From assembly GCF_018129085.1 (NCBI RefSeq), contig NZ_JAAGBB010000006.1:1-64000 (forward strand): DNA of 64,000 nucleotides, written 5' to 3'. The position numbers and the translations under genes were made by a program. The stretch comes from Plastoroseomonas hellenica (GTDB lineage Bacteria; Pseudomonadota; Alphaproteobacteria; Acetobacterales; Acetobacteraceae). The notes under the pieces were generated by a model. It ran no database searches, was not told where the DNA came from, and saw only the letters and a program-made list of their open reading frames with translations. Of this stretch, positions 1 to 64,000 are shown piece by piece (within the stretch, counting starts at the first letter, position 1; every line of letters begins with the position of its first letter).

Positions 1-2
1 GT

Positions 3-779
3 GCCGGCGCGGCACTCGCCGCCGCCGGCGCCGCCGCGCGCCGGCTGTTCGAGGCGGCCGACACGCCGGTGCCGGTACCCGATCCCGCGATCCCCGCGGC
101 CATGCCCGCAGGGCACGCGCTGCGGATCGAGGGGCTGCGCTTCGCCTGGGCGCCGGACCGGCCGCCGGTCTTCGACGGGCTCGAACTCGACCTGCCGGAA
201 GGGGGCCGCATCGCGTTGCTCGGCCCCTCCGGTTCCGGGAAGTCGACCCTCGCGGCCCTGATGCTCAAGCTGGCGGCGCCGGAGGCCGGGCGCATCACCT
301 TGGGCGGCGTCGATATCGCCGGTCTGCCGGCCGCCGCCCTGCGGTCGCGCATCGCCTGCCTGACCCAGGATGCGCGGCTCTTCGATGACAGCATCGCCGC
401 CAACCTGCGCCTCGCCGCGCCGGAGGCCGATGACGCCGCACTCTGGCAGGCGCTCGACCGCGCCCGCGTCGGGGATCTGGTGCGCACCCTGCCGGAGGGG
501 CTGGAGACGCGGGTCGGCGAGGCCGGGGCGCGGTTCTCAGGCGGCCAGGCGCGGCGGCTGGCGCTCGCGCGCGCGCTCCTGTCGCCGGCGCCGGTGCTGA
601 TCCTGGACGAGCCGGCGGCCGGGCTGGACGCGGCGACCGAGCGGGCTTTCCTGGAGACGCTGGATAGCGCGACCGCCGGCCGCAGCGTGATCCTGATCGC
701 GCATCGCCTGATGGGGGTGGAGCGGCCGACCCGCATCCTCCGCCTGGTCGGCGGCCGCGCCATCCCGGCGATGGGCTGA
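3..779 (+). CDS. cydC: CydC-type ABC exporter subunit, C-terminal part (5' end outside window)
   Basis: The reading frame is open from the window edge, so only the end of the last membrane segment and the whole nucleotide-binding domain are seen. The domain has a Walker A (GPSGSGKST), a Q-loop (LTQDARLFDD), an FSGGQ signature, a Walker B (LILDEPAAGLD) and a switch His in AHRLMGVERP. The HRLxGxER ending and the ARRLFEAAD linker are typical of CydC, the partner of CydD in the exporter of glutathione and cysteine needed for cytochrome bd assembly. CydD would lie upstream, outside the window. Another heterodimeric ABC exporter is possible but less likely. Confidence 0.82.
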   Translation, partial: AGAALAAAGAAARRLFEAADTPVPVPDPAIPAAMPAGHALRIEGLRFAWAPDRPPVFDGLELDLPEGGRIALLGPSGSGKSTLAALMLKLAAPEAGRITLGGVDIAGLPAAALRSRIACLTQDARLFDDSIAANLRLAAPEADDAALWQALDRARVGDLVRTLPEGLETRVGEAGARFSGGQARRLALARALLSPAPVLILDEPAAGLDAATERAFLETLDSATAGRSVILIAHRLMGVERPTRILRLVGGRAIPAMG

Positions 780-810
780 CAGGGGCCGCGCCATCTGCCA
801 AACCGGACAG

Positions 811-2952
811 ATGCCCGATAGCCTGACGCCCGAGTCCGCTGATCCGGCGGATGTCCTGCACCGCGTCTTCGGCCACGCTGGCTTCCTCGGCCAGCAGGAA
901 GCGGTGGTGCGGCATGTGACGGGCGGCGGATCGGCCCTGGTGCTGATGCCGACCGGCGGCGGCAAGAGCTTGTGTTACCAGGTGCCGGCGCTGTGCCGGC
1001 GCGGCATCGGCATCGTCGTCTCGCCGCTGATCGCGCTGATGGAGGACCAGGTCGCGGCGATGCGCCAGCAGGGCGTCGCCGCCGCGGCCCTGCATTCCGA
1101 CCTGCCGCCCGAGGAGGCGCGCGGCGTGCTGCGCGACCTGCATCAGGGGCGGCTGAAGCTGCTCTATGTCTCGCCGGAGCGGCTGCTGCTCGACGGCACC
1201 TTGCAGCGCCTCTCCGAGATGCCGCTGGCGTTGTTCGCGGTGGACGAGGCGCATTGTGTCAGCAATTGGGGCCATCACTTCCGCCCGGAATATCGCGGGC
1301 TTTCGGTGCTCGGGCGCATGTTCCCGGACGTGCCGCGCCTGGCGCTGACCGCGACCGCCGACCCGCGCACCGCCGAGGATATCCGCGCCCAGCTCGACCT
1401 GACCGAGGCGCCGGTCTTCCGTGCCAGCTTCGAACGCCCGAACATCGCCATCGAGGGCATGCCGCGCGAGCAGGAGTTCCGCCAGCTCCTCTCCTTCGTG
1501 CGGGAGGTGGGCGGGACCGGCATCGTCTATTGCGCGACCCGGGCGCGGACCGAGATGGTCGCCGACCGGCTGCGCGGAGAGGGGATCGAGGCACTCTCCT
1601 TCCACGCCGGCATGGAGGCGGAGGCGAAGCGGGAGGCGCATCGCCGCTTCGCGCGCGGCGAGCAGGTGGTGATGGCCGCGACCGTCGCCTTCGGCATGGG
1701 CATCGACCGGCCGGATGTGCGCTGGGTCGTGCATCTCAATATGCCGCGCAGCCCCGAGAGCTGGTACCAGGAGATCGGCCGCGCCGGGCGCGACGGGCTG
1801 CCGGCCCGCGCTTTGCTGCTCTATTCGGCGGCCGATATCGCGCTCTCCCGCCACCACATCGAGGACAGCAGCGCCGAGCCGGAGCAGAAGCGCATCGAGC
1901 GCCAGCGGCTCGACGCGATGGTCGCGATCGCGGAGACGGCGGAATGCCGCACCCGCCTGCTGCTGCGCTGCTTCGGGGAAGAGGCGGCGGAACGCTGCGG
2001 TCACTGCGACAATTGCGCCTCGCCGCCCCGGGTCTTCGATGCCTCCGTCGCGGCGCAGAAGCTGCTGTCGGCGATCCTGCGCACCGGGCAGCGCTTCGGT
2101 GCCAAGCATATCCTGGACGTGCTGCGCGGGCGCGCGACGGAGAAAGTGCTGCAATTCGGGCATGACCAGTTGCCGACCTTCGGCGTCGGCAAGGACATCG
2201 CCGATGCGGAGTGGCAGGGGATCATCCGGCAGATGGTGGCGCGCGGGCTGCTCGACCTTGCGGAGGTCGGGCAGCACGGCACCGCGCCGGCAATGACCGA
2301 GGCGGCGCGCCCGGTGCTGCGCGGGGAGGAGAAGCTGTTCCTGCGTGCCGCCGATGCGCCGACGCCGCGCCGGGCGGAGACCGCCACGCCGACCCGCATC
2401 TCCGACGATCCGCTGTTCGAGGCGCTGCGTGCCTGGCGGCGGGGCGTCGCGCAGGCGCAGGGCGTGCCGGCCTATGTGGTGTTCATCGACCGCACGCTCG
2501 CCGACATCGCGGCGCGGCGCCCGGCGAGTTTGGAAGCGCTGCTGGAGGTGCCGGGTGTCGGGCGATCGCGCGTCGACCGCTATGGCGAAGCGATCCTCGC
2601 CGTGCTGAACGGCGCGCCGCCGCCGGAGGCCGGAACGGCGCCGCCGCCGCGCGCCGCGGGCGAAGGGCCGGACGAGGCGCTGCTCGATGATGCGGAGCGC
2701 ATGGCGCGCGCCACGCTGGCCGCCGGCGCCGATGCGATGGAGGCGATGCGTGCCTGGCGCCGGCGCATCGCGAGCGGGCTCGGCGTGCCGCCCTATGTGG
2801 TGCTGGCCGACAAGACGTTGGCGGCGCTCGAGGAAGCGCGGCCGGCGGCGGAGGATGCGCTGGAGACGCTTCCCGGCATCGGTCCTTCGAAGCGCACGCG
2901 CTACGGCGCCTCGCTGCTGCGGCTGGTCGCGGGGCTCGGCGCGCGGGCCTGA
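811..2952 (+). CDS. recQ: ATP-dependent DNA helicase RecQ with two HRDC domains
   Basis: A 3'-5' superfamily 2 helicase of 713 residues acting in recombination and fork repair. It shows Walker A (MPTGGGKSLCYQ), the DEAH box (VDEAHCVSNWGHHFRPEY), the helicase C-terminal motifs (FGMGIDRPDVRWVVH and QEIGRAGRDG), and a zinc-binding stretch ending in CGHCDNC. After the winged-helix domain there are two HRDC-like modules (about residues 530-610 and 635-710), both with an LRAW/MRAWRR start and an LPGIG/VPGVG hairpin. Most RecQ proteins have one HRDC, so this is the longer form. It starts 31 bases after cydC and is chromosomal, not part of the island. Confidence 0.95.
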   Translation: MPDSLTPESADPADVLHRVFGHAGFLGQQEAVVRHVTGGGSALVLMPTGGGKSLCYQVPALCRRGIGIVVSPLIALMEDQVAAMRQQGVAAAALHSDLPPEEARGVLRDLHQGRLKLLYVSPERLLLDGTLQRLSEMPLALFAVDEAHCVSNWGHHFRPEYRGLSVLGRMFPDVPRLALTATADPRTAEDIRAQLDLTEAPVFRASFERPNIAIEGMPREQEFRQLLSFVREVGGTGIVYCATRARTEMVADRLRGEGIEALSFHAGMEAEAKREAHRRFARGEQVVMAATVAFGMGIDRPDVRWVVHLNMPRSPESWYQEIGRAGRDGLPARALLLYSAADIALSRHHIEDSSAEPEQKRIERQRLDAMVAIAETAECRTRLLLRCFGEEAAERCGHCDNCASPPRVFDASVAAQKLLSAILRTGQRFGAKHILDVLRGRATEKVLQFGHDQLPTFGVGKDIADAEWQGIIRQMVARGLLDLAEVGQHGTAPAMTEAARPVLRGEEKLFLRAADAPTPRRAETATPTRISDDPLFEALRAWRRGVAQAQGVPAYVVFIDRTLADIAARRPASLEALLEVPGVGRSRVDRYGEAILAVLNGAPPPEAGTAPPPRAAGEGPDEALLDDAERMARATLAAGADAMEAMRAWRRRIASGLGVPPYVVLADKTLAALEEARPAAEDALETLPGIGPSKRTRYGASLLRLVAGLGARA

Positions 2953-2969
2953 CGGGATGGAGGCTGGTG

Positions 2970-3947
2970 ATGAAAGATCCCGCTTCTGCCGCTGAGACCG
3001 CCCGGCGCTATCGCCGTTTCGCGGAGCAGGAGGCGCGCGGCCGCTCGCCGCTTTATGAGGCCCTGGGGCTCGGCGTCGCCGGCGATCCGGAGATCCTCGA
3101 TTTCCTGCTGACCCTGCCGGAGGCGAAGCGGCAGCCGAACCTGCTGCTGGCCGCGGCGCGGCACCTCTTCGGCACGCCGGCGGGGTGGGAGGAATTCCGC
3201 CGCGACATCCTGGACCGGCCCGAAGACCTGCGCGCGCTGATGCTGGTGCGCGCGACCCAGACCAATGAGCCGGCGCGCTGCGCCACCTTGCTGCCGGTGC
3301 TGGCGCGGCTGCCGCAGCCGCTGGCGCTGATCGAGGTCGGCGCCTCCGCCGGCCTCTGCCTGCTGCCGGACCGCTATGGCTACGACTACGGGCGGGCCGC
3401 GCTGCCGGCGCCGGATGGTGCGCCGGTCTTCCCCTGCGCGGTCGATGCCGCCGTGCCGCTGCCGGCTGCCGTGCCGCAAGTGGTCTGGCGTGCGGGGCTC
3501 GACCTCAACCCGCTCGACATCACCGATCCCGGGGAGCGGGCCTGGCTGGAGACGCTGGTCTGGCCGGAGCAGTCGGACCGCCTGGCGCGGCTGCGCGCGG
3601 CGATGGCGACCGCGGCCAGGGAGCGGCCGCGGGTGGTGCGGGGCGACCTGCGGCGAGATCTGGCGCGGCTGGCGGCGGAAGCGCCCAGAGAGGCCACGCT
3701 CGTCATCTTCCACACCGCGGTGCTGAGCTACCTGCCATCGCTGGCGGAGCGGGAGGGCTTCGCGGCTGATGTCGGCGGGCTCTGCCGGTACTGGATCGCG
3801 AACGAGGCGCCATCCGTGTTGCCGGCGATCGCGGCACGCGCCGGCGAAGCGCCCACCGGGCGCTTCCTGCTCTCGGTGAACGGCGCGCCGCTGGCCTGGA
3901 CTGACCCGCACGGCGCCGCCCTCGACTGGATCGACGGCGCGTCCTGA
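2970..3947 (+). CDS. DUF2332 family protein
   Basis: A soluble protein of about 325 residues that matches the DUF2332 family: an N-terminal RYRRFAEQEARGRSPLYE stretch, then LLAAARHLF, the central IEVGASAGLCLLPDRYGYDY segment, and a late FHTAVLSYL motif. The central segment resembles the glycine-rich loop of a Rossmann-like methyltransferase, but no activity is established for the family. ATG at 2970 is preferred over GTG at 2967 because GGAGG lies seven bases upstream. It follows recQ by 17 bases and may be cotranscribed with it. Confidence 0.85.
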   Translation: MKDPASAAETARRYRRFAEQEARGRSPLYEALGLGVAGDPEILDFLLTLPEAKRQPNLLLAAARHLFGTPAGWEEFRRDILDRPEDLRALMLVRATQTNEPARCATLLPVLARLPQPLALIEVGASAGLCLLPDRYGYDYGRAALPAPDGAPVFPCAVDAAVPLPAAVPQVVWRAGLDLNPLDITDPGERAWLETLVWPEQSDRLARLRAAMATAARERPRVVRGDLRRDLARLAAEAPREATLVIFHTAVLSYLPSLAEREGFAADVGGLCRYWIANEAPSVLPAIAARAGEAPTGRFLLSVNGAPLAWTDPHGAALDWIDGAS

Positions 3948-3953
3948 GAGCCG

Positions 3954-5687
3954 TCAGGCGGGCGCCAGCCTGCCTTCCGCGAAGCGCAGGGTGCGGTCGT
4001 GGAAGCGCGCCACGCTCTCGCGGTGCGCGATCGAGAGGATCGCGGTCTGTGGCAGCCGCTCCTTCAGCACCTGGTGCAGCGCGGCCTCCGAGGCAGGATC
4101 CAGGCTCGCGGTCGCCTCGTCGAGGAACAGGAAGTCGGGCTTCACCAGCAAAGCGCGCGCGAGGGCCAGCCGCTGCTGCTCGCCGCCGGAGAGGCGCTTG
4201 GCCCAATTGTCCTCCTCATCGAGGCGGGGGATGAGCGCGGCAAGCCCGGCATCGGAGAGAACCTCCGCGACCTCGGCATCGGTGAAGCGCGCCGCATCCT
4301 CCGGGTAGCAGACGGCGCGGCGCAGGCTGCCGAGCGGGATATAGGGGCGTTGCGGCAGGAACAGCAGTCGCTTGCCCGGCGGCAGCGCCAGGCGTCCTTC
4401 GGCGAAGGGCCAGATGCCGGCGATGGCGCGGAACAGCGTCGATTTGCCGGCGCCGGAGGGGCCCTGCACCAGCACGCGTTCGCCGGGTGCCAGGGTCAGC
4501 GCGGCATCGCGGGCCAGCACGCGGCCATCCGGCAGCGACAGCGTGGCGCCGTCCAGCGCCAGGGCGTCATTCGCCGCCTCGCTGCGCGCCAGCCCGCCTC
4601 CCGTTGCCGCGGCACGGTCGATGGCGGCGCGGAAGCCGGTGAGGCGATCGACCGTGGCGCGCCATTCAGTGACGTTGGAATAGTTGGAGACGAACCAGGA
4701 GAGCGAGCCCTGCACGCTTTCGAAAGCGGAGGAGGTCTGGATCAGCCCACCAAGCGACATGCGGCCCGCGAAATAGGCGGGGGCGGCGACCGCGATCGGG
4801 AAGATGATCGCCACCTGGTTGAAACCGGCGGTGAAGAAAGTGAGGCGCTTGGTCGCCACCATGATCGACCACCAGTTCTCGACCAGGGCGCGGAAGCGGC
4901 CGGAGAGGGCGCGGTGCTCATCCGCTTCGCCCGCATGCAGGGCGATGCCCTCGCCATTCTCGCGGAGCCGCACCAGGGCGAAGCGGAAATCCGCCTCGAC
5001 CCGCTGCTGGAGGAAGTTCAGCCGGATCAGCGGCCGCCCGATCCAATGCGCGAGCCCGGTGCCGATCAGCGAATAGAGCAGCGCCACCCAGACCATGTAG
5101 CCGGGGATCGAGGCGCCGAAGAGCGTGACCGGCCCCGAGAGCGTCCAGAGCACGATCACGAAGCTTCCGAGCGTGACCACCGCGTTCATCAGCCCGAGGC
5201 CGAGGATCAGCGTATCGTCGACGAAGAGACGCGCATCATCGGCGATGCGCTGGTCAGGGTTGTCGGTGCCGGCCTCGGTCAGCCCGATGCGGTAATGCGC
5301 GCGGTCGTTCAGCCAGCCGGCGATCAGGTTCTCGGTGATCCAGCGCCGCCAGCGGATCTGCAACGCCTGGCGGAGATAGAGCGCATAGACCGCGGTCAGG
5401 ACGTAGGCGGTGGCGATATAGACGAAGCCGGGCAGGGTGCGGCCGCTTTGCGGATCCTCATGCCAGCGGAACAGGAGATCGAGGAAGGCGTCGGAATTCC
5501 TGGCCTCCAGCACGTTGTAGAAGGTGTTCTGCCAATAGGTGAGCAGCACGCTCATGCCGACCAGCGCCAGGTTCAGCGCGACGACGACGGCCAGCAGCAT
5601 CCGCGCCCGCCAGCGCTCCTCGCTCCGCCAGAAGGGGCCGGCGATCGCCCAGACATCGCGCAGGAAGGGCAGCAGGCGACGGATCAT
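3954..5687 (-). CDS. SbmA/BacA-like ABC transporter, fused permease and ATPase
   Basis: A 577-residue inner-membrane protein with an ABC_membrane_2 type N-terminal half (several hydrophobic helices, LTYWQNTFYNVLEARN near residue 55, and LNFLQQRVEADFRFALVRLRENGEGIA) followed by an ATPase domain: Walker A (QGPSGAGKST), signature (LSGGEQQR) and Walker B (LFLDEATASLD). This YddA-type family is related to SbmA/BacA, peptide and vitamin B12 importers, and to ABCD transporters of fatty acyl-CoA. The substrate cannot be deduced. It faces the DUF2332 gene tail to tail, six bases apart. Confidence 0.88.
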   Translation of the reverse strand: MIRRLLPFLRDVWAIAGPFWRSEERWRARMLLAVVVALNLALVGMSVLLTYWQNTFYNVLEARNSDAFLDLLFRWHEDPQSGRTLPGFVYIATAYVLTAVYALYLRQALQIRWRRWITENLIAGWLNDRAHYRIGLTEAGTDNPDQRIADDARLFVDDTLILGLGLMNAVVTLGSFVIVLWTLSGPVTLFGASIPGYMVWVALLYSLIGTGLAHWIGRPLIRLNFLQQRVEADFRFALVRLRENGEGIALHAGEADEHRALSGRFRALVENWWSIMVATKRLTFFTAGFNQVAIIFPIAVAAPAYFAGRMSLGGLIQTSSAFESVQGSLSWFVSNYSNVTEWRATVDRLTGFRAAIDRAAATGGGLARSEAANDALALDGATLSLPDGRVLARDAALTLAPGERVLVQGPSGAGKSTLFRAIAGIWPFAEGRLALPPGKRLLFLPQRPYIPLGSLRRAVCYPEDAARFTDAEVAEVLSDAGLAALIPRLDEEDNWAKRLSGGEQQRLALARALLVKPDFLFLDEATASLDPASEAALHQVLKERLPQTAILSIAHRESVARFHDRTLRFAEGRLAPA

Positions 5688-5725
5688 CGCGGGGGTTCCG
5701 TATGGTCAGGAATGGCTGGCAGGCA

Positions 5726-5992
5726 TCAGGCCCGGCCGCCCGGCAGCGCCAGGCGGATGACGCCGCGCACCTCGGCGGCCGGCACCGCCTTGCCCTTGCG
5801 CAGGATCACAATGCGGTCTTCGGCCTGCAGCTTCAGGGCGAGGCGCCGCACCGGGCCCAGCAGCGGGCGCCAGTCAACCGGCGCCAGCGCCTGGGCGACA
5901 TCGCTGGGGGAGATGCTGCTGCCAGGGCCGGCAGCGGTGACGCGGGCGAGGATCTCGGCCTCGATGGCGGAATCGTCGGGTCGGGAGTTCAT
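5726..5992 (-). CDS. DUF3253 domain protein
   Basis: A protein of 88 residues matching DUF3253: SAIEAEILARVTAAG, then SPSDVAQALAP, then a winged-helix-like LLGPVRRLALKLQAEDRIVILRKGKAV ending. The fold suggests a small DNA-binding or winged-helix protein, but the family has no assigned role. It lies 38 bases upstream of the ABC transporter on the same strand and may be the first gene of a two-gene operon. Confidence 0.8.
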   Translation of the reverse strand: MNSRPDDSAIEAEILARVTAAGPGSSISPSDVAQALAPVDWRPLLGPVRRLALKLQAEDRIVILRKGKAVPAAEVRGVIRLALPGGRA

Positions 5993-6276
5993 GGCGGCCG
6001 CACTCTGCGCGAAAGCGGGGGCCGCTGTCGCGCGGGAAGCAGGCAGGCTGGACAGGATGCAATGCCCCGCCGCAAGCGGCGACGGCGATGGGCAGGGACG
6101 GCGCGGCTGGTGACGGCACCAACCGGCGGCTATGCCCAGCGCGGGCTTGCGGCTGATGCCGCCCCCGGGTTACGCCGGCGCTGGCGCCATGGCGGACCCA
6201 CTCCCGAAGCCCCCTGGTGCCATCCGTGGTGCGCGGCATCATGGGAGACGGTCAGGAATCCCAGTGTTTCCAGCCT

Positions 6277-6366
6277 GGATGGGTGGCCGAGTGGTTTAAG
6301 GCAGCGGTCTTGAAAACCGCCGCAGGGGCAACCCTGCCGTGGGTTCGAATCCCACCCCATCCGCCA
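6277..6366 (+). tRNA. tRNA-Ser (anticodon UGA)
   Basis: A 90-base tRNA with encoded CCA. The acceptor stem GGATGGG (6277-6283) pairs with CCCATCC (6356-6362). The anticodon arm is GCGGT-CTTGAAA-ACCGC, giving anticodon TGA. There is a class II long variable arm (GCAGGGGCAACCCTGC), and the T arm is GTGGG-TTCGAAT-CCCAC. The 3' end forms the left attachment site of the island and the gene remains intact. Confidence 0.97.
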
Positions 6367-6369
6367 TTG
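6353..6369 (+). other. attL of the island
   Basis: CACCCCATCCGCCATTG, covering the 3' half of the tRNA-Ser T stem, acceptor stem, CCA and three more bases. It is identical to 58600-58616. Tyrosine integrases of this class commonly use tRNA 3' ends as attachment sites. Confidence 0.9.
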
Positions 6370-6479
6370 ATATATCCTCACCTATCCCCCGGCATCCCGG
6401 AAATGCAGATTTTTAAAGGCGTTCTGGCGCACTCATTTCCCTTAGCGTCCCGCGAAAACTGCCAGTATCATCACAAAAG

Positions 6480-6519
6480 TCGGGTACCCCACCGGGTACC
6501 GGATCTCGGCAACCGGGTA
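6480..6519 (+). promoter_or_regulatory. Probable integrase arm-type binding sites, left end
   Basis: Three closely spaced copies of (T/C)CGGGTA at 6480-6486, 6492-6498 and 6513-6519, between attL and the integrase start. The third lies inside CTCGGCAACCGGGTA (6505-6519), which recurs at 58507-58521 near attR. Repeats of this kind at both ends of an integrated element fit arm sites for the integrase N-terminal domain, and may also let the integrase control its own promoter. Confidence 0.6.
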
Positions 6520-6537
6520 TAGAGCGGCGACTGAACG

Positions 6538-7758
6538 ATGCTGACCGACGCTGAAGTGCGAGCCGCGAAGCCGCGCGGTGCTCCTTACAAGCTGAGTGAT
6601 GGCGCCGGATTGCATCTATACGTCACGCCAGCCGGCAGCCGGATTTGGCGGTATCGCTACGAGATTGCAGGGCGCGAAAAGCTTCTGACCATCGGGCCCT
6701 ATCCGGAGGTAACGCTGGCGCAGGCGCGGGAGGAGCGCACGAAGGCGCGGGCACATCTCCGCGCGTCAGTGGATCCCGCTGTCGAGCGGAAGAAGGCCCG
6801 CCTAGCCGCGACCGATAAGCGATTGGTGTTTGAAGCGGTCGCTCGAGACTGGCATGCACGCCGGTCTCCAGGCTGGACGAGGCGACATTCTGACGATGTC
6901 CTTAATAGCCTCGAGCGTGATGTCTTCCCTGCGTTCGGCAGCCTCCAATTGCGCGACATCACGCCCGCGATGGTGCTCGGCCTGCTGCGGCCGATAGAGG
7001 CGCGGCCAGCCATTGAAACGGCGCGCCGTGTCAGGCAGCGGATCTCGGCCGTGTTTGTCTTTGCGGTCGCATCAGGCATCGGTGAGAACGATCCGGCGGC
7101 GATGGTGAAAGGCGCTCTGGCACCCCTCGTGAAAGGCCGCCAACCTGCCGTTCTGGATCTGGATGGGGCGCGGGAGATGCTGCAGAGCGTCGAGGGGATA
7201 CCTGCTCACCCAGTGACCAAGCTCGCGCACCGCTTTCTCGCGCTCACGGTTGTCCGTCCCGGCGAGATCCGAGGGGCAAAGTGGAGCGAGTTCGAAGACT
7301 TGAGTGGCGCCGCGCCGATATGGCGCATTCCGGCTCAACGCATGAAAATGCGCAGAGAGCATTTGGTGCCTTTGAGCCCGGCAGCGGTCGAAGTGCTTGA
7401 CTGCGTGCGCAGATTTGCGGCGCGGAGTGAACTCGTGTTTCCGAGCGTGCGGCAGCTTCACCGCCCAATGTCAGAGAACGCAATTGGTTACCTGCTCAAC
7501 CGGGCCGGGTACCACGGGCGACATGTTCCTCATGGCTGGCGCGCAACATTTTCCACAATCATGAACGAGCGATTCCGGATGGACCGCGGCATCCTCGACC
7601 TGATGTTGGCGCATAGCTCGGACGATGAAGTCGAAAGCGCTTACAATAGAGCACTATATTTGGATCGGCGAAAAGAGCTGGCGGAAATCTGGGCAGGACT
7701 GTTACTCGAAAAGTCAAGTTCTGCCATAAATATGATTGATGTCGCTCGAAAATCCTAA
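6538..7758 (+). CDS. int: P4-type tyrosine integrase
   Basis: Site-specific recombinase of 406 residues, the usual length for the P4 integrase family. The N-terminal DUF4102-type arm-binding domain (AAKPRGAPYKLSDGAGLHLYVTP) is followed by a SAM-like core-binding domain and a catalytic domain with Arg in VVRPGEIRGAKW, HGWR in VPHGWRATFSTI, the second His in LMLAHSSDDEV and the nucleophile Tyr in ESAYNRALY. It reads away from tRNA-Ser, as is usual for islands inserted at tRNA genes, and should catalyse recombination between the 17-bp attachment repeats. Confidence 0.95.
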   Translation: MLTDAEVRAAKPRGAPYKLSDGAGLHLYVTPAGSRIWRYRYEIAGREKLLTIGPYPEVTLAQAREERTKARAHLRASVDPAVERKKARLAATDKRLVFEAVARDWHARRSPGWTRRHSDDVLNSLERDVFPAFGSLQLRDITPAMVLGLLRPIEARPAIETARRVRQRISAVFVFAVASGIGENDPAAMVKGALAPLVKGRQPAVLDLDGAREMLQSVEGIPAHPVTKLAHRFLALTVVRPGEIRGAKWSEFEDLSGAAPIWRIPAQRMKMRREHLVPLSPAAVEVLDCVRRFAARSELVFPSVRQLHRPMSENAIGYLLNRAGYHGRHVPHGWRATFSTIMNERFRMDRGILDLMLAHSSDDEVESAYNRALYLDRRKELAEIWAGLLLEKSSSAINMIDVARKS

Positions 7759-7795
7759 AAAGAGCCAGCCGAGGATCTACCGAAGGAGTCCCTGA

Positions 7796-8788
7796 ATGCC
7801 AAATGCCGGTGAGGAAAAACGGATAATTACAGTAAATTTGGACTCCTTAATAGATTTCATATGCAACAAAAAGAAGCCGAGATATATTCGTGCAGTGAGA
7901 CTGTATGAGTTTTCTGTTGCCATATTTTTGTGCGAGGGGATTGAGAGGGTAGAGAATTCCAACTCTGACTTGCTTTTGGTGGACGAGAAATACATGCGCC
8001 TAGCCCGCGCCGTCTCGGCAGCTCGCCTATTAGGGCACATTGAGGAAGAGGATCGCAGCCTAAATGGCAGTAGGAGCTACATCGAACGGTTTGGACTCCG
8101 CGGGTATGTGGGACTATTGAGAAAATTTCTTGATGCCGACGGATGGGCAACAATCCAGAAAATTTCCAAATTCGAGAGAGACGTAAAGGCGTCCCGTATC
8201 GAGGCTTTCAGTGTCGCCAAGTACTTGGATTTTGCACTCCGCAGGATTTGTCATGACGGCTACGCCGGCTCGGGAACTATTTCGGAAGCCATTGAAAATG
8301 CTACTTATCTTCAGGAATACAAAATACATGTCGGAACTCGCGAAGGCTGGGCACGTTGGGCAAAACGAGGCCATAGCGGCTTATGGTTCTGGTGCAATTA
8401 CCGTCACCGCTGGCCTGTGCGCCCGGAATTACCTACACAAAAAGGGTTCGCTCGTGCGCTCCTTTATCGCCTTGATAGTGACTATCTTCGCAGTGCGCTT
8501 TTTTGCTATGCGCACGCGTATCGCAAACTCCATCCTGTGGAAGGTTTCCGCGACAAGCTAGCGAAAGTCAACCCGCCGGGGGAACGTGTAGAGCCGGATG
8601 GTACGTTCCTCATTCCTATAGCGTTGGCGGATGATTGGTACGAGATCGCTAATATGGAAAAAGAAAGCCGCAAAGCCGCCCGAGAAAAAAAGAAGCTATA
8701 TAATGAACGGAGAGTGGAGGCACTCAGGGAGTTCGAAAAGAAAGAGGCCGGATTACTGAGATCGGCATTTTCCAGAAAGGGAAGTTGA
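7796..8788 (+). CDS. Hypothetical protein beside the integrase
   Basis: A 330-residue protein with no family I can name. It is rich in charged and aromatic residues, has a Trp/His/Arg-rich middle (GLWFWCNYRHRW), and a strongly basic C-terminal helix (about residues 280-325, many Lys, Arg and Glu) that could form a coiled coil. There is no signal peptide or membrane segment. AAGGAG lies about eight bases before ATG. Base composition is clearly lower in GC than the flanks, which suggests transfer. It lies 37 bases after the integrase and may be cargo or an accessory integration protein. Confidence 0.7.
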   Translation: MPNAGEEKRIITVNLDSLIDFICNKKKPRYIRAVRLYEFSVAIFLCEGIERVENSNSDLLLVDEKYMRLARAVSAARLLGHIEEEDRSLNGSRSYIERFGLRGYVGLLRKFLDADGWATIQKISKFERDVKASRIEAFSVAKYLDFALRRICHDGYAGSGTISEAIENATYLQEYKIHVGTREGWARWAKRGHSGLWFWCNYRHRWPVRPELPTQKGFARALLYRLDSDYLRSALFCYAHAYRKLHPVEGFRDKLAKVNPPGERVEPDGTFLIPIALADDWYEIANMEKESRKAAREKKKLYNERRVEALREFEKKEAGLLRSAFSRKGS

Positions 8789-9121
8789 TCATGATTCTGG
8801 GCGGTAGCGGCGTCATATGCTGATCATAGGGAGTTTGGCTTGTGAGATGCGGTCGCTGACCTCCATGCCGTTCCCACTGGAGCCGGCAGCGCCAAATCCG
8901 TTCACTGCGCCCGCAAACTTCCGTTGACGGTTCAAAGATCAAGACACAATAGCGTGATTCTTCTGCGACTCTAAGCAGCGCAGCATCGATATCGCCTGCC
9001 TTGGAAAATACTGCGGCTCCTGATCACGGCGAGGAGCGACATGCGCATCAGACAGCGAAGCAATCAGAGCCATTGCGGCCCGCCACAAGATGCGCCTCCG
9101 CGGGTGGATTCACAGCGGAAT
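8789..9121. other. Intergenic region, no gene recognised
   Basis: About 330 bases between the orphan gene and the HTH gene. No coding frame with a plausible start, no tRNA and no clear repeat were found. It presumably holds the promoter for the downstream HTH and replication-like genes. Confidence 0.5.
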
Positions 9122-9346
9122 ATGCAAGCCAGTACCCTAGGCCAACTAGGCGAACGGCTCGTATGCCCTAGCAGTGCAGCTGAACGCATAGGTGTGTCCC
9201 CCAAGACGCTAGCCAATTGGCGCTGGCGTCGCGTGGGGCCAGCGTTCATCAAGCTGGGTGACCCGCGGGGCCGTGGCGCAGTCCGCTACGAGATACCCGC
9301 GATCGAGGCGTGGCTCGCGGCGCACCGCCGAAATGGCGAAGGCTGA
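9122..9346 (+). CDS. Small helix-turn-helix protein, excisionase/AlpA-like
   Basis: A protein of 74 residues with a MerR/AlpA-like HTH: CPSSAAERIGVSPKTLANWRWRRVGPAFIKLG, then a wing (RGAVRYEIPAIEAWLAAHRR). This arrangement is typical of excisionases and AlpA-type activators of P4-like islands, which bend attachment-site DNA or activate int. ATG at 9122 is chosen because the domain starts soon after; an earlier in-frame ATG at 9041 would add an unstructured leader. It overlaps the next gene by 14 bases, suggesting translational coupling. Confidence 0.75.
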   Translation: MQASTLGQLGERLVCPSSAAERIGVSPKTLANWRWRRVGPAFIKLGDPRGRGAVRYEIPAIEAWLAAHRRNGEG

Positions 9347-10334
9347 GAGCGTCCGCGCACTGAAGCCGAAGTCCCACAAGCCGGCGAAGCAGCAAACGGT
9401 AAAGCCGTCGAAGCGGTCAGCGTCTCCTGGCGCCCCCGAGACGCGGCCGGGTCCACCCATCCAAATTCCCACGAGAGACACGATGAAGCCAAACTGTAGT
9501 CCGCAGTACGCTACGCTGCTCGACCACCTAGACCCGGCGGTTATCTGCGAGAACTTTGAAACGATCGATGAGGCTGCGGCGGAGTCCGACGTTCGTTCAG
9601 CGTCACTCCTCCGACATGGCACCAATGAAGCACGATCTCTCGCGCGAGACCTGAAGCGCTGCATGCGCAATGGACGCTGCGGACTCTCGATCTGCCCGCT
9701 TTGCTGGAGGGAGGCACGCCGAGAGCTTGCTGCTCACACCCTAGATCTGCTGGCCCCCTACGAGGATCTGGAGATGCTCCACATCGTGCCGGAAGGTGCG
9801 GCCTTCGGCGAATGTGCGCTGAGGTCTTTCGAGCCGCGCAGATTCCGCAACTCAGTCCGCGCAGTGATCGCGCGCACGGGGCGCCTAAATGGCCTCCTGA
9901 TCGGTGGTGTCGACCTCGACTTCGACGCCACCACCCGCCTGTTGCAACCACATATCCACGCCATAATAGCTGGCGACCGCGGCGGCCTCACGGATGCGAT
10001 TCGAAAGTCATATCAGCGACGCTCCCGTGCTAGCCCCAGTGTGCCCCGACGCGTCTATCGCCAGGTTCTGGTGAAGGAGATCGGCCCTACAGTTGAAGAT
10101 CGTGCCAGCGCCGTGACCTACACCGCGAAGGGCTACATTCGCGAGATACGCTCATACACGGGAGAGAAGGGGCGCCCGAGGCGTAGCCGGCCATTCCGCC
10201 TTAGCGAGCCTCTCCATGCGGAGGAGCTTCTCTGGCGTGCGCATCTCAGCGCCGCGGAGTTCCGGCTGCACATGGGCGTGCCGCGCGGTCCTGCGCGGTC
10301 GCTTCGCACAGCCTGCGAGACCGCGTGCCGATGA
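9333..10334 (+). CDS. HUH-like replication initiator-type protein
   Basis: A protein of 333 residues from ATG at 9333. After a basic, disordered N-terminus it has a Cys cluster (CMRNGRCGLSICPLCW) that looks zinc-binding, then a His-hydrophobic-His motif (QPHIHAII, H207 and H209), and two downstream tyrosines (Y263, Y268) in a YTAKGYI stretch. Cys cluster, HUH and Tyr in this order are seen in rolling-circle Rep proteins and related relaxases. I infer a replication or nicking protein for an excised island. The match is motif level only. It overlaps the preceding HTH gene. Confidence 0.6.
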   Translation: MAKAESVRALKPKSHKPAKQQTVKPSKRSASPGAPETRPGPPIQIPTRDTMKPNCSPQYATLLDHLDPAVICENFETIDEAAAESDVRSASLLRHGTNEARSLARDLKRCMRNGRCGLSICPLCWREARRELAAHTLDLLAPYEDLEMLHIVPEGAAFGECALRSFEPRRFRNSVRAVIARTGRLNGLLIGGVDLDFDATTRLLQPHIHAIIAGDRGGLTDAIRKSYQRRSRASPSVPRRVYRQVLVKEIGPTVEDRASAVTYTAKGYIREIRSYTGEKGRPRRSRPFRLSEPLHAEELLWRAHLSAAEFRLHMGVPRGPARSLRTACETACR

Positions 10335-10360
10335 GAGCCCGGGAACCTCCGCGCCGTCGA

Positions 10361-10380
10361 CGTGTCGACATGTCGACACG
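10361..10380. repeat. 20-bp perfect palindrome within three GTCGAC iterons
   Basis: CGTGTCGACATGTCGACACG is a perfect palindrome. Together with an upstream copy, GTCGAC occurs three times at exact 8-base steps (10356, 10364, 10372). It lies between the HUH-like gene and the DUF927-like gene, so it could be an operator or part of a replication origin. No known consensus is matched. Confidence 0.5.
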
Positions 10381-10586
10381 ACTCACAAGACCGCCCACGC
10401 GCTGCGCCAACATCCTTTGCAGTGTTGCGATCAGGCCTGTGTTTGGATGGCCTAGATCGCCTCCCCGAGGGCCTCCGCAGCCATTTTGACGTTTCAAATC
10501 GCCATTTTCCGACTGCGCGACGTGCACAGCTCGGCTTCGCTCGATGTGCGCGAACGCTTTCCTTTTGCTCAAGGGATTTCACCACC

Positions 10587-12329
10587 GTGACCTCGAACCG
10601 TGAACGTCGAGCGAAGATCGCTCGCCTACCCTTCTCCACGACGGATGACCAAGTTGCGGCGGACAACAGTACTGCGATCACGGTGCGCGGCTTCGGCGAT
10701 AGCGAGGACGGAAGAGCCTATGTCCTATTATCGTGGGTCGATCCACGCGACGGCAAGCGCCGGAGGGAGCTTCTCGCTCCACTCAGCCAGGTTTTTGCCG
10801 GTGGAGACATTCAGAAGAAGCTAGCCGATATGCGCGCGCCCGGGCTTCGGCAGCAAGACCTTGCTCGGCTGCGGGATGTCATTAACTCGGCTGCCGAGGC
10901 AGCGCCGAGCACGTTCGAGGTCGCAACACGGCTGGGATGGATCAAGGATCGCTTCGTCCTCCCTGGCCAGGTTTTTGGCAAGGCGGCCGGCGTGCGGATT
11001 GCGCTGGATGCTGGCGGACGGGAAGAACGATTCAGCCGGTACCGTGTCGGCGGCACATTGAAAGGCTTCAGAAAGATAGCGAAGCTGGCGCAAAACAACA
11101 GCCGGTTACGTCTTCAATTGTGCGTCGCGTTTGCTGGTCCGATCATCGGCCTCCTCGGGGTTGAGCCCGTTATGGTGCTGATTGTGGGGCCTCCCGGAAC
11201 CGGTAAGTCGACCCTGCTCATCGTGGTCAGCTCGGTCTATGGGCAGCATTCCGACGAGACGATCGCTGACCGGCTCGGTGCGGTGATGCCGCTCAACGCC
11301 ACGGTGAACGACCTGGAGGACGAGCTGATCGCCGCACGGCATACCTTCCTGCCGCTCGACGAGACGCGCGCTGGAGCTGCTGCTTCAGTGGTTGAGTTCG
11401 TCATGCGCGTCGACAGCGGCTTCGAGAAAGGTCGCCAGGGATCAGGTCGGACGCGGCAGGCCGCGGTGGTGCCGGTAGTCATCACGTCAAACAAGGCCCT
11501 GGATGAGCTCGCCCCGGCTGGGGAGAAGGTCGATCGCGCTCACCACGACCGGCTGATCGGGGTACCCTTCCTCGACGAGAAGGGCAGGGTGTTCGAGGAT
11601 CTTCACGGGCGTGATGATGAGAAGGAGCTCCTCGCTGACCTCCGGGCTCTAGCGCGGAAGAACTTTGGCGTTGCCTCGCACCACCTGGTCGAGCAGTTGG
11701 TTGAGCGGGTGGACGCGGACAAGGACGGTTTGACGAAGCAGCTGCAGAAGTGGCGTGAGGAGTATCTGAGGGCGGCCCGCGATCTCCCTGGACCGGCAGG
11801 GGGTTTGGAGCGAGTTCACCAGCGCTTCGCAACTCTGTTTGCCGCGGGTCGGTTCGCGACGAGCACGGGCCTTGTGAAGTGGCACCCCGGACTCCTGCGC
11901 AAGGACCTGCTGAAATGCGCGCTAGCTCATGCTCAGCTATGCGCGGAAGCCGAGCTACGGCAGCGCGATCCGCTGGCGCGGCTGCGGGCCTATTTTCGCG
12001 AGCACCACGGTGAGTTCGTCGACCTTGGTAAGGAGCCGGAGCGCTACGCGTCTCGGGGCGAGGCACTGGCCTGCTTGGGCTTCCTCTTTCGGCACGGGAA
12101 GCGCGGCGACGAAGTGCTGATCACTGAAGCACGGGCCGCGGAGATTGTCGGTGGGGAGACGAACTTGACCAGGGTGAGGCGAGCGCTCGACAAGCTCGGG
12201 GCGCTCGCCACCGCTGGTGAGCATCGCTTCTCTGTGCGCAGGCCGGTCGGCAAAAAGCGCGATGGCGAGCGCCTGCGGCTCCACGTGCTGGCGATCCGCC
12301 GGTCGGCGTTGGAAGGCGTTGGAGGCTGA
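10587..12329 (+). CDS. DUF927-type ATPase (helicase-like)
   Basis: A P-loop protein of about 580 residues. A substrate-like N-terminal half contains VATRLGWIKDRFVLPGQVF and CVAFAGPIIGLLGVEPVMVLI, followed by Walker A (GPPGTGKST) and an acidic LPLDETR box that may act as Walker B. This layout matches DUF927 proteins of integrative elements, thought to be helicases or primase partners in element replication. GTG at 10587 is preferred because coding character begins there; the frame is open back to 10362, but that stretch contains the palindrome. A hairpin terminator follows. Confidence 0.72.
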   Translation: MTSNRERRAKIARLPFSTTDDQVAADNSTAITVRGFGDSEDGRAYVLLSWVDPRDGKRRRELLAPLSQVFAGGDIQKKLADMRAPGLRQQDLARLRDVINSAAEAAPSTFEVATRLGWIKDRFVLPGQVFGKAAGVRIALDAGGREERFSRYRVGGTLKGFRKIAKLAQNNSRLRLQLCVAFAGPIIGLLGVEPVMVLIVGPPGTGKSTLLIVVSSVYGQHSDETIADRLGAVMPLNATVNDLEDELIAARHTFLPLDETRAGAAASVVEFVMRVDSGFEKGRQGSGRTRQAAVVPVVITSNKALDELAPAGEKVDRAHHDRLIGVPFLDEKGRVFEDLHGRDDEKELLADLRALARKNFGVASHHLVEQLVERVDADKDGLTKQLQKWREEYLRAARDLPGPAGGLERVHQRFATLFAAGRFATSTGLVKWHPGLLRKDLLKCALAHAQLCAEAELRQRDPLARLRAYFREHHGEFVDLGKEPERYASRGEALACLGFLFRHGKRGDEVLITEARAAEIVGGETNLTRVRRALDKLGALATAGEHRFSVRRPVGKKRDGERLRLHVLAIRRSALEGVGG

Positions 12330-12376
12330 GGTCATGGTCATGTGACCCTCCGCCCGGGACCTGTGTGCGTTGCTGA

Positions 12377-12402
12377 TGCGGGGGCACGCTGCCCCCGCAT
12401 TT
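12377..12402 (+). terminator. Rho-independent-type terminator
   Basis: A perfect 10-bp stem (TGCGGGGGCA, loop CGC, TGCCCCCGCA) followed by TTT, starting 47 bases after the DUF927-like gene. Confidence 0.7.
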
Positions 12403-12658
12403 CCGGCCACCCACTCTCGAATCCGCATGCAAGACTCGCGCCGAATTGTCAGCCTGAACGGGATGCGGAAATCAGGCTTGCGCCCCAGCAGACTTCACTA
12501 GACGCCCGCCACCGACGAGCCAGCCTGCTGCTCGAGTGGCGGCGCCAGGCTGGGAGGGGACGACGCCCGGCGTCGTCCGGACGGAGCCAGAGGTCCCGCC
12601 CAGCCTGGCGCCGGTTCGCGTTGTCGAGGATCCGCCGCCGCGGCCGCAGGCTCCGGCA

Positions 12659-12847
12659 CTCGGCCGGAAAAGCTACTTCTTTGCGGGCTCGCTGGATGGC
12701 GGCAGGCGAGCCGCTATCATCTACACCCTGGTCGGCACAGCGGAACTCAACGGTTGGGATCCGCAGACCTATTTCCGCGTGCTCCTCGACCGCATCGCCG
12801 ACCACCCGATCAACCGCATCGGCAACTCGCCCCTTGGAGCCTACGGC
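12659..12847 (+). pseudogene. IS66 transposase (TnpC) remnant
   Basis: The translation GRKSYFFAGSLDGGRRAAIIY followed by LVGTAELNGWDP and RIADHPINRI is the conserved C-terminal end of IS66-family TnpC. Only about 60 residues are recognisable; upstream residues have diverged and the usual ending is lost. No terminal repeats were found. Together with 20985-21217 and 55981-56193 it shows repeated IS66 decay in this island. The rest of 12403-13283 holds no gene I can support. Confidence 0.75.
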
Positions 12848-13283
12848 CCAACAGCACCTGAGCCGCGGCAAGCCGCCGCGACCGTAGCCGTCGGTGCACG
12901 CTTGCGCTGATTCCCCGGATCGCGGTCGGGGCGGTAGCTGCAGTCGTCGCACCAAGGGGCGCAGTACCGATGTCGTCCCGCGGGGTTCGGCTGGCGCCGC
13001 ATAAGCTTTCCGCTCAGGAAGGCCGAAAAGCTCGGCGTACGGGCCTGTGCGGGTGGGTAAGGCTATCACCCTAGCGTGGCAACGCTTCGCCCGCCCCACA
13101 GGTCTGCTGTGGGCCTTCACGGCGCGTATCAAATCGCCTCCTACCGCAGTGGTGTGTTGCTGCGCCGCAACACCAGGACACCTTCCCGGATATCTCGGCT
13201 TGCAATCATGCCGGCCGGCTTGTTGCGCGGTTGCATCCCTGCATGATCGGCAACTCGGAAGCGCAGCTTGTTAGGGAAGACTC
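12848..13283. other. Intergenic region, no gene recognised
   Basis: The stretch between the IS66 remnant and the autotransporter. Frames are open on both strands, but none has a plausible start and composition together. It probably holds the autotransporter promoter. Codon-like stretches on the minus strand could be the decayed end of an older gene. Confidence 0.4.
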
Positions 13284-16200
13284 ATGGACGCGAGTGTCGA
13301 TGCCGGTTCTGCGGGTCCGTGGGTCACCCGAAGGGCAAGGCTGCTCGCCGGCGCCTCCGGCGCCGCGCTGGCCATCGCCTGCTGGCTCGCGCCGCCGGTA
13401 GCGGCCGCGGACTACACGGCGGACAGCGACGCGACGCTGCGCGCCGCCATCACCGCGGCGAATGGCAGCCCCGACGCGAGCTCGACCATCACCCTGACCG
13501 GCAGCTTCGCCGTGCTGTCGCAGCTCACCCCGCCAGGCAGGCAAATCACCATCGTCGCGCAAGGCTTCACCCTGTCGGGGCTCGACAATGCGGCTGGCGC
13601 GGGCGGCAGCATCGCGTTCGGCAGTACGTTCCCAAGCGGCACCCTGACGATTTTCGGCACGCTCGTCGGCGGCGCCGGGACTGGGGGGAACGGCGGGACC
13701 GGCCTGTCCGTGAATTCCGGGAGCCTGACCGCGACCGGCACCATCGTCAACAACGGCACGATCACCGGCGGTGCCAGCAGCGGCGGCACCGGCGGCACGG
13801 GCGCAGCAACCACGAACGGCGTCGCCCTGGTCAACAATGGCACGATCACCGGCGGCGTTTCGAGTACAACAGGCGGAGGCGTCGGCGCGCAGATCGGCAA
13901 TGCCGGTACGCTCGTCAACAACGGGACGATCCGGGGCGGGATCGGCCAGACGGCCGGCGGCCAGGGTGTCGTGTTGGCTGGGACCTCCAGACCGGCCACG
14001 CTCCTCAACGCCGGCACCATTCTCGGCGGTTCGGACGTGACCGGCACGGTCGGCGCCGCCGCGATCAGGGTCACCGCGCTCAACACGGTCACCAACCTCA
14101 TCACCAACACCGGCAGGATCGAAGGCGGGGCCGGCGCCGTGGCGATCTTCGCAAGCGCGCCTGGTGTCAACTTAGCTGTGATCAACAGTGGCGCGATCCG
14201 GGCTGGCGCCGGCCAGGCCGACGCTATTCAGTTCGGAAGCACCGGCACCGGCACGCTGGAACTGCAACCGGGGTCGGTGATCGTCGGCAATGTGGTCGCG
14301 GGATCCGGGGTCAATGACACGCTCCGTCTCGCCGGGACCGGGGCCGCCATCCTCGACGGCGCCATCGGCGACGGCGGGCAGTATCGCGGCTTCGACATCG
14401 TCCAGAAGACCGGCGCCGGCACCTGGATCCTGACCGGGGACAGCACCGTCACCAGCGCCTTCCAGCTCCAGGACGGCACGCTGCAGATTGGCAATGGCGG
14501 CACCAGCGGCAACCTGGCCGGCGCCATCGCCAATGCCGGTACGCTCGTCTTCAACCGCAGCGACACGCTGACCCATACGGGCCTCATCTCCGGCACCGGC
14601 GCCGTGCAGCAGAGCGGCACCGGCACCACCATCCTGAGCGGCGCGAACACCTATACCGGCGGCACCACGATCAATGCCGGCACGCTCGCCATCGCCCAGG
14701 ATGCGGCGCTCGGTGCGGCGGCCGGCGCGCTCGCCTTCAATGGCGGCGCGCTGCGCTTCGATGCCGGCTTCGATCTCTCGGCCACGCGCGCGATCAGCAT
14801 CGCCACGGGCGGTGGCACCATCGACACCAACGGCTTCACCACGACGATCGCGCAGGTCATCACCGGCACCGGCGCACTGACCGTCGCCGGCGGCGGCACG
14901 CTGATCCTGACCGGCGCCAACACCCATGCCGGCGGCACCATCCTCACCCGGGGGACGCTGGCGATCGCCCAGGATGCGGCGCTCGGCGCCGCGACCGGCC
15001 CGCTCACCTTCAATGGCGGCACGCTGCGCTTCGATGCCGGCTTCACCGTCGCGGCTTCTCGCGCCGTCGGCATCACCGCCGCTGGCGGCACCGTCGACAG
15101 CAATGGCCAGACCGCCACCGTGGCCGGGGCCATCGCCGGCCCCGGCGGGCTGACCATCACCGGCGGCGGCACCGTGATCCTGACCGGCGCGAGCAGCTAC
15201 ACCGGCGGCACCACCATCGCTGCCGGCACGCTCCAGCTCGGCGCCGGCGGCACCAGCGGCAGCATCACCGGCAACGTGCTGAACAACGGCACGCTGACCT
15301 TCAACCGCAGTGACGGCGTGATCTTTGCCGGCGCCATCTCCGGCACCGGCGCGGTGCGCCAGGACGGCACCGGCACCACCATCCTGACCGGCGAGAACAC
15401 CTATACCGGCGGCACCACCATCACCCAGGGCACGCTGCAGCTCGGCAATGGCGGCACCTCCGGCAGCATCCTCGGCAATGTCGTCAATAACAGCCTGCAC
15501 AGCCTGGTCTTCAATCGCAGCAACACGCTGGTCTTCCCTGGCGTGATCTCCGGCACCGGCGCCGTCCGGCAGGAAGGCACCGGCACCACCGTGCTCACCG
15601 GCGCCAACACCTATTCCGGCCCGACCTCCGTCAACGCCGGCACCCTCCAGGCCGGCGCTACGAACACCTTCAGCCCGGCCTCCGCGGTGACGGTCGCATC
15701 GACCGGCACGCTGGCGCTGGCCGGCTTCGACCAGACCGTCGCGGGGCTGACCAATGCCGGGCTGGTCACGCTCGGCGGCGCGCCGGGGACGCGGCTGACC
15801 GTCGCCGGCAACTATGTGGGGCAGGGCGGCATCCTGGCGCTGAACACCGTCCTCGGCGGCGACAGCTCCGCCACCGACCGGCTGGTGATCCAGGGTGGCA
15901 CCGCGACCGGCGACACGCGCGTCCGCGTCACCAATATCGGCGGCCCCGGCGCGCTGACCACCGAGGGCATCCAGGTCGTGCAGGTGGCGAATGGCGGCAG
16001 CACCGCGGCGGGCGCCTTCCGGCTCGACACCCGCGTCGCGGCCGGCGCCTTCGAGTACCAGCTCTTCCGCGGCGGCAATGCCAGCGCCGATGACTGGTAT
16101 CTCCGCTCCTTCCTGACGGACACGCCGGTCTCGCCGGGCACGCCGGCGCTGCCGGGCTCGCCCGGCATTCCGCTCTACCGGCCGGAGGTGCCGCTCTATG

Positions 16201-17159
16201 CGCCGGTCGCAGCACTCGGACGGCAGATGGGCCTGGCGACGCTCGCCTCGATCGGCAGCCTGCATGAGCGGGTCGGCGAGCAGGAGAACATCCGCGACCT
16301 CGCCGGCGCCAGCCCCTACGCCAATGGCGCCTGGGCGCGCGCCTTCGGGGAGCGGGCGCGCAGCCGCTGGGATGGCCCGGCCGCGTCGCGCGCCACCGGC
16401 AACCTGGTCGGGCTGCAGGCCGGCTTCGACATCCTGCGCACCAACCCCTATGCCGGCGGCCACCGCGACCATGCCGGCATCTACGTCGCCTACACCGACT
16501 ACAACGCGCCCAACGTCTCCGGCTTCGCGGTCGGCCGGCAGCAGCGCGTGGGCCGGCTCCTGATGAGCGGCCCCTCGGTCGGCGCCTATTGGACGCATTT
16601 CGGACCGAGCGGCTGGTATGTCGATGCGGTGTTCCAGGCCAACTGGTTCGACGTGAAGGCGAGCTCGGATTTCGGCGCCGGCATCAGCACCAACGGCACC
16701 GGCTATGCGGCGTCGCTGGAGGCGGGCTACCCGATCCGCTTCGGCCAGGCCGGGCGCTGGCAGATCGAGCCGCAGGCGCAGGTGATCTGGCAGAGCGTCT
16801 CGGTCGACCGCGCGCGCGACCAGTTCTCGAGCGTCGACTGGGACGAGGATGACGCGGTGACGGGGCGCCTGGGCGCGCGGCTGCAATACACCGGCCGCGA
16901 TGAGCGCACCCTGTGGCAGCCCTATGCCAAGGTGAACCTGTGGCATGCCTTCTCGGGCAGCGACCGGATCCGCTTCGGCAGCAGCGCGCCGATCGAGAGC
17001 AGCTTCGGCGAGACGGCGCTGGAGGTCGGCGCGGGGATCACCGCGCGGGTGAACCAGACGACCAGCTTCTACGCGCATGCCGATTACCGCTGGTCGCTCG
17101 GCGGCGACAGCCGCCAGACCGCGACGCAAGGCAGCATCGGCATTCGCTTCAACTGGTAG
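13284..17159 (+). CDS. Autotransporter with beta-helix passenger (type Va secretion)
   Basis: An outer-membrane autotransporter of 1291 residues. A long signal peptide (hydrophobic LAGASGAALAIACWLA, cleavage near VAAA/DYT, about residue 41) precedes a Gly/Thr/Asn-rich passenger with autotransporter-associated beta-strand repeats such as GTGTTILSGANTYTGGTT, repeated about five times. A Pro-rich linker (SPGTPALPGSPGIPLYRPE) leads to a C-terminal barrel of about 270 residues ending in GSIGIRFNW; the terminal aromatic is needed for BAM recognition. AGGGAAG precedes the ATG. No protease or lipase active site is seen, so an adhesin is likely. GC content resembles the host more than neighbouring island genes. 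Confidence 0.93.
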   Translation: MDASVDAGSAGPWVTRRARLLAGASGAALAIACWLAPPVAAADYTADSDATLRAAITAANGSPDASSTITLTGSFAVLSQLTPPGRQITIVAQGFTLSGLDNAAGAGGSIAFGSTFPSGTLTIFGTLVGGAGTGGNGGTGLSVNSGSLTATGTIVNNGTITGGASSGGTGGTGAATTNGVALVNNGTITGGVSSTTGGGVGAQIGNAGTLVNNGTIRGGIGQTAGGQGVVLAGTSRPATLLNAGTILGGSDVTGTVGAAAIRVTALNTVTNLITNTGRIEGGAGAVAIFASAPGVNLAVINSGAIRAGAGQADAIQFGSTGTGTLELQPGSVIVGNVVAGSGVNDTLRLAGTGAAILDGAIGDGGQYRGFDIVQKTGAGTWILTGDSTVTSAFQLQDGTLQIGNGGTSGNLAGAIANAGTLVFNRSDTLTHTGLISGTGAVQQSGTGTTILSGANTYTGGTTINAGTLAIAQDAALGAAAGALAFNGGALRFDAGFDLSATRAISIATGGGTIDTNGFTTTIAQVITGTGALTVAGGGTLILTGANTHAGGTILTRGTLAIAQDAALGAATGPLTFNGGTLRFDAGFTVAASRAVGITAAGGTVDSNGQTATVAGAIAGPGGLTITGGGTVILTGASSYTGGTTIAAGTLQLGAGGTSGSITGNVLNNGTLTFNRSDGVIFAGAISGTGAVRQDGTGTTILTGENTYTGGTTITQGTLQLGNGGTSGSILGNVVNNSLHSLVFNRSNTLVFPGVISGTGAVRQEGTGTTVLTGANTYSGPTSVNAGTLQAGATNTFSPASAVTVASTGTLALAGFDQTVAGLTNAGLVTLGGAPGTRLTVAGNYVGQGGILALNTVLGGDSSATDRLVIQGGTATGDTRVRVTNIGGPGALTTEGIQVVQVANGGSTAAGAFRLDTRVAAGAFEYQLFRGGNASADDWYLRSFLTDTPVSPGTPALPGSPGIPLYRPEVPLYAPVAALGRQMGLATLASIGSLHERVGEQENIRDLAGASPYANGAWARAFGERARSRWDGPAASRATGNLVGLQAGFDILRTNPYAGGHRDHAGIYVAYTDYNAPNVSGFAVGRQQRVGRLLMSGPSVGAYWTHFGPSGWYVDAVFQANWFDVKASSDFGAGISTNGTGYAASLEAGYPIRFGQAGRWQIEPQAQVIWQSVSVDRARDQFSSVDWDEDDAVTGRLGARLQYTGRDERTLWQPYAKVNLWHAFSGSDRIRFGSSAPIESSFGETALEVGAGITARVNQTTSFYAHADYRWSLGGDSRQTATQGSIGIRFNW
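14691..15044 (+). repeat. 273-bp tandem module in the autotransporter
   Basis: The block starting ATCGCCCAGGATGCGGCGCT at 14691 recurs at 14964, and GATGCCGGCTTC recurs at 14760 and 15033, both exactly 273 bases apart. This gives a 91-residue repeated passenger unit, so copy number could vary by recombination without a frameshift. Confidence 0.8.
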
Positions 17160-17170
17160 CGTCCGCGCCC

Positions 17171-17195
17171 GCCCGGCCCTCCGGGAGGGCCGGGC
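17171..17195 (+). terminator. GC hairpin after the autotransporter
   Basis: A 10-bp stem (GCCCGGCCCT / AGGGCCGGGC) with a five-base loop starts 11 bases after the autotransporter stop. There is no T run, so its efficiency as an intrinsic terminator is uncertain. Confidence 0.5.
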
Positions 17196-17992
17196 AGCAG
17201 CCAACCCGGAGCGCCGCGATACGGATCTGGAGCGGCCGCTGCAACGGATGGACCAACCGCGATCAAGCATGGCACCCGCTCATCATCGTGTGGTTTCACC
17301 TCGGGCCCTGCCGTTCTTTCAGCCGCTGGGTACCGGCGGCGATGAGAGAGGCGGACCTGCTCGGAAAACGCTGCGGATTGGATCGGAAGCTGCCAGCCCT
17401 TAGTGCATTTTCCTGGATGTGCACTATCGCCTGGACCCCCGTCCGGATGTCGGTACGGTCGAATTTGGCTGCGGAAGCCACTCATGCGGCGTCAGCTTGA
17501 TAAGCGTCTCCATCGACAGCCTCGCGGCGCGTAGTGCTGGTCGGCTGACCTGCGCGGCTGCCGGGCGGACTCAAACATCCACCGTTGGCCTCGCACCGCT
17601 CCTTCGAGCTCTCTTATGCGTCTCGTACGAGGCATCCTCAGAACACACAGACGAGATCGTCACCTCCGTCATGCTCACCACATCGGCAAACAATCGCTCA
17701 TCGCCACAAGGCCGCCATCTAACGGTCTGTTCGGGTGCTCAGACATGCTAAAGTGCTACCGCGCCGTTGCCACTTGATGGCATCTCGATGGCCGTTATCC
17801 CGGTGGACCGACGCGCCTACGACTGCGTGCTTAAAGATTGATGACCGGCTGTGTGCCTGCGAATCAAGCTATAGCGGTAACTTCTGGGTACGATTCCGCG
17901 TAAAGGCGCCGTCATTTCGATAGACACTCATAGTCGTTTCGCGCATCCTTTTTTTTAAAGGTGAATCCGCTTCTTCAAGCTGGAGGCCTCAC
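17196..17992. other. Long intergenic region, no gene recognised
   Basis: About 800 bases. Short frames exist on both strands, but none has a ribosome site with convincing protein composition. The last 150 bases become AT-rich, with a run of T near 17950, and probably carry the promoter of the secreted-protein gene starting at 17993. Confidence 0.45.
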
Positions 17993-20536
17993 ATGCGGCT
18001 CTTCGTAGCTCTGACGGCCGTGCTGCTCGCGGCGGCCCAGGTTGGATCTCTTTCGGCACAAACACTGACGGATGGCGCATGCCACATCTTAACGCGGCGC
18101 CCGGAAGCCGCGATCAATTTGGGCATGATTCCAGAACCGCAGCGCGCGAATTATCGCTCAAGTGAAGTAATAACTAAGCGCGATATAGTATGCGTCGGTG
18201 GGCACCTGGTGATCGACGCATCGATATTCTCTAATGGGGGAAATATAATACTTGTTGGAGATAGAATAACCTTAAGAGCAGCATTGGATGCTCGTGTATA
18301 CAGGCCATATTCACTTTCAGGAAATTTCGCTAATCCAGGTCCGGGTTATCCGAGCAATCTCGTGGGATATAATTACGAAAATGCGTGGGGTATATTGGCG
18401 TCGGGGGAGCGGCCGCTGACACAAACAATACGTAATGCTTTTGCAGATTATTATAGATGCATTGATTGCCGTGCCGAGGGTGGTGCCGCCTTAATCCCGA
18501 GAATGCCAGATGGCGTAACTTTGCCGATGGTAAATAATTCATTAAGTCCCGCTGGTATTGATGTTGGCCAGCGGATAACGAATGGAACAGATGCTCCCGA
18601 ATCTGCGTTGGACATGTCGGTTTTTCAGAGCGGGTCAGTGTTTCTGTTTTCCCGTGAGCTCAACGTAGAAACGAATGGGAGAATAATTGTTTCGGGAATT
18701 GCCGGCGGGATTGGCGGGGCAGGGCAACCACCGTCATGTAGTGGCAGGAAGTGGGAAGTCGCGCAGGATTGGAACTGTACGAATGGCTGGCGTGAGGTCG
18801 GAGAAAGTGGTGCCGGAGGCAGGGGTGGACACGCGGGATCCGTAAGCTTCTTTTTCACGGACCCGGAGGTATCTGAGCGCTTAAGGCGCGAGATGACCGT
18901 CGGCGCTGCGTCGTGGTTGCGGTATGTTGGCGGACCAGCAGCTTCAAACGCTCGGCTTGTTTCCCCTTCGGAGGTGACTTCCCCGCTTACCGGAACGGCT
19001 GCGGATTTTCGCCAGGTAGGTGTGTTCGCGCAAGCTGCAGATGGCAACGAAGGTGCTATCTCGGTCGAGTCCATAGAGCCGATGAACCTCCTTCCATTGT
19101 TCTATGACTTGATAAGGGGGCTAGATGGGTTACAAAGCTACGATTTGGTGGAGTTAGGTCGGAGGATACGTGAAAACAGTTCAATTGAGTCCATTTCTTT
19201 CACTGATTTTCTGGCAAGTCGTCTCTATCAGGAGGTCGCGAGCAGGTATACTGCGGTGGTATCATCGGCTGAGCGACAAATTCGGACAGGAAGGCGCGCT
19301 TCGGTAGAATCCGATCATTTCCTATTCTCCTGCTTTGTACCGCAAAATGCAGATGAGCTTATGCCGCCACAACTTCGCGTGCCGCTAAATCTCTATAGGT
19401 CGACATGTGAGAGAGATCCGGGTCAAGTCAGCATTACGGGGTATATCTCTATAAATGGAGGGCTCTTAGCGATTAACGACTTATCCGCTTCGGCAAATGT
19501 CAGAATCGACCGAATTGCGCTGGCGATTTTTGATAGTGCGGAAACTTGGAACGATATGCTGGACACCCTAAATCAAATAAATGAACGGGTGTTGCAGCTT
19601 TATGTGAGCGTTGAGAGGGTGCGGCAGGAAAATGAGCTACGTAATCTACGCGCTGCGGCTGGTGCGCTGAATGCGCGCCTCGATGTATTGAGATCACAAA
19701 ACAATGGAAATCAGCAGTTTTTTCGCCTTGTATCCGCTGCTGCTGCGCTCGGAACCGGTACAGGTGCTTTTTACGGCGCTTTCATGGAGCTCACCAACGA
19801 CACACATCCGACCGGCAAGCCTGGCGAGACCCGTCCTGCCACGACTGCAGATAACCTGCAGGAGGCGGAGGCGTTCGGAAAGGCAGGCAGTGGTCTGTTG
19901 AGCGCTTGGGCAGGGGTGGCGCCATTCTTTGCGCCAAATGCTACGGCAGGATTCCAAGGCACTCAACAGCAACTCACTGAACTGCGCCGGGAGATACGCG
20001 AAGCCCAGGCGGCGTACTCGCAATTCATGTCCTGGGCCTCGAATACGCGACAGCAAATATTAAGCGATCAGGCCAGATATTTGGTCAACACCGTTTATAG
20101 TAGAAATAGGCACGCAAATCATTTAAGAGATAGGCTCATAGGTTTCGACGATCTGTTGAAATTGACTTTGCTGTCCTACGTGAATGACCCCTCGAATCGT
20201 TTTCCAGTAGTGCATAGAAACTTGAGCGCCCTTGCCATTTTCGTAAGCGACTATCGGCGAGAGCGGCCGAGTGTATCTGTTCGTGCTCCAATTGATACCT
20301 GTACCTCTGATGACGGAGGAAGGCGCGGAACTCAGCAAGTCGGTCAGATTCTGGAACTAATTCAAGGTGGCTGTGCCCTGTTGAGGCGCGGCCCTCGCTC
20401 TCGCGTAATTCGCTTTTCTCAGGGAGAGGGGCCGGCTGGCCTAGCCGATGTCCCTCTTGTAATCCTGAGTCCAGGCCGCGGAAGCATACAGGTTCCGCTG
20501 TTTGGGATTCATGCATCTTCCCTATCAACAGAGTGA
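17993..20536 (+). CDS. Large secreted protein of unknown function
   Basis: A protein of 847 residues starting with a clear signal peptide (MRLFVALTAVLLAAAQVGSLSA, cleavage near residue 22). The first third is beta-rich with Gly-rich turns (ESGAGGRGGHAGS around residue 275) and scattered Cys. Residues of about 520-580 and 660-700 are strongly helical and probably coiled coil (LNQINERVLQLYVSVERVRQ), around an Ala/Gly-rich segment (SAAAALGTGTGAFYGAFM) that could be a membrane hairpin. I recognise no family. GGAGG precedes the start. GC is lower than the autotransporter. The small Cys-rich gene 18 bases downstream is probably cotranscribed. A toxin-like or envelope role is possible but unsupported. 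Confidence 0.8.
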   Translation: MRLFVALTAVLLAAAQVGSLSAQTLTDGACHILTRRPEAAINLGMIPEPQRANYRSSEVITKRDIVCVGGHLVIDASIFSNGGNIILVGDRITLRAALDARVYRPYSLSGNFANPGPGYPSNLVGYNYENAWGILASGERPLTQTIRNAFADYYRCIDCRAEGGAALIPRMPDGVTLPMVNNSLSPAGIDVGQRITNGTDAPESALDMSVFQSGSVFLFSRELNVETNGRIIVSGIAGGIGGAGQPPSCSGRKWEVAQDWNCTNGWREVGESGAGGRGGHAGSVSFFFTDPEVSERLRREMTVGAASWLRYVGGPAASNARLVSPSEVTSPLTGTAADFRQVGVFAQAADGNEGAISVESIEPMNLLPLFYDLIRGLDGLQSYDLVELGRRIRENSSIESISFTDFLASRLYQEVASRYTAVVSSAERQIRTGRRASVESDHFLFSCFVPQNADELMPPQLRVPLNLYRSTCERDPGQVSITGYISINGGLLAINDLSASANVRIDRIALAIFDSAETWNDMLDTLNQINERVLQLYVSVERVRQENELRNLRAAAGALNARLDVLRSQNNGNQQFFRLVSAAAALGTGTGAFYGAFMELTNDTHPTGKPGETRPATTADNLQEAEAFGKAGSGLLSAWAGVAPFFAPNATAGFQGTQQQLTELRREIREAQAAYSQFMSWASNTRQQILSDQARYLVNTVYSRNRHANHLRDRLIGFDDLLKLTLLSYVNDPSNRFPVVHRNLSALAIFVSDYRRERPSVSVRAPIDTCTSDDGGRRGTQQVGQILELIQGGCALLRRGPRSRVIRFSQGEGPAGLADVPLVILSPGRGSIQVPLFGIHASSLSTE

Positions 20537-20554
20537 GGCATGGAGGAATAAGAA

Positions 20555-20812
20555 ATGAAGGCGCATACCATCACAGCGGATCGGATCATTATTCGTCGTC
20601 AAGGCGCCAGGATAGTTCACGCTGAAAAGACTGATCAGGGTGCTCGACACCCAGGCGCTAGTAATCGATCCGGATGCAAAGTCTCCGTGATAGTCGATGA
20701 AGAGGGTAACATCGGCGAGCCTTTCTGCGAAAATATTAATTGTTCGGAGGAATGCGATTTAAAGAGCGACATGTCAGGCAACAGTGAGCACTACTGGTGT
20801 TCGTGCGGATAG
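20555..20812 (+). CDS. Small six-cysteine protein
   Basis: A protein of 85 residues with cysteines at 41, 58, 63, 67, 82 and 84, clustered in the C-terminal half and ending in YWCSCG. It has no signal peptide. GGAGGA lies nine bases upstream of ATG, and the gene follows the secreted 847-residue protein by 18 bases, so the two are likely one transcription unit. The Cys pattern could bind a metal or form disulfides after export. I recognise no family. Confidence 0.7.
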   Translation: MKAHTITADRIIIRRQGARIVHAEKTDQGARHPGASNRSGCKVSVIVDEEGNIGEPFCENINCSEECDLKSDMSGNSEHYWCSCG

Positions 20813-20984
20813 AATTAGTTTTATTAGAAAAAAATAGAGAGCTCCACTCTCTGTAATGTGGTCCCCGCTAACGACTTGATGGCGGTATCAATGGTTTCTA
20901 AATATGCGGTTATGGTGATCCAAGGCGGGGTTAGTCGGGGTACGTGGACAGTCGGCAGGCAAGCGTTGCTTTGCGCCCTTTGGC
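20813..20984. other. Short gap before IS66 remnant
   Basis: The AT-rich start (TTTTATTAGAAAAAAATAG) may end transcription of the upstream pair. No gene is seen. Confidence 0.4.
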
Positions 20985-21217
20985 GGGGGCGGTTCGAGCC
21001 TGACCTGTGTTTGCGCAGCACCACGGCATGAGTTCGTCGATGCGGCTCTGCGGCCATCTTCGACGAGGCGGGTGAGCAGGTCGGTGAGGTAGCGCTGCGG
21101 ATAGACGCCGTTGCGCTTCGCGGTCTCGATCAGCGAGGCGATGGCGGCCCAGGCCTCCACGCCCTCGTCGGAGCCGGCGCACAGCGCGTTCTTGCGCCCG
21201 AGCGCCACGGGCCGCAC
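20985..21217 (-). pseudogene. IS66 transposase (TnpC) remnant, frameshifted
   Basis: On the minus strand, RPVALGRKNALCAGSDEG, then AIASLIETAKRNGV and YLTDLLTRLV, match the IS66 TnpC C-terminus. The frame then shifts by one, and PQSRIDELMPWCC continues the same protein in another frame. Upstream transposase sequence is missing. No intact IS ends were found. The remaining bases to 21432 show no gene. Confidence 0.78.
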
Positions 21218-21432
21218 GCGCGCTGGTGGTACAAGCGGCTTGGCCCTCGAAGCTTCGAAATCAGGTGCCGGCAGCCCATCGAAGCCCGTAGCATATCCGG
21301 ACCGCCCACCGCGTGGTGCACATGTTCACATGCGCATGCAGCGCTAGCTTAAGCGTCTAAGCCGGCGCCCAGCGCCGCTCCGTCCCCCGGCAGCGCCGAC
21401 GCTGAACGTTCATGTGGATCGTGACAAATGCA

Positions 21433-22185
21433 CTATGGCTCGGCGGCGCCTGGTCCACTTTGGTGCGGTCCGCTTCCGACCCCGCTGCGTGGCGGCCGCT
21501 TAGCTGTGATTCCCCAATCGGATTTCTCTTGGTTGTTAATGCGATTGACCGACAGCACGGTTGACGGAGTTTCTGCCGTTCCGGTCAAGCCAAGGTCGAG
21601 TTCGAGCCAGGGCAGATCGTCTGGCGGTCGCCGGCACAGCCAGTGAGGCAAGCTCCCCTTCAGCAGCTTTGGCTTCGTCGGCGAGGCCAAGACAACATGG
21701 AACCGGATCGCGCGATCAGCCGGAATCTCCAGGCTTAGATAAAAATTATGTAGCAGCTCGAGCCGTGTAAGTTTGCTCTTCCACTGCGTGTTCGTGAAAC
21801 TGCCGTACGCCTTCGCCTCCACAAACACCAGCTCGCGGCCCCAGGAGACGATGAGATCGACGTCTTCCTGATTTTGCTCGATCAGATAGCGGCGTTTGGT
21901 TGAGTCCTCGGCCGACCGCGACGGGTTCGGAAATTGGTTGCTCACGGCAGCATCACCTCTGGCGAAAATGGCCAGCGCCCCAGCGATCCACGAGATGTGA
22001 AAGTCGGTCGCCCACCAAGCATCCTGTGGAACTGGCGCTGAAGGCTGATCGAGTGTGCAGGCGAGGCGCGCGCGAAAATTGTCACTTAGACGCAGCGGCA
22101 CACCGCGGTGCCCAAGTGCGTCTCGCACGAGCAGATTGCGCTCCTTTCGGTTGAAGCGCTCCAGGGTCGACGGCAAAAGATCCAC
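21433..22185 (-). CDS. PD-(D/E)XK nuclease-like hypothetical protein
   Basis: A soluble protein of 250 residues. The segment EDVDLIVSWGRELVFVEAKAY (about residues 107-127) has the Asp-(X)n-Glu-X-Lys arrangement of PD-(D/E)XK nucleases, with a hydrophobic strand before VEAKAY. Many defence and island proteins of this fold are annotated only as hypothetical. The last 30 residues (KRPPRSGVGSGPHQSGPGAAEP) look non-native, so the original C-terminus may have been lost next to the IS66 remnant. Catalytic activity is inferred from the motif alone. Confidence 0.6.
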   Translation of the reverse strand: MDLLPSTLERFNRKERNLLVRDALGHRGVPLRLSDNFRARLACTLDQPSAPVPQDAWWATDFHISWIAGALAIFARGDAAVSNQFPNPSRSAEDSTKRRYLIEQNQEDVDLIVSWGRELVFVEAKAYGSFTNTQWKSKLTRLELLHNFYLSLEIPADRAIRFHVVLASPTKPKLLKGSLPHWLCRRPPDDLPWLELDLGLTGTAETPSTVLSVNRINNQEKSDWGITAKRPPRSGVGSGPHQSGPGAAEP

Positions 22186-22457
22186 GCGTGCGTTCTCCCG
22201 CTATGGCGCTGGCGCGCGCTCTGATGGCGATTCATGCGCCTATGCAGAACGATGGCTCATTCCCGTCCTCGCAGTCGAGCTAGGCCGCAGCGCACGGGGC
22301 GCTAGCACGGCAGAATATCCTGGAGCCCGCAATGCTGCACCCTGGGGCGATCGTCATCGCAGGGCGAGGCTTCGGATTGTCCGGGCGTCGAGGTTTGGGT
22401 GATCGACGGCGCGACCGCTGGCGAAGGTTGCGCGCAGACCGTAGACGCCGATGCAGG

Positions 22458-23021
22458 ATGGCAGCGAGATCGTCACTGCTTGCCCCGGCGCGACGCCACC
22501 ATGCGGCGCTTGGTTCGATCCTGGAGGAGGCCCCATTCGAATACGTCCCGAGGACGTTCGTCACCCGCGAGCATCCGCTCCAGCCCAAAGCCGATCCCAA
22601 CGATTGGCTCCACAGAGACGCAGACGGCAATCCGGTGCTCTTCGCTGCCGCCGACGAGGTGCCTGAGGGCGTCGAACTCTCGGAGCCAATTGAAGACGGC
22701 GAGACCGTCCCCCTCATCGCCGTGCGTCGCTACCAGACGACCGAAATGCAAGTCGTCAGCGACGGAACCTACTCGGTTCCCGGCACTCCACCGGAGAGTG
22801 TCAACTGGTTCCAGCTCCACGAGGCCTGCGGCGCCAGCACCCTCAAGCGCCTGGCCGAGCTGATGGTCGAGGAAGGAGCCGTAGGCAGCAGCATGGTCAG
22901 CTACTTTCAGCGGGCCGAGGTTACTTGCCTCTACAACGGCGAGGAGCACAGCCTTGAGCTGATGGACCGGCAGGCGAGCATGCTCAACCTGCTCTCCGTC
23001 GAGACAGTCGGACGCTGCTGA
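22458..23021 (+). CDS. Hypothetical protein
   Basis: The coding frame contains natural-looking protein from about residue 15 on (PIEDGETVPLIAVRRYQTTE, WFQLHEACGASTLKRLAELM). I recognise no family; it is acidic and soluble with no signal peptide. The frame is open back to 22332, but that stretch is a low-complexity Arg-rich translation, so ATG at 22458 is a tentative start; no strong ribosome site is visible for either. An antisense frame over the same region is judged to be a shadow. Confidence 0.5.
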   Translation: MAARSSLLAPARRHHAALGSILEEAPFEYVPRTFVTREHPLQPKADPNDWLHRDADGNPVLFAAADEVPEGVELSEPIEDGETVPLIAVRRYQTTEMQVVSDGTYSVPGTPPESVNWFQLHEACGASTLKRLAELMVEEGAVGSSMVSYFQRAEVTCLYNGEEHSLELMDRQASMLNLLSVETVGRC

Positions 23022-23219
23022 TCGGCCTGGCGTCTCTCTGCCTCGGGGCGACCGTGTAGCGCCGCTCTCTGCCGGCGATATTCCCTGGGCCTGGGCAATG
23101 GCAGCGAACATGGACGGGCGGCCGCGACCGGCGCAGACCTACCAGATGGTGCCGTATGTGCCGCCGGCAGTGCCTAAAAAGCCGGGCACAGCGGCGTCGT
23201 CTGCCCCGCCGTTCATGTA

Positions 23220-23804
23220 TTACCGAGAAGGACTATACTGCGGGATGAGCGTCCTCCGAGGGGGGGATTCCATGGCTATCGCCCCGACGCACTTAGTGAC
23301 GGCCCGAGAGAAGTAGACGTTCATTTCCGGGCCGGTTGCTGTGAGCGGCCGGTACACGAGAAGCGCTCCGTAATCCGAGCCGCCGCCGTCCGTTGCGGGG
23401 GCCGCATAGCCCCGCTCATCGGGGGCACCTAAGGTGCTGACGAGGTCTTCTTCCGTTATGCACGCGTGTGAGCGATCGACTACAAGGAACAGCATTGCAT
23501 TTGGGGGAATTCGGTAGCGGGGGCTGCTTTCGCTTAGTCGATAGTCGGAGCGGTCAGCTACAAGGCGGCCCGTGACGCGGGCATCGAAGCGTTCTGGCGC
23601 ATGCCGTATTGCGGTGAGATGCAGCGTTTGGAGTGTGGCGTAAACCGCATCCCCGTCCAGCAGGTTTGCGATCTCCCGGAGTCGAGACAGTAGTTGCCGG
23701 ACTTCTGGAGTTGGCCGGTAGGTGCACCCGGCTGCTAGACCGCACGCGAGCATTGCCCCGGTAATCAGTCGCAGCACCCGAGCGGGAATAGCCACATAGC
23801 GCAT
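23220..23804 (-). CDS. Putative lipoprotein
   Basis: A protein of 194 residues with a lipoprotein signal peptide: basic start, hydrophobic ITGAMLACGLAAGC and lipobox LAAGC, so Cys27 would be lipidated. The mature part has HTRUNC-free ordinary composition, with FDARVTGRLVADRSDYRL and a late Cys-containing strand (FSRAVTKCVGAIAM). No family is recognised. It lies just downstream of dnaE2 on the same strand (34 bases), so it may be read from the same promoter. Confidence 0.65.
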   Translation of the reverse strand: MRYVAIPARVLRLITGAMLACGLAAGCTYRPTPEVRQLLSRLREIANLLDGDAVYATLQTLHLTAIRHAPERFDARVTGRLVADRSDYRLSESSPRYRIPPNAMLFLVVDRSHACITEEDLVSTLGAPDERGYAAPATDGGGSDYGALLVYRPLTATGPEMNVYFSRAVTKCVGAIAMESPPRRTLIPQYSPSR

Positions 23805-23838
23805 GAAGTATTCGTCCCTGCTCCGTTGCCGGTGCAGC

Positions 23839-26800
23839 CTACCGGAAATCCCGGCTCTTCATCCTGACCTTCTCGCTGCGCAAGCCCGGATCGGGCCGGC
23901 GCACCTCATCGGCGCGGCCGAGCGCGCGATCCGCCCAGCCCAGCCGGTCCAGCCCCTCCGCCTCTTTCAGGCTATCCAGCAAGTCGGACCGGTCGACCAG
24001 GCGCCGCACGATGAGATGCACCAGCGGCACCTCCGCATGCTCTTCCACGCGCTCGATGCGGCCTTCCGCGACCAGCAGCCGCGAGGTCAGCAGCTCACGC
24101 CGATCGCGTGAACCGATCTTGGCGTAGACGACCAGGTTGGCATCGCCGAACTCGTCCTCCACGGTCACGAAGACCACGCCCTTCGCTGTCGCTGGGCGCT
24201 GGCGCATCAGCACCAGACCGGGCAGACGCATCGTTTGGCCCTGCCGCGCCGCGCGGACCTTTCGCGTGTCGGCGAGGCCGAGGCCGTCGAGCTGCGGCCG
24301 CAGCAGCGCCAGCGGGTGCTGGCGCAGGGTTAACCCCATCGACTGATAGTCATGCACCACGGCCTGGCCCGGCGTCTCCTCCGGCAGCGCCGGTGCCGGC
24401 TCCTCGAAGAGCGGCCCTTCGCTCGCGGCGGCGGCAAAAAGCGGCAGCTCGCGCGGCGCCTTGGCATCCGTACCGAGCGCCGCCCAATGCGCGGCCGGCC
24501 GCGAAGGCGCCAGCCCAGCGAAGCTATCCGCCTCCACTAACGCCGCTACCGCCTTGCGAGACAGGCCGGCGCGCATTGCCGCTTCCTCGACGCTGGCGAA
24601 GGGGCGCGCATTGCCGGCGGCGCGCACCTTGATCAGCGCCCGGCCTTCCTCCTCCGAGAGGCCGGAGGTCACGCGCAGCCCGAGCCGGATGGCGAGGCCA
24701 TCCGTGCTGGCCTCGTCGGGTTCCAGCGTGCTGTCCCATTCGCTGACGTTCACGTCGATCGGCCGCACCGCAACGCCATGCTTGCGCGCATCGCGGATGA
24801 TCTGCGCAGGCGCGTAGAAGCCCATGGGTTGGCTGTTCAGCAGCGCGCAGGCGAAGACGCCGGGGTGGTGGCATTTGATCCAGGAGGAGGCATAGACGAG
24901 GTGCGCGAAGCTCGCGGCATGGCTCTCCGGGAAGCCGTAGCTGCCGAAGCCTTCGATCATCCGGAAGGCGCGCTCTGCGAAATCCTGCGGGTACCCGCGG
25001 CGGGTCATGCCGGTGACCATGCGGTCGCGATAGGCGCCGACGCCGCCCGTGTGCTTGAAGGTCGCCATGGCGCGCCGAAGCTGGTCCGCCTCGTCCGGCG
25101 AGAAGCCTGCGGCGACGATCGCGACCTGCATCGCCTGTTCCTGGAACAGCGGCACACCGAGCGTCTTGCCCAGCACGCGCTTCAGCTCGTCCGGGTCGCC
25201 ATGCTCGGGGGAGGGGCCGGCATATTCCGGTTCCTCTAGTCCCCAGCGTCGGCGGATGAAGGGGTGCACCATGTCGCCCTGGATCGGACCCGGCCGCACG
25301 ATCGCAACCTGGATCACCAGGTCATAGAAGTTCTTCGGGCGCAGGCGCGGCAGCATGTTCATCTGCGCGCGGCTCTCGACCTGGAAGACGCCGAGGCTGT
25401 CGGCGCGGCGCAGCATTTCATAGGTAGCCGGATCATCCTTGGGGATGCCGGCAAGATCGAGCGTCAACCGCTTGTGCATGCGCAGCAACCCGAAGGCGCG
25501 GCGGATGCAGGAGAGCATGCCGAGGCCGAGCACATCGACCTTCAGGATGCGCAGCGCGTCCACGTCATCCTTGTCCCATTCCAGCGTGGTGCGGTCCTGC
25601 ATCGCGGCATTGGTGACCACCGCCAGTTCCGTCAGCGGCCCGCGCGTGATGACGAAGCCGCCGACATGGGTCGCGACGTGGCGCGGGAAGTCACGGATCT
25701 CGTCGGCCAGCTCCAGCGCCATCGAAAGGCGCTGGTCGCGCGGGTCCATGCCTTCCTGCCGCGCGAGGTCGCCGAGGTCGCCATCGTCGCGGCCGGGTCC
25801 CCAGGAGCCCTTGGCGAGCTTGCTGGTCGCGTCCTCCGACAGGCCCATGGCCTTGCCGACCTCGCGGATCGCGCTGCGGCTGCGGTAGCGGATGACGGTC
25901 GCGCAGATGGCGGCGCGCTCGCGGCCGTATTTCTCGTAGAGGTGCTGGATCACCTCCTCCCGCCGCTCATGCTCGAAATCGATGTCGATGTCCGGCGGCT
26001 CGCCGCGGCTGGCGGAGACGAAGCGCTCGAACAGCAGATCATGCTTGGCGGGATCGACGGCGGTGACGCCGAGCACGTAGCAGACCGCGGAATTGGCCGC
26101 CGAGCCGCGTCCCTGGCAGAGGATGCCCTTCGACCGCGCGAAGCGGACGATCTCATGCACCGTCAGGAAGTACGGCGCGTAGTCGAGTTGCGCGATCATG
26201 CGCAGTTCGTGTGCCAGGCGCTTGGCGATATCGGGGGAGACGCCCTCCGGCCAGCGCTCCGCCGCGGCCTCGGCGACGCGGGCTTCCAGCGTCTGCTGCG
26301 GCGTGCGGCCGGGTTCCAGGATCTCGTCCGGGTATTCGTAGCGGAGCTGGTCGAGGCTGAAGCCTTCGGTCGCCTCCAGCACCGTCAGCGTGAGTTCGAG
26401 GGGATACCCATACTCCTCCCGCAGCGGGAAGAGCTTCGCCATCTCGGTCGGCGATTTCAGGCACCGTTCCTCATTGCTCTCCGCCGTATGGCCCAGCCGA
26501 TCGACCGTGACGCCGAGGCGGATGGCCGACAGCACATCGGCCAGGCGACGCCGGGAGCGATGGTGAAAGCGGACGTTGTTGATGGCCAGCGGCGGCACGC
26601 CGATATGGAAGGCCCAATCCACAAGCGTAAATGCGCGTGCGTGGTGGAATTTCTCCGACAGGTTGTCCGAGACGGCGCAGAGCAGCGGCATCGGCCCGGG
26701 GTTGCGATTCAGGTCGACGACATCGGCGCGCAGCCGATCCAGGAACGCGTCATCCTCGGCTTCATCGTCCGGCGGCAGCGCCGCCAGGACCAGGCCATGG

Positions 26801-27150
26801 CGATGCGCGATCAGATCCTCGCGGGTGATCCAGCACTCGCCCTTCGGTGCCGTCATTCGGCCATGCGAGAGCAGGCGGGTCAGGCGCCCGTAGGAGGCGC
26901 GATCGGTCGGCCAGGCGAGGTAGCGGGAGCCGTCTAGCAGCTCCAGCCGGGCACCCACGCGGAAGGGCAACCCGGCTTCCTTCGCCGCGACATGCCCGCG
27001 CACCACGCCCGCGAGGGAATTGGTGTCACAGATGCCGAGGCCGGCGAGGCCAAGGCGCTTCGCCGTTTGAACCAGCTCATGAGGGTGCGAGGCGCCGTCG
27101 AGGAACGAGAAGTTCGACTGAGCTCCCAGCTCCGCATAGGCGGCTTCCAT
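23839..27150 (-). CDS. dnaE2: Error-prone DNA polymerase DnaE2 (ImuC)
   Basis: A C-family polymerase of 1103 residues. The PHP domain (YAELGAQSNFSFLDGASHPHELV), the polymerase core with GRGSAANSAVCYVLGVTAVDP and the catalytic acidic DIDIDFEHERREEVI, and a late OB-fold (LPGLVLMRQRPATAKGVVFVTVED) are all present. DnaE2 carries out translesion synthesis and induced mutagenesis in the SOS response, usually with ImuA and ImuB. Here neither partner is adjacent. ATG at 27150 is preferred; an earlier in-frame ATG would add 30 low-complexity residues. A small gene and a probable LexA box lie just upstream. Confidence 0.95.
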   Translation of the reverse strand: MEAAYAELGAQSNFSFLDGASHPHELVQTAKRLGLAGLGICDTNSLAGVVRGHVAAKEAGLPFRVGARLELLDGSRYLAWPTDRASYGRLTRLLSHGRMTAPKGECWITREDLIAHRHGLVLAALPPDDEAEDDAFLDRLRADVVDLNRNPGPMPLLCAVSDNLSEKFHHARAFTLVDWAFHIGVPPLAINNVRFHHRSRRRLADVLSAIRLGVTVDRLGHTAESNEERCLKSPTEMAKLFPLREEYGYPLELTLTVLEATEGFSLDQLRYEYPDEILEPGRTPQQTLEARVAEAAAERWPEGVSPDIAKRLAHELRMIAQLDYAPYFLTVHEIVRFARSKGILCQGRGSAANSAVCYVLGVTAVDPAKHDLLFERFVSASRGEPPDIDIDFEHERREEVIQHLYEKYGRERAAICATVIRYRSRSAIREVGKAMGLSEDATSKLAKGSWGPGRDDGDLGDLARQEGMDPRDQRLSMALELADEIRDFPRHVATHVGGFVITRGPLTELAVVTNAAMQDRTTLEWDKDDVDALRILKVDVLGLGMLSCIRRAFGLLRMHKRLTLDLAGIPKDDPATYEMLRRADSLGVFQVESRAQMNMLPRLRPKNFYDLVIQVAIVRPGPIQGDMVHPFIRRRWGLEEPEYAGPSPEHGDPDELKRVLGKTLGVPLFQEQAMQVAIVAAGFSPDEADQLRRAMATFKHTGGVGAYRDRMVTGMTRRGYPQDFAERAFRMIEGFGSYGFPESHAASFAHLVYASSWIKCHHPGVFACALLNSQPMGFYAPAQIIRDARKHGVAVRPIDVNVSEWDSTLEPDEASTDGLAIRLGLRVTSGLSEEEGRALIKVRAAGNARPFASVEEAAMRAGLSRKAVAALVEADSFAGLAPSRPAAHWAALGTDAKAPRELPLFAAAASEGPLFEEPAPALPEETPGQAVVHDYQSMGLTLRQHPLALLRPQLDGLGLADTRKVRAARQGQTMRLPGLVLMRQRPATAKGVVFVTVEDEFGDANLVVYAKIGSRDRRELLTSRLLVAEGRIERVEEHAEVPLVHLIVRRLVDRSDLLDSLKEAEGLDRLGWADRALGRADEVRRPDPGLRSEKVRMKSRDFR

Positions 27151-27154
27151 GGCG

Positions 27155-27385
27155 TCACCCGGCTGTGTGCGGCGGCGCGCCGTTGCGCGGGCGGGTGATC
27201 CTGTATCCGCAGAGGCGCAGGTATTCCACGAGCCGTTCACTGGCGACCCCGGCCGTTATCTCCGCCGCGGTCCGGTTGGGCTTTCCCCGAGGGCCGTACC
27301 TCAGCCCATAGGCCAGCGCCGAGGCCAATTCTTCATCAGAAACAAGGACTTCATCGGCGCTGGAGGCTGGCGGCTGCTGGCTCAT
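27155..27385 (-). CDS. Small conserved-looking protein upstream of dnaE2
   Basis: A protein of 76 residues from ATG at 27385. It contains LASALAYGLRYGPRGKPNRT and ERLVEYLRLCGYRITRP, which look like two helices with a basic link. No family is assigned. It ends four bases before dnaE2 and starts 13 bases after the LexA-type box, so it would be the first gene of an SOS operon. It is far too short to be ImuA. Confidence 0.65.
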   Translation of the reverse strand: MSQQPPASSADEVLVSDEELASALAYGLRYGPRGKPNRTAAEITAGVASERLVEYLRLCGYRITRPRNGAPPHTAG

Positions 27386-27397
27386 ACCTCGGAAGAT

Positions 27398-27412
27398 GTT
27401 CTCTCTATGTTC
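27398..27412. promoter_or_regulatory. Probable LexA box (GTTC-N7-GTTC)
   Basis: GTTCTCTCTATGTTC matches the alphaproteobacterial LexA recognition sequence GTTC-N7-GTTC exactly. It lies 13 bases before the start of the small gene heading the dnaE2 operon, in the gap after the SRAP gene. This supports SOS control of dnaE2. Confidence 0.75.
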
Positions 27413-27448
27413 GTGAGTCGAGTCCCGACCGCGGATCATCCCCAGCCG

Positions 27449-28186
27449 TTACAAAGGAACAGCCGGCGCGCCGGGCGGCCCATCCTGCTTCGTCCCCCGC
27501 GCGACGATCCGAAGGCTTCCGTCAGGCAGCGGGCGCTGCATCTTCTCGTCCCAGGGCGCGGTCAGCCAGGTCTCAACCTCCGCAGACGACGTGAGGATCA
27601 CAGGCATGGCTTTGGGGTGAACCGCCTTCACCTCGGCACTGGGGTCGGTCGTCAGGAAGCCAAAGAGGTCGATTGTCTCCACGCCATTCTTGATCTTGCG
27701 AACGCTGGTCCACTGCGGCACCCAGATTCCGGCAAAGAAGGCCAGCGGCCGTTCCTCACTAAGCGCAAACCAAATGTCGCCGCCGGCTTCGCGGTTGAAC
27801 TCGCTGAATGATGTGAACGGCACGATGCAGCGGTTCTCCACGCCAAGCCATCGCTTCCAGTGCTTGGACGAGGTGTTCCGGACGTTTGTGGTGCCGCCGT
27901 CCGGTTCCGCCTTCAACAGCGCTGGGAAATCCACCTCCTTTCCCTTCGCCCGCAGCTTATCGGCGCGGACCGTGGCTGCCTTGAAAAGAGCCTGGCTCGA
28001 GGACGGCATCCCCCAGCGGCAATGCGTCACCAGTTCCCGCCGCCCGGCGTTGTTGCGGATTATAGGGGCCGTGTAGTCGGGAAAGATTCCGGGATAGGGC
28101 TGGAGGTTGGTGCCGGCGTTGTCGAAGCCCTGCACGAAGTTGCGGATGGCCTCGACGTTCGACATCTCGGAATACAAGTTGCACAT
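27449..28186 (-). CDS. SOS response-associated peptidase (SRAP, YedK/HMCES family)
   Basis: A protein of 245 residues that would form a protective covalent link to abasic sites in single-stranded DNA. It starts MCNLYS, so Cys2 is exposed after Met removal, as the family requires. Other conserved parts are WGMPSS, TTNVRNTSS, the Glu in IVPFTSFSEF and the His in AVHPKAMPVIL. It lies just upstream of the LexA box and dnaE2 unit on the same strand. No LexA box was seen in front of it. Confidence 0.93.
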   Translation of the reverse strand: MCNLYSEMSNVEAIRNFVQGFDNAGTNLQPYPGIFPDYTAPIIRNNAGRRELVTHCRWGMPSSSQALFKAATVRADKLRAKGKEVDFPALLKAEPDGGTTNVRNTSSKHWKRWLGVENRCIVPFTSFSEFNREAGGDIWFALSEERPLAFFAGIWVPQWTSVRKIKNGVETIDLFGFLTTDPSAEVKAVHPKAMPVILTSSAEVETWLTAPWDEKMQRPLPDGSLRIVARGTKQDGPPGAPAVPL

Positions 28187-28265
28187 CAGACCGCCTCCAC
28201 CATTGGCGTCAGCGTGCCTGTGGGTCCGATCTTGGGCAACGTCTTCGCGCTATGGCCCTCGCGGT

Positions 28266-28427
28266 TCAGGGCGACTTGGTCTCAGGCGATGCCTCGCCCT
28301 CCACCATGGAAAGGAGCTCGAGCAGCCGCCGCCGCAGCTCCCCGTCCACCTCGGGCGCGCCTTCTTCGAGTAGATGCGCGACGGCCTTGGCCGTGGCGAT
28401 CACCAGCTCACATAGATTGTCGGTCAT
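28266..28427 (-). CDS. Small helical protein (53 residues)
   Basis: MTDNLCELVIATAKAVAHLL continues as an acidic, amphipathic helix pair (GELRRRLLELLSMVEGEA). GGAGG lies five bases before ATG, which supports translation. There is no signal peptide or membrane segment, and no family is known to me. It lies upstream of the SRAP gene on the same strand. Confidence 0.55.
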   Translation of the reverse strand: MTDNLCELVIATAKAVAHLLEEGAPEVDGELRRRLLELLSMVEGEASPETKSP

Positions 28428-28842
28428 GGATGCCTCCGCCGGATCAGCGCGCGGCCAGGGCGCGAGCTGGACCTACCTCGCGGCACCGGCTGGCCCCCGC
28501 GGCCGCGTCACGGTCGCCGAGGCAGGCAGTCACCGCATCAGGCTTCCAAGCGATCCAGTGCCTCATGAACCGGGGCCCTTCTCTTCGCTCAGCGCCTTGG
28601 CCATCAGAGCCCGGATTTGCTCGGCCTGGCTGCTCGCCGCATCCAGAGACGCGGCATCAGCGTCGAGCAAGGCGGTCATATGCTCGGCCACTAGCAACAG
28701 CAGCCCGCGCTAGGCTTGGGTCATAACGGCCTCCCTTCGTCATTGAAGGGCAAAGCGCACGGCGGCCGGCGGGGTTGCGGGCAGAGGGAACCGCCGCCGA
28801 AGCCGGGCTTGCGTTCGGCGGCCGGGTGGAAGCGTGGCTGCC
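28428..28842. other. Region without a confident gene
   Basis: A 38-residue minus-strand frame (28566-28682, MTALLDADAASLDAASSQAE...) looks helical but lacks a ribosome site. The rest is GC-rich, with frames open on both strands and no recognisable product. Confidence 0.4.
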
Positions 28843-29127
28843 CTACCCCTTTGGCACCCTGTACCAGGACAGCAGCCGGCCCTCATCTAGCCAGGCGTCG
28901 ATGATCGGCGTGATCGTGCCTGGAACGCCGTGCGTCGCCTTCGCCGAGAGCGGATGCCCTTCCAGCACAAAGGCGCAGACGTGCCCCCCCGGATTGCAGC
29001 GGATCTTCGCGCCTCGGTACTCGTAATTGGGGCCGCCCCACTCGCCGACCTCAGCGGTGCGCAGCAGCTCGCCGCGCGGCTCGTGCCAGGGGCGGGTGAT
29101 TGGCGATGATGTCGGGCCTGAGGACAT
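28843..29127 (-). CDS. Hypothetical protein
   Basis: A protein of 94 residues containing GEWGGPNYEYRGAKIRCNPGG and GTITPIIDAWLDEGRLLSWY. Composition is ordinary and soluble, with two Cys. AAAGG precedes the ATG. No family is recognised. It is divergent from the ligase gene, with about 80 bases between the starts. Confidence 0.5.
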   Translation of the reverse strand: MSSGPTSSPITRPWHEPRGELLRTAEVGEWGGPNYEYRGAKIRCNPGGHVCAFVLEGHPLSAKATHGVPGTITPIIDAWLDEGRLLSWYRVPKG

Positions 29128-29209
29128 CGACCTTTATCGCCGCGGCCCCCGATAGTCGACAACCCCACGTTTACCCGTGCGTTGAGTCCGCCTTCCAGAG
29201 AGGCGCGTC

Positions 29210-30289
29210 ATGGGCAAGCCGCCGCCAGCCGCTCCGAAACGCACTGCGCGCCGCCTGGCGCCGTCGGTTGCCTCGGCATCGTCCGTTATCGGTGCGCCGT
29301 CGCGATATCCCGGCTTCATCGAACCTGCTCTCGCCACCCTTGTCTCTGCGCCCCCTGTCGGCCCACGTTGGCGGCACGAGATCAAGTTCGACGGCTACCG
29401 GCTCCAGGCGCGGCTGCGCTCGGGAAAGGTAAGCTTCCTTACCCGCAGCGGCCTCGACTGGACGGCCCGCTTCGGCCGGGCGCTCGCGGATGCGGTGCGG
29501 GAGATTCCGGCGGCGGAGGCGATCATGGATGGCGAACTCGTCGTGGAGGATCTGGCTGGGCGCTCCGACTTTGGCCTCCTGCAAGGCGCTTTGAAGGCGG
29601 GCGACAGTGGCCCTCTGCGGCTCTACGTCTTCGATCTCCTGTATCTCGATGGCCGGGATCTGCGCGCGGCGCCGCTGTCGGCGAGGCAGGCCCGCCTGCA
29701 GGAACTGCTCGGGCAAATCCGCGGGCCGGTTCGCTTTTCGGAGGCGTTCGACGATCCAGGCGAAATAGTGCTGCGGCACGCCTGCCGCCTGAGCCTGGAG
29801 GGCATCGTCTCCAAGGCTATCGATGAGCCGTACCGCAGTGGCCGCGTCGGCATCTGGCTCAAATCGAAGTGCAGCAGCCGGCAAGAGCTGGTGGTGTGCG
29901 GTTATGTCCCTTCGACCGCCTCAAGCACAGCCATTGGATCGCTGGTGCTGGGCGCATATGAGAATGGCGAGTTGCAGCATGTCGGCCGTGTCGGCACCGG
30001 CTACACCGCGCGCATTGCTCGAGAACTCTACCAGGCGCTTGAGGCGCGGCGGATTGACCGAAGTCCGTTTGCGAAGAAGCTGGACAGCGCGGCCGCCAAA
30101 GATGCTCGCTTCGTGCGCCCCGAACTCGTCGCGGAGATCGAATTCCGCGGCTGGAGCCGGGACGGCCTGCTGCGACATGCGTCATACCGTGGGCTGCGCG
30201 AGGATAAGGTGGCGGCAGAGGTGGTGATTGAGAGACCGCAGATGCCAGCGGCGACAGAGCCGGCCGCGCAACGCGGCGGATCGCGATGA
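29210..30289 (+). CDS. ATP-dependent DNA ligase, LigD ligase-domain type
   Basis: A stand-alone ligase of 359 residues. The nucleotidyltransferase motifs are motif I EIKFDGYR (Lys is the adenylated residue), TRSGLDWT, motif IIIa YVFDLLYLDGRDL, motif IV LEGIVSKAID and motif V WLKSKC, followed by an OB-fold. It matches the ligase domain of LigD but lacks the polymerase and phosphoesterase domains, and no Ku gene is nearby. It probably acts in repair of broken DNA. The position next to dnaE2 and SRAP genes groups it with DNA-damage functions of the island. Confidence 0.88.
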   Translation: MGKPPPAAPKRTARRLAPSVASASSVIGAPSRYPGFIEPALATLVSAPPVGPRWRHEIKFDGYRLQARLRSGKVSFLTRSGLDWTARFGRALADAVREIPAAEAIMDGELVVEDLAGRSDFGLLQGALKAGDSGPLRLYVFDLLYLDGRDLRAAPLSARQARLQELLGQIRGPVRFSEAFDDPGEIVLRHACRLSLEGIVSKAIDEPYRSGRVGIWLKSKCSSRQELVVCGYVPSTASSTAIGSLVLGAYENGELQHVGRVGTGYTARIARELYQALEARRIDRSPFAKKLDSAAAKDARFVRPELVAEIEFRGWSRDGLLRHASYRGLREDKVAAEVVIERPQMPAATEPAAQRGGSR

Positions 30290-30588
30290 GAGCAATCGAC
30301 CCGTCTGGCAACATCGTCGACACCGATCAGGTCTGGTGGTGGCAGCTTCCCGACAGTGCGACGCCTGCCGAGGTGCGCCAAGCGTGCTTCCGGAAGGCGC
30401 TCAGCGAGGTTGCGTGCTCCAGCAGGACGCGCGAGGTGCACGCAGCCATCTCGGAAGTGCTCGCCGCATTCGCATTCGATCGGGAAGGGCACAAAGCGTT
30501 CCACCGACGGATACGACGACCTCGCGGATGCAGGATCATCACAGCGCAGTTGCCTAATCCTCGATGGCGTCATTCCCGTCTGCCTTGA
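30286..30588 (+). CDS. Hypothetical protein overlapping the ligase stop
   Basis: The start ATG overlaps the ligase stop (ATGA), so translation may be coupled. The first 75 residues (ACFRKALSEVACSSRTREVH and LAAFAFDREGHKAFHRR) look like a helical domain. The last 25 residues overlap the arr gene on the other strand and look less natural. No family is recognised. Confidence 0.5.
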   Translation: MRAIDPSGNIVDTDQVWWWQLPDSATPAEVRQACFRKALSEVACSSRTREVHAAISEVLAAFAFDREGHKAFHRRIRRPRGCRIITAQLPNPRWRHSRLP

Positions 30589-30967
30589 GCCGAGCAAGCC
30601 CTTCTTTCATCGCTTGCAGTTCTTCGGACGTATGGCCCTCCCAGTCCTCGATCTCGCCTGTGATGCGCAACGGTGCGAGGGATCGGTAGGACGCGGTCAC
30701 GTTCCCAGGGAATTTTTTGTCCGTCAGGTTAGGGTCGTCTTCAAACCGGCCCGTCGGCTCGACGATATAGATGCGGCCGCGTCCTTCTCCACGTGCGAGC
30801 TCCGCGCCCCAAGTCGCCGCCTCCAGCGACGCCGAAAAATAGATGTGCTTCAACTCGCGCTGAACGAAGTTGCTGCTGTAGCCGGGCACAAGCAGGTCAC
30901 CGATCTTCAGATTGGCTTTGGTGCCGTGGTAAAAGGTGGTTCCTGGTGGAACTTCATGCGCACGCAC
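30554..30967 (-). CDS. arr: Arr-type rifampin ADP-ribosyltransferase
   Basis: A protein of 137 residues, the usual Arr length. FYHGTKANLKIGDLLVPGYSS, KHIYFSASLEAATWGAELA, GRGRIYIVEPTG, DDPNLTDKKFPGN and SYRSLAPLRITGEIEDWEGH follow the Arr family closely. Arr inactivates rifamycins by ADP-ribosylating the ansa chain with NAD+. The GTG start at 30967 is chosen because AGGAG lies eight bases upstream and it gives the normal family length; the frame is open further upstream, but that part is unlike Arr. Chromosomal Arr proteins also exist without clinical resistance, so activity should be tested. Confidence 0.9.
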   Translation of the reverse strand: MRAHEVPPGTTFYHGTKANLKIGDLLVPGYSSNFVQRELKHIYFSASLEAATWGAELARGEGRGRIYIVEPTGRFEDDPNLTDKKFPGNVTASYRSLAPLRITGEIEDWEGHTSEELQAMKEGLARLKADGNDAIED

Positions 30968-31079
30968 TTCGAAACTCCTCGTCCAAACGGGATAAATAGC
31001 CCGGCATCCCGCCCGCCCTCCTTTGATGGCTTGGCCGGCTTGCCATGGGTCGCGCGCCGAAGCTCGTGTCCGGGGCGCA

Positions 31080-31340
31080 TCACTGAGGCTGCGCGCCACC
31101 GCTGCCGGGGCGCGTAGCCCTCAGCGTCTCCAGTACCGCCCGGCGCATACCATCGGCGAGCACCGACACGCGCTCATCGCGGTGCTGCATGTCCGTGTGC
31201 TCCATCAGGCTCGCCAGCGTCTCCGGCGGTATGCCGGCTGCTTGGCTCAGCGCGAGCGACAAGTTCGCGATGAGCATCGCCTGGCTCTGCGCGAGCAAGG
31301 CCAGCATGTCGTGGAGAGCCGCGTCGGGTGGGGCGCTCAT
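31080..31340 (-). CDS. Hypothetical helical protein
   Basis: A protein of 86 residues, nearly all helical (DMLALLAQSQAMLIANLSLA, LASLMEHTDMQHRDERV). The start overlaps the stop of the upstream lipoprotein gene by one base (ATGA arrangement), so the two are translationally coupled. No family is recognised. Confidence 0.6.
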   Translation of the reverse strand: MSAPPDAALHDMLALLAQSQAMLIANLSLALSQAAGIPPETLASLMEHTDMQHRDERVSVLADGMRRAVLETLRATRPGSGGAQPQ

Positions 31341-32041
31341 CAGGCACGGTCCTGTTCGTCGCGTAGCATCCGCAGGGAGTTATCGACCATCCGGATCAAC
31401 TGAGCAGAGACGCGCTCCCACGCCACCCGCGCAGCCCGATCACCGGAGCCATAGCCCCACGTGTTACTCTCGCGGTGCTCAGCCACAAGCGGGATCGTCA
31501 GCCGGGCCCGCCTGCCAGGCCGGTTGTCCTCAATTTCCACATCCACCCAGGCGGCGCTGTTCCACCAGCCTTCGGCCGCCATCGCTCCGGAAAACACCGT
31601 TTGCTGAGCTGTGGCCTGCGCGACCACCGTTCCCCACGAACCGGTGGCGCTTCCCTGCGCCCGTGTGTTCGCCGTTGATACCGCTCCTGCGGAGATAATG
31701 CGCGAGCCGAAGACCGAGCCGAGGGCGACGATCCGGAAGCGCATGGCGACCTCCCCGGGCGGCACAGGGACGAAGTACTCCCGCCAGGTGATGCTCGGCC
31801 CGTAGATCCGCGCCAGGTCGCGCTGCAGCGTTGGCGCGACCGATGCGTCGCCGGGCACCGGCCTGCCGTCGAAGACCGCGCCGATCATCGGCCGTGAAAG
31901 GCGCAGGTCCGTCCGCGGAGCCGCGGCGATCGAGGGCGCGCCGGTTCGCTCTGTGGCGCAGCCGGGGAGCAGGGCACCCAAGAAGCCGCTGCCGGCTAAG
32001 AGGGCAGCGCGGCGTGCGATGCGCACGGGGCTATTGGGCAC
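31340..32041 (-). CDS. Putative lipoprotein
   Basis: Starting at GTG 32041 (GGAG about nine bases upstream) it has a basic start, a hydrophobic LLAGSGFLGALLPGC segment and a lipobox LPGC. The mature part of about 200 residues contains WREYFVPVPPGEVAMRFRIVALGS and AEGWWNSAAWVDVEIEDNRPG. No family is known; it resembles small periplasmic beta-rich lipoproteins. It is flanked by a MucR-type regulator (28 bases upstream) and the helical 86-residue gene. Confidence 0.65.
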   Translation of the reverse strand: MPNSPVRIARRAALLAGSGFLGALLPGCATERTGAPSIAAAPRTDLRLSRPMIGAVFDGRPVPGDASVAPTLQRDLARIYGPSITWREYFVPVPPGEVAMRFRIVALGSVFGSRIISAGAVSTANTRAQGSATGSWGTVVAQATAQQTVFSGAMAAEGWWNSAAWVDVEIEDNRPGRRARLTIPLVAEHRESNTWGYGSGDRAARVAWERVSAQLIRMVDNSLRMLRDEQDRA

Positions 32042-32069
32042 GAATGTCGTCTCCACCCTTGCGCGCCGA

Positions 32070-32507
32070 TCAGCGACTAGCCTTTCGCCGACCACGCGGC
32101 TTCGCCTTGGCGCCGGTGCCCAGGCCGATCTGCTTCGCCATCTCGGAGCGTTTGGCCGAATAGGCCGGCGCCACCATGGGATAGTCCTTCGGCAGCCCCC
32201 AGCGCTCCCGGTACTGCTCCGGCGTCAGGCCGAAAGCAGTCATGAGGTGGCGCTTCATCGACTTCAGCTTCCGGCCGTCCTCAAGGCAGATCAGGTAGTC
32301 GGGTGTGATCGAACGCTTGATCGGCACTGCGGGCTGCCGCTTCTCCTCTGGCGGGGCCGAAGGTTCGCCAAGGCCAGCTAGCGTGCGATGCACGTTCTGG
32401 ATGAGGGCAGGGAGATCCGCCTGAGTGGCGGAGTTATTTGCGACGTGCGCCGCCACGATCTCGGCGGTTAGGGCGAGGAGGTCAGGGATGGCGATGTCGT
32501 CGGGCAT
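32070..32507 (-). CDS. MucR/Ros family transcriptional regulator
   Basis: A protein of 145 residues. The Ros/MucR domain is clear: SITPDYLICLEDGRKLKSMKRHLMTAFGLTPEQYRERWGLPKDYPMVAP, with a helical N-terminal oligomerisation half and a Lys/Arg-rich tail (KAKPRGRRKASR). The first Cys of the classical zinc finger is replaced, as in many alphaproteobacterial paralogues. MucR proteins bind AT-rich DNA and silence acquired genes, so it may control island genes. Confidence 0.9.
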   Translation of the reverse strand: MPDDIAIPDLLALTAEIVAAHVANNSATQADLPALIQNVHRTLAGLGEPSAPPEEKRQPAVPIKRSITPDYLICLEDGRKLKSMKRHLMTAFGLTPEQYRERWGLPKDYPMVAPAYSAKRSEMAKQIGLGTGAKAKPRGRRKASR

Positions 32508-32540
32508 GCTGCTCCCGCGCGTGAACGGTGATGTGACTGC

Positions 32541-33164
32541 TTACAAAGCAGCCCGGAAGCCGGGATTGTCCAGAGCTTGGTCGACGGCTTCGCCAAGCAC
32601 TCGGACCAGCAGCGAGTGCAGATCCTCCAGGCGATGGAAGTTGGCGAACCCGCCCATGGTCGACCCCTCGATCCTGTTCGCTTGAACCGTATCCGACCAA
32701 ACCTGCCGACCGCTCGGCCCATCCACAAGGGTCAGTCGGAGCGCAACCATAGCTTCTGAACGGGCGTACTGGTTGGCCGCGAGTTGCGCCACATCGACGA
32801 CAAGTCTCCGCTGCGGCGGGAGCCCTTCCGGCGCAAGCAAGCCGCGGACCCGCAACCCTTCACTCAAGGCGCGACCCACCGCTTGGTCGACAGGGGTTTC
32901 CGAGTACAGCTTCTTGATCGGCTGTCCGAAGGAACCCCGGATCGAGCCGATCCAAGCCGCATCCTCCGAGCCAATGTCGCGAGTTACTCTGACTTCGCCC
33001 ATACCGACGACCGCTCTCCCACCAGGCGTTGCTGCTGATTGGGGAGTATAGGCGAGCGGCATTGTCGCCCTCTCCATCACGCCGAAGCCGCAGGCAGTTA
33101 CAGCGAACAGCGCGGTTGCCAGTGCAACGAAGCGAAGACAGGTGGTGAAGGGAAACGCAGCCAT
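32541..33164 (-). CDS. Putative lipoprotein
   Basis: A protein of 207 residues with a lipobox at AVTAC (signal LRFVALATALFAVTAC). The mature part, VVGMGEVRVTRDIGSEDAAWIG followed by VDQAVGRALSEGLRVRGLL, recalls YajG-like envelope lipoproteins: a beta-strand pair, then a helix carrying SEGLRVRG. The match is weak and the function unknown. It precedes the MucR gene on the same strand by 33 bases. Confidence 0.65.
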   Translation of the reverse strand: MAAFPFTTCLRFVALATALFAVTACGFGVMERATMPLAYTPQSAATPGGRAVVGMGEVRVTRDIGSEDAAWIGSIRGSFGQPIKKLYSETPVDQAVGRALSEGLRVRGLLAPEGLPPQRRLVVDVAQLAANQYARSEAMVALRLTLVDGPSGRQVWSDTVQANRIEGSTMGGFANFHRLEDLHSLLVRVLGEAVDQALDNPGFRAAL

Positions 33165-33223
33165 AGAAGCGACCTCTCGCTTGAGTCGGAAGCATCTATA
33201 CTGATCAAACTGCTGCTTCGATA

Positions 33224-33439
33224 TTAACCAGCGGCACCGCTATGGCCGTCGCTGCCCAATGGCGGCGGCAGACCGCCCGCCCCGCCGCCCAGCAGCCGCA
33301 TCAGCAGCAGGTCTCTATTGAACGGGTTGCGGTCGGCGTCGTCCGGATCGGGCTCAGCATCCAGCAACCCTCGCGTCAGCGTCTCCCAATTGAGTTGGTA
33401 TTTGTTGCGTGGTGGGCGTGGTCGAACGGTCGGCGCGGT
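33224..33439 (-). pseudogene. Possible gene remnant without a start codon
   Basis: A minus-strand frame reads NKYQLNWETLTRGLLDAEPD, then NPFNRDLLLMRLLGG, and stops at 33224. It looks like real protein, but the frame begins just after a stop at 33440-33442 and has no ATG, GTG or TTG before the protein-like part. It is probably the 3' end of a lost gene. Confidence 0.3.
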
Positions 33440-33595
33440 TCATCGCGGCTTGACCGTCGGTGAAAAGCGTCGGTGTCGCGCGCTCCGGGCTCGACTCGGT
33501 GCGCCTATCCAGAGCCGGACTGGTGCAGGCAAGTCAGTATTTCGGTGACGCGATCGTCCTTGCGTGCCGCATGCCGATTGGGGCATCGCGCGGGC

Positions 33596-34000
33596 ATGCA
33601 AATCCTCCTTATGGCGCTCGCGTGCGCCCTGCTGATGCCAGCTGCCGCCTCAGCCCAATGCCACTGGCGGGAGCCGGGCCGCACCTTCCCAGCCGGGCAG
33701 GCGTGGCGCTGTGAGGCCATCCGCTGGGCAGATGGTGACACGCTGACCGCGCGATGCGCCGGCCTATCCCAGCCCGTCAGCGTGCGCCTGCGTGGCCTGG
33801 ACACGCCTGAGCGTGGCGAGCGGCGGTATCGTGAGGCCGGCGCGGAACTGCGCCGCAGGACTGAGGGCCGAGAGATCGAGGTGCGGCCGCATCACCGGAG
33901 CTGGGAGCGCGTGGTGGCGGATGTGCTGGTCGCCGGCGTCAACGTCGGGCAGGCCATGGATCGAGAAGGGTGGTCCAAAGCAAGCTGCGCTCGGCGCTAA
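33596..34000 (+). CDS. Secreted thermonuclease-family (SNase-like) protein
   Basis: A protein of 134 residues from ATG at 33596, with a signal peptide (ILLMALACALLMPAAASA). The mature part has the SNase fold pattern: WADGDTLTARC, then VRLRGLDTPERG (first catalytic Arg and DTPE), then EIEVRPHHRSWERVVADVLVAG and VNVGQAMDREGW. The domain is short but holds the core. Such proteins are common in alphaproteobacteria and cleave nucleic acids outside the inner membrane. The longer frame upstream is ignored because the signal peptide sets the start. Confidence 0.85.
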   Translation: MQILLMALACALLMPAAASAQCHWREPGRTFPAGQAWRCEAIRWADGDTLTARCAGLSQPVSVRLRGLDTPERGERRYREAGAELRRRTEGREIEVRPHHRSWERVVADVLVAGVNVGQAMDREGWSKASCARR

Positions 34001-34040
34001 CTTTCCTCGTTCCCGCCACCGTGGACTCGAACCACTGGAG

Positions 34041-34274
34041 TCAGCGGACGGACCGGGAGAGCTGATCCGCAAGAGCGCGAGCTTCCACCCTGCTGGCGCA
34101 CAATGTCAGCGTGCACTCTCGCGCATCCTCGATTGCCTTCGCGGCGCGCTGGTACAAGTCATGGATGGAGCTGTCCCCGGAGGGCCGCGCCGCATGCGTA
34201 GTAAGGCGGGACACGGCGCGGCTCCTGAGGATAGTGCTTACTATGCGCCACTGGAAGGGGGAGTCCAGGAACAT
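34041..34274 (-). CDS. Small hypothetical protein, doubtful
   Basis: A protein of 77 residues with a helical end (SIHDLYQRAAKAIEDARECT and VEARALADQLSRSVR) that looks natural. No ribosome site stands out, and no family is recognised. The rest of 34001-34488 holds nothing else I can support. Confidence 0.35.
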   Translation of the reverse strand: MFLDSPFQWRIVSTILRSRAVSRLTTHAARPSGDSSIHDLYQRAAKAIEDARECTLTLCASRVEARALADQLSRSVR

Positions 34275-34488
34275 GCGCGCGACCTGCCGAAATTCAACGC
34301 TCGAAGTGATTATACGTAGCGCAGCGACCGCCTACATTTGCTGCTTCATTTAAAGCTAAGCTCTGGCTTGGTGCATCACGTCGATGCCGGTGCCGCTACA
34401 GCCGCCCCCGCCGTGACAAAGGTCGCTCCCTCGGCACCTAGGCCGGTGCTACCCGCGCTGCATTCGCGGAGGTTGAGGGCACGTCACT

Positions 34489-34623
34489 ATGGAAATCTTG
34501 GGCATCTTGGTCGGGATCGGCCTCTTGATTTTGTGGCTCAAGCACCGCGAGGTCATGGGGGTGGTCTTCACGATCAGCGCGGTACTGATGTTCATCGCCG
34601 GCGTGATCAAAGCCATCCCCTGA
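34489..34623 (+). CDS. Small membrane protein (44 residues)
   Basis: MEILGILVGIGLLILWLKHR begins with one transmembrane helix, and VVFTISAVLMFIAGVIKAI forms a second, joined by a short basic turn. Such hydrophobicity over the full frame is unlikely by chance in this GC-rich context. GAGGG lies about ten bases upstream. The function is unknown. Confidence 0.6.
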   Translation: MEILGILVGIGLLILWLKHREVMGVVFTISAVLMFIAGVIKAIP

Positions 34624-34652
34624 GCCAAAGGGGGGATCGGCGGCCAGGAACT

Positions 34653-34892
34653 TCACGGCCACACGCGCTTCAGCGGCGCCTTCGGGGGCAACTGGGTCAG
34701 GAAGAGGCCCTGATCCAAGATTGCTCGGCGCGCGGCTTCGGCATCGAAGCCGATCACCGGCAGATCGGGGTCCAGGTCGATCGACTTCCACGGCGACCAG
34801 GGGGCGTGCTCGGCCGGCAGGATGGCGCTATCCGCATTGGTCCGGGTCAGCGCCACAGCATCGCCGAGGCCTCGCCAAGCATAGACGCGCAT
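34653..34892 (-). CDS. Hypothetical protein in HTH operon
   Basis: A protein of 79 residues (MRVYAWRGLGDAVALTRTNA, then WKSIDLDPDLPVIGFDAEAA). It is soluble, with no family known to me. It starts five bases after the HTH gene stop and forms the last gene of a three-gene minus-strand unit. Confidence 0.6.
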   Translation of the reverse strand: MRVYAWRGLGDAVALTRTNADSAILPAEHAPWSPWKSIDLDPDLPVIGFDAEAARRAILDQGLFLTQLPPKAPLKRVWP

Positions 34893-34897
34893 CTCGC

Positions 34898-35131
34898 CTA
34901 CGCGCGCCCGGCCTGCAGCGGCGCCTCAGCGCGAGCGCTTCGCTGCGGTGGCGGGTTCGCCTTCCAGAACCGCGCCACGTTCTCCAGCCATGCCGCGACC
35001 GGCTCAGGAATCGCGTTGCGGCCGCTCTCCCACTCATAGCCAGCCGTTGGCGCATAGCCGAACACGGCTGCCAGCGCGCGGCTGCTCAGCCCCATCATTT
35101 CCCTGATCTCGCGCAGGCGGTCTGGCGTCAT
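34898..35131 (-). CDS. Xre-type helix-turn-helix protein
   Basis: A protein of 77 residues. DRLREIREMMGLSSRALAAVFGYAPTAGYEWESGRNAIPEPVAAWLENVARF is an Xre-like HTH, with the recognition helix around APTAGYEWE. It overlaps the preceding gene by four bases. It probably regulates its own operon. Confidence 0.8.
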   Translation of the reverse strand: MTPDRLREIREMMGLSSRALAAVFGYAPTAGYEWESGRNAIPEPVAAWLENVARFWKANPPPQRSARAEAPLQAGRA

Positions 35132-35418
35132 GCAGCCTTCTCGGCAGCCTTCGCCATCCGGCGCCGCTGGCTGCGCAGCATCATACCCAATAGCGCCTTC
35201 AACTCCCCGCTGAAGCGGGCCTCGCCCTTCGCCACACGGCGCAAGGTGGTCTCAATGTTCTCGCGCGGGCGGTCGTCGCCGTGGCGTTGCATGGTTCGCG
35301 CCAGATCAGCGATCGACATACCCAGCTCGGTGAGTTGCAAGGTAAAGAGGACGGCGCTCTCCGGCGTGCCCGTAGGCGCCTTGCGGCTGGTCGCCGCCGG
35401 CATGGTGTCCTCGGCCAT
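35128..35418 (-). CDS. Hypothetical protein, first gene of HTH operon
   Basis: A protein of 96 residues from ATG at 35418 (GAGGG seven bases upstream). LFTLQLTELGMSIADLARTMQRHGDD and ENIETTLRRVAKGEARFSGEL suggest a second helix-turn-helix-like fold, similar in plan to the Xre protein that follows. It may be a partner regulator. The C-terminus is basic (RSQRRRMAKAAEKAA). Confidence 0.6.
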   Translation of the reverse strand: MAEDTMPAATSRKAPTGTPESAVLFTLQLTELGMSIADLARTMQRHGDDRPRENIETTLRRVAKGEARFSGELKALLGMMLRSQRRRMAKAAEKAA

Positions 35419-36051
35419 GGTCAGGCCCTCATCAGCTCCGGACGGCCCCATTGCCCTCCAGCATCTCGATTCCGACTGTACAAGGGAAACCCCGGAATTT
35501 CTCCCCGGTGCGCCCGGTCTAGAGCTCTGCTCCCGAACTCAGACAAGGCTTCTACGCTGAAGCGCCAGGTCGCTCACGTCGGAGATCCGGCTGCACCTCG
35601 GGGCAGCGGAAGCCCAAGGTTGAAGATGTCAGGCGATTCCATTGGGTCTTGCGTTCCGGGTCAGTGGAGAAATCGATTCCGGCACTGAGCTGCGCGACCG
35701 ATCGAGTGGCCGCGAAGCGTCACGTCGCCGCGTGGGTAATATAGCAGCGATTCATATATCCCTGGGGTGAAACATAAGACAAACTCGCGTCCGCCAATAT
35801 AGATGGCCTACCGCCAAGAAATAGTGCGGTCTGTGTCCCGCATGGCGTCGAGCTCAACAGTGGGATTCGATGGAATATACGATTTGCTTAAAAATGTACT
35901 TTAGCGGTGCTTTGGTGATTAGCGTTGGCTGTGACCGCTGAGGCCGATTTCGGCGGCAATTTTCGATAAATTTGAGCGAAATCAACGGTATATACAGGCT
36001 AGCCGGCCATTGAGTTTAGTGCTAAATTCATGGCGCGCGTCGCTGCGCACT
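35419..36051. other. Intergenic region, AT-rich toward its right side
   Basis: About 630 bases. No convincing gene is seen. From 35740 on, the sequence is markedly AT-rich, with no protein-like frame. It may be a scar of an older insertion or a promoter-rich region silenced by H-NS/MucR. Confidence 0.4.
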
Positions 36052-36240
36052 GAAGTTTAGGCAGCCACTCTGTCGGGTGGCCTGCCGAATAAAACACCCG
36101 GCTTTAGTGCCAGCGGTGAACGGAGACGTTCGCCGTGGGAATAGGCAGGGCGTGTGTTGCCTAAACTTCCACGCAGCGAACCGCCCGGCGCCAGTGAGCG
36201 CCGGTTGGCAAAACACGCCCGTCGCTGGGTGGAACAGAGG
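36052..36240. ncRNA. Possible structured RNA or folded leader
   Basis: A 12-bp perfect inverted repeat (GAAGTTTAGGCA at 36052-36063 and TGCCTAAACTTC at 36158-36169) encloses about 95 bases with a further hairpin (CGGTGAAC / GTTCGCCG). A second hairpin follows (AACC..GGCGC / GCGCC..GGTT, about 36178-36216), ending just before the ribosome site of the SHOCT gene. The nesting suggests a structured leader or small RNA. This is based on pairing by eye only. Confidence 0.35.
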
Positions 36241-36250
36241 TCAACCTTAA

Positions 36251-36775
36251 ATGTCGGACATCGCTGATCTGGAGAAGCTCGCAGCTCTTCGGAACGCCAA
36301 CGCAATCACCGAGGAGGAATTTGCGAAGAAGAAGGCTGAGATACTCGAAAAATCTCAAAAAGTCCGGGGGCTGTGGTGGAAGGTCCCCGTCCTCTTCGTC
36401 GGAGGGCTGCTGGCCTTGGTTACCGCTCTGAATGCGATCAGCTCGGGAAACCGCTTTCGAGAGCAGCGACTCTCGGCGCCTGCTAATGCGCCAAATGCAT
36501 CAACCGCCAGCCGGACGGTCCCAATGTGCGACGACCGGAGCGCGAAAGCCGCTGTGGCCAACGCGATTGCGACGAACGCCAATGCGAATATAGATACGTT
36601 GCGCATGCTCGACTGGGCGAACACGAGGGAAGTTCGCTTCGATGCTGGCCTTCCCGAGCGTACCTGCAACGCGACAGCTTACCTCAACTCCGGAAACACC
36701 CCAATCCAGTACCGGATGTTCTATCCGAATACGGAGGCGCGGATCTGGCTGGTCCAAGTGACTTTCAACCAATGA
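36251..36775 (+). CDS. SHOCT-domain membrane protein
   Basis: A protein of 174 residues. The N-terminal SHOCT domain (DLEKLAALRNANAITEEEFAKKKAEILE, residues 6-33) is followed by one transmembrane helix (VPVLFVGGLLALVTALNAI, about 45-63) and a C-terminal part that would be periplasmic with two Cys (MCDDRSAKA and ERTCNATAYL). SHOCT domains are thought to promote oligomerisation. GAGGTC lies about nine bases upstream. Confidence 0.8.
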   Translation: MSDIADLEKLAALRNANAITEEEFAKKKAEILEKSQKVRGLWWKVPVLFVGGLLALVTALNAISSGNRFREQRLSAPANAPNASTASRTVPMCDDRSAKAAVANAIATNANANIDTLRMLDWANTREVRFDAGLPERTCNATAYLNSGNTPIQYRMFYPNTEARIWLVQVTFNQ

Positions 36776-36955
36776 TATAGTAGCCGCATCGGCGCCAGTT
36801 CGCGCCCATGGGCAACGCACCCGGCTCAGGAATATCCAATCTCCTCGCGGGAGAGGCGGGCCGTTTGGTACAGCGGGCGGTCACCGAAACACAGGTGGTT
36901 CTCCGCCCCTGTACGCACCACCATTGCAAACGCGTGCAAGACGCCAGAGGGCGAG

Positions 36956-38083
36956 ATGGCGACCATCAAGATCATCCACACGGCTGACTGGCAACTTGGG
37001 AAGCCATACGGCCGATTTCCGCAGGAAGTCCGGTCAGCGCTATCCGAAGCTCGTCTCGACGCGATCGACCGGATCGCTTCCGCGGCGCGCGACACTGGCG
37101 CTGGCCAGGTCCTAGTCGCGGGCGATGTCTTCGATAATGTCGAACCAGGCAACCGCGTTGTCGTGCAGGCAATGTCGCGGATGGGGCACGCGCCGGTGAC
37201 CTGGTGGCTGATGCCGGGCAACCACGACCACTTGCGAGCGGGCGGACTATGGAGCCGGGTGCGCGGCCTCGCACCGCCGAACGTCCGCGTCATCGATCGT
37301 TCAGAACCTATGGAGCTCGATGAAGGCGCATGGTTGCTACCGGCCCCTCTCGAGCATCGGAGAACGCGTGAAGATCCGACGGCGCTAATGGTCGGCATGG
37401 CGACGCCGCCAGGTGCTCTCCGCATCGGGCTTGCCCATGGCTCCATTACCGACTTTGGCGCCAGTGGCGAGAGCCCGAATCAGATTCCACCGGACCGCGC
37501 ACGCACAGCCGGTCTAGATTATCTCGCCCTCGGAGACTGGCACGGCTTTCTGGCTGTCGGGGATCGCACCGCCTACAGCGGGACGCCGGAGATCGATCGC
37601 TTCGGACGTGAGGACGCCGGCGCTTGCATAGAGGCGATTGTCCGCACCACCGATTCGCCCGTGCTGACCCGCCGATCTACAGGTCGGTACCGATGGCTGG
37701 AGAGACGCTGGGACTTCGTCGAGGCAGATGATCTGGCGGCAGCTATCGAGGCGCTGCGCGGGGAGGGGGCGCTCGCCGATGTCCTGTTAGCGCTGAAGCT
37801 TTCGGGCACGGTCAGCCTTGCCAACCGTGTGGGCATCACTGCATCCCTGGAAGAACAGCTTTCCCTTGCCGTCCGTCACCTGGAAGTGGATGCCGCTGGG
37901 CTGATCGCACGGCCAACGGCAGAGGAACTCGCCGAGATCGATGTGCAGGGCGCCCTGGCAGGTGCAGCAGCGGTGCTGCGCGAGCGTGCAGGGGCGGGAG
38001 GCCCTGACGGCGAGATGGCCGCCGCAGCTTTGGAGCGTCTCTATGTCGAGGCGCTGCGGTTCGATCGGGGAGCGGCGCAGTGA
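36956..38083 (+). CDS. SbcD/YhaO-like metallophosphoesterase (DNA nuclease subunit)
   Basis: A protein of 375 residues. It has all metal-binding motifs of the Mre11/SbcD group: HTADWQLG, AGDVFDN, PGNHDH, LAHGSI and LALGDWHG. It would supply the nuclease of a two-subunit DNA end-processing complex with the SMC-like ATPase encoded next, whose start overlaps this stop. The variant DWQLGKPYG and the pairing fit YhaO more than classical SbcD. Confidence 0.9.
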   Translation: MATIKIIHTADWQLGKPYGRFPQEVRSALSEARLDAIDRIASAARDTGAGQVLVAGDVFDNVEPGNRVVVQAMSRMGHAPVTWWLMPGNHDHLRAGGLWSRVRGLAPPNVRVIDRSEPMELDEGAWLLPAPLEHRRTREDPTALMVGMATPPGALRIGLAHGSITDFGASGESPNQIPPDRARTAGLDYLALGDWHGFLAVGDRTAYSGTPEIDRFGREDAGACIEAIVRTTDSPVLTRRSTGRYRWLERRWDFVEADDLAAAIEALRGEGALADVLLALKLSGTVSLANRVGITASLEEQLSLAVRHLEVDAAGLIARPTAEELAEIDVQGALAGAAAVLRERAGAGGPDGEMAAAALERLYVEALRFDRGAAQ

Positions 38084-40707
38084 TTCTGAATTCCCTTGAG
38101 GTCGCAAACTTCCGAAAGTTCCGTGATCCTCTGAAGCTCTCCGACTTCTCGCCAGGCTTGAACGTCATCGTAGAGCCTAATGAGCGGGGTAAGTCGACCC
38201 TGCTTGAAGCACTGCGCGCCGCCTTCTTCATCCGGTATTCCGCAAAGCATGAGCTGGTCCGTTCGTTCATGCCGCATGGGGACGATGTGGCGCCGCGCAT
38301 TGCGGTCGAGTTTGCAGCTGGCGGCAAGAGCTGGATGCTGCAGAAGCAGTTTCTGCGCGCGCCGTTTGTCCGGCTTACGGGGCCGGATGGTCGCCGCGAA
38401 AGCGAAGCGGCCGAAGAAGCCCTGCAGGAGCTGCTTGGGTTTGAGCGCGGCAACAACCGCGGCACCGACCCTGAAACGCGCGGGCCCCTGGGCATGCTTT
38501 GGGTCGAACAGGCGTCGGCACTTGCTGTTGAAACGCCCAACCGCATCGTTCGCGATAGCGTCAGGTCCATCCTTGAGGCCGAGGTCGGCGCAGTGACGGG
38601 CGGCAAGCGCTTCGACGCGATAAGAAACTCCGTCGAGACTTCGTACGCCAATCTTCGCACCGCGAGGACCGGGCAATCGAGAGGCGAGCTTGCTGCGGCG
38701 GAAGCCCGCCTCGCGGCGGCAAGCGATGCCCGCCAGGCCGCAGAGACGACCCTCCGCGGCTATGAGCACTCTCTGACGGAGTTGGAGCAGGCGAGGGCGC
38801 GCCTGCGAATCATCGAGCGCGATCTCGCAGATCCGGAGGCAGCTGAGCTGCGTCGCAAGCTGGAAGAGGACGTTAAGGCCGGGCAAGCGGTTCAGCTTCG
38901 GCTCTCTATCGCCGAAGCGGAGCATGGGCGTGCGGTCGAAATCGAGAAGGCCGCTGCTGGGCGCGTAGAGGCCCTCCAGCAGGCTGAAAGCCGAGCCGCG
39001 GCGGCCGCTGAGCAAGAACGAGAGAAGCGGGCGGCGTACGAGTCTGCAAAGGCAGCTGCCGATGGCGCGTCCAAGGAGGAGCGCACGTTGCGTGCCGCGC
39101 TGGACGCCAGAAGCGCGGATCGCGAGACGCGGGAGGTGGCAGTTGCTGCGGCCAGAGCACGTGCAACAGCATTCGCTCGCTCCATCAGCACGTGTCGTGC
39201 GCGTGACTCGCGCACAGCCCTAACCGAGCTCGAGAAGCAGGAGAGGGAGCTTCGTATCGAGGCCGATGGCCAAATTCAGCAGGGCGATCTGGACGGCCTG
39301 GCTGCACGCGAAAAAGCGGTGGTTGAGGCTCGCGCTCGGTTTGAGGCCGGTGCGGTCAGGATCGATGTTGAGCTTGCGGACGGTGTCTCCCTTCGCGTTG
39401 ACGGCGAACTTAGCGAAGTGCGTCGCTTTGATGCACTATCGGTCACCCGCTTCGCCATCGGCGACGCCGGTAGTTTTGTGGTACGGCCGCCGGCAGGCGT
39501 GGGTCGATCGATTGAAGCGGAACTAGCGGCGGCCGAGACGCAACTCGCGGCCAAACTTCGCGAGCTTGCGGTCTCATCGCATGCTCAGGCGCTGACACGC
39601 TCGGAGCGCGCGCGAGCGGCGGCGCGACAGTTGCAGGCGGTGCGCCGCCAAATCGCCGCGGCGTGCCCTGGAGATCCGACCATTGGACTCGCGCCGGGCG
39701 CTGAGGCGCTCAGGGCGTTCACGGCGGCCTTGGCGGATGACGACGCCGTCCCCCTGATGCCAGATGACGATATCGGCGCCCTTGAAGCTGGCGTCAGCTC
39801 GGCACGCGCTGAGGAGGCCGCCGCAATGGGGCGGCAGGACGAGAGCCGTGGCGCACTGTCGAAAGCCGAGGCAAAGCTCGCAGCAGCTGCGGCCGACCAC
39901 GCATCGTCAGTCAAGGAAGAGCAGACTGCCGTCTTCAATCTGCGGGCGGTGCGGTCGGCGGGGGAGAAGGCGAAGCTCGAAGAGGTCTTGGCCGAGGCCC
40001 AGAGTAGTCGGACGAAGAAATTCGAAGCGCTCGGAGCTGCACGGGATGCCGCAAAGAACCTCCAGGTCGAGGCAATTCAGAGGCGGCTCACCAATTTAAA
40101 GCGTGCAGCTGATAAGGCCGCGGAGGAGCGCCTGGAGCTCGTCCGGCAGATTGGCTCGCTGGAGGCCACGGTTTCACGGGAGGGAGCGATTGGTCCGGCC
40201 GGTGTGGCTAAAGAGGCGATCGAAGAGGAGGCAGCAGCGCGAGATGCTCACGAGCGGCTCCGGCGTGAGGCTGACGTCCTGGGAATGCTGCGCGGCGCAC
40301 TCAACGACGCGGCCGCGCAGGCCTCGCGCACCTTTCTTGCACCGGTGAGCAAGCGTGCAGCGCGGTATGTGGAGCGGTTGCTGCCAGGTTGCGCGCTGAC
40401 CTTCGATGACGAGCTCGGCCTGACGTCGATTGGGCGGGCGGGCACAGACGAGGCATGCGGCGGGCTGAGCCGCGGCACGCAAGAGCAACTCGCTATTCTG
40501 ACACGTCTGGCGTTCGCTGATTTGCTGCTGGAGGATGGCGCGCCCGTGTCGCTCATTCTCGACGATCCGCTCGTTTATTCCGACGACGTCCGCCTAGAGG
40601 CGATGACAGATATCGTCCTGGAGGCATCGGAGCGCATGCAGGTGCTGCTGCTCACCTGCCGGTCCAAGGCATTTCGCCATCTCGATGCGAACCGCATCGT
40701 GCTTTGA
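38080..40707 (+). CDS. SbcC/YhaN-like SMC-family ATPase
   Basis: A protein of 875 residues starting at GTG and overlapping the nuclease gene by four bases. Walker A is EPNERGKST (about residues 29-37), followed by long Ala/Glu/Arg-rich coiled coils (about 200-360 and 480-700), then the ABC signature GGLSRGTQEQLAILTRLAFA and Walker B SLILDDPLVYSD. I see no CxxC zinc hook, which argues against classical Rad50/SbcC and for the YhaN type. The pair probably processes DNA ends or foreign DNA. Confidence 0.88.
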   Translation: MILNSLEVANFRKFRDPLKLSDFSPGLNVIVEPNERGKSTLLEALRAAFFIRYSAKHELVRSFMPHGDDVAPRIAVEFAAGGKSWMLQKQFLRAPFVRLTGPDGRRESEAAEEALQELLGFERGNNRGTDPETRGPLGMLWVEQASALAVETPNRIVRDSVRSILEAEVGAVTGGKRFDAIRNSVETSYANLRTARTGQSRGELAAAEARLAAASDARQAAETTLRGYEHSLTELEQARARLRIIERDLADPEAAELRRKLEEDVKAGQAVQLRLSIAEAEHGRAVEIEKAAAGRVEALQQAESRAAAAAEQEREKRAAYESAKAAADGASKEERTLRAALDARSADRETREVAVAAARARATAFARSISTCRARDSRTALTELEKQERELRIEADGQIQQGDLDGLAAREKAVVEARARFEAGAVRIDVELADGVSLRVDGELSEVRRFDALSVTRFAIGDAGSFVVRPPAGVGRSIEAELAAAETQLAAKLRELAVSSHAQALTRSERARAAARQLQAVRRQIAAACPGDPTIGLAPGAEALRAFTAALADDDAVPLMPDDDIGALEAGVSSARAEEAAAMGRQDESRGALSKAEAKLAAAAADHASSVKEEQTAVFNLRAVRSAGEKAKLEEVLAEAQSSRTKKFEALGAARDAAKNLQVEAIQRRLTNLKRAADKAAEERLELVRQIGSLEATVSREGAIGPAGVAKEAIEEEAAARDAHERLRREADVLGMLRGALNDAAAQASRTFLAPVSKRAARYVERLLPGCALTFDDELGLTSIGRAGTDEACGGLSRGTQEQLAILTRLAFADLLLEDGAPVSLILDDPLVYSDDVRLEAMTDIVLEASERMQVLLLTCRSKAFRHLDANRIVL

Positions 40708-41362
40708 CTGGCTCATCGATGCGGCGCGCCTATTCACCAACAGCAGCATGCGGCCGACAGCTGCCCGGCAGCCGTCGAGGCAGATTGCGGAAGCGGACAT
40801 TTATATTGAAGGTTACGTAGGTCCGATTTTCAGAGCGTCGAGCGTCAACTCAGACGGTGATGGTGTCTACAGGGCGAATAACTCAATAGGCCCCAGCCTC
40901 CTAATATCCCTTAGCAGGCTAGAGCATTTAGAGGTTCCACGGACTGCGGGTTCTGGTTCGACGCTGCTGGATGAGGGACGACATAACCATGACAGCACTG
41001 GTGTCACCGGACCTGCGGCGTCGGTGGTTCGGGCGTTGAGGCGGGCAGTTCGGCCGGGGACCGGCGCGGCGCTTTGGGTGAGTGCGTCGGCCGCCATTAT
41101 GCTGGCGCGGCGGGCGCGCGAGATAGGCAGCGTGGCGCCGGCCATGATCGGCGGCCACCGGAAGGCGGCTTGGCCCAGTCAGGACGGCAAAGGCCTCTGC
41201 CTGGCGCTTGATGCTCTGCCAACGGGCGGGCGTCTCGTAATGCGCGAGATCGGGAGTGTGGGCGGTCAGGACTGACCCGCTACAAGCCGCGATAGATTGG
41301 CGGGCGGGCGTGCACGATCAGGCCCGTCGCGCGGCGGCCTCTAATGCCGCACCCAAGCGGTC
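40708..41362. other. Region without a confident gene
   Basis: A plus-strand frame is open from 40685 to 41275 and a minus frame from 41145 to 40867, but neither has a ribosome site or recognisable motifs. The stretch of about 40985-41275 has good coding-like composition (VRALRRAVRPGTGAALWVSA) and may be a decayed gene. Confidence 0.4.
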
Positions 41363-41713
41363 CTAGACGCGATAATCCTCGCGGTTCTTTCCCTCAGCCT
41401 CCAGCACCGCCAGCCAGCGCGGAGGACGACCGCGCCCGCTCCATGTGTCGCCGTTCGGACTGCGGTATTTCACAGGAACTGATTTTCCGATGGGCTTCTG
41501 CGGCGGCTTTCGGCTCGACCTCGCCGCGGCACCGGCGCCCACAATCTCCTCTAGAGTGAGGCCAGCGCTTGCGGCCATCTCTTCCAGTTTTGCGCGCATC
41601 GTGACCCGAGCTTCAGCCTGGATTTCCCCGATCTTACCTCGGGCCGCGGCAATCAGCTCCTCGAGCTCTGGGACGGTCATTCCGTCAAGATTGATGCTAC
41701 CTTTGTCTGCCAT
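41363..41713 (-). CDS. H-NS family histone-like protein
   Basis: A protein of 116 residues from ATG at 41713 (AGGGA upstream). A helical oligomerisation part (LDGMTVPELEELIAAARGKI) is followed by a linker and the H-NS DNA-binding core: VKYRSPNGDTWSGRGRPPRWL. The GRGRPPRWL loop inserts in the minor groove of AT-rich DNA. It probably silences low-GC acquired genes, which fits a place in this island. Confidence 0.92.
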   Translation of the reverse strand: MADKGSINLDGMTVPELEELIAAARGKIGEIQAEARVTMRAKLEEMAASAGLTLEEIVGAGAAARSSRKPPQKPIGKSVPVKYRSPNGDTWSGRGRPPRWLAVLEAEGKNREDYRV

Positions 41714-42035
41714 GAACTGTGTCCCTGAAAGCGATCGCCGATTTGGCGGACAGCGATCTAAGCCACCTGGGGGAAAAGCACGTAAACCCTTCGGACTGAC
41801 GCGGGCCACGTTTACCGAGCCGCGGTGACAAAAGTAAGGGAAAAGGAGCACGGTAGAGCGGTGACCTTCAGTGCATCGGCAAGGGGGCCTGCTGCGCGCC
41901 CCCGTTGCATCCCCCCGGCATTCGGCCGGTAAGAACGTACTGAAGCAGTAGATCCTCCCGCGTTCGCGATTGCGGCTTCCAAGATCCTGCCGTAAGTTAC
42001 GTGCCTATAACGAATATAACCTCATTGGGGCGGAC

Positions 42036-44291
42036 ATGCTTGACGAGATCGTCATTGCCGGGGAGGGAAGCTATCCAGAAGCCGGCGAGCGCCTGAGCTC
42101 TCTCAAGGCGCTAAACTTCGTTTTCGGAGCCAATGGTTCTGGAAAGACGACGATCTCTCGCGTAGTCGCCGATCCGGCGGGCCATCCAAAATGCAATCTC
42201 AGTTGGCAGAACGGCAGGCGATTGGATAGCCGCGTTTATAATTCAGACTTCGTGGCAAAGAATTTCGCCGAGGCGACGGCGCCGGGTATCTTCACGTTGG
42301 GCGAGGAAAACGCAGAAACGCGCGCTAAGATTGACGCCACGAAAAAGAAGGTGGATGACCTGGAGCGAGAAATCTCTAGGTTGACGCTTAACATTGAAGG
42401 CGCCGATGGTAAAGGCGGTAAGGTTGGCGAGCTCAAAAAGGCCCGTGATGAGTTCGACGAAAAGTGCTGGCGCCATAAGACAACGCACGATACCTATTTT
42501 TCTGCCGCGTTCGAAGGTTATCGCAACCAGAAAAGCCGCTTCGCCGAAAAGATGCTGACGGAAAATGCCGGAAACACGGCTGCGCTTCATCCGCTTGATG
42601 TCTTGAAGGCGAGAGCAGGAACGGTCTATCGCCGCGGGATCGAGCCGTTGCCTCGCGTGCCAACGATCTCCTTGAAGGACCTTCGGGATCTCGAGGGTGA
42701 AGGAATTCTCGCTAAACGCGTCATCGGAAAGCAGGATCTGGATATCGCTGCTCTTATAAAGCGCCTTGGTAACAGTGATTGGGTAAAGCGAGGATTGGAC
42801 TTCCTGGGTGAACCGGGATCGCCTTGCCCCTTCTGCCAGCAGCCGACGCCCCACTCACTTGAGCAGGAGCTGAATGCCTATTTCGATGAGGCTTATCTCG
42901 CCGACATGGCAGAATTAAAGCGCGTCGATGAAGCTTACGACACGTTTGCATCAGCGGCGATTAAGCGGCTTGGAGAGCTAGTCTCATCTGCTCATCCGTC
43001 ATTGGACGGCGAGAAAATGAAGCTCGAGCTGGAGCGATTTGAGGACCGTGTAACCCTTAACAAACGTCTCCTCGACCAAAAGTCGAAGGAGCCAAGCGCC
43101 CCCATCACGCTCGATTCACTCGGAGAAATTGAGGCGGAGATTACTGGCACAATAACGTCTGCGAACGCGGCCGTTGACGAGCATAACCGCATGGTTACCA
43201 ACCTCGCGACCGAGAGGACAACTCTCACATCAGAAATCTGGAAACGCTTGCTGCATGACGGCGCAGCCGACATTGTCGCCTACACCGCTACGAAAACTGC
43301 CTCCGAACGCGCGATCAACGGGATGAATGGTTCACGCACCGCGAAGGAAGGTGAACTTGCCGCCGCCAGGTCTGAGCTGAGCATGCTCGAGCGGAGCGTT
43401 ACCAGCGTTCTGCCTACGGTAACGGAGATCAATGCGACGCTCAGCTCCTTTGGCTTCATGAATTTTAAGTTGGCGACAGCCGGCGAGAATGACGGAGACT
43501 ATAAGGTCGTCCGCCTCGACGGCTCCGACGCAATCCGCACTCTCAGCGAAGGCGAGCGAGGATTCATCACATTTCTTTACTTCTACCATCTGGTCCGCGG
43601 AAGCATTAGCGCCTCCGGTGTGGCGACAGATCGGGTCGTGGTATTCGACGACCCTGTGTCGAGCCTCGATAGCGACGTTCTGTTTATCGTCAGTGCGCTG
43701 ATTAAGCGGGTTTTGGACGAGGCCTGCCTGGGGGCGGGAAGCGTAAAGCAGGTCTTCGTGCTCACCCATAACGTCTACTTCCACAAGGAGGTGACATTCG
43801 ATCCGAAGCGGCAAGATGTATGCCGCGCGCATGAGACGTTCTGGATCATTCGAAAGCTCGGCAAGCATTCCAAGATTATTGGTTATGGCCATAATCCGAT
43901 TAAAACGTCTTATGAGCTTTTGTGGGCTGAGGTGCGCGATCCAAATCGGTCTAAAGTCACAATCCAGAATACACTTCGCAGAATCGTCGAAAACTATTTC
44001 AAGATCCTCGGTAATCTCGATAAGGACGATATCATCGCGAAATTCACCGGTCGTGATAAGACGATTTGCGCCTCGTTGTTTTCGTGGGTAAACGACGGAT
44101 CGCATAGTCACCACGACGACATTTTTGTTTCGGCTGATGACGGCCTTGTCGAGCGATACCTCGCCGTGTTTCGTGATATATTCGTCCAGACCGGGCATAT
44201 CAAGCATTATGAAATGATGATGGGGCCGATTCCCGCGGCGGAGGCTAGAGATGCTTCTGCCGCAAGCAGAAATGCAGCAGCTGCTGCATAG
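42036..44291 (+). CDS. RloC-like anticodon nuclease with zinc hook (AAA_13 ATPase)
   Basis: A protein of 751 residues. Walker A is GANGSGKT (31-38), followed by the family segment RVYNSDFVAKNF, a coiled coil, a CPFC zinc hook (C264, C267), a second coiled coil, a LSEGERGFITF signature and Walker B VVFDDPVSSLDSD. The C-terminal part holds R648-x3-E652 (LRRIVENYF) and H690 (NDGSHSHH), which match the Arg/Glu/His triad of PrrC/RloC anticodon nucleases. Such proteins cut tRNA anticodon loops during phage infection or DNA damage. ATG at 42036 is chosen over 41970 because the domain starts there. No linked type I restriction system is seen, which favours RloC over PrrC. Confidence 0.75.
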   Translation: MLDEIVIAGEGSYPEAGERLSSLKALNFVFGANGSGKTTISRVVADPAGHPKCNLSWQNGRRLDSRVYNSDFVAKNFAEATAPGIFTLGEENAETRAKIDATKKKVDDLEREISRLTLNIEGADGKGGKVGELKKARDEFDEKCWRHKTTHDTYFSAAFEGYRNQKSRFAEKMLTENAGNTAALHPLDVLKARAGTVYRRGIEPLPRVPTISLKDLRDLEGEGILAKRVIGKQDLDIAALIKRLGNSDWVKRGLDFLGEPGSPCPFCQQPTPHSLEQELNAYFDEAYLADMAELKRVDEAYDTFASAAIKRLGELVSSAHPSLDGEKMKLELERFEDRVTLNKRLLDQKSKEPSAPITLDSLGEIEAEITGTITSANAAVDEHNRMVTNLATERTTLTSEIWKRLLHDGAADIVAYTATKTASERAINGMNGSRTAKEGELAAARSELSMLERSVTSVLPTVTEINATLSSFGFMNFKLATAGENDGDYKVVRLDGSDAIRTLSEGERGFITFLYFYHLVRGSISASGVATDRVVVFDDPVSSLDSDVLFIVSALIKRVLDEACLGAGSVKQVFVLTHNVYFHKEVTFDPKRQDVCRAHETFWIIRKLGKHSKIIGYGHNPIKTSYELLWAEVRDPNRSKVTIQNTLRRIVENYFKILGNLDKDDIIAKFTGRDKTICASLFSWVNDGSHSHHDDIFVSADDGLVERYLAVFRDIFVQTGHIKHYEMMMGPIPAAEARDASAASRNAAAAA

Positions 44292-44675
44292 CATAAGTGC
44301 ATGCAGATTTTAAACGCCGCACTAAAGGAATTGCTCTGGCATAAGAAGCGCACAGATCTCGTTCGATATTCCTGGAACTTCACGACAAGCCTCCCCTCGT
44401 GTGCGGCGCCGGCGGGCCGCTTGTGGACGCTTCACCCGCCTCGGCTCGATCGCAACTTCGGGCGCAAGCGCTGGGCGATGAAGGCTACGCGATGGGAGAA
44501 CTCGTCGCGGAGCTCGGCGCCGCGTTCCTCTGCGCAGACCTCGGTAGGGCGCAGGAGGTGCGAGAATATCACGGCACGTATCGCGTCCTGGCTTGAGGTG
44601 CTGAAGGGAGACAAGCGGTTCGTGTTATCGGCACAGCCATGCGCAGCGAGCGGCGACTTCCGCTATGGCTTCCGC
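44292..44675. other. Region without a confident gene
   Basis: About 380 bases between the RloC-like gene and the IS5-type element. The frames present have no recognisable product; part may be an older gene interrupted by the element. Confidence 0.4.
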
Positions 44676-44679
44676 CTAG

Positions 44680-45517
44680 GGTCCGGACCCATAAAGCGTT
44701 TGGCGCGCCGCGGCGTGCTGTGATTCACCGTTCCCGTTGAGGGGAAACGGTCGATGGCGGAGAGCTTCTGGCTGAGCGACGCGCAATGGGATCGGCTGCG
44801 GCCGCTGCTGCCGAACAAGCCGCGTGGCGTGCCGCGGGTGGATGACCGTCGGGTGATCAGCGGTATCGTGGTGGCATTGCAGTCGGGCGGTCGCTGGATC
44901 GACGTGCCGGCGGCGTATGGGCCGCGCAAAACGCTCTACAACCGGTTCGTGCGCTGGTCGGCGAAAGGCGTCTGGCGCGAGATCTTCGAGGCGTTGGCTG
45001 CGGTCGGCGGCCCTCCGGCGGAGGTCCTGCTCGACAGCACCCATGTGAAGGCGCACCGCTGCGCGACGGGTGGAAAAGGGGCGGTCGCGCCCAGGCGCTC
45101 GGCATCAGCCGCGGCGGACGCACCACCAAGATCCACGCCCTGAGCGATGGCTAAGGCCGGCCGCTCGCCTTCGTGCTGACCGGCGGACAGGCCGCCGACT
45201 GCCGCACAGCCGAAGCGCTGCTACAGCGGCTTGCGCCATCGACCCTGGTCATGGCCGATCGTGCCTACGACACCAACGCCATCCGCCAGCAGATCGAGCA
45301 GCAGGGCGCGGTGCCGAACATCCCGCCCAAGCGCACGAGGCGCTGGAAGCACTGCTTCAGCCCGGTGCTCTACCGCGGCCGCAACGCCATCGAGCGCATG
45401 TTCTGCCGCCTCAAGGACTTTCGCCGCATCGCCACTCGCTACGACAAGCTCGCCACCAACTTCCTTAGCGCCGTCTACGTCGCTGCAACCGTCAGCTACT
45501 GGTTGTGAGTCCGGACC
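44680..45517 (+). mobile_element. IS5-family (IS427-like) insertion sequence
   Basis: An 838-bp element with terminal inverted repeats GGTCCGGAC at both ends, flanked by a CTAG target duplication (44676-44679 and 45518-45521). Size, CTAG target and a transposase split over two frames fit the IS427 group of IS5. The repeats are still matched, so the insertion is fairly recent. Confidence 0.85.
44754..45508 (+). pseudogene. IS5-family transposase, frameshifted, with in-frame stop
   Basis: The first frame (44754-45143) encodes FWLSDAQWDRLRPLLPNKPRGV, GGRWIDVPAAYGPRKTLYNRF and LLDSTHVKAHR, the N-terminal half of an IS427-type transposase with the first catalytic Asp. The second half (AQALGISRGGRTTKIHALSDG, later VMADRAYDTNAIR and RNAIERMFCRLKDFRRIATRYDKLA with the last Glu) is in the next frame, as expected for programmed frameshifting near the A-rich GGAAAAGGGG. 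A TAA at 45152-45154 interrupts that second frame, so this copy is probably inactive. Confidence 0.82.
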
Positions 45518-45521
45518 CTAG

Positions 45522-46221
45522 CTGGTGTGTAATGATGTCGGGTGAATGTACCTGAGTTGCCTGTCGAGAGCCGGCCGTTCAGCCTGCCCTTCTCCCCTCC
45601 GCCCGGCCGAGCGCTCGATCAGCCCAGGTCACGTACTCCTTCCATCGCGAAGTCTGTGCAGCAGTTTGGACAATGAAACTCCTCGTCCCTCGATTGCTCC
45701 GGAGGTCCGGTGAAACTCACCGAAACCGCATAGACATCGGTCCGCAGCACGCTCACGGCCGCTGATGGAACCTCGCGGAGCCTGATCATATTGAGTATCA
45801 ATGAAATTCTCGGACGAATTGGCAAATAGCCTCAAGAATCTAGCTCTTGCATACAGTATACGAATCGATGGTCACGGCAATGTTAGTGCCTAGCCAAGCG
45901 CTCATGGATATATACCGAGGCACCGCGTTTCCCGAATGCATCAGGCTCGCCTGATAGCCTTGCGGGGTGGCTGATCTCAAATAGCCAGTGCGGCGTTTCG
46001 CCGCCCCCGGCGCTACGCTGTGCGGACGACTTCACGCCGTACACATTAAGGTCTGAACCACAGAGCCTCTGCTCGTGGGCATAGATAGATCAATTAGATG
46101 CGATTACAGATCCGTGTGTGCGTCGTACACAAGGTGTCGCATCAATGGTGCCATTAATCTTTAACGTGCTCGGCAAACAGAAAAAATAATAAATGACTAG
46201 TTACAGATATGGGAGGGACCC
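45522..46221. promoter_or_regulatory. AT-rich upstream region of the biosynthetic cluster
   Basis: About 700 bases before the GNAT gene. TGTGTGCGTCGTACACA at 46115-46131 has TGTGT/ACACA inverted arms and could be an operator. A strong ribosome site (GGGAGGG) precedes the GNAT ATG. No regulator gene is next to the cluster. A weak minus-strand frame at 45619-45825 is listed separately. Confidence 0.4.
45619..45825 (-). CDS. Small hypothetical protein with CPNC motif, doubtful
   Basis: A protein of 68 residues (or 56 from an internal Met). LRTDVYAVSVSFTGPPEQSR followed by EFHCPNCCTDFAMEG looks natural, with a Cys-rich knuckle like half of a zinc ribbon. No ribosome site is seen. Confidence 0.35.
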   Translation of the reverse strand: MPIRPRISLILNMIRLREVPSAAVSVLRTDVYAVSVSFTGPPEQSRDEEFHCPNCCTDFAMEGVRDLG

Positions 46222-47004
46222 ATGTATGCAAGCGATCATAACGCGTGTATCGAGGACAATGAACTCTCAATTCGAGAACTCGATATTCATGACCTAGATT
46301 CACTGATAAACGTTCATCAGAAAATTGTTGAGGCACTTCCGTCTCCAAGTCTATTTCGAGCACGCGGAGTCGAGTCGATTAGGAGCCTGATCGGAGACGA
46401 CTCCTCGTGCTTCGGCATATTCGACGGAAAAGCCCTAGTAGCGTATTCAGCCGTTCGCTTTCCGGAATCCGGCACGGAAAATCTCGGGATCATTTTGGGC
46501 TTTGACCAATACGAAGCACAGCTTGTCGCGGAATTCGAAGGTGTTGCGGTATTACCAAAATATAGAGGAAATGGTCTACAGGATGTTCTTACGAAAGCGC
46601 GTGCGGCGAAGGCGATACTTCGGGGCCGGCTCATAACAGCCGCGCGCGTTTCACCCGAAAACTTCCATAGCCTCCGAAATTTCCTAGCATATGGAATGAC
46701 CGGACGGAAGTTTGTCAGGCTTTCCGGTGGATATGAGCGGCTAATAGTTGTTCGTAATCACGTGGATGGTGAAAACCCATCGTGGATGGATGAGACTGAG
46801 GTTATAGCTACGGATTTCGCCGGGCTAAACCGCGCTTTTGATACAGGACTTGAGCTTCGAGCGTTCGATAACGCTCGCGCTAAACCTGTGTTTGTGCTGG
46901 CGAAGCGTCGGCGTAGCACGGAATCTCGGCGTCGGAAGGTAGTTCGGGCCTCGGGTGCAATGGGCGTCGCACTTGGGCCTGATGTCATCAAAATGCCTGC
47001 CTGA
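46222..47004 (+). CDS. GNAT-family acetyltransferase, first gene of the cluster
   Basis: A protein of 260 residues. The GNAT core is visible: a beta-strand pair (FGIFDGKALVAYSAVRF), then EFEGVAVLPKYRGNGLQDVLTKARAAKA, where RGNGLQ is the acetyl-CoA pyrophosphate loop, and later SPENFHSLRNFLAYGM, the usual C-terminal motif. About 90 further residues, ending very basic (KRRRSTESRRRKVVR), extend beyond the domain. In antibiotic clusters GNAT enzymes acylate an intermediate or protect the producer; here the acceptor could be an amine of the product. It lies 31 bases before the TruD-like gene. Confidence 0.85.
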   Translation: MYASDHNACIEDNELSIRELDIHDLDSLINVHQKIVEALPSPSLFRARGVESIRSLIGDDSSCFGIFDGKALVAYSAVRFPESGTENLGIILGFDQYEAQLVAEFEGVAVLPKYRGNGLQDVLTKARAAKAILRGRLITAARVSPENFHSLRNFLAYGMTGRKFVRLSGGYERLIVVRNHVDGENPSWMDETEVIATDFAGLNRAFDTGLELRAFDNARAKPVFVLAKRRRSTESRRRKVVRASGAMGVALGPDVIKMPA

Positions 47005-47035
47005 AGGCAGCAAAAAAAGCGAGGGAGTTCAGAAC

Positions 47036-48091
47036 ATGGATGAGCCCATCGTAAAATATTCACCGTCTGATTTCCTGGTAGTCGAGAATCTTGTCCTTCC
47101 GGAATTCACGTTCCCCGCGGCAGGACATTATGACACCGGAGATGAAGCTCCATTCACTTATCTCCGTGCGCAGAAATCCGGATACACCACGTTTGAGCTC
47201 ATGGGACTCCTCTCCAGATTTTTCTGTCTACCAACGGAATCGGTTACCTATGCAGGTTTGAAAGACGAGGATGGTATAACCGAACAGACAGTGTGCATAG
47301 CTGCCCGTATAACTCAAAAGTCCGCAACATTATTTAACTCAACAAATCGCACGTCAGCCGGAAAATTCGTAAGAATATACCTATTGGGATATGGGAGCAA
47401 TAAAATAGAAATTGGAAAATTGAATGGAAATGGATTCAGGATAACTATCAGAAAGATCAGTCAAAAATTCGCCGATACACTGCCTGGTCGTGGGAAAATG
47501 TTGATATCTTTCCTCAATTATTACGATACTCAAAGATTCGGGATACCAAACAACAGAAAAAACACGCACCGTATAGGCGAAGCCATACTGAACGGGGATT
47601 TCAGGAGAGCCTTAGTCTTAGTACGCGAGTCCGGTACTCCGGAAGGCAAAATCGCCGTGGAGGCCCAAATGAACGACGCAGAGAAGTTCTTTGAATGCCT
47701 TGAGCCCAGGATAATTTCATTTTACAAGAGCTCATTTGCGTCTTTCGAATGGAACAGCAGGCTTGCAAAAGAAGTAAGGAAATCCGCACATGAATTCATA
47801 GAGAAAAACTACGAAGGAATAGAATATACCTTCTCGAAAAAGTCGGCATGTGTGTCTGGTATGATGGCCTCGATGAAGTCTATGCCGATGAAAAAATATT
47901 ACGGAGACATGGCTATAAGTGAGCGTCCAACGGCCATACAAACTCAGATACATTTCGACCAAATAGAAGAAGATGAAGTTCATGTTGGATTTTATAAAAT
48001 TTCAGTATCATTCTTCCTCCCATCTGGTACTTACGCGACAATGTGTTTGAAGCAGATTCTAAATTTTGGAGACATAAGAGATGTTTCGTAG
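47036..48091 (+). CDS. TruD-type pseudouridine synthase (C-nucleoside entry enzyme candidate)
   Basis: A protein of 351 residues. It aligns by motif with TruD: SPSDFLVVENL, then PFTYLRAQKSGYTTFELMGLLSRF, the catalytic motif YAGLKDEDGITEQTV with Asp77 in place of the TruD nucleophile, GNGFRITIRKIS (the NxF-type strand), and NYYDTQRFGIPNN. ATG at 47036 follows GGGAG and is preferred over a longer frame running into the GNAT gene. TruD normally makes pseudouridine 13 in tRNA-Glu. Low GC and clustering with biosynthetic genes suggest a dedicated role: TruD-like PumJ begins pseudouridimycin synthesis. It overlaps the next gene by 11 bases. Confidence 0.88.
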   Translation: MDEPIVKYSPSDFLVVENLVLPEFTFPAAGHYDTGDEAPFTYLRAQKSGYTTFELMGLLSRFFCLPTESVTYAGLKDEDGITEQTVCIAARITQKSATLFNSTNRTSAGKFVRIYLLGYGSNKIEIGKLNGNGFRITIRKISQKFADTLPGRGKMLISFLNYYDTQRFGIPNNRKNTHRIGEAILNGDFRRALVLVRESGTPEGKIAVEAQMNDAEKFFECLEPRIISFYKSSFASFEWNSRLAKEVRKSAHEFIEKNYEGIEYTFSKKSACVSGMMASMKSMPMKKYYGDMAISERPTAIQTQIHFDQIEEDEVHVGFYKISVSFFLPSGTYATMCLKQILNFGDIRDVS

Positions 48092-48551
48092 CGGAGATGG
48101 AAGAGAAAAGATTGAGCCGAAGATTGTGAGGACCAATGGGAGTCACATTCTGTGCGATTTCGACAAATGCTCCCCAGAAATTCTGCGAAGTCGGGATACC
48201 GTAGAGGATCTCCTCCTTAGAGCGGCACGACTAGCAGAAGCTACGATCGTCGCGAGTCATTTCCACGCCTTCTCGCCAGAAGGCATTAGCGGCATTGTCC
48301 TAATAGCCGAGTCGCATCTATCGATCCACACCTGGCCGTCGGCAAGATATGCAGCTGTCGATCTATATACCTGCGGTGAACTGGATTCCTGGCCCGCCTT
48401 GGCCGCGCTTGCTCAGGCTCTTGGTTCCAAGGAACCTCGTTATGCGGAGATCCACCGCCGCTCACTATACGAACCAGTTGCGGAGAACGTCAGGAGGAGA
48501 CCGGGAATTGATCTCCAAAAAATCGCGCTGCCAAGCGACTTACATAAATAG
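48081..48551 (+). CDS. S-adenosylmethionine decarboxylase proenzyme (SpeH/SpeD type)
   Basis: A protein of 156 residues. The processing site is ESHLSIHTWP: self-cleavage between Glu77 and Ser78 would turn Ser78 into the pyruvoyl group. His83 and Cys98 keep the exact +5 and +20 spacing of the catalytic His and Cys of the bacterial class 1B enzyme, and AAVDLYTCGE follows. It makes decarboxylated AdoMet, the aminopropyl donor. It overlaps the TruD-like gene and precedes the aminopropyltransferase by nine bases, which ties donor supply to transfer. Confidence 0.93.
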   Translation: MFRSGDGREKIEPKIVRTNGSHILCDFDKCSPEILRSRDTVEDLLLRAARLAEATIVASHFHAFSPEGISGIVLIAESHLSIHTWPSARYAAVDLYTCGELDSWPALAALAQALGSKEPRYAEIHRRSLYEPVAENVRRRPGIDLQKIALPSDLHK

Positions 48552-48560
48552 GAGGAAGCC

Positions 48561-49928
48561 ATGAAACTTATAAATTGGCTATATGCCGCGCATCCATTCT
48601 TCAGAGAGATGAAGAAGGACATACTTTCGGTCTTGGAAGACCAGGAATGCACAAATTTGGATGGACTTGTTTGTGCATCCCGGCGACCGGTGCGAAGTGT
48701 TCTTCTCGGAATTCGAGCGCTGGAACTATCGAAGCAACTTTCGGCGGATGACGGTACGGTGAGGCTCAACAACCCTGGTAATAGGACCGCGAGGCGACCA
48801 CCAAGGGAAAAGTTCGATCGCTCTGCGGTTGACGCTAATGTGGCGGAGCGTTATCAGGGCCTTGCGAAAGATCGAGAAGATCCTTCCCTCCTTTGGAGCC
48901 AGCGCAGGCTCAACCCGGACTCAGCCGTCGAGAGAGCTGCATATATTGTAAAATGGTGCCGTGGTCTACGAGGGAAAATCGCATTCCTCGGCGATGACGA
49001 TCTAGTAAGTCCTCTGGTCGCCGCATCTCTGCCCGATTGGCAGGTCTATGTGTACGATATTGATGCCGCAGTGCTCTCGAAGGCTCAAGATACGGCAGAG
49101 ATACTGGGCGCTTCGCTGCTGGCTGAGCACGCTGATCTCTCCAAAGCTGCGCTGAAGCTCGCTGGGGAAATCGATGTCGTTGTCAGCGATCCGTTCCCGA
49201 CGGGAGATGGCTCCTTCGAGGTCATGTTTTGGGGCCAAGTCTCCACGCTGCTCAAACGTGGCGGGATATCAGTGTCAACGATCGGCGCGTCGCATAAGCC
49301 TGTCGGCTACGACAGCGCAGCTCTCCGCGGCCAGGAGGCGCTCGGCTTAGCTCTGCTGGACCTGCGCGAGAGTTTCGGTCGTTACGAGACTTTCTCCTTC
49401 GAGTTCTCTTCTTGGGAGATGAGCTTCATGAAGGAGAGACGACTCACGAGCAGCATTTCCCAAACCAAGTCCCTGATGGCCGCGAGGAAGATACGCGAGC
49501 CCATCGCTATGGCTCCTGGGACGCCATTCGATTTCGATAGGTGGTCTGCGGCCACCGCGAACCACTACCTCACACGGCAGGCGGGGGCTTCCGAACAGCG
49601 CCGGCTTGCAGCAGAGCGAGGAGTGATCGGCGACGCGCCGTTCGACGAATCTGCGCCCCCTCGGGAGGGCTTTAATGTCGGGGCATTATTCAACCTCCTC
49701 TCTACTGATAGCGGAGGAGGCGGCAATACGTCACCGGTCGCGGCGACCTACGATCGTGCCTCATTGGAAGCCGGACTCCGCAGTGCGGAGGCTCCCTACA
49801 CCGAAGAGGAAATTGCCGAGCTGGGGCGCCTGCAATGCTCCTCATCGATCTATGACGATGGCCCGTTGGCTGAGCTCGGGCTAGCCGTTAGGGCCATGGA
49901 ATCGTGGGATCGGAAGAGGCTGGATTAG
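48561..49928 (+). CDS. BpsA-like aminopropyltransferase
   Basis: A protein of 455 residues. A winged-helix-like N-terminus is followed by a Rossmann domain with SQRRLNPDSAVERAAYI, GKIAFLGDDDLVSPLVAA (GDDD at 144-147), VYVYDIDAAVLS and VVVSDPFPTGDGSFEVMFWG (209-224). These are the hallmarks of N4-bis(aminopropyl)spermidine synthase, which uses decarboxylated AdoMet to make branched polyamines in thermophiles. Here it is about 100 residues longer at the C-terminus (Pro/Gly/Ser-rich, then helical). AGGAGG precedes the ATG. A cluster-specific amine acceptor is possible instead of spermidine. Confidence 0.87.
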   Translation: MKLINWLYAAHPFFREMKKDILSVLEDQECTNLDGLVCASRRPVRSVLLGIRALELSKQLSADDGTVRLNNPGNRTARRPPREKFDRSAVDANVAERYQGLAKDREDPSLLWSQRRLNPDSAVERAAYIVKWCRGLRGKIAFLGDDDLVSPLVAASLPDWQVYVYDIDAAVLSKAQDTAEILGASLLAEHADLSKAALKLAGEIDVVVSDPFPTGDGSFEVMFWGQVSTLLKRGGISVSTIGASHKPVGYDSAALRGQEALGLALLDLRESFGRYETFSFEFSSWEMSFMKERRLTSSISQTKSLMAARKIREPIAMAPGTPFDFDRWSAATANHYLTRQAGASEQRRLAAERGVIGDAPFDESAPPREGFNVGALFNLLSTDSGGGGNTSPVAATYDRASLEAGLRSAEAPYTEEEIAELGRLQCSSSIYDDGPLAELGLAVRAMESWDRKRLD

Positions 49929-49960
49929 CCCCGCGTGGAACACAACTAAGGAGCGCCGTT

Positions 49961-51025
49961 ATGGCTTCAGGCCTCGATCGCTTCCGCAGGCTATTGATCT
50001 CTGAGCCAGCTCTCGCCACGGAGCTAGGGTCGAGACAAATGGCAGCTTTTAGAGGCGCATCCTTGCCGGTAACTGAATTGCCTTCCGACAGCGCTGCCCT
50101 CGCGCACGAGGCCGCGCAGCGGCCTGGAACGCTACTCGTCCTCCGTACGCCCTCGAAAGGCTGGGTGACAAAGGCCGATTACGGCTCCCTGGCCAGCCGG
50201 CCAGGTGAAAGGCATTTGCATCCCATTATGGGTTGTCAATCTGCGTGCGCGTATTGCTACCTCCGGGGAATGGAGGTGGGCCTACGGCCTCTTCGCTTCC
50301 ATGTAGACCTTCAAGATCTTCTAAGTTCGATTGATAGAGAAATTGCCACTGCGGATCATCAACCCTTGTTGTTCTGTACTGGCGAGTTAGCAGACAGCCT
50401 TGGAGATGCGGATCTCTTCCCCATTGCGGCAGAGCTCATTCGGCACATTGGGCGAAGGCGGGTCGCGCAACTGGAACTCCGGACTAAAAGCAACTGCGTG
50501 CAGTCGCTGGTTGATTGCGACCATGGCGGCCTAACCACGGTCGCCTTTTCCCTTGCCCCTCAGCAATATATAAAACGGCACGAACCCGGCACAGCCTCTC
50601 TCCAGGAGAGGCTCGAGGCAGCCCGGGAAGTGCAGAAACTGGGATACAGATTGGCATTCAAATTTGAACCTATTCTGATCGAGAGCGATTGGAAGATCCT
50701 TTATGCGGAGTTACTTGAGGCGATTGTTGGAAGCGTCGATATCGCGCCGATAGATCATGTCAGCGTCGGATGCCTGAGATGGAGCGGCCCATTATCCGAT
50801 ACCAAGATTTTCGCTAAGCAATATGCCGAGGAGATCGCTGCCGGGGAATGGATTCAGTACCGGCCTGACCGCAAGAACGGAACAATCAGGAAGGACGACC
50901 GGTTGGAAATCTACCGGTGGATGAGAATCCAGCTCAGGCGGGTTGGCATAAGATCGCCAATATGGTGGAGCGTTGAAGAAAAACCGATTCTGGATCTTCT
51001 GAATGAAGATCAAATGAATCCATGA
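49961..51025 (+). CDS. Radical SAM enzyme, spore photoproduct lyase-like
   Basis: A protein of 354 residues from ATG at 49961 (AAGGAG upstream; the longer frame overlaps the previous gene). MGCQSACAYCYLRG holds the [4Fe-4S] ligands C92-x3-C96-x2-C99. LLFCTGELADSLGDADLF, ELRTKSNCVQSLVDCDHGG, SLAPQQYIKRHEPGTASLQERLEAAREVQKLGYRLAFKFEPI and VGCLRW follow spore photoproduct lyase in order. Cys139 in FCTGE aligns, by eye, with the H-donor Cys of that enzyme. Spore photoproduct lyase acts on pyrimidine carbons, so action on a pyrimidine C-nucleoside is an attractive inference. Confidence 0.86.
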   Translation: MASGLDRFRRLLISEPALATELGSRQMAAFRGASLPVTELPSDSAALAHEAAQRPGTLLVLRTPSKGWVTKADYGSLASRPGERHLHPIMGCQSACAYCYLRGMEVGLRPLRFHVDLQDLLSSIDREIATADHQPLLFCTGELADSLGDADLFPIAAELIRHIGRRRVAQLELRTKSNCVQSLVDCDHGGLTTVAFSLAPQQYIKRHEPGTASLQERLEAAREVQKLGYRLAFKFEPILIESDWKILYAELLEAIVGSVDIAPIDHVSVGCLRWSGPLSDTKIFAKQYAEEIAAGEWIQYRPDRKNGTIRKDDRLEIYRWMRIQLRRVGIRSPIWWSVEEKPILDLLNEDQMNP

Positions 51026-51041
51026 AACCGGAGGTCGGCCA

Positions 51042-52088
51042 ATGAGCGTAAAATTTGGGATCGTGATAGGCGATACCGACCTGTATGCAAATGCTTATAG
51101 GCAATCCGCGTTTCTATCCTCAAATTTGCTTTGTGGATGGGTGCGACGGCCCTCCTGCCCGTCCGACTTTTATGATGTGCGGTTAAGTGGCTTAAAAGAA
51201 TATCCCTCCGTGGCGGAGATGACGGCATCCAGCGATATCACGGCTATAGTATTTTTCGATTTTCCTACGGGGCGAACAATTGACGTGGTGCGTTCTCTCA
51301 ATGCGGGAATCCACGTCCTTTGCTACGGAGCCTTTGCTTCGTCACTCTCCGACGCAAGGGACATGGCGACCGCCGCCGCTAGGCCGGGCGCAGTGTCGTG
51401 TGTCGCTAAGCCGATGATGAGGGGACCTTACGATCGGGCCATCCAGAAGTTTTTGCGCTCTGGTAGGCTGGGGCGTATAACTGTGATGGACGTGATACAA
51501 ACTTCTCCTGCGAACGTCCACGGCGGCTCTTTTAGGCCATTCGAGCTGGTGAAATATATCGGGGGGAACGCTCTTAACATTTGGGAGTACGCCGATACTT
51601 TAAACGCGTGGCTCTCGCCGTATGAATCATTGTATGCGGTAGGAGCGGCGCCTCTTGGCGATCAAAAATATGATGCCGGCTTGCGAAGAAGCGACGTTGC
51701 GCCACAAATATTAATGATATCTGGTGTGCTGGCGAATGGTGCCATCGCCGTAGAGTACCATGGCGGCATATCCAGATTAAAGAATAACCATGATCTTCTG
51801 ACGGTATACGGTAGTCTCGGGACTTTTAGATATCATTTCGGAAATCATAGAGCGTTCTTTGCCGAAGCCGGTGAGGATTTCGTGGCGATGGGCGATGATA
51901 TTCTGACTAGGGACCCCCAGGAGATTGACCCCGCGCAGGAATTTTTTGACATCATTACGAGGAAAGCAACGCCAAGGGATGGGTTATCACTGCGGCCTTT
52001 TGAAGAGGCCTTGAGGATTATGCAGAAAGTCGAGGCGATCAGGCACTCCTACCTGTACAACCGGCCGTTTGATTTGTCCGAACTGTGA
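51042..52088 (+). CDS. Gfo/Idh/MocA-family oxidoreductase, divergent
   Basis: A protein of 348 residues. A Rossmann-like N-terminal half (FGIVIGDTDLYANAYRQSAFL, then ITAIVFFDFPTGRTIDVVRSLNAGIHVLCYGAFA) is followed by a beta-sheet domain (GRLGRITVMDVIQT, GGNALNIWEYADTLN, NGAIAVEYHGG, YGSLGTFRYHFGNH). The usual EKP motif is replaced by YGAF, and the GxGxxG loop is altered, so cofactor use or catalysis may differ. In nucleoside pathways such enzymes oxidise or epimerise sugar carbons. It lies 16 bases after the radical SAM gene and closes the tightly packed part of the operon. Confidence 0.8.
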   Translation: MSVKFGIVIGDTDLYANAYRQSAFLSSNLLCGWVRRPSCPSDFYDVRLSGLKEYPSVAEMTASSDITAIVFFDFPTGRTIDVVRSLNAGIHVLCYGAFASSLSDARDMATAAARPGAVSCVAKPMMRGPYDRAIQKFLRSGRLGRITVMDVIQTSPANVHGGSFRPFELVKYIGGNALNIWEYADTLNAWLSPYESLYAVGAAPLGDQKYDAGLRRSDVAPQILMISGVLANGAIAVEYHGGISRLKNNHDLLTVYGSLGTFRYHFGNHRAFFAEAGEDFVAMGDDILTRDPQEIDPAQEFFDIITRKATPRDGLSLRPFEEALRIMQKVEAIRHSYLYNRPFDLSEL

Positions 52089-52322
52089 TGCCGATCAGAG
52101 GCGGCGTAACAACACGTCCGGACTAGCCTCGAGATTTGACCAGTCCGCCTGGAGGGATTAGCGAAGGATATCGTTTGGCAGCCTTCGGAACGAAATCGAC
52201 GGCCACTCACATTAATCGTCAAGCGCTCGAAAAGCAAGGCCAACGCGTTATCGAGGTGCAAAGCTTTATTATGCACGGCATTTCCCGATGCAGAAACATC
52301 GTATAGGGAAGGAAACCCGTCC

Positions 52323-53627
52323 ATGCGCCGAGGAAGCAAAAGCCTTCCGATGAACGCCAACCAGCGTAGGTATACTCGCTTATTCCGAGAGCATGCGTTA
52401 TCGCGCATCAACAATATGTCCTTAGCTTTTTTGGTGCAAGCTCGCTACCGGCGTAGCGCCGTTCGTGAATCGATAAGGCGCCTGACAGACAGACACGAAT
52501 TGCTTAGAGCGCAGATTTCGAGTTGCGGCGACGATATGTTTACCCTACTTGATCAAAACGAAGATGCACTAGAGATTCGATTTGTGGAAGGATTTAGTCC
52601 GGCAGGCCTGGAAGCTGCAGCAGCTATGATAACAACGCAAACTCATCTCTCAGAAGAGAGTCGTCCGGGCAGAAACCTTATACGGTTTTTTGTGCTAGAG
52701 GGCGGTGAAACCGAATGGGTTTTAATCGTATGCGCGTCCCATATTATTATGGACGGCGTCAGTGTTCGGATCGTGTTGAAGGAATTCTGCTTGATCTACG
52801 AATCGATTGTAAATAAAACTCAACTTTATCTTCAGGATACGCGCGCAAGCCACTCTGATATGGTGGCGCAAGAGCGTCACCAGATTACAAACGCTGAACG
52901 GCCCATGGAAACTCTGGCACAGAGCCTTAGTCCTATCATTTCCAGCAGGACAAACATTAAGGACATTGGATTCTCTCCAACGGCGAGGGCGAGGTGCCCC
53001 TTGGATGATACGCTATGGCGCCAGCTGTCGCAGATATCCAAGCGGATCGGCGTAAGGTCGAGCGTTCCCTATCTGGCGGCATTCCTTCAGTCGGAGTGGG
53101 ATATGGGACGCAAAGATGTTCTTGTTAAAACAGTTAGAGCGGAAAGAGGGAGATTGTCTGACTCGGGCCTGGTCGATAACTTTATCGATTTATCTATCCT
53201 GGATTTCCGCGCAATTAACAATGTGGCTTTCGAAGCGTACTTGCTGGACGTAAATAAGGTTGTAAATGCCGCTGGTGAGAGTAAAGCGATGTACTGGCCA
53301 TTGTGCGAAAGGCATTTTCCATGTTACTATACGCATCCCTACGGGATAATAGATTGCGAATTTAGTATGTTGATTGCGGAAGGCAATAAATGGGTTGATA
53401 GTAATGCTATTAGCTTGACTAGGATTGACGGGGCCGTCCAAAATACGAGTACATGGGCTCAGTATAGCCGATGCTTGCAAGTCCGGCCGACCAGAGATGG
53501 GGAGGGATCGCTCTTCCTCCTTTATAATACGTGCGTGATTGAACCCGCTGAGGCCGAGGCGCAGATAGCTGCAATCCTAAAAGTCCTGGAAGATCTAGCC
53601 GCGGCTGCCGCGTTTACCCCGGACTAA
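52323..53627 (+). CDS. Stand-alone condensation-domain protein
   Basis: A protein of 434 residues. It has the two-lobe plan of condensation/acyltransferase proteins: NNMSLAFLVQARYRRSAVRESIRRLTDRHELLRAQI at the start, the active motif CASHIIMDGVS (S139-H140-x3-D144-G145) and a late NFIDLSILD/RD segment before the C-terminal LLYNTCVIEPAE strand. The catalytic second His of HHxxxDG is kept; the first His is Ser. No adenylation or carrier domain is present in the window, so it may use a free acyl donor or a carrier encoded elsewhere. AAGGAAA precedes the ATG. Confidence 0.82.
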   Translation: MRRGSKSLPMNANQRRYTRLFREHALSRINNMSLAFLVQARYRRSAVRESIRRLTDRHELLRAQISSCGDDMFTLLDQNEDALEIRFVEGFSPAGLEAAAAMITTQTHLSEESRPGRNLIRFFVLEGGETEWVLIVCASHIIMDGVSVRIVLKEFCLIYESIVNKTQLYLQDTRASHSDMVAQERHQITNAERPMETLAQSLSPIISSRTNIKDIGFSPTARARCPLDDTLWRQLSQISKRIGVRSSVPYLAAFLQSEWDMGRKDVLVKTVRAERGRLSDSGLVDNFIDLSILDFRAINNVAFEAYLLDVNKVVNAAGESKAMYWPLCERHFPCYYTHPYGIIDCEFSMLIAEGNKWVDSNAISLTRIDGAVQNTSTWAQYSRCLQVRPTRDGEGSLFLLYNTCVIEPAEAEAQIAAILKVLEDLAAAAAFTPD

Positions 53628-53811
53628 ACGGTGTGACTGCGCGGCGCCATGGGGAGGCTGTCAGGATTAAAGCGCGCGGAGAGTACCCTGCGAGCGGCAA
53701 TTGAGATCGTTTTTCTTACGCCGCGGTGGGCATCGAACGGTTGCCATTCCCGTGAATGACGGCAGTTGGCTCGGTTCCTCGTGTTGTTTTTGAGCCCTTT
53801 GGAGATTGATG

Positions 53812-54444
53812 ATGGATTCAGATGCTGCAGCCGCCGAAAAGGCAATAGGGTTTCTCTCGATAGCGGAGCGCATCAAACGCGAACTTCGCCACTCTTGGCT
53901 GTCAGATGGGCGGCGTGAAAGTGTCGCCGAGCATACTTGGTTTATTGCGCTATTGGCGCTGCTAACGTATCGACGGCTGCAGGAGCCAGTCGCACTGGAG
54001 CGCGTGCTGGCAATGGCAATCGTGCACGATATAGCTGAGGCTGAAGTTGGTGATATACCGTTTTTCGAGCAAAGCGAGCGGAAAACTCGGAAGGCGGCAC
54101 TCGAGCTGGCGGCAATGGACCGAATTTCTTCTCTGCTTCCGGATCCGGAGGGGGCTTTCGTTAGGGAGCTTTGGCTTGAATTCGAGAAGGGGCAGACGAT
54201 AGAGGCAAAGTTTGTTCGGGCGCTCGATCATCTTGAGGTGCAGGCGCAGCACAATCTTGCCGATCTGAATACCTGGGAACCTATTGAGCACGAACTTGTC
54301 TACACCAAAATGGACGACCGTTGTGCTCACGACGAGTTTCTTCAGAAACTTCTCTTGCATGTGCGTGGTGGTGCAGAGCGAAAGATGAAATTGGCCGGGA
54401 TCGATGTTGAGGCGGTAAAATCTAGGATCGCGGAATCGAGGTGA
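53812..54444 (+). CDS. HD-domain phosphohydrolase, YfbR (5'-nucleotidase)-like
   Basis: A protein of about 211 residues. RIKRELRHSWLSDGRRESVAEHTWFIALLALL, then AMAIVHDIAEAEVGDIPFFEQ, and ALDHLEVQAQHNLADLNTW give the H...HD...D metal sites of the HD superfamily in the YfbR/HDDC2 order. YfbR removes phosphate from 5'-nucleoside monophosphates. In this cluster it could release a free C-nucleoside from its monophosphate, a step done by a phosphatase in pseudouridimycin synthesis. TTGGAG lies just upstream; ATG at 53809 is an equal alternative. GC is higher than in the first six genes. Confidence 0.85.
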   Translation: MDSDAAAAEKAIGFLSIAERIKRELRHSWLSDGRRESVAEHTWFIALLALLTYRRLQEPVALERVLAMAIVHDIAEAEVGDIPFFEQSERKTRKAALELAAMDRISSLLPDPEGAFVRELWLEFEKGQTIEAKFVRALDHLEVQAQHNLADLNTWEPIEHELVYTKMDDRCAHDEFLQKLLLHVRGGAERKMKLAGIDVEAVKSRIAESR

Positions 54445-54619
54445 TGGGTACGCTATTCCTTAGAGCCGACATCGTCCGATTGCGTGGCGATCTCAAATGT
54501 AAGGCCCGCAGGTTTCAAACTCGCCAGCACGTGATTTCCCGTTCGCGCCGGTGCCGTTGACGCTGGAACAGTCCCGAGGTGCGCGATTGTTTCCACAACG
54601 AAATCAATGGAGTTTCATC

Positions 54620-55828
54620 GTGCCGCGCCCGCAAATTATCATCCTCTTTGTGCTGCTCGTCACGTCCGTGAGTCAGTCTTTCATATATGCGGTTCTGCCA
54701 TCTAACGGTCGCGCACTCGGCTTATCAGACATTCAGATTGGAGCTATAAGTGCCTTCTCTACAATAGGGTTTATTATTGGCGCGCCGATCCTCGGCGGGT
54801 TAAGTGAGCGGTTCGGTAGAGTGCCGTTTTTGGCATTTGGAATGCTCGCCGGCGCGCTGGTCAATTTGGTTTTCTATGTGGCTATTGGAGCTGGCTTGTC
54901 TGGTTTGATGAGTGTTTTTTCTGTTTACCTGTGTTTGGTTTTTTCGCGCTTATTTCTAAATGTCAGTTGGAGCGGTATGTTTCCCGCAGTGCAGGCCTAC
55001 ACGGCTGATAAGACGACGGATGAGAAGCGCGGTGCGGTTATCGCTATGAACAGCGCCGCGCACGGTGTGGGAGCGGCGGCCGGGCCAATGGTCGCCTTGG
55101 GGCTCGCCGCGCTAAGCCCGCTCGCCCCCTTTCTTGGTGTCGCCTTACTGTCGTTTTTGACCTTCCTGCTCGTCGTCGTTTTCCTCTCCGACGGGGCGAG
55201 AGCATCTGACCGAGGGGCGAAGGCGACCAAGAGGGGCGACGCAGGATTGCTGTGGCGGATTTGGCCCCTGTTGCTGGTTGGTTTTTTGTCGATTCTAGGA
55301 ACTCGAACACTTCAGCAGATGATCGCCTTCCGCGTTCAGGACGAGTTCGCGCTTCCTTACGAGGAAGCGGCGCACATGGCCGGAATTATGCTAGCGGCCC
55401 TTGCGGTTACGATGATCATTGGCCAGATCCTGATTGGATTTAAGATCGTGGATAGGAAGCCGCTAGAGCTCATTCGAATTGGAGGGTGGATGGCTTGTCT
55501 TGGTAGTGTCATGTACACGGCCTGCGGCTTCCTGTCCTCGCTGCCGCATAATGCTCTCTTTCCACTCGAACTTGTGTGCCTGCTTATACTCGGAGCTGGT
55601 CTGGGTTTTGTTGGTCCGGGCGCGGCCGCCCTCGTTACTTTTTCAGCAGGCAAGGAATCTCAGGGGCGCGCAGCGGGATTGTGGAATTCTGCGCAAGTTA
55701 TTGGCCTTATGACCGGACCCATACTCGGGACTGCTCTTTATCAGGTAAATGCAAATTTGCCATTTGTCCTTATATCGGCGATATTCGCCGGCATATTCTT
55801 TGTAGCGCGAATGGGGCTTGTTCGGTGA
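54620..55828 (+). CDS. MFS transporter, probable exporter of the cluster product
   Basis: A protein of about 402 residues with twelve predicted hydrophobic helices. The DHA-type motif A is visible (GGLSERFGRVPFLAFGM), and a later WNSAQVIGLMTGPILGTALYQ segment matches motif C-like export features. GTG at 54620 is chosen because GGAG lies seven bases upstream and the first helix starts soon after; a longer frame begins at 54551. As the last gene of the cluster it probably exports the product and protects the host. Confidence 0.85.
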   Translation: MPRPQIIILFVLLVTSVSQSFIYAVLPSNGRALGLSDIQIGAISAFSTIGFIIGAPILGGLSERFGRVPFLAFGMLAGALVNLVFYVAIGAGLSGLMSVFSVYLCLVFSRLFLNVSWSGMFPAVQAYTADKTTDEKRGAVIAMNSAAHGVGAAAGPMVALGLAALSPLAPFLGVALLSFLTFLLVVVFLSDGARASDRGAKATKRGDAGLLWRIWPLLLVGFLSILGTRTLQQMIAFRVQDEFALPYEEAAHMAGIMLAALAVTMIIGQILIGFKIVDRKPLELIRIGGWMACLGSVMYTACGFLSSLPHNALFPLELVCLLILGAGLGFVGPGAAALVTFSAGKESQGRAAGLWNSAQVIGLMTGPILGTALYQVNANLPFVLISAIFAGIFFVARMGLVR

Positions 55829-55980
55829 GTAGGAACGTCGGTGGCGCCGGAGTTCTCTGCCTGTCGTGGGGGCGGGGACCTTTTCTGCAGCCGCCTCAGT
55901 TTAGCCGGCGCAAATTTCAACGTAAGCGTCAGCTGACGCCCGCCTTGCTCTGATAGGCGATGCTCGCCGATGTGGTGAGC

Positions 55981-56193
55981 ATGACGGATACGATGGCGCC
56001 TGCCACTGAGGCTAAGGACCGCTCATACGACGGTCGTAAGAGTGGTGGTCCTGGCAATGCTGGTGCTGCGGTGGAGGTTCGTGTTCGGGCCGGGCGTCGG
56101 CGGCCGTGGCGGGACGAGGATAAGCTACGGATTGTGCGGGAGACGTTGGCACCTGGCGTGGTGTGCAGGCGGTTGTCTCGCCGCCTTGGCTAG
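55981..56193 (+). pseudogene. IS66 TnpA remnant
   Basis: GRRRPWRDEDKLRIVRETLAPG is the HTH start of IS66 TnpA. The frame stops after about 70 residues and overlaps the truncated mobC-like gene on the other strand. No IS ends were found. Confidence 0.75.
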
Positions 56194-56427
56194 ATCGCGA
56201 AGGCTTTGGCCGAGGTTCGAACGTCCGAGCTGCGCCAGGACGTGAGCGGGGTCGCGAGCGCCAGCCGACGGAGCTGGGACGTGACCCTGCCGAGCGGCCT
56301 GGCCGAACCGCTTCTCCCTGATGCAGTCGCTCAGCGAGCGGCGGCCGGCCCACACCTCAAGGTCCGCGCTCTCCTGGTCTGTTAGCCTGATCGAAAAGGG
56401 CGTTGGCTCCGGTTTGTATGTCGGCAT
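56125..56427 (-). pseudogene. Truncated MobC-like mobilisation protein
   Basis: From ATG at 56427: FSIRLTDQESADLEVWAGRRSLSDCIREKRFG and later ARDPAHVLAQLGRSNLGQSLRDLAKAA match plasmid mobilisation MobC proteins, which bind the origin of transfer with a relaxase. After DLAKAA the sequence is the antisense of the IS66 TnpA remnant, so the original C-terminus has been cut off. No relaxase is present. It is a trace of a mobilisable element. Confidence 0.72.
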
Positions 56428-56657
56428 TCCAATTCCCGCAGAGGGAACCGGACCAGGCAACCGGCAGGGGAAGGGCACGCCGAATGCCGGCGAGGCTTAG
56501 AGTCCGGCCGGTTTCGGCCCGATGTCCCAGGCTCAGTGAATGAAACGGCGCTCAGTTCGCCTCTCCCCGCATCCGCCGCTTCAACAGCCCAGGCGTCCCG
56601 GATTTTCCGGCGGTTCTGGGCTGCTTTGCGTTTGTGGACAGAGCGCCCTCGCGCAAG

Positions 56658-57233
56658 TCAGATCGAGCTGATTAGGCGTTTCTGTCTGCGAGGGTCTGCT
56701 TCCATGTATCCCTGCGTGGTCTCGATCGATCGATGTCCCGCTAAGCGCTGCACATCGCGCAAGCTGCAGCCGACGCGCCATGCATTCTGGGCGGCCGCAG
56801 TAATGAATGTGCGGCGGCCTGAATGGGAGGAGCAGCCTTCCAGACCCAAAGCCCGGAATGCCGCCACGAACCAGTTCACCACCGAGTTTGCCCGTAGTGC
56901 GCCGCCGCGAGCAGAGCAAATGACGGATCCAGCATCGGACCCCAGCGCCTGGAGGCGACGCAGCGCGATCCTAATGTCGGCATGCATCGGGATATATCGC
57001 CCGCCACGCTTCTTCGCGATCGCATCACGGACGGAGATGGTGTCCGAGAGACGACCTCTTGGGTCGAGCACCATGCTCCACTCAAGCTTTGCGATTTCGG
57101 ATGCCCGAAGGCCAGCTTTGAAAGATAGCAGCACCATCGCGACGTCCCTCTCGGGAGAGCTCGTCGAGCTAGCGTAGCGCAGCAGGCGCTTCAGGCACGC
57201 CTCATCCAGCACCTTGGCTTGCCGACCAGGCAT
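56658..57233 (-). CDS. Tyrosine recombinase, catalytic domain only
   Basis: A protein of 191 residues. The catalytic residues are present: Arg in FKAGLRASEIAKLEW, HSGR in CSSHSGRRTFITAAA, His in RLAGHRSIETTQGY and the Tyr of QGYMEAD. The core- and arm-binding domains that normally precede are missing, so it is either a natural short integrase or a truncated one. It resembles integrases of other mobile elements rather than the P4-type integrase at the left end, which suggests a second element merged into the island. Confidence 0.85.
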   Translation of the reverse strand: MPGRQAKVLDEACLKRLLRYASSTSSPERDVAMVLLSFKAGLRASEIAKLEWSMVLDPRGRLSDTISVRDAIAKKRGGRYIPMHADIRIALRRLQALGSDAGSVICSARGGALRANSVVNWFVAAFRALGLEGCSSHSGRRTFITAAAQNAWRVGCSLRDVQRLAGHRSIETTQGYMEADPRRQKRLISSI

Positions 57234-57311
57234 GTTCGGTTCTCTCGTGATTTAGAAGAAGGGAAGTGCGGCAGAGGCCCGTGTGCCGGGATCATCTCGG
57301 CGCGGAAAAGG

Positions 57312-57647
57312 CTAGCACTCTCCGGCCATCATGATCGTGAGCACCCGGTGCGTGACCGTCGGATCCGCCGGATCAATCGAATGCGCGGTGAGGGAGCGGT
57401 CATAGTAATCGATTTTGAAGATCACCCGCTCGCCCAACACCTCGATGATCGCAAAATCATGCTCTCCATGGGGATCATTCCCTCGACCGAAGGCGGCAAA
57501 CTGCTGCACCTGAGCGAGGACTTCATCGCGGAGGCGCGCGCTGAGTGCCTGGACGCCCGCTGTTAGTAGAATGGTTCCGCCGATTCCGTTTATGCGCAGC
57601 TGATCGTTCAGCTCCCTTATTCTCGCCGCTTGGTCGGCCTGACTCAT
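57312..57647 (-). CDS. DUF3768 family protein
   Basis: A protein of 111 residues matching DUF3768: RIRELNDQLRINGIGGTILLTAGVQAL, then NDPHGEHDFAIIEV, FKIDYYDRSL and DPTVTHRVLTIMMAGEC. The family is frequent on alphaproteobacterial plasmids and islands; function unknown. Its start overlaps the stop of the next upstream gene by four bases. Confidence 0.88.
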   Translation of the reverse strand: MSQADQAARIRELNDQLRINGIGGTILLTAGVQALSARLRDEVLAQVQQFAAFGRGNDPHGEHDFAIIEVLGERVIFKIDYYDRSLTAHSIDPADPTVTHRVLTIMMAGEC

Positions 57648-58246
57648 CTGCTGGGCCCCTCGGAAGCGGGCTTCACTGTGCGTACGAAGGCGACGAGTTC
57701 GTCGAGGCGACGTTGCCGCAGGCCCTCTTCGGGCTCATCGGTCCAGTACAATGTCGCGATACCGCTCGCGATGTGCAGCAGGGTCGCTGGCCACCAGCCC
57801 GCGACAAACCCGTTGCTATCAAGGTCGGGAGCGAGGACCTCGTCGCCTTCCCGGGTCAAGCCAGACAGCTCTTCGAGTAGCTGGCGCTTTCTGGACAGAG
57901 TGATGGTGTCCTTGCCGCCGGCATCGCTCGGGTCGAGCCGGGTGTCGTCGACCACCTCCTTCTGCGCGGCTTCGCGAAGGCTCTCCCAGAGCGTGGTGCT
58001 GATGATATGGAGAGCAGGCATCCCGTCAGCTTTCAGTGTCCACGGACGAAGCTGAGTGACCACTGAGATGGCCGCTTCAGATGAGGCAATCAGAATCGAT
58101 GTGTGCAAGTTTTCTTTCACCCATCGGGCGATGCGGATCTCTCCGATCGCAAAGCGCGCTCCCACAGCGCTCTTGCCTTTCTTAAGGATACCAAATACAG
58201 CGAGCACTGGAACGAGAGCAGGCGGCTTCTCTGGCTTCTGCTTCAT
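57644..58246 (-). CDS. Hypothetical protein at the right end of the island
   Basis: A protein of 200 residues from ATG at 58246; GAGGAGG lies five bases upstream, which decides the start over an ATG at 58321. It contains VLAVFGILKKGKSAVGARFA, then WVKENLHTSILIASSEAAIS and LSRKRQLLEELSGLTREGDEVL. It may be a small alpha/beta protein; the GKS triplet is not in a full P-loop. It is cotranscribed with the DUF3768 gene. No family is recognised. Confidence 0.7.
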   Translation of the reverse strand: MKQKPEKPPALVPVLAVFGILKKGKSAVGARFAIGEIRIARWVKENLHTSILIASSEAAISVVTQLRPWTLKADGMPALHIISTTLWESLREAAQKEVVDDTRLDPSDAGGKDTITLSRKRQLLEELSGLTREGDEVLAPDLDSNGFVAGWWPATLLHIASGIATLYWTDEPEEGLRQRRLDELVAFVRTVKPASEGPSR

Positions 58247-58506
58247 AAAAACCTCCTCGAAAAGTGGTGTTTGGCGCGGCAGTGCCGCTGCTATTATTTC
58301 ATAATATTTGCGATGCGTCAACAGTTATTTTTCGTGAGGGTTTCGCTGTATCGAATCAGAGCGGACGCGCCGGCACATCTGTGCGGCGCGGCCGAGACCA
58401 ACCGACGGGTCTGGTTCGACGTCTTCTCGAAGGAAGGCGGCGCTGCCGCCGTTCACGCCGCGCGGTGCTCGGCGTTTGCGGTGATGTCGACTGCCACCGT
58501 TGGCAG

Positions 58507-58533
58507 CTCGGCAACCGGGTACTTGGCCGGGTA
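58507..58533 (+). promoter_or_regulatory. Probable integrase arm-type binding sites, right end
   Basis: CTCGGCAACCGGGTA (58507-58521) is identical to 6505-6519, and a further CCGGGTA lies at 58527-58533, about 70 bases before attR. The same heptamer repeats flank attL on the inner side. Confidence 0.6.
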
Positions 58534-58599
58534 TTTACCGCCCCGGCGCACTGAAATGTTTAAGCAATATCAGTCTGTTACAGGCTTTTTGAGGGCTGA

Positions 58600-58616
58600 C
58601 ACCCCATCCGCCATTG
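58600..58616 (+). other. attR of the island
   Basis: CACCCCATCCGCCATTG, identical to the tRNA-Ser 3' end at 6353-6369. The rest of the tRNA is not repeated here. This marks the right border with the chromosome. Confidence 0.88.
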
Positions 58617-58768
58617 GCCGCTATGGAGGCATGGACGGTCTTCCTATTGAGAGGGGATGACGAGGTTCGATAGGCAATCCGCTTTTCGCAACGCGTCGCT
58701 CGACGACCTCGGCGCCACCGCCCAGATCATCCTGCGTTGCTAGGCACCGGCGTGTTGAACGGGCTCAG

Positions 58769-59080
58769 TCAGTCCGCTTGGGGCCTTCGAAGGTGCTCGG
58801 GCAGTGCCTTGGCATAGCGCTTTCGGTCAGTGGCGTTCATGACGCGAGTGCTCCCCCTCAGACCGACAAAGGCGCCGCTGGCGGGAAGCCAGGTCACGCA
58901 GCCGAGCGTGATGAAATCCGTTCCAGGTTCAATCGAAATAATTATGTATTCCCACAGTGATCCATTTTCTTCGACGGGGAAAATCTCTGCCGCGAAAACG
59001 TCGCCGCTCTGCAGAACGACATTAAACTCGTAACTACAAAGTCCTAGTCTTCGGCTGCCGATAATTTCAAAGATCCCCAT
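58769..59080 (-). CDS. Hypothetical protein just outside the island
   Basis: A protein of 103 residues with a beta-rich centre (LGLCSYEFNVVLQSGDVFAAEIF, then TDFITLGCVTWLPASGAFVGL) and a basic tail. No signal peptide; no family recognised. Its GC is lower than other flank genes, so it may be from an earlier insertion at the same tRNA site. No strong ribosome site is seen. Confidence 0.55.
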   Translation of the reverse strand: MGIFEIIGSRRLGLCSYEFNVVLQSGDVFAAEIFPVEENGSLWEYIIISIEPGTDFITLGCVTWLPASGAFVGLRGSTRVMNATDRKRYAKALPEHLRRPQAD

Positions 59081-59294
59081 GTGGCGAGAAGATTACTTTT
59101 GTGAATAGGGGTCAGCTTTCTGATTTCATGCCGAATCTAGCAGGCGCCCCAACAAGCGGACATAGGACTTCAAGCCAGCCTTCGGCGCCGCTTCACGGTG
59201 CTGCGCAGGTCTGATTCCCGGGCAGGTCCCATGCGGCCTCGGCTGTCCGGAAGCGCTCCGTGCGTCGCTTTCCGGGTATTCGGCAAGCGAGCGC

Positions 59295-60437
59295 TTACCC
59301 GTGCTCCCCGTGCACGGCGGGAGCCGACGAGGCTGTCGCGGCGCGCGCATGCGCGTCCGGGGGATCGAGGCTTAACCTGCCAGACGCCGGCGACAACACA
59401 GCAAGGCGGGCATCCGCCTCCTTGAACGTCACCATTCGATCCGCCTCCTCATCCCAAAGGGCGTAGCGGAAGGCCCGCAGGCCGTCCTTCAGCGTGAGCA
59501 CGTGCACGGAGGCGAATGCCGGGTGCGCCAGATGGCACTCCTCGAGGCGATAGTTCGGCACCCGGGGTGCGAGGTGGTGGATGTGGTGGAAGCCGATGCT
59601 GCCCGTGAACCACTGCAGCAGCCGTGGCAGGCGAAGCAGCGAGCTGCCCTCGATGGCGGCCGTCACCGCGTCCCAGTCATCATGGCGGGCCCAGGATGCG
59701 CCGTCGAACCGATGCTGGAGCGAGAACAGCCACACGCCGGCGATACTCGCCGGTACCATGACGGCCAGCAGCACCAGGGCGACGGGCCAGAAGCCCAGGA
59801 AAAAGCCGAGGCCGCCATAGAGTACGAGGATGGCGAGGTTGGTCATATGCACATTGCGGCGCTCGTTCACCCATGCCGCAGGGGTGTCGAACGGCAGCCG
59901 ATAGACAATGAAGAAGACAATGGGTGGCAACACAAGCAACGCGATGGCGGGGTGGTTCAGCAGGCGGTGCCACCGCCGCTGCCAAGCGCCAAGAGCGCTG
60001 TACTCGGCGACGGTCAGGCAGGTCGAGTAGATGTCGCTCCCGCGACCCTCCCGGCGGTCGAGGTCGTTCCAGGTGCCGTGATGCTGCGCATGCTGGCGCC
60101 GCCAATGGGCATAGGGCGTGAGAGTGAAGAGCGAGCACAGCCGCCCGAGCGCATCATTGGCCCGCCTCGACGGCAGGAAGGACCCGTGGCCGCAATCGTG
60201 TTGGATGATGAAGGTCCGCACCGTCATGCCTGCCGCCGGCAACGCCAGTAGGGGCACCAGCCACCACCAGCCGACGGCGAGGCCGTAATGCATCGCGACC
60301 AGAAGCGCTACGAGCGGTACCAGGGTCGATCCGAGCTGACCGATCGCGGCGCCAGGCATCGCCTGCTGAAATTGAAGCGCGGCCGCGCGCAAGTCTCCTG
60401 CGGCTGCGTTGGAAGCGCCATTCGCCGCGTGAGCCAT
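59295..60437 (-). CDS. Fatty acid desaturase, membrane di-iron type
   Basis: A protein of 380 residues from ATG at 60437 (AGGAG upstream). The three His boxes are HDCGHGS, HAQHHGTWND and HHIHH, and four or more hydrophobic helices surround them (LVPLVALLVAMHYGLAVGWWW, LVLPPIVFFIVYRL). It belongs to the DesA-like group of acyl-lipid desaturases (delta-12 or omega-3 type), which insert double bonds into membrane fatty acids. The C-terminal 45 residues are Ala/Pro-rich. It is host chromosomal by composition. Confidence 0.9.
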   Translation of the reverse strand: MAHAANGASNAAAGDLRAAALQFQQAMPGAAIGQLGSTLVPLVALLVAMHYGLAVGWWWLVPLLALPAAGMTVRTFIIQHDCGHGSFLPSRRANDALGRLCSLFTLTPYAHWRRQHAQHHGTWNDLDRREGRGSDIYSTCLTVAEYSALGAWQRRWHRLLNHPAIALLVLPPIVFFIVYRLPFDTPAAWVNERRNVHMTNLAILVLYGGLGFFLGFWPVALVLLAVMVPASIAGVWLFSLQHRFDGASWARHDDWDAVTAAIEGSSLLRLPRLLQWFTGSIGFHHIHHLAPRVPNYRLEECHLAHPAFASVHVLTLKDGLRAFRYALWDEEADRMVTFKEADARLAVLSPASGRLSLDPPDAHARAATASSAPAVHGEHG

Positions 60438-60510
60438 GGACGTGTCCTGCTCCTGTTGTTCAAATCGCTTCCGACAACCTTCCCGCCGGCAGACCTGCGA
60501 TACGCCTGCT

Positions 60511-60741
60511 TCACTTCGTCTGGTGGCGCCTGTCCGCCTTGACGATCGCATCCTCCGCGCTGATGACGGCATCATCCGGCTTCTGGGGCGGATCTTCCGG
60601 CGGCCTGTCGCGCACCTCCACCTGAGCCTTCAGCCTGGCGACCTCAGCCTGGAGCTTCTCGATGAGAACGATCGCCGCGTCCGCCGTCCGTCGGCTGACC
60701 GGGGCGCTCTTCAACCGCCTGATCACGTCGCGCGTTGTCAT
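60511..60741 (-). CDS. Small coiled-coil protein
   Basis: A protein of 76 residues. AAIVLIEKLQAEVARLKAQVEV forms a Leu-zipper-like helix, followed by a Pro/Asp-rich tail. No family is known to me. It lies upstream of the desaturase on the same strand, with a 73-base gap. Confidence 0.5.
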   Translation of the reverse strand: MTTRDVIRRLKSAPVSRRTADAAIVLIEKLQAEVARLKAQVEVRDRPPEDPPQKPDDAVISAEDAIVKADRRHQTK

Positions 60742-60866
60742 GGCCCGCCTCCACCAAGCCAGTCAGGCCCTGTACTATCGCACACTTATGGTCGCGAAGT
60801 ATTCCAGAGCGTGATGACTTGAGGTGGAATCGCCGAAAAGTCTGAATCATGCGATGAAACAATGGG

Positions 60867-60910
60867 CTGGAGCATGATGCGCGATCGCTTGCGAGCGCAT
60901 CATGCTCCAG
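60867..60910. repeat. 16-bp perfect inverted repeat with 12-base loop
   Basis: CTGGAGCATGATGCGC (60867-60882) pairs with GCGCATCATGCTCCAG (60895-60910). It lies directly after the SDR gene, so it may act as a terminator, but it has no T run. It may also be a dispersed palindromic element of the host genome. Confidence 0.7.
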
Positions 60911-60919
60911 CGCGGCAGC

Positions 60920-61813
60920 TCAGCGTTCGAAATAGCGCGGCCGGTCGATGTCGGCGATGAGGCCAGGCTGGGTCGGCTGCCAGCCCAGCAATGCCCGGGT
61001 CCGCGCGCTGGACGTCGGGGCGTCCATCCCCGCAAACAGCGCGAACCAGCCGAAATGGCCGGCTGCCTCCTCAGGGGATTTGGCGACGACCGGAAGGTTC
61101 AGGCGACGCCCGATCACACCGGCGATGTCCTTGAACGGCACGCCCTCCTCGGCGATCGCGTGATACCGGCCCCCGGCGGCGCGCTGCTCGAGCGCCAGCC
61201 GGTAGACGCGGGCGGCGTCGAGGCGGTGCACCGCGGGCCAGCGATTGCGCCCGTCGCCCAGATGGGCCGCGGCGCCGGCCTCGCGCGCGACGCCGATGAG
61301 GTGTGGGATGAAGCCATGATCGCCATCGCCATGGACCGAGGGGGGGAGGCGGACCACCGAGGCGCGCACCCCGAACGCCGCCAGCGCGTCGGCCGCCGCT
61401 TCCGAAGCGCGGGGATAGGCGGCGGATGGGGAAGGGCCCCGATCCTCCTCCGTCGCGATGCGGCCCGGCGCCAGATGCGCAACCCCCGAGGTCACCAGCA
61501 GCGGGCGATCGGAGCCGGCAAGCCCGGCCCCGAGCGCCTCGATGGCGCGACGGTCCATCGCGCAGTTCTCCGCGAATTGCGAGAAGTCGTGGTTGAAGGC
61601 GGTGTGGATCACGCCATCCGCCACGGCCGCGCCGCGGCGCAGGCATTCGGGATCCTCGAGCGAACCGCGATGGACCTCGGCACCCGCCGCGGCGAGGGCC
61701 GCCGCCCCCGCCTCCGACCGGACGAGGCCGAGCACCTGATGGCCTGCGGCGATCAGGTCCTGGACGACGGCGGAGCCGACGAAGCCGGTCGCGCCGGTGA
61801 CAAAGACACGCAT
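60920..61813 (-). CDS. SDR family NAD(P)-dependent epimerase/reductase
   Basis: A protein of 297 residues. The extended-SDR nucleotide loop is [14 protein letters not shown] (residues 7-20), with [10 protein letters not shown] and [10 protein letters not shown] strands. The usual YxxxK is replaced by a YPRASE segment, which makes it an atypical member. It may bind NADP for reduction of carbonyl compounds. It is divergent from the MmyB-type regulator (77 bases between starts), so that regulator probably controls it. Confidence 0.85.
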
Positions 61814-61890
61814 GGGGACAGTCTCCGGTCGTGGTCGGACGCCAGTGCCCCCACAGGGATATCCTGGTAAAGTAGTGACGTTATCGGGGT

Positions 61891-62730
61891 ATGATGACCA
61901 ACAGGATGAGCACGTCGGTCGCCAGCGACAATCCGCTTGGGATGTACCTCAGGGATCGCCGGACGAAGCTCGATCCGGCGGCCTTCGGCTTTTCCGGCGC
62001 GCGCAGGCGGACCCCCGGCCTGCGCCGGGAGGAGGTGGCCCAGCGCGCCAATATCAGCGCGACCTGGTACACATGGCTCGAACAGGGGCGAGGCGGCGCG
62101 CCCTCGGCCGAGGTGCTCGATCGGATCTCCCGCGCCCTGATGCTGACCGATGTCGAGCGCGAGCATCTCTTTCTGCTCGGCCTCGGCCGGCCGCCGGAGG
62201 TGCGGTACCAGACGGCCGAAGGTGTCACGCCACGTCTGCAGCGCGTGCTCGACGCGCTGGAGCTCAGCCCGGCCCTGGTGAAGACCGCCACATGGGATGT
62301 CATCGCCTGGAACCGTGCCGCGGCCGCGGTGCTGACCGACTACGGATCGCTCCCGCCCGAGGAACGCAACATCCTGCGCCTCATCTTCTGCGATGCGCGC
62401 GTCCGCGCCGCGCAGTTCGATTGGGACAGCGTCGCGCGGTTCGTGGTGGCGGCGTTCAGGGCGGATGCGGCGCGCGCCGGGGCCGCTGCCAGGGTGGGAG
62501 CCCTCGTCGACGAACTCTGCCGGTTGAGCCCGGAGTTCGAAGCGATGTGGCGCGACAACGACGTCCGCAACTACGGCGAGGGCGTCAAGCGTTTGCGGCA
62601 TCCGATCGCCGGGCCGATCGCCTTCGAATATTCGGCCTTCGCCATCGACGGCCGGCCCGATCTCGGCATGGTGGTCTACAATCCCGCGACGGCGGCGGAT
62701 GCCAGCCGCGTCAGGTCGCTCCTCACCTAG
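61891..62730 (+). CDS. HTH regulator with MmyB-like ligand-binding domain
   Basis: A protein of 279 residues. The Xre HTH ([24 protein letters not shown]) after RRTPGLR, and the MmyB-type sensor domain ([58 protein letters not shown], and a late [23 protein letters not shown]) are complete. These regulators bind a lipid-like ligand in the sensor domain and usually control a divergent SDR gene, as here. Confidence 0.92.
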
Positions 62731-62821
62731 CGCCTACGGATCTGCACCCCTTGACCTCAACTCGACTTGAACTGGCACGGTCGGCCTTTCGATGCCTGAC
62801 GGCAAGCGCGAGGAGATGATC

Positions 62822-63670
62822 ATGGATCTGGGACAGCGGACCGATGACGAGCAGACCAAGCTCTGGAATGGCCCCGCCGGGCGCGCCTGGGTCGAGGTGC
62901 AGCCGGTGCTCGACCAGATGTTCGAGCCGCTCGAAGACCTGCTCGTCGCAGCGGTCGCCACCGGCGCGGGAAGCCGGGTGCTCGACGTCGGCTGCGGTAC
63001 CGGCGGCACGACGCTCGCCGTCGCACGGCGGCTCGGTGCCAAGGGAAGCTGCACCGGCATCGACATCTCGGATCCGATGATCACCGCCGCCCGCGCCCGC
63101 GCCGAACGGGAAGGCACGCCCGCAAGCTTCATCCGCGCCGACGCGCAGAGCCACGCTTTCGCGCCCGCGCGCTTCGACATGATCATCTCGCGTCTCGGCG
63201 TGATGTTCTTCGCCGATTTCGTCCGGGCCTTCGCAAACCTGCGGCATGCCGCCACGGAGGGCGCGCAGCTCCGGTTCATCGCCTGGCGGAGTGCGGCGGA
63301 GAATCCGTTCATGACGACGGCCGAGCGTGCCGCGGCGCCGCTCCTGCCGAATATCCCGGCGCGCCGGCCCGACGCGCCGGGGCAGTTCGCCTTCGCGGAC
63401 CAACGCCGGGTCCGCCGCATCCTGCAGGAGAGCGGCTGGGCCGGGATCGACATCCGGCCGATCGATATCGCCTGCACCCTGCCCGAGACGGAGCTGGTCC
63501 GGTACCTGACCCGGCTCGGCCCCGTCGGCCTGATCCTGCACGCGGCGGACGACCGGACCCGTGCCGAGGTCATCGAGGTGGTGCGCGCCGCCTTCGCCCC
63601 CTATGTGCACGGCGCGGAGGTTCGCTTCACCGCCGCCTGCTGGATGGTCGGGGCCCGGGCGCCGTCCTGA
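62822..63670 (+). CDS. Class I SAM-dependent methyltransferase
   Basis: A protein of 282 residues. The SAM-binding loop is VLDVGCGTGGTTLAVARRL, followed by GIDISDPMI and FIRADAQSHAFAPARFDMIISRLGVMFFAD. The family is UbiE/COQ5-like in plan; the substrate is unknown. ATG at 62822 is preferred because GAGGAG lies seven bases upstream; an in-frame ATG at 62792 is the alternative. Confidence 0.85.
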   Translation: MDLGQRTDDEQTKLWNGPAGRAWVEVQPVLDQMFEPLEDLLVAAVATGAGSRVLDVGCGTGGTTLAVARRLGAKGSCTGIDISDPMITAARARAEREGTPASFIRADAQSHAFAPARFDMIISRLGVMFFADFVRAFANLRHAATEGAQLRFIAWRSAAENPFMTTAERAAAPLLPNIPARRPDAPGQFAFADQRRVRRILQESGWAGIDIRPIDIACTLPETELVRYLTRLGPVGLILHAADDRTRAEVIEVVRAAFAPYVHGAEVRFTAACWMVGARAPS

Positions 63671-63729
63671 TACGGGGTTGCGAGGCTGCGCACATGGTGG
63701 GCCGTCGCAGCGATGCGGAGGATTCGGAT

Positions 63730-64000
63730 ATGAGCCCGGTCTTCGAGGATTTCGACGCTATCGATGTGGAGGCGGGGGAGGCGAGCATCTTCCTGCGCCG
63801 GGCGGGATCTGGCCCCGCCATCCTCCTGCTGCACGGGTTTCCCCAGACGCATCTGATGTGGCGGCAGGTGGCGCCCTTGCTCGCTGACCGCTTCACGGTG
63901 ATCTGCCCCGATCTGCGCGGCTATGGCCGCAGCGGCTGCCCTGCTTCGCGGCCCGATCATGCGCCCTATGCGAAGCGGGCGATGGCGAAGGACATGGTGG
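63730..64000 (+). CDS. Alpha/beta hydrolase, N-terminal part (3' end outside window)
   Basis: Ninety residues are seen. GPAILLLHGFPQTHLMWRQVAPLLA holds the HGFP oxyanion loop, and VICPDLRGYGRSGCP follows. This matches the haloacetate dehalogenase/epoxide hydrolase branch; the nucleophile and His lie beyond the window. ATG at 63730 follows GCGGAGG by nine bases. Confidence 0.85.
   Translation, partial: MSPVFEDFDAIDVEAGEASIFLRRAGSGPAILLLHGFPQTHLMWRQVAPLLADRFTVICPDLRGYGRSGCPASRPDHAPYAKRAMAKDMV

Follow-up and report, generated by a model that had tools for sequence, protein, structure and literature searches.

A run of nine consecutive genes in Plastoroseomonas hellenica probably constitutes a horizontally acquired biosynthetic cluster for an exported C-nucleoside bearing an aminopropyl group. 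The observations behind this reading are the gene content, the operon-like layout, a TruD of non-housekeeping type, a second AdoMet decarboxylase and the retention of key motifs. The genes occupy positions 46222..55828 of the window, that is, the stretch of 64,000 nucleotides of contig NZ_JAAGBB010000006.1 that was analysed, and, as originally predicted, all nine reading frames are open on the plus strand with the boundaries given in Table 1. No internal stop was found in any of them, and RBS-like sequences precede most, including GGGAGGG upstream of the GNAT-like gene.

Table 1. Genes of the nine-gene block and of its flanks (positions in the window), with the best profile or structure matches and their E-values
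Feature	Position	Strand	Evidence
IS5-type transposase, two pieces, left flank	44754..45508	+	DUF4096, DDE_Tnp_1
GNAT-like N-acyltransferase	46222..47004	+	Acetyltransf_1 6.1e-4, just under cut-off
TruD-like pseudouridine synthase, bio-type (non-housekeeping), proposed entry enzyme	47036..48091	+	PF01142 5.9e-35
AdoMet decarboxylase, pyruvoyl type, would make dcSAM	48081..48551	+	AdoMet_dc 2.3e-35; TIGR03330 above cut-off
BpsA-like aminopropyltransferase	48561..49928	+	PF01861 (BpsA_C) 3.7e-12, above cut-off
SPL-like radical SAM enzyme	49961..51025	+	PF20903 1.9e-27, above Pfam cut-off
Divergent Gfo/Idh/MocA-like protein	51042..52088	+	PDB 2glx 1.1e-6; under Pfam cut-off
Stand-alone condensation-domain protein	52323..53627	+	PF00668 9.2e-15; NRPS C-domain relatives
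HD-domain nucleotidase-like phosphohydrolase, proposed pathway phosphatase	53806..54444	+	HD_3 7.5e-39
MFS transporter, proposed exporter	54551..55828	+	MFS_1 1.8e-36
Phage-type integrase, right flank	56658..57233	-	PF00589 2.6e-20

The first six genes had been described as lying 0-32 bases apart or overlapping, and this holds, because the measured gaps are 31, -11, 9, 32 and 16 bases (with TruD starting at 47036 and the SPL-like gene at 49961); the condensation, HD and MFS genes are preceded by 234, 178 and 106 bases, respectively. Gene GC ranges from 0.43 to 0.57, with TruD at 0.43 and the other eight genes at 0.49-0.57, in a window averaging 0.626 whose flanking 2-kb segments lie at 0.60-0.70, except for 42-44 kb (0.54). 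This lower-GC block sits between the integrase and the transposase pieces, about 322 bases of which share 81% DNA identity with a Roseomonas plasmid, and it appears foreign to its surroundings.

The TruD-like protein exceeds the Pfam PF01142 cut-off and misses each of the seven listed NCBIfam TruD models by a wide margin, scoring 115.7 bits against the 172.2 required by TIGR00094, the equivalog cut-off for the housekeeping tRNA enzyme, with the six other models further off. It carries GLKDED, NYYDTQRFG and SxxWN, with GLKDE at residue 74, and keeps the Asp of the GxKD motif, which we take to be catalytic in TruD enzymes. The signatures KDE[DE], NYYDxQRFG and SxxWN occurred in 10/10 bio-type and 0/24 housekeeping TruDs, and could thus serve as a simple genome-mining marker separating the former from tRNA TruDs; KD[RK] and RSxxFN, present in 24/24 housekeeping rows, are absent here. 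In the tree, ten bio-type TruDs (that of the window and those of nine other loci) were separated from the 24 housekeeping proteins with support of 94/96 and 96/94, and when the three long rows L005, L044 and L036 were left out, as they also were from the topology tests, nine bio-type and 23 housekeeping TruDs were separated at 100/100. One of the 25 housekeeping-type loci (L028) gave no row; L010, with a gene order closely like that of L008, was not counted, and housekeeping-type matches from the phylum sample that lacked a locus were not entered. The Calescibacterium protein L005, which has NYYDTQR and lacks the other two bio-type signatures, was present in the first tree and counted in neither group. 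Constraining the window TruD with housekeeping subsets of 14 and 9 rows was rejected (p 1.6e-7 and 1.8e-14), and the AU test did not reject a position immediately next to the dividing branch on its housekeeping side (p 0.30).

Its own genome yielded no second TruD, and a TruD profile search gave none in the 325 other genomes of the order; genome G443 encodes both kinds, bio-type and housekeeping. Tree, motifs and distribution all disfavour identity with the housekeeping tRNA TruD. Neither in the tree nor under the constrained topologies was the protein nested within the housekeeping TruDs tested. As far as sequence tells, the objection that it would group with them therefore does not hold, and it is something other than the usual housekeeping enzyme of tRNA.

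Six of the nine other bio-type TruD genes (L002, L003, L008, L009, L041 and L042) lie in biosynthetic-looking clusters, with EPSP-type and radical SAM genes of malayamycin type at L003, L008 and L041, while the DNA read at L004, L043 and L044 held no clear cluster. The present locus likewise places a non-housekeeping TruD inside a small-molecule-type cluster. In the sequence grouping L003, malayamycin-like in gene content, stood proxy for the malayamycin TruD, and the PumJ and malayamycin systems themselves were compared by description.

The cluster's AdoMet decarboxylase keeps the processing motif ESHLSIHTWP and TCGE with the TCG cysteine, and is a second copy in addition to the host's separate speD-speE pair, the other decarboxylase gene lying at G000:C17. 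For the BpsA-like protein, about 175 C-terminal residues of which fall outside the Pfam match, BpsA was the best PDB relative by sequence (7e-5), at about 20-27% identity. GDDD and DPxxT are retained, the former being indispensable in BpsA according to the excerpted text of PMC12979288. BpsA was also the top Foldseek match, which gives weak support because the model is of low confidence (mean pLDDT 43.5, only about residues 86-240 being fair). A BpsA_C-AdoMet_dc fusion is encoded in another genus, that of G443, where no TruD gene was found near it in five regions of about 19-20 kb. Given this fusion and the retained GDDD, the predicted aminopropyl branch, formed by the decarboxylase and the BpsA-like protein, is credible.

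Among the remaining genes, the family assignments originally proposed stand for SPL, condensation, HD and MFS, as they do for TruD, AdoMet decarboxylase and BpsA; that of the GNAT-like protein is borderline, at 20.5 bits where PF00583 requires 20.7, and a PDB search gave no convincing relative. In microcin C systems a GNAT provides self-immunity and an MFS protein export, and the GNAT-like protein here could possibly act in self-protection or tailoring. The SPL-like protein retains CxxxCxxC and matches spore photoproduct lyase in the PDB (1.2e-19), but by both the lyase cysteine and the NCBIfam SPL cut-off (100.9 bits against 400) it falls outside that enzyme: the column of Cys140, which we take to be the catalytic cysteine, holds Glu, where two SPL chains show Ser or Ala. 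The proposed Gfo/Idh/MocA oxidoreductase was borne out in part: residues 52-208 match 1,5-anhydro-D-fructose reductase (2glx), but the Pfam match is below cut-off (E 0.078) and YGA replaces EKP, the motif that presumably holds the catalytic lysine. Its predicted structure (mean pLDDT 34) was not used. In the condensation protein the motif reads SHIIMDG against what we take to be the consensus HHxxxDG, so that the second His and DG are kept and the first His is Ser; within the nine-gene set Pfam detected neither an A or PCP domain to serve it nor any carrier protein, ligase or adenylation domain. The PDB relatives of the HD protein include 3kh1, HDDC2, an 'oxetanocin-like protein' and YfbR, and its suggested role as pathway phosphatase is plausible because a phosphatase, though of another family, is encoded at five of the nine other bio-type TruD loci. 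For the MFS protein, all 25 NCBIfam matches shown, drug and siderophore exporters included, score below cut-off.

From these genes we infer the reactions, their order and the product. The TruD-like enzyme would isomerise a uridine nucleotide, either as the free molecule or within RNA, to give pseudouridine or pseudouridine phosphate, the HD protein would strip the phosphate, and the AdoMet decarboxylase would supply dcSAM, from which the BpsA-like enzyme would move an aminopropyl group onto the C-nucleoside or onto a polyamine attached later. The SPL-like enzyme, perhaps with the Gfo-like protein, may alter base or sugar; the condensation protein, the GNAT or both may acylate an amine; and the MFS protein would export the product. 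Several observations count against this scheme: the absence of the combination from the other genomes searched, the lack of a PumH-type kinase, an aminotransferase and an A/PCP domain in the nine genes, the missing EKP, the longer gaps before the last three genes, the AU placement, and the three bio-type loci with no clear cluster.

More tentatively, the BpsA-like enzyme may alkylate pseudouridine itself with the dcSAM aminopropyl group, for example at the ring nitrogen that the C-glycosidic bond leaves free, and a repurposed SPL-family radical SAM enzyme may edit the base; if true, aminopropyl nucleosides would arise here by a pathway different from those of microcin C and muraymycin. Somewhat better placed, though still well short of an even chance, is a version in which the nucleoside itself stays unalkylated: starting from host spermidine, the BpsA-like enzyme would assemble a free (branched) polyamine, to be coupled to the C-nucleoside by the condensation protein. 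As a sub-version of the preferred explanation, this reading shares in the probability of the latter. The host speD-speE pair and the presence of a condensation protein fit this version, as does the known chemistry of BpsA on spermidine (PMC12979288, in the portion available), but not the lack of a carrier protein, ligase or adenylation domain in the nine genes, and the acceptor may differ because the relationship to BpsA is distant.

It is unlikely that mobile elements merely joined two unrelated neighbours, a six-gene operon and a condensation-HD-MFS set: the three longer gaps, the GC of TruD against that of the other genes and the flanking transposase and integrase would suit such an origin, but the nine genes share one strand and a GC lower than most of the flanks, and a pathway of this kind needs phosphatase and exporter functions. 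RNA contains aminocarboxypropyl-modified uridine and pseudouridine (cf. acp3U or m1acp3Psi) and TruD enzymes normally act on tRNA, so TruD might make pseudouridine in RNA for the aminopropyltransferase to decorate; we consider this improbable, given that the MFS, condensation, GNAT and HD genes fit poorly, the housekeeping KD[RK] and RSxxFN are missing, and the TruD relatives lie in small-molecule clusters. Least probable is a decayed or silent remnant, which would agree with the confinement of the cluster to one sampled genome and the lack of a canonical EKP, but hardly with nine genes free of internal stops and mostly preceded by RBS-like sequences.

Co-conservation of the nine families, by which the prediction was to be checked, is not supported, since not even TruD, AdoMet decarboxylase and BpsA occurred together in another genome of the sample. 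Searching genome contigs with TruD gave four loci, none with the same cluster, and blastp of the nine proteins against the ORFs at these four loci and at seven more revealed no AdoMet decarboxylase- or BpsA-like gene beside TruD. The same cluster was not found in plasmids (TruD, BpsA-like, SPL-like, Gfo-like, condensation and GNAT proteins as queries), in the family sample (BpsA-like protein) or, by DNA, in the two other genomes of the genus, and viral contigs gave no confirmed relative of the TruD, BpsA-like or SPL-like proteins. Nor did the combination appear in the phylum sample (TruD and BpsA-like protein) or in ten TruD-bearing genomes or records (BpsA-like protein). One match to the BpsA-like protein, in G068, was treated as spurious because it is interrupted by two stops and confined to residues 306-435. 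No published report of such a cluster was found among the matches listed from the open-licence literature, and the main text of PMC8776678, on Acetobacteraceae metabolites, contains none of the terms nucleoside, pseudouridi-, polyamine and spermidine. In line with the original prediction, C-nucleoside formation and an aminopropyl branch were therefore not met in one cluster elsewhere in the genomes or open-licence literature searched: TruD-type C-nucleoside clusters are known, and the pairing with aminopropyl genes appears to be new within that scope. Nucleoside antibiotic biosynthesis would gain a new branch from a cluster in which a TruD entry step is joined to aminopropylation with dcSAM.

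TruD-like enzymes open the pseudouridimycin and malayamycin pathways in the sections available of PMC8724604, PMC7955054 and PMC10127198, and in the extract of a 2022 review these are the two of TruD type among six C-nucleoside antibiotics (PMC8724604). With pseudouridimycin (pum/sap) the cluster shares the TruD-like entry enzyme (PumJ), an oxidoreductase, amide-forming steps and an export gene, as given in parts of PMC7955054 and PMC10127198. It differs in that the PumG-type aminotransferase, PumH-type kinase, PumN-type amidinotransferase and amide ligases are absent (no Pfam families of PumG, PumH, PumK, PumM or PumN homologues among the nine genes), in that the oxidoreductase candidate is Gfo-like whereas PumI/SapB is a GMC-type flavin enzyme, and in its extra AdoMet decarboxylase, BpsA-like and SPL-like genes. 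Malayamycin likewise has a TruD-like enzyme at C-nucleotide entry (PMC8724604, same extract), but in the nine genes Pfam found no EPSP-type enolpyruvyl transferase of the malayamycin/polyoxin bicyclic pathway, such as MalO, and the radical SAM enzyme here is SPL-like. Microcin C, an aminopropylated nucleotide antibiotic, and the muraymycin-type linker, through which a uridine antibiotic carries an aminopropyl group derived from methionine, offer further parallels (both from an excerpt of PMC10491745). In microcin C, however, the aminopropyl group is placed on a peptide-nucleotide phosphate by MccD and a PLP decarboxylase domain, not by AdoMet decarboxylase and BpsA, and in muraymycin, an N-nucleoside, it comes from SAM through a PLP enzyme (Mur24). 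Closest to the aminopropyl branch is the branched-chain polyamine synthase BpsA with AdoMet decarboxylase, which has GDDD and an adjacent dcSAM supply gene in the accessible text of PMC12979288; compared with it, the protein described here, at the identity given above, has a longer C-terminal part, and its gene belongs to an operon of biosynthetic appearance in a genome of mesophile type.

A tree of 35 TruD rows separated the window protein's group from the tRNA enzymes: one branch (94/96) sets off 10 non-housekeeping ('bio-type') proteins, another (96/94) sets off 24 housekeeping ones, and L005, a locus from another record, lies in between. Without three long rows, the split was 9 versus 23 at 100/100. 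Constraining the window protein with 14 housekeeping rows was rejected (p 1.6e-7), as was constraining it with the other 9 (p 1.8e-14); a position immediately past the dividing branch, on the housekeeping side, was not rejected (p 0.30). The motifs KDE[DE], NYYDxQRFG and SxxWN each occur in 10/10 bio-type versus 0/24 housekeeping TruDs, all 24 of which carry KD[RK] and RSxxFN. The protein scores 121 bits against Pfam TruD but falls far short of all seven NCBIfam TruD models listed, and it is the sole TruD found in its own 7.28 Mb genome. With profiles built on bio-type TruDs, which may miss housekeeping ones, no match appeared among 325 other genomes from its order, among 321 others from the class to which the Rhodobacteraceae genome belongs or, with a first profile version, among 345 others from the Amycolatopsis genome's phylum. 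In the phylum sample, 46 of 398 genomes matched, own genome counted; four others gave long, strong matches (1e-28 to 1e-51), and the remainder were weak, none better than 2.6e-11, and almost all partial. One genome, G443, has a TruD of each kind.

The nine genes were present as the original prediction described them, and the close packing of the first six was likewise confirmed (spacings of 31, -11, 9, 32 and 16 bases); gaps of 234, 178 and 106 bases precede the condensation, HD and MFS genes. No internal stops were found in any of the nine, and RBS-like sequences lie upstream of most starts. Their GC is 0.43-0.57, and that of flanking 2-kb windows 0.60-0.70, except at 42-44 kb (0.54). The block is flanked by pieces of IS5-type transposase on one side and by a phage-type integrase on the other. 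A flanking error-prone DNA polymerase gene has its best plasmid matches in Roseomonas (about 74-75% DNA identity), which would point to a host similar to Roseomonas within Acetobacteraceae. The nearby AAA_13 protein may be a defence gene; we take its family to include RloC/PrrC-type anticodon nucleases.

Of nine further bio-type TruD loci that were read, with L010 uncounted given a gene order very close to that of L008, six were judged to lie in biosynthetic-looking clusters (L002, L003, L008, L009, L041 and L042). No clear cluster was present in the DNA read around the TruDs of L004, L043 (near a contig end) and L044; the surroundings in L044 otherwise look like primary metabolism genes. We read the DHO_dh/ferredoxin-domain protein found near TruD in both L002 and L004 as dihydropyrimidine-dehydrogenase-like in L002, whose product is possibly a halogenated or reduced C-nucleoside. 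L041 is a compact C-nucleoside-like cluster; its contig is low-GC, and its genome, G443, additionally has a housekeeping-type TruD.

Features of the window and of loci read from other records
Feature	Source	Positions	Content
AAA_13 protein	window	41970-44291	PF13166, 1.5e-177
Genes adjoining integrase	window	57312-58321	DUF3768 protein; 225-residue protein without Pfam match
L002	Rhodobacteraceae	1-14443	bio-type TruD; DHO_dh/ferredoxin-domain protein; HalD-family protein; MFS gene (Pfam); second MFS-looking ORF (by appearance); HAD-type hydrolase
L003	Amycolatopsis		EPSP-type transferase; radical SAM with B12 domain; 2OG oxygenases; TauD; carbamoyltransferase; Y_phosphatase3; aminotransferase
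L004	Candidatus Saccharibacteria contig, goat jejunum	9674-13339	bio-type TruD, then unknown 210-residue protein; opposite strand: DHO_dh/ferredoxin-domain protein, guanylate-kinase-like protein
L008	Mesorhizobium plasmid		radical SAM; two ORFs with EPSP-type sequence; 2OG oxygenase; carbamoyltransferase; aminotransferase; tyrosine-type phosphatase
L009	Gloeothece plasmid		ABC transporter; glycosyltransferase; histidine phosphatase; sulfotransferase (annotations)
L041	G443:C32	1-10494	TruD; EPSP-type transferase; radical SAM; two 2OG oxygenases; aminotransferase; Y_phosphatase3; MFS; weak kinase-like (AAA_18) and ADI-family matches
L042			radical SAM; epimerase; short-chain dehydrogenase
L044		9393-10905	bio-type TruD adjoining P-loop kinase-looking ORF (from translation only)
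L046	genus of G443	117-1622	BpsA_C-AdoMet_dc fusion protein

The cluster AdoMet decarboxylase has intact processing and cysteine motifs and is an extra copy, since contig C17 of the same genome has another, beside a gene for spermidine synthase. The BpsA-like protein retains DPxxT and GDDD, the latter indispensable in BpsA according to PMC12979288. Among solved structures, those of BpsA come closest to it in sequence, and likewise when a low-confidence model of the protein is compared. In the genus of G443, BpsA_C and AdoMet_dc occur in one protein, both above Pfam cut-offs, matched in 25/30 genomes (21 with a near-full-length open copy, 4 with pieces only), and this fusion supports the two cluster enzymes working as a pair. 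No TruD gene lies beside it in the five regions read.

The radical SAM protein has CxxxCxxC, with Glu at a column read as Ser or Ala in two solved spore photoproduct lyase chains. We take this column to be that of the catalytic Cys140, which those two chains have in mutated form, so that the protein is unlikely to be such a lyase. In the Gfo-like protein, EKP is replaced by YGA, and the protein may be altered or lack catalytic activity. The condensation protein retains the second His and DG; no carrier protein is encoded among the nine genes. The HD protein is similar to HDDC2, YfbR and a PDB entry named oxetanocin-like protein. At five other bio-type TruD loci the phosphatase-type proteins belong to different families (HAD in L002; tyrosine-type in L003, L008 and L041; histidine-type in L009), and a role as their counterpart would suit the HD protein. 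In the pseudouridimycin pathway, SapB accepts unphosphorylated pseudouridine, as stated in PMC10127198.

Co-conservation of the gene combination outside its own genome was not borne out, the combination being found nowhere else searched. The BpsA-like search matched 1/149 other genomes of the family sample, a match treated as spurious, 0/397 of the phylum sample and no plasmids. Of ten TruD-bearing genomes or records, two (G443 and G546) gave a match, in both cases on a contig that does not carry the TruD gene. The nine genes include no kinase and no aminotransferase. We consider it moderately likely that the block makes an aminopropyl C-nucleoside.

According to PMC8724604 and PMC7955054, TruD-like enzymes act in malayamycin and pseudouridimycin synthesis, a role that the EPSP-type and radical SAM genes of L003, L008 and L041 fit. 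Further C-nucleoside clusters are, as a general idea, already published, since PMC7955054 also places PumJ in diverse, unrelated microbes. Among the matches listed, the open-licence literature searched gave no report of a TruD-type C-nucleoside cluster with a decarboxylated SAM (dcSAM) aminopropyl branch. It is credible that the block is a variant of the TruD-type C-nucleoside clusters to which such a branch has been added.
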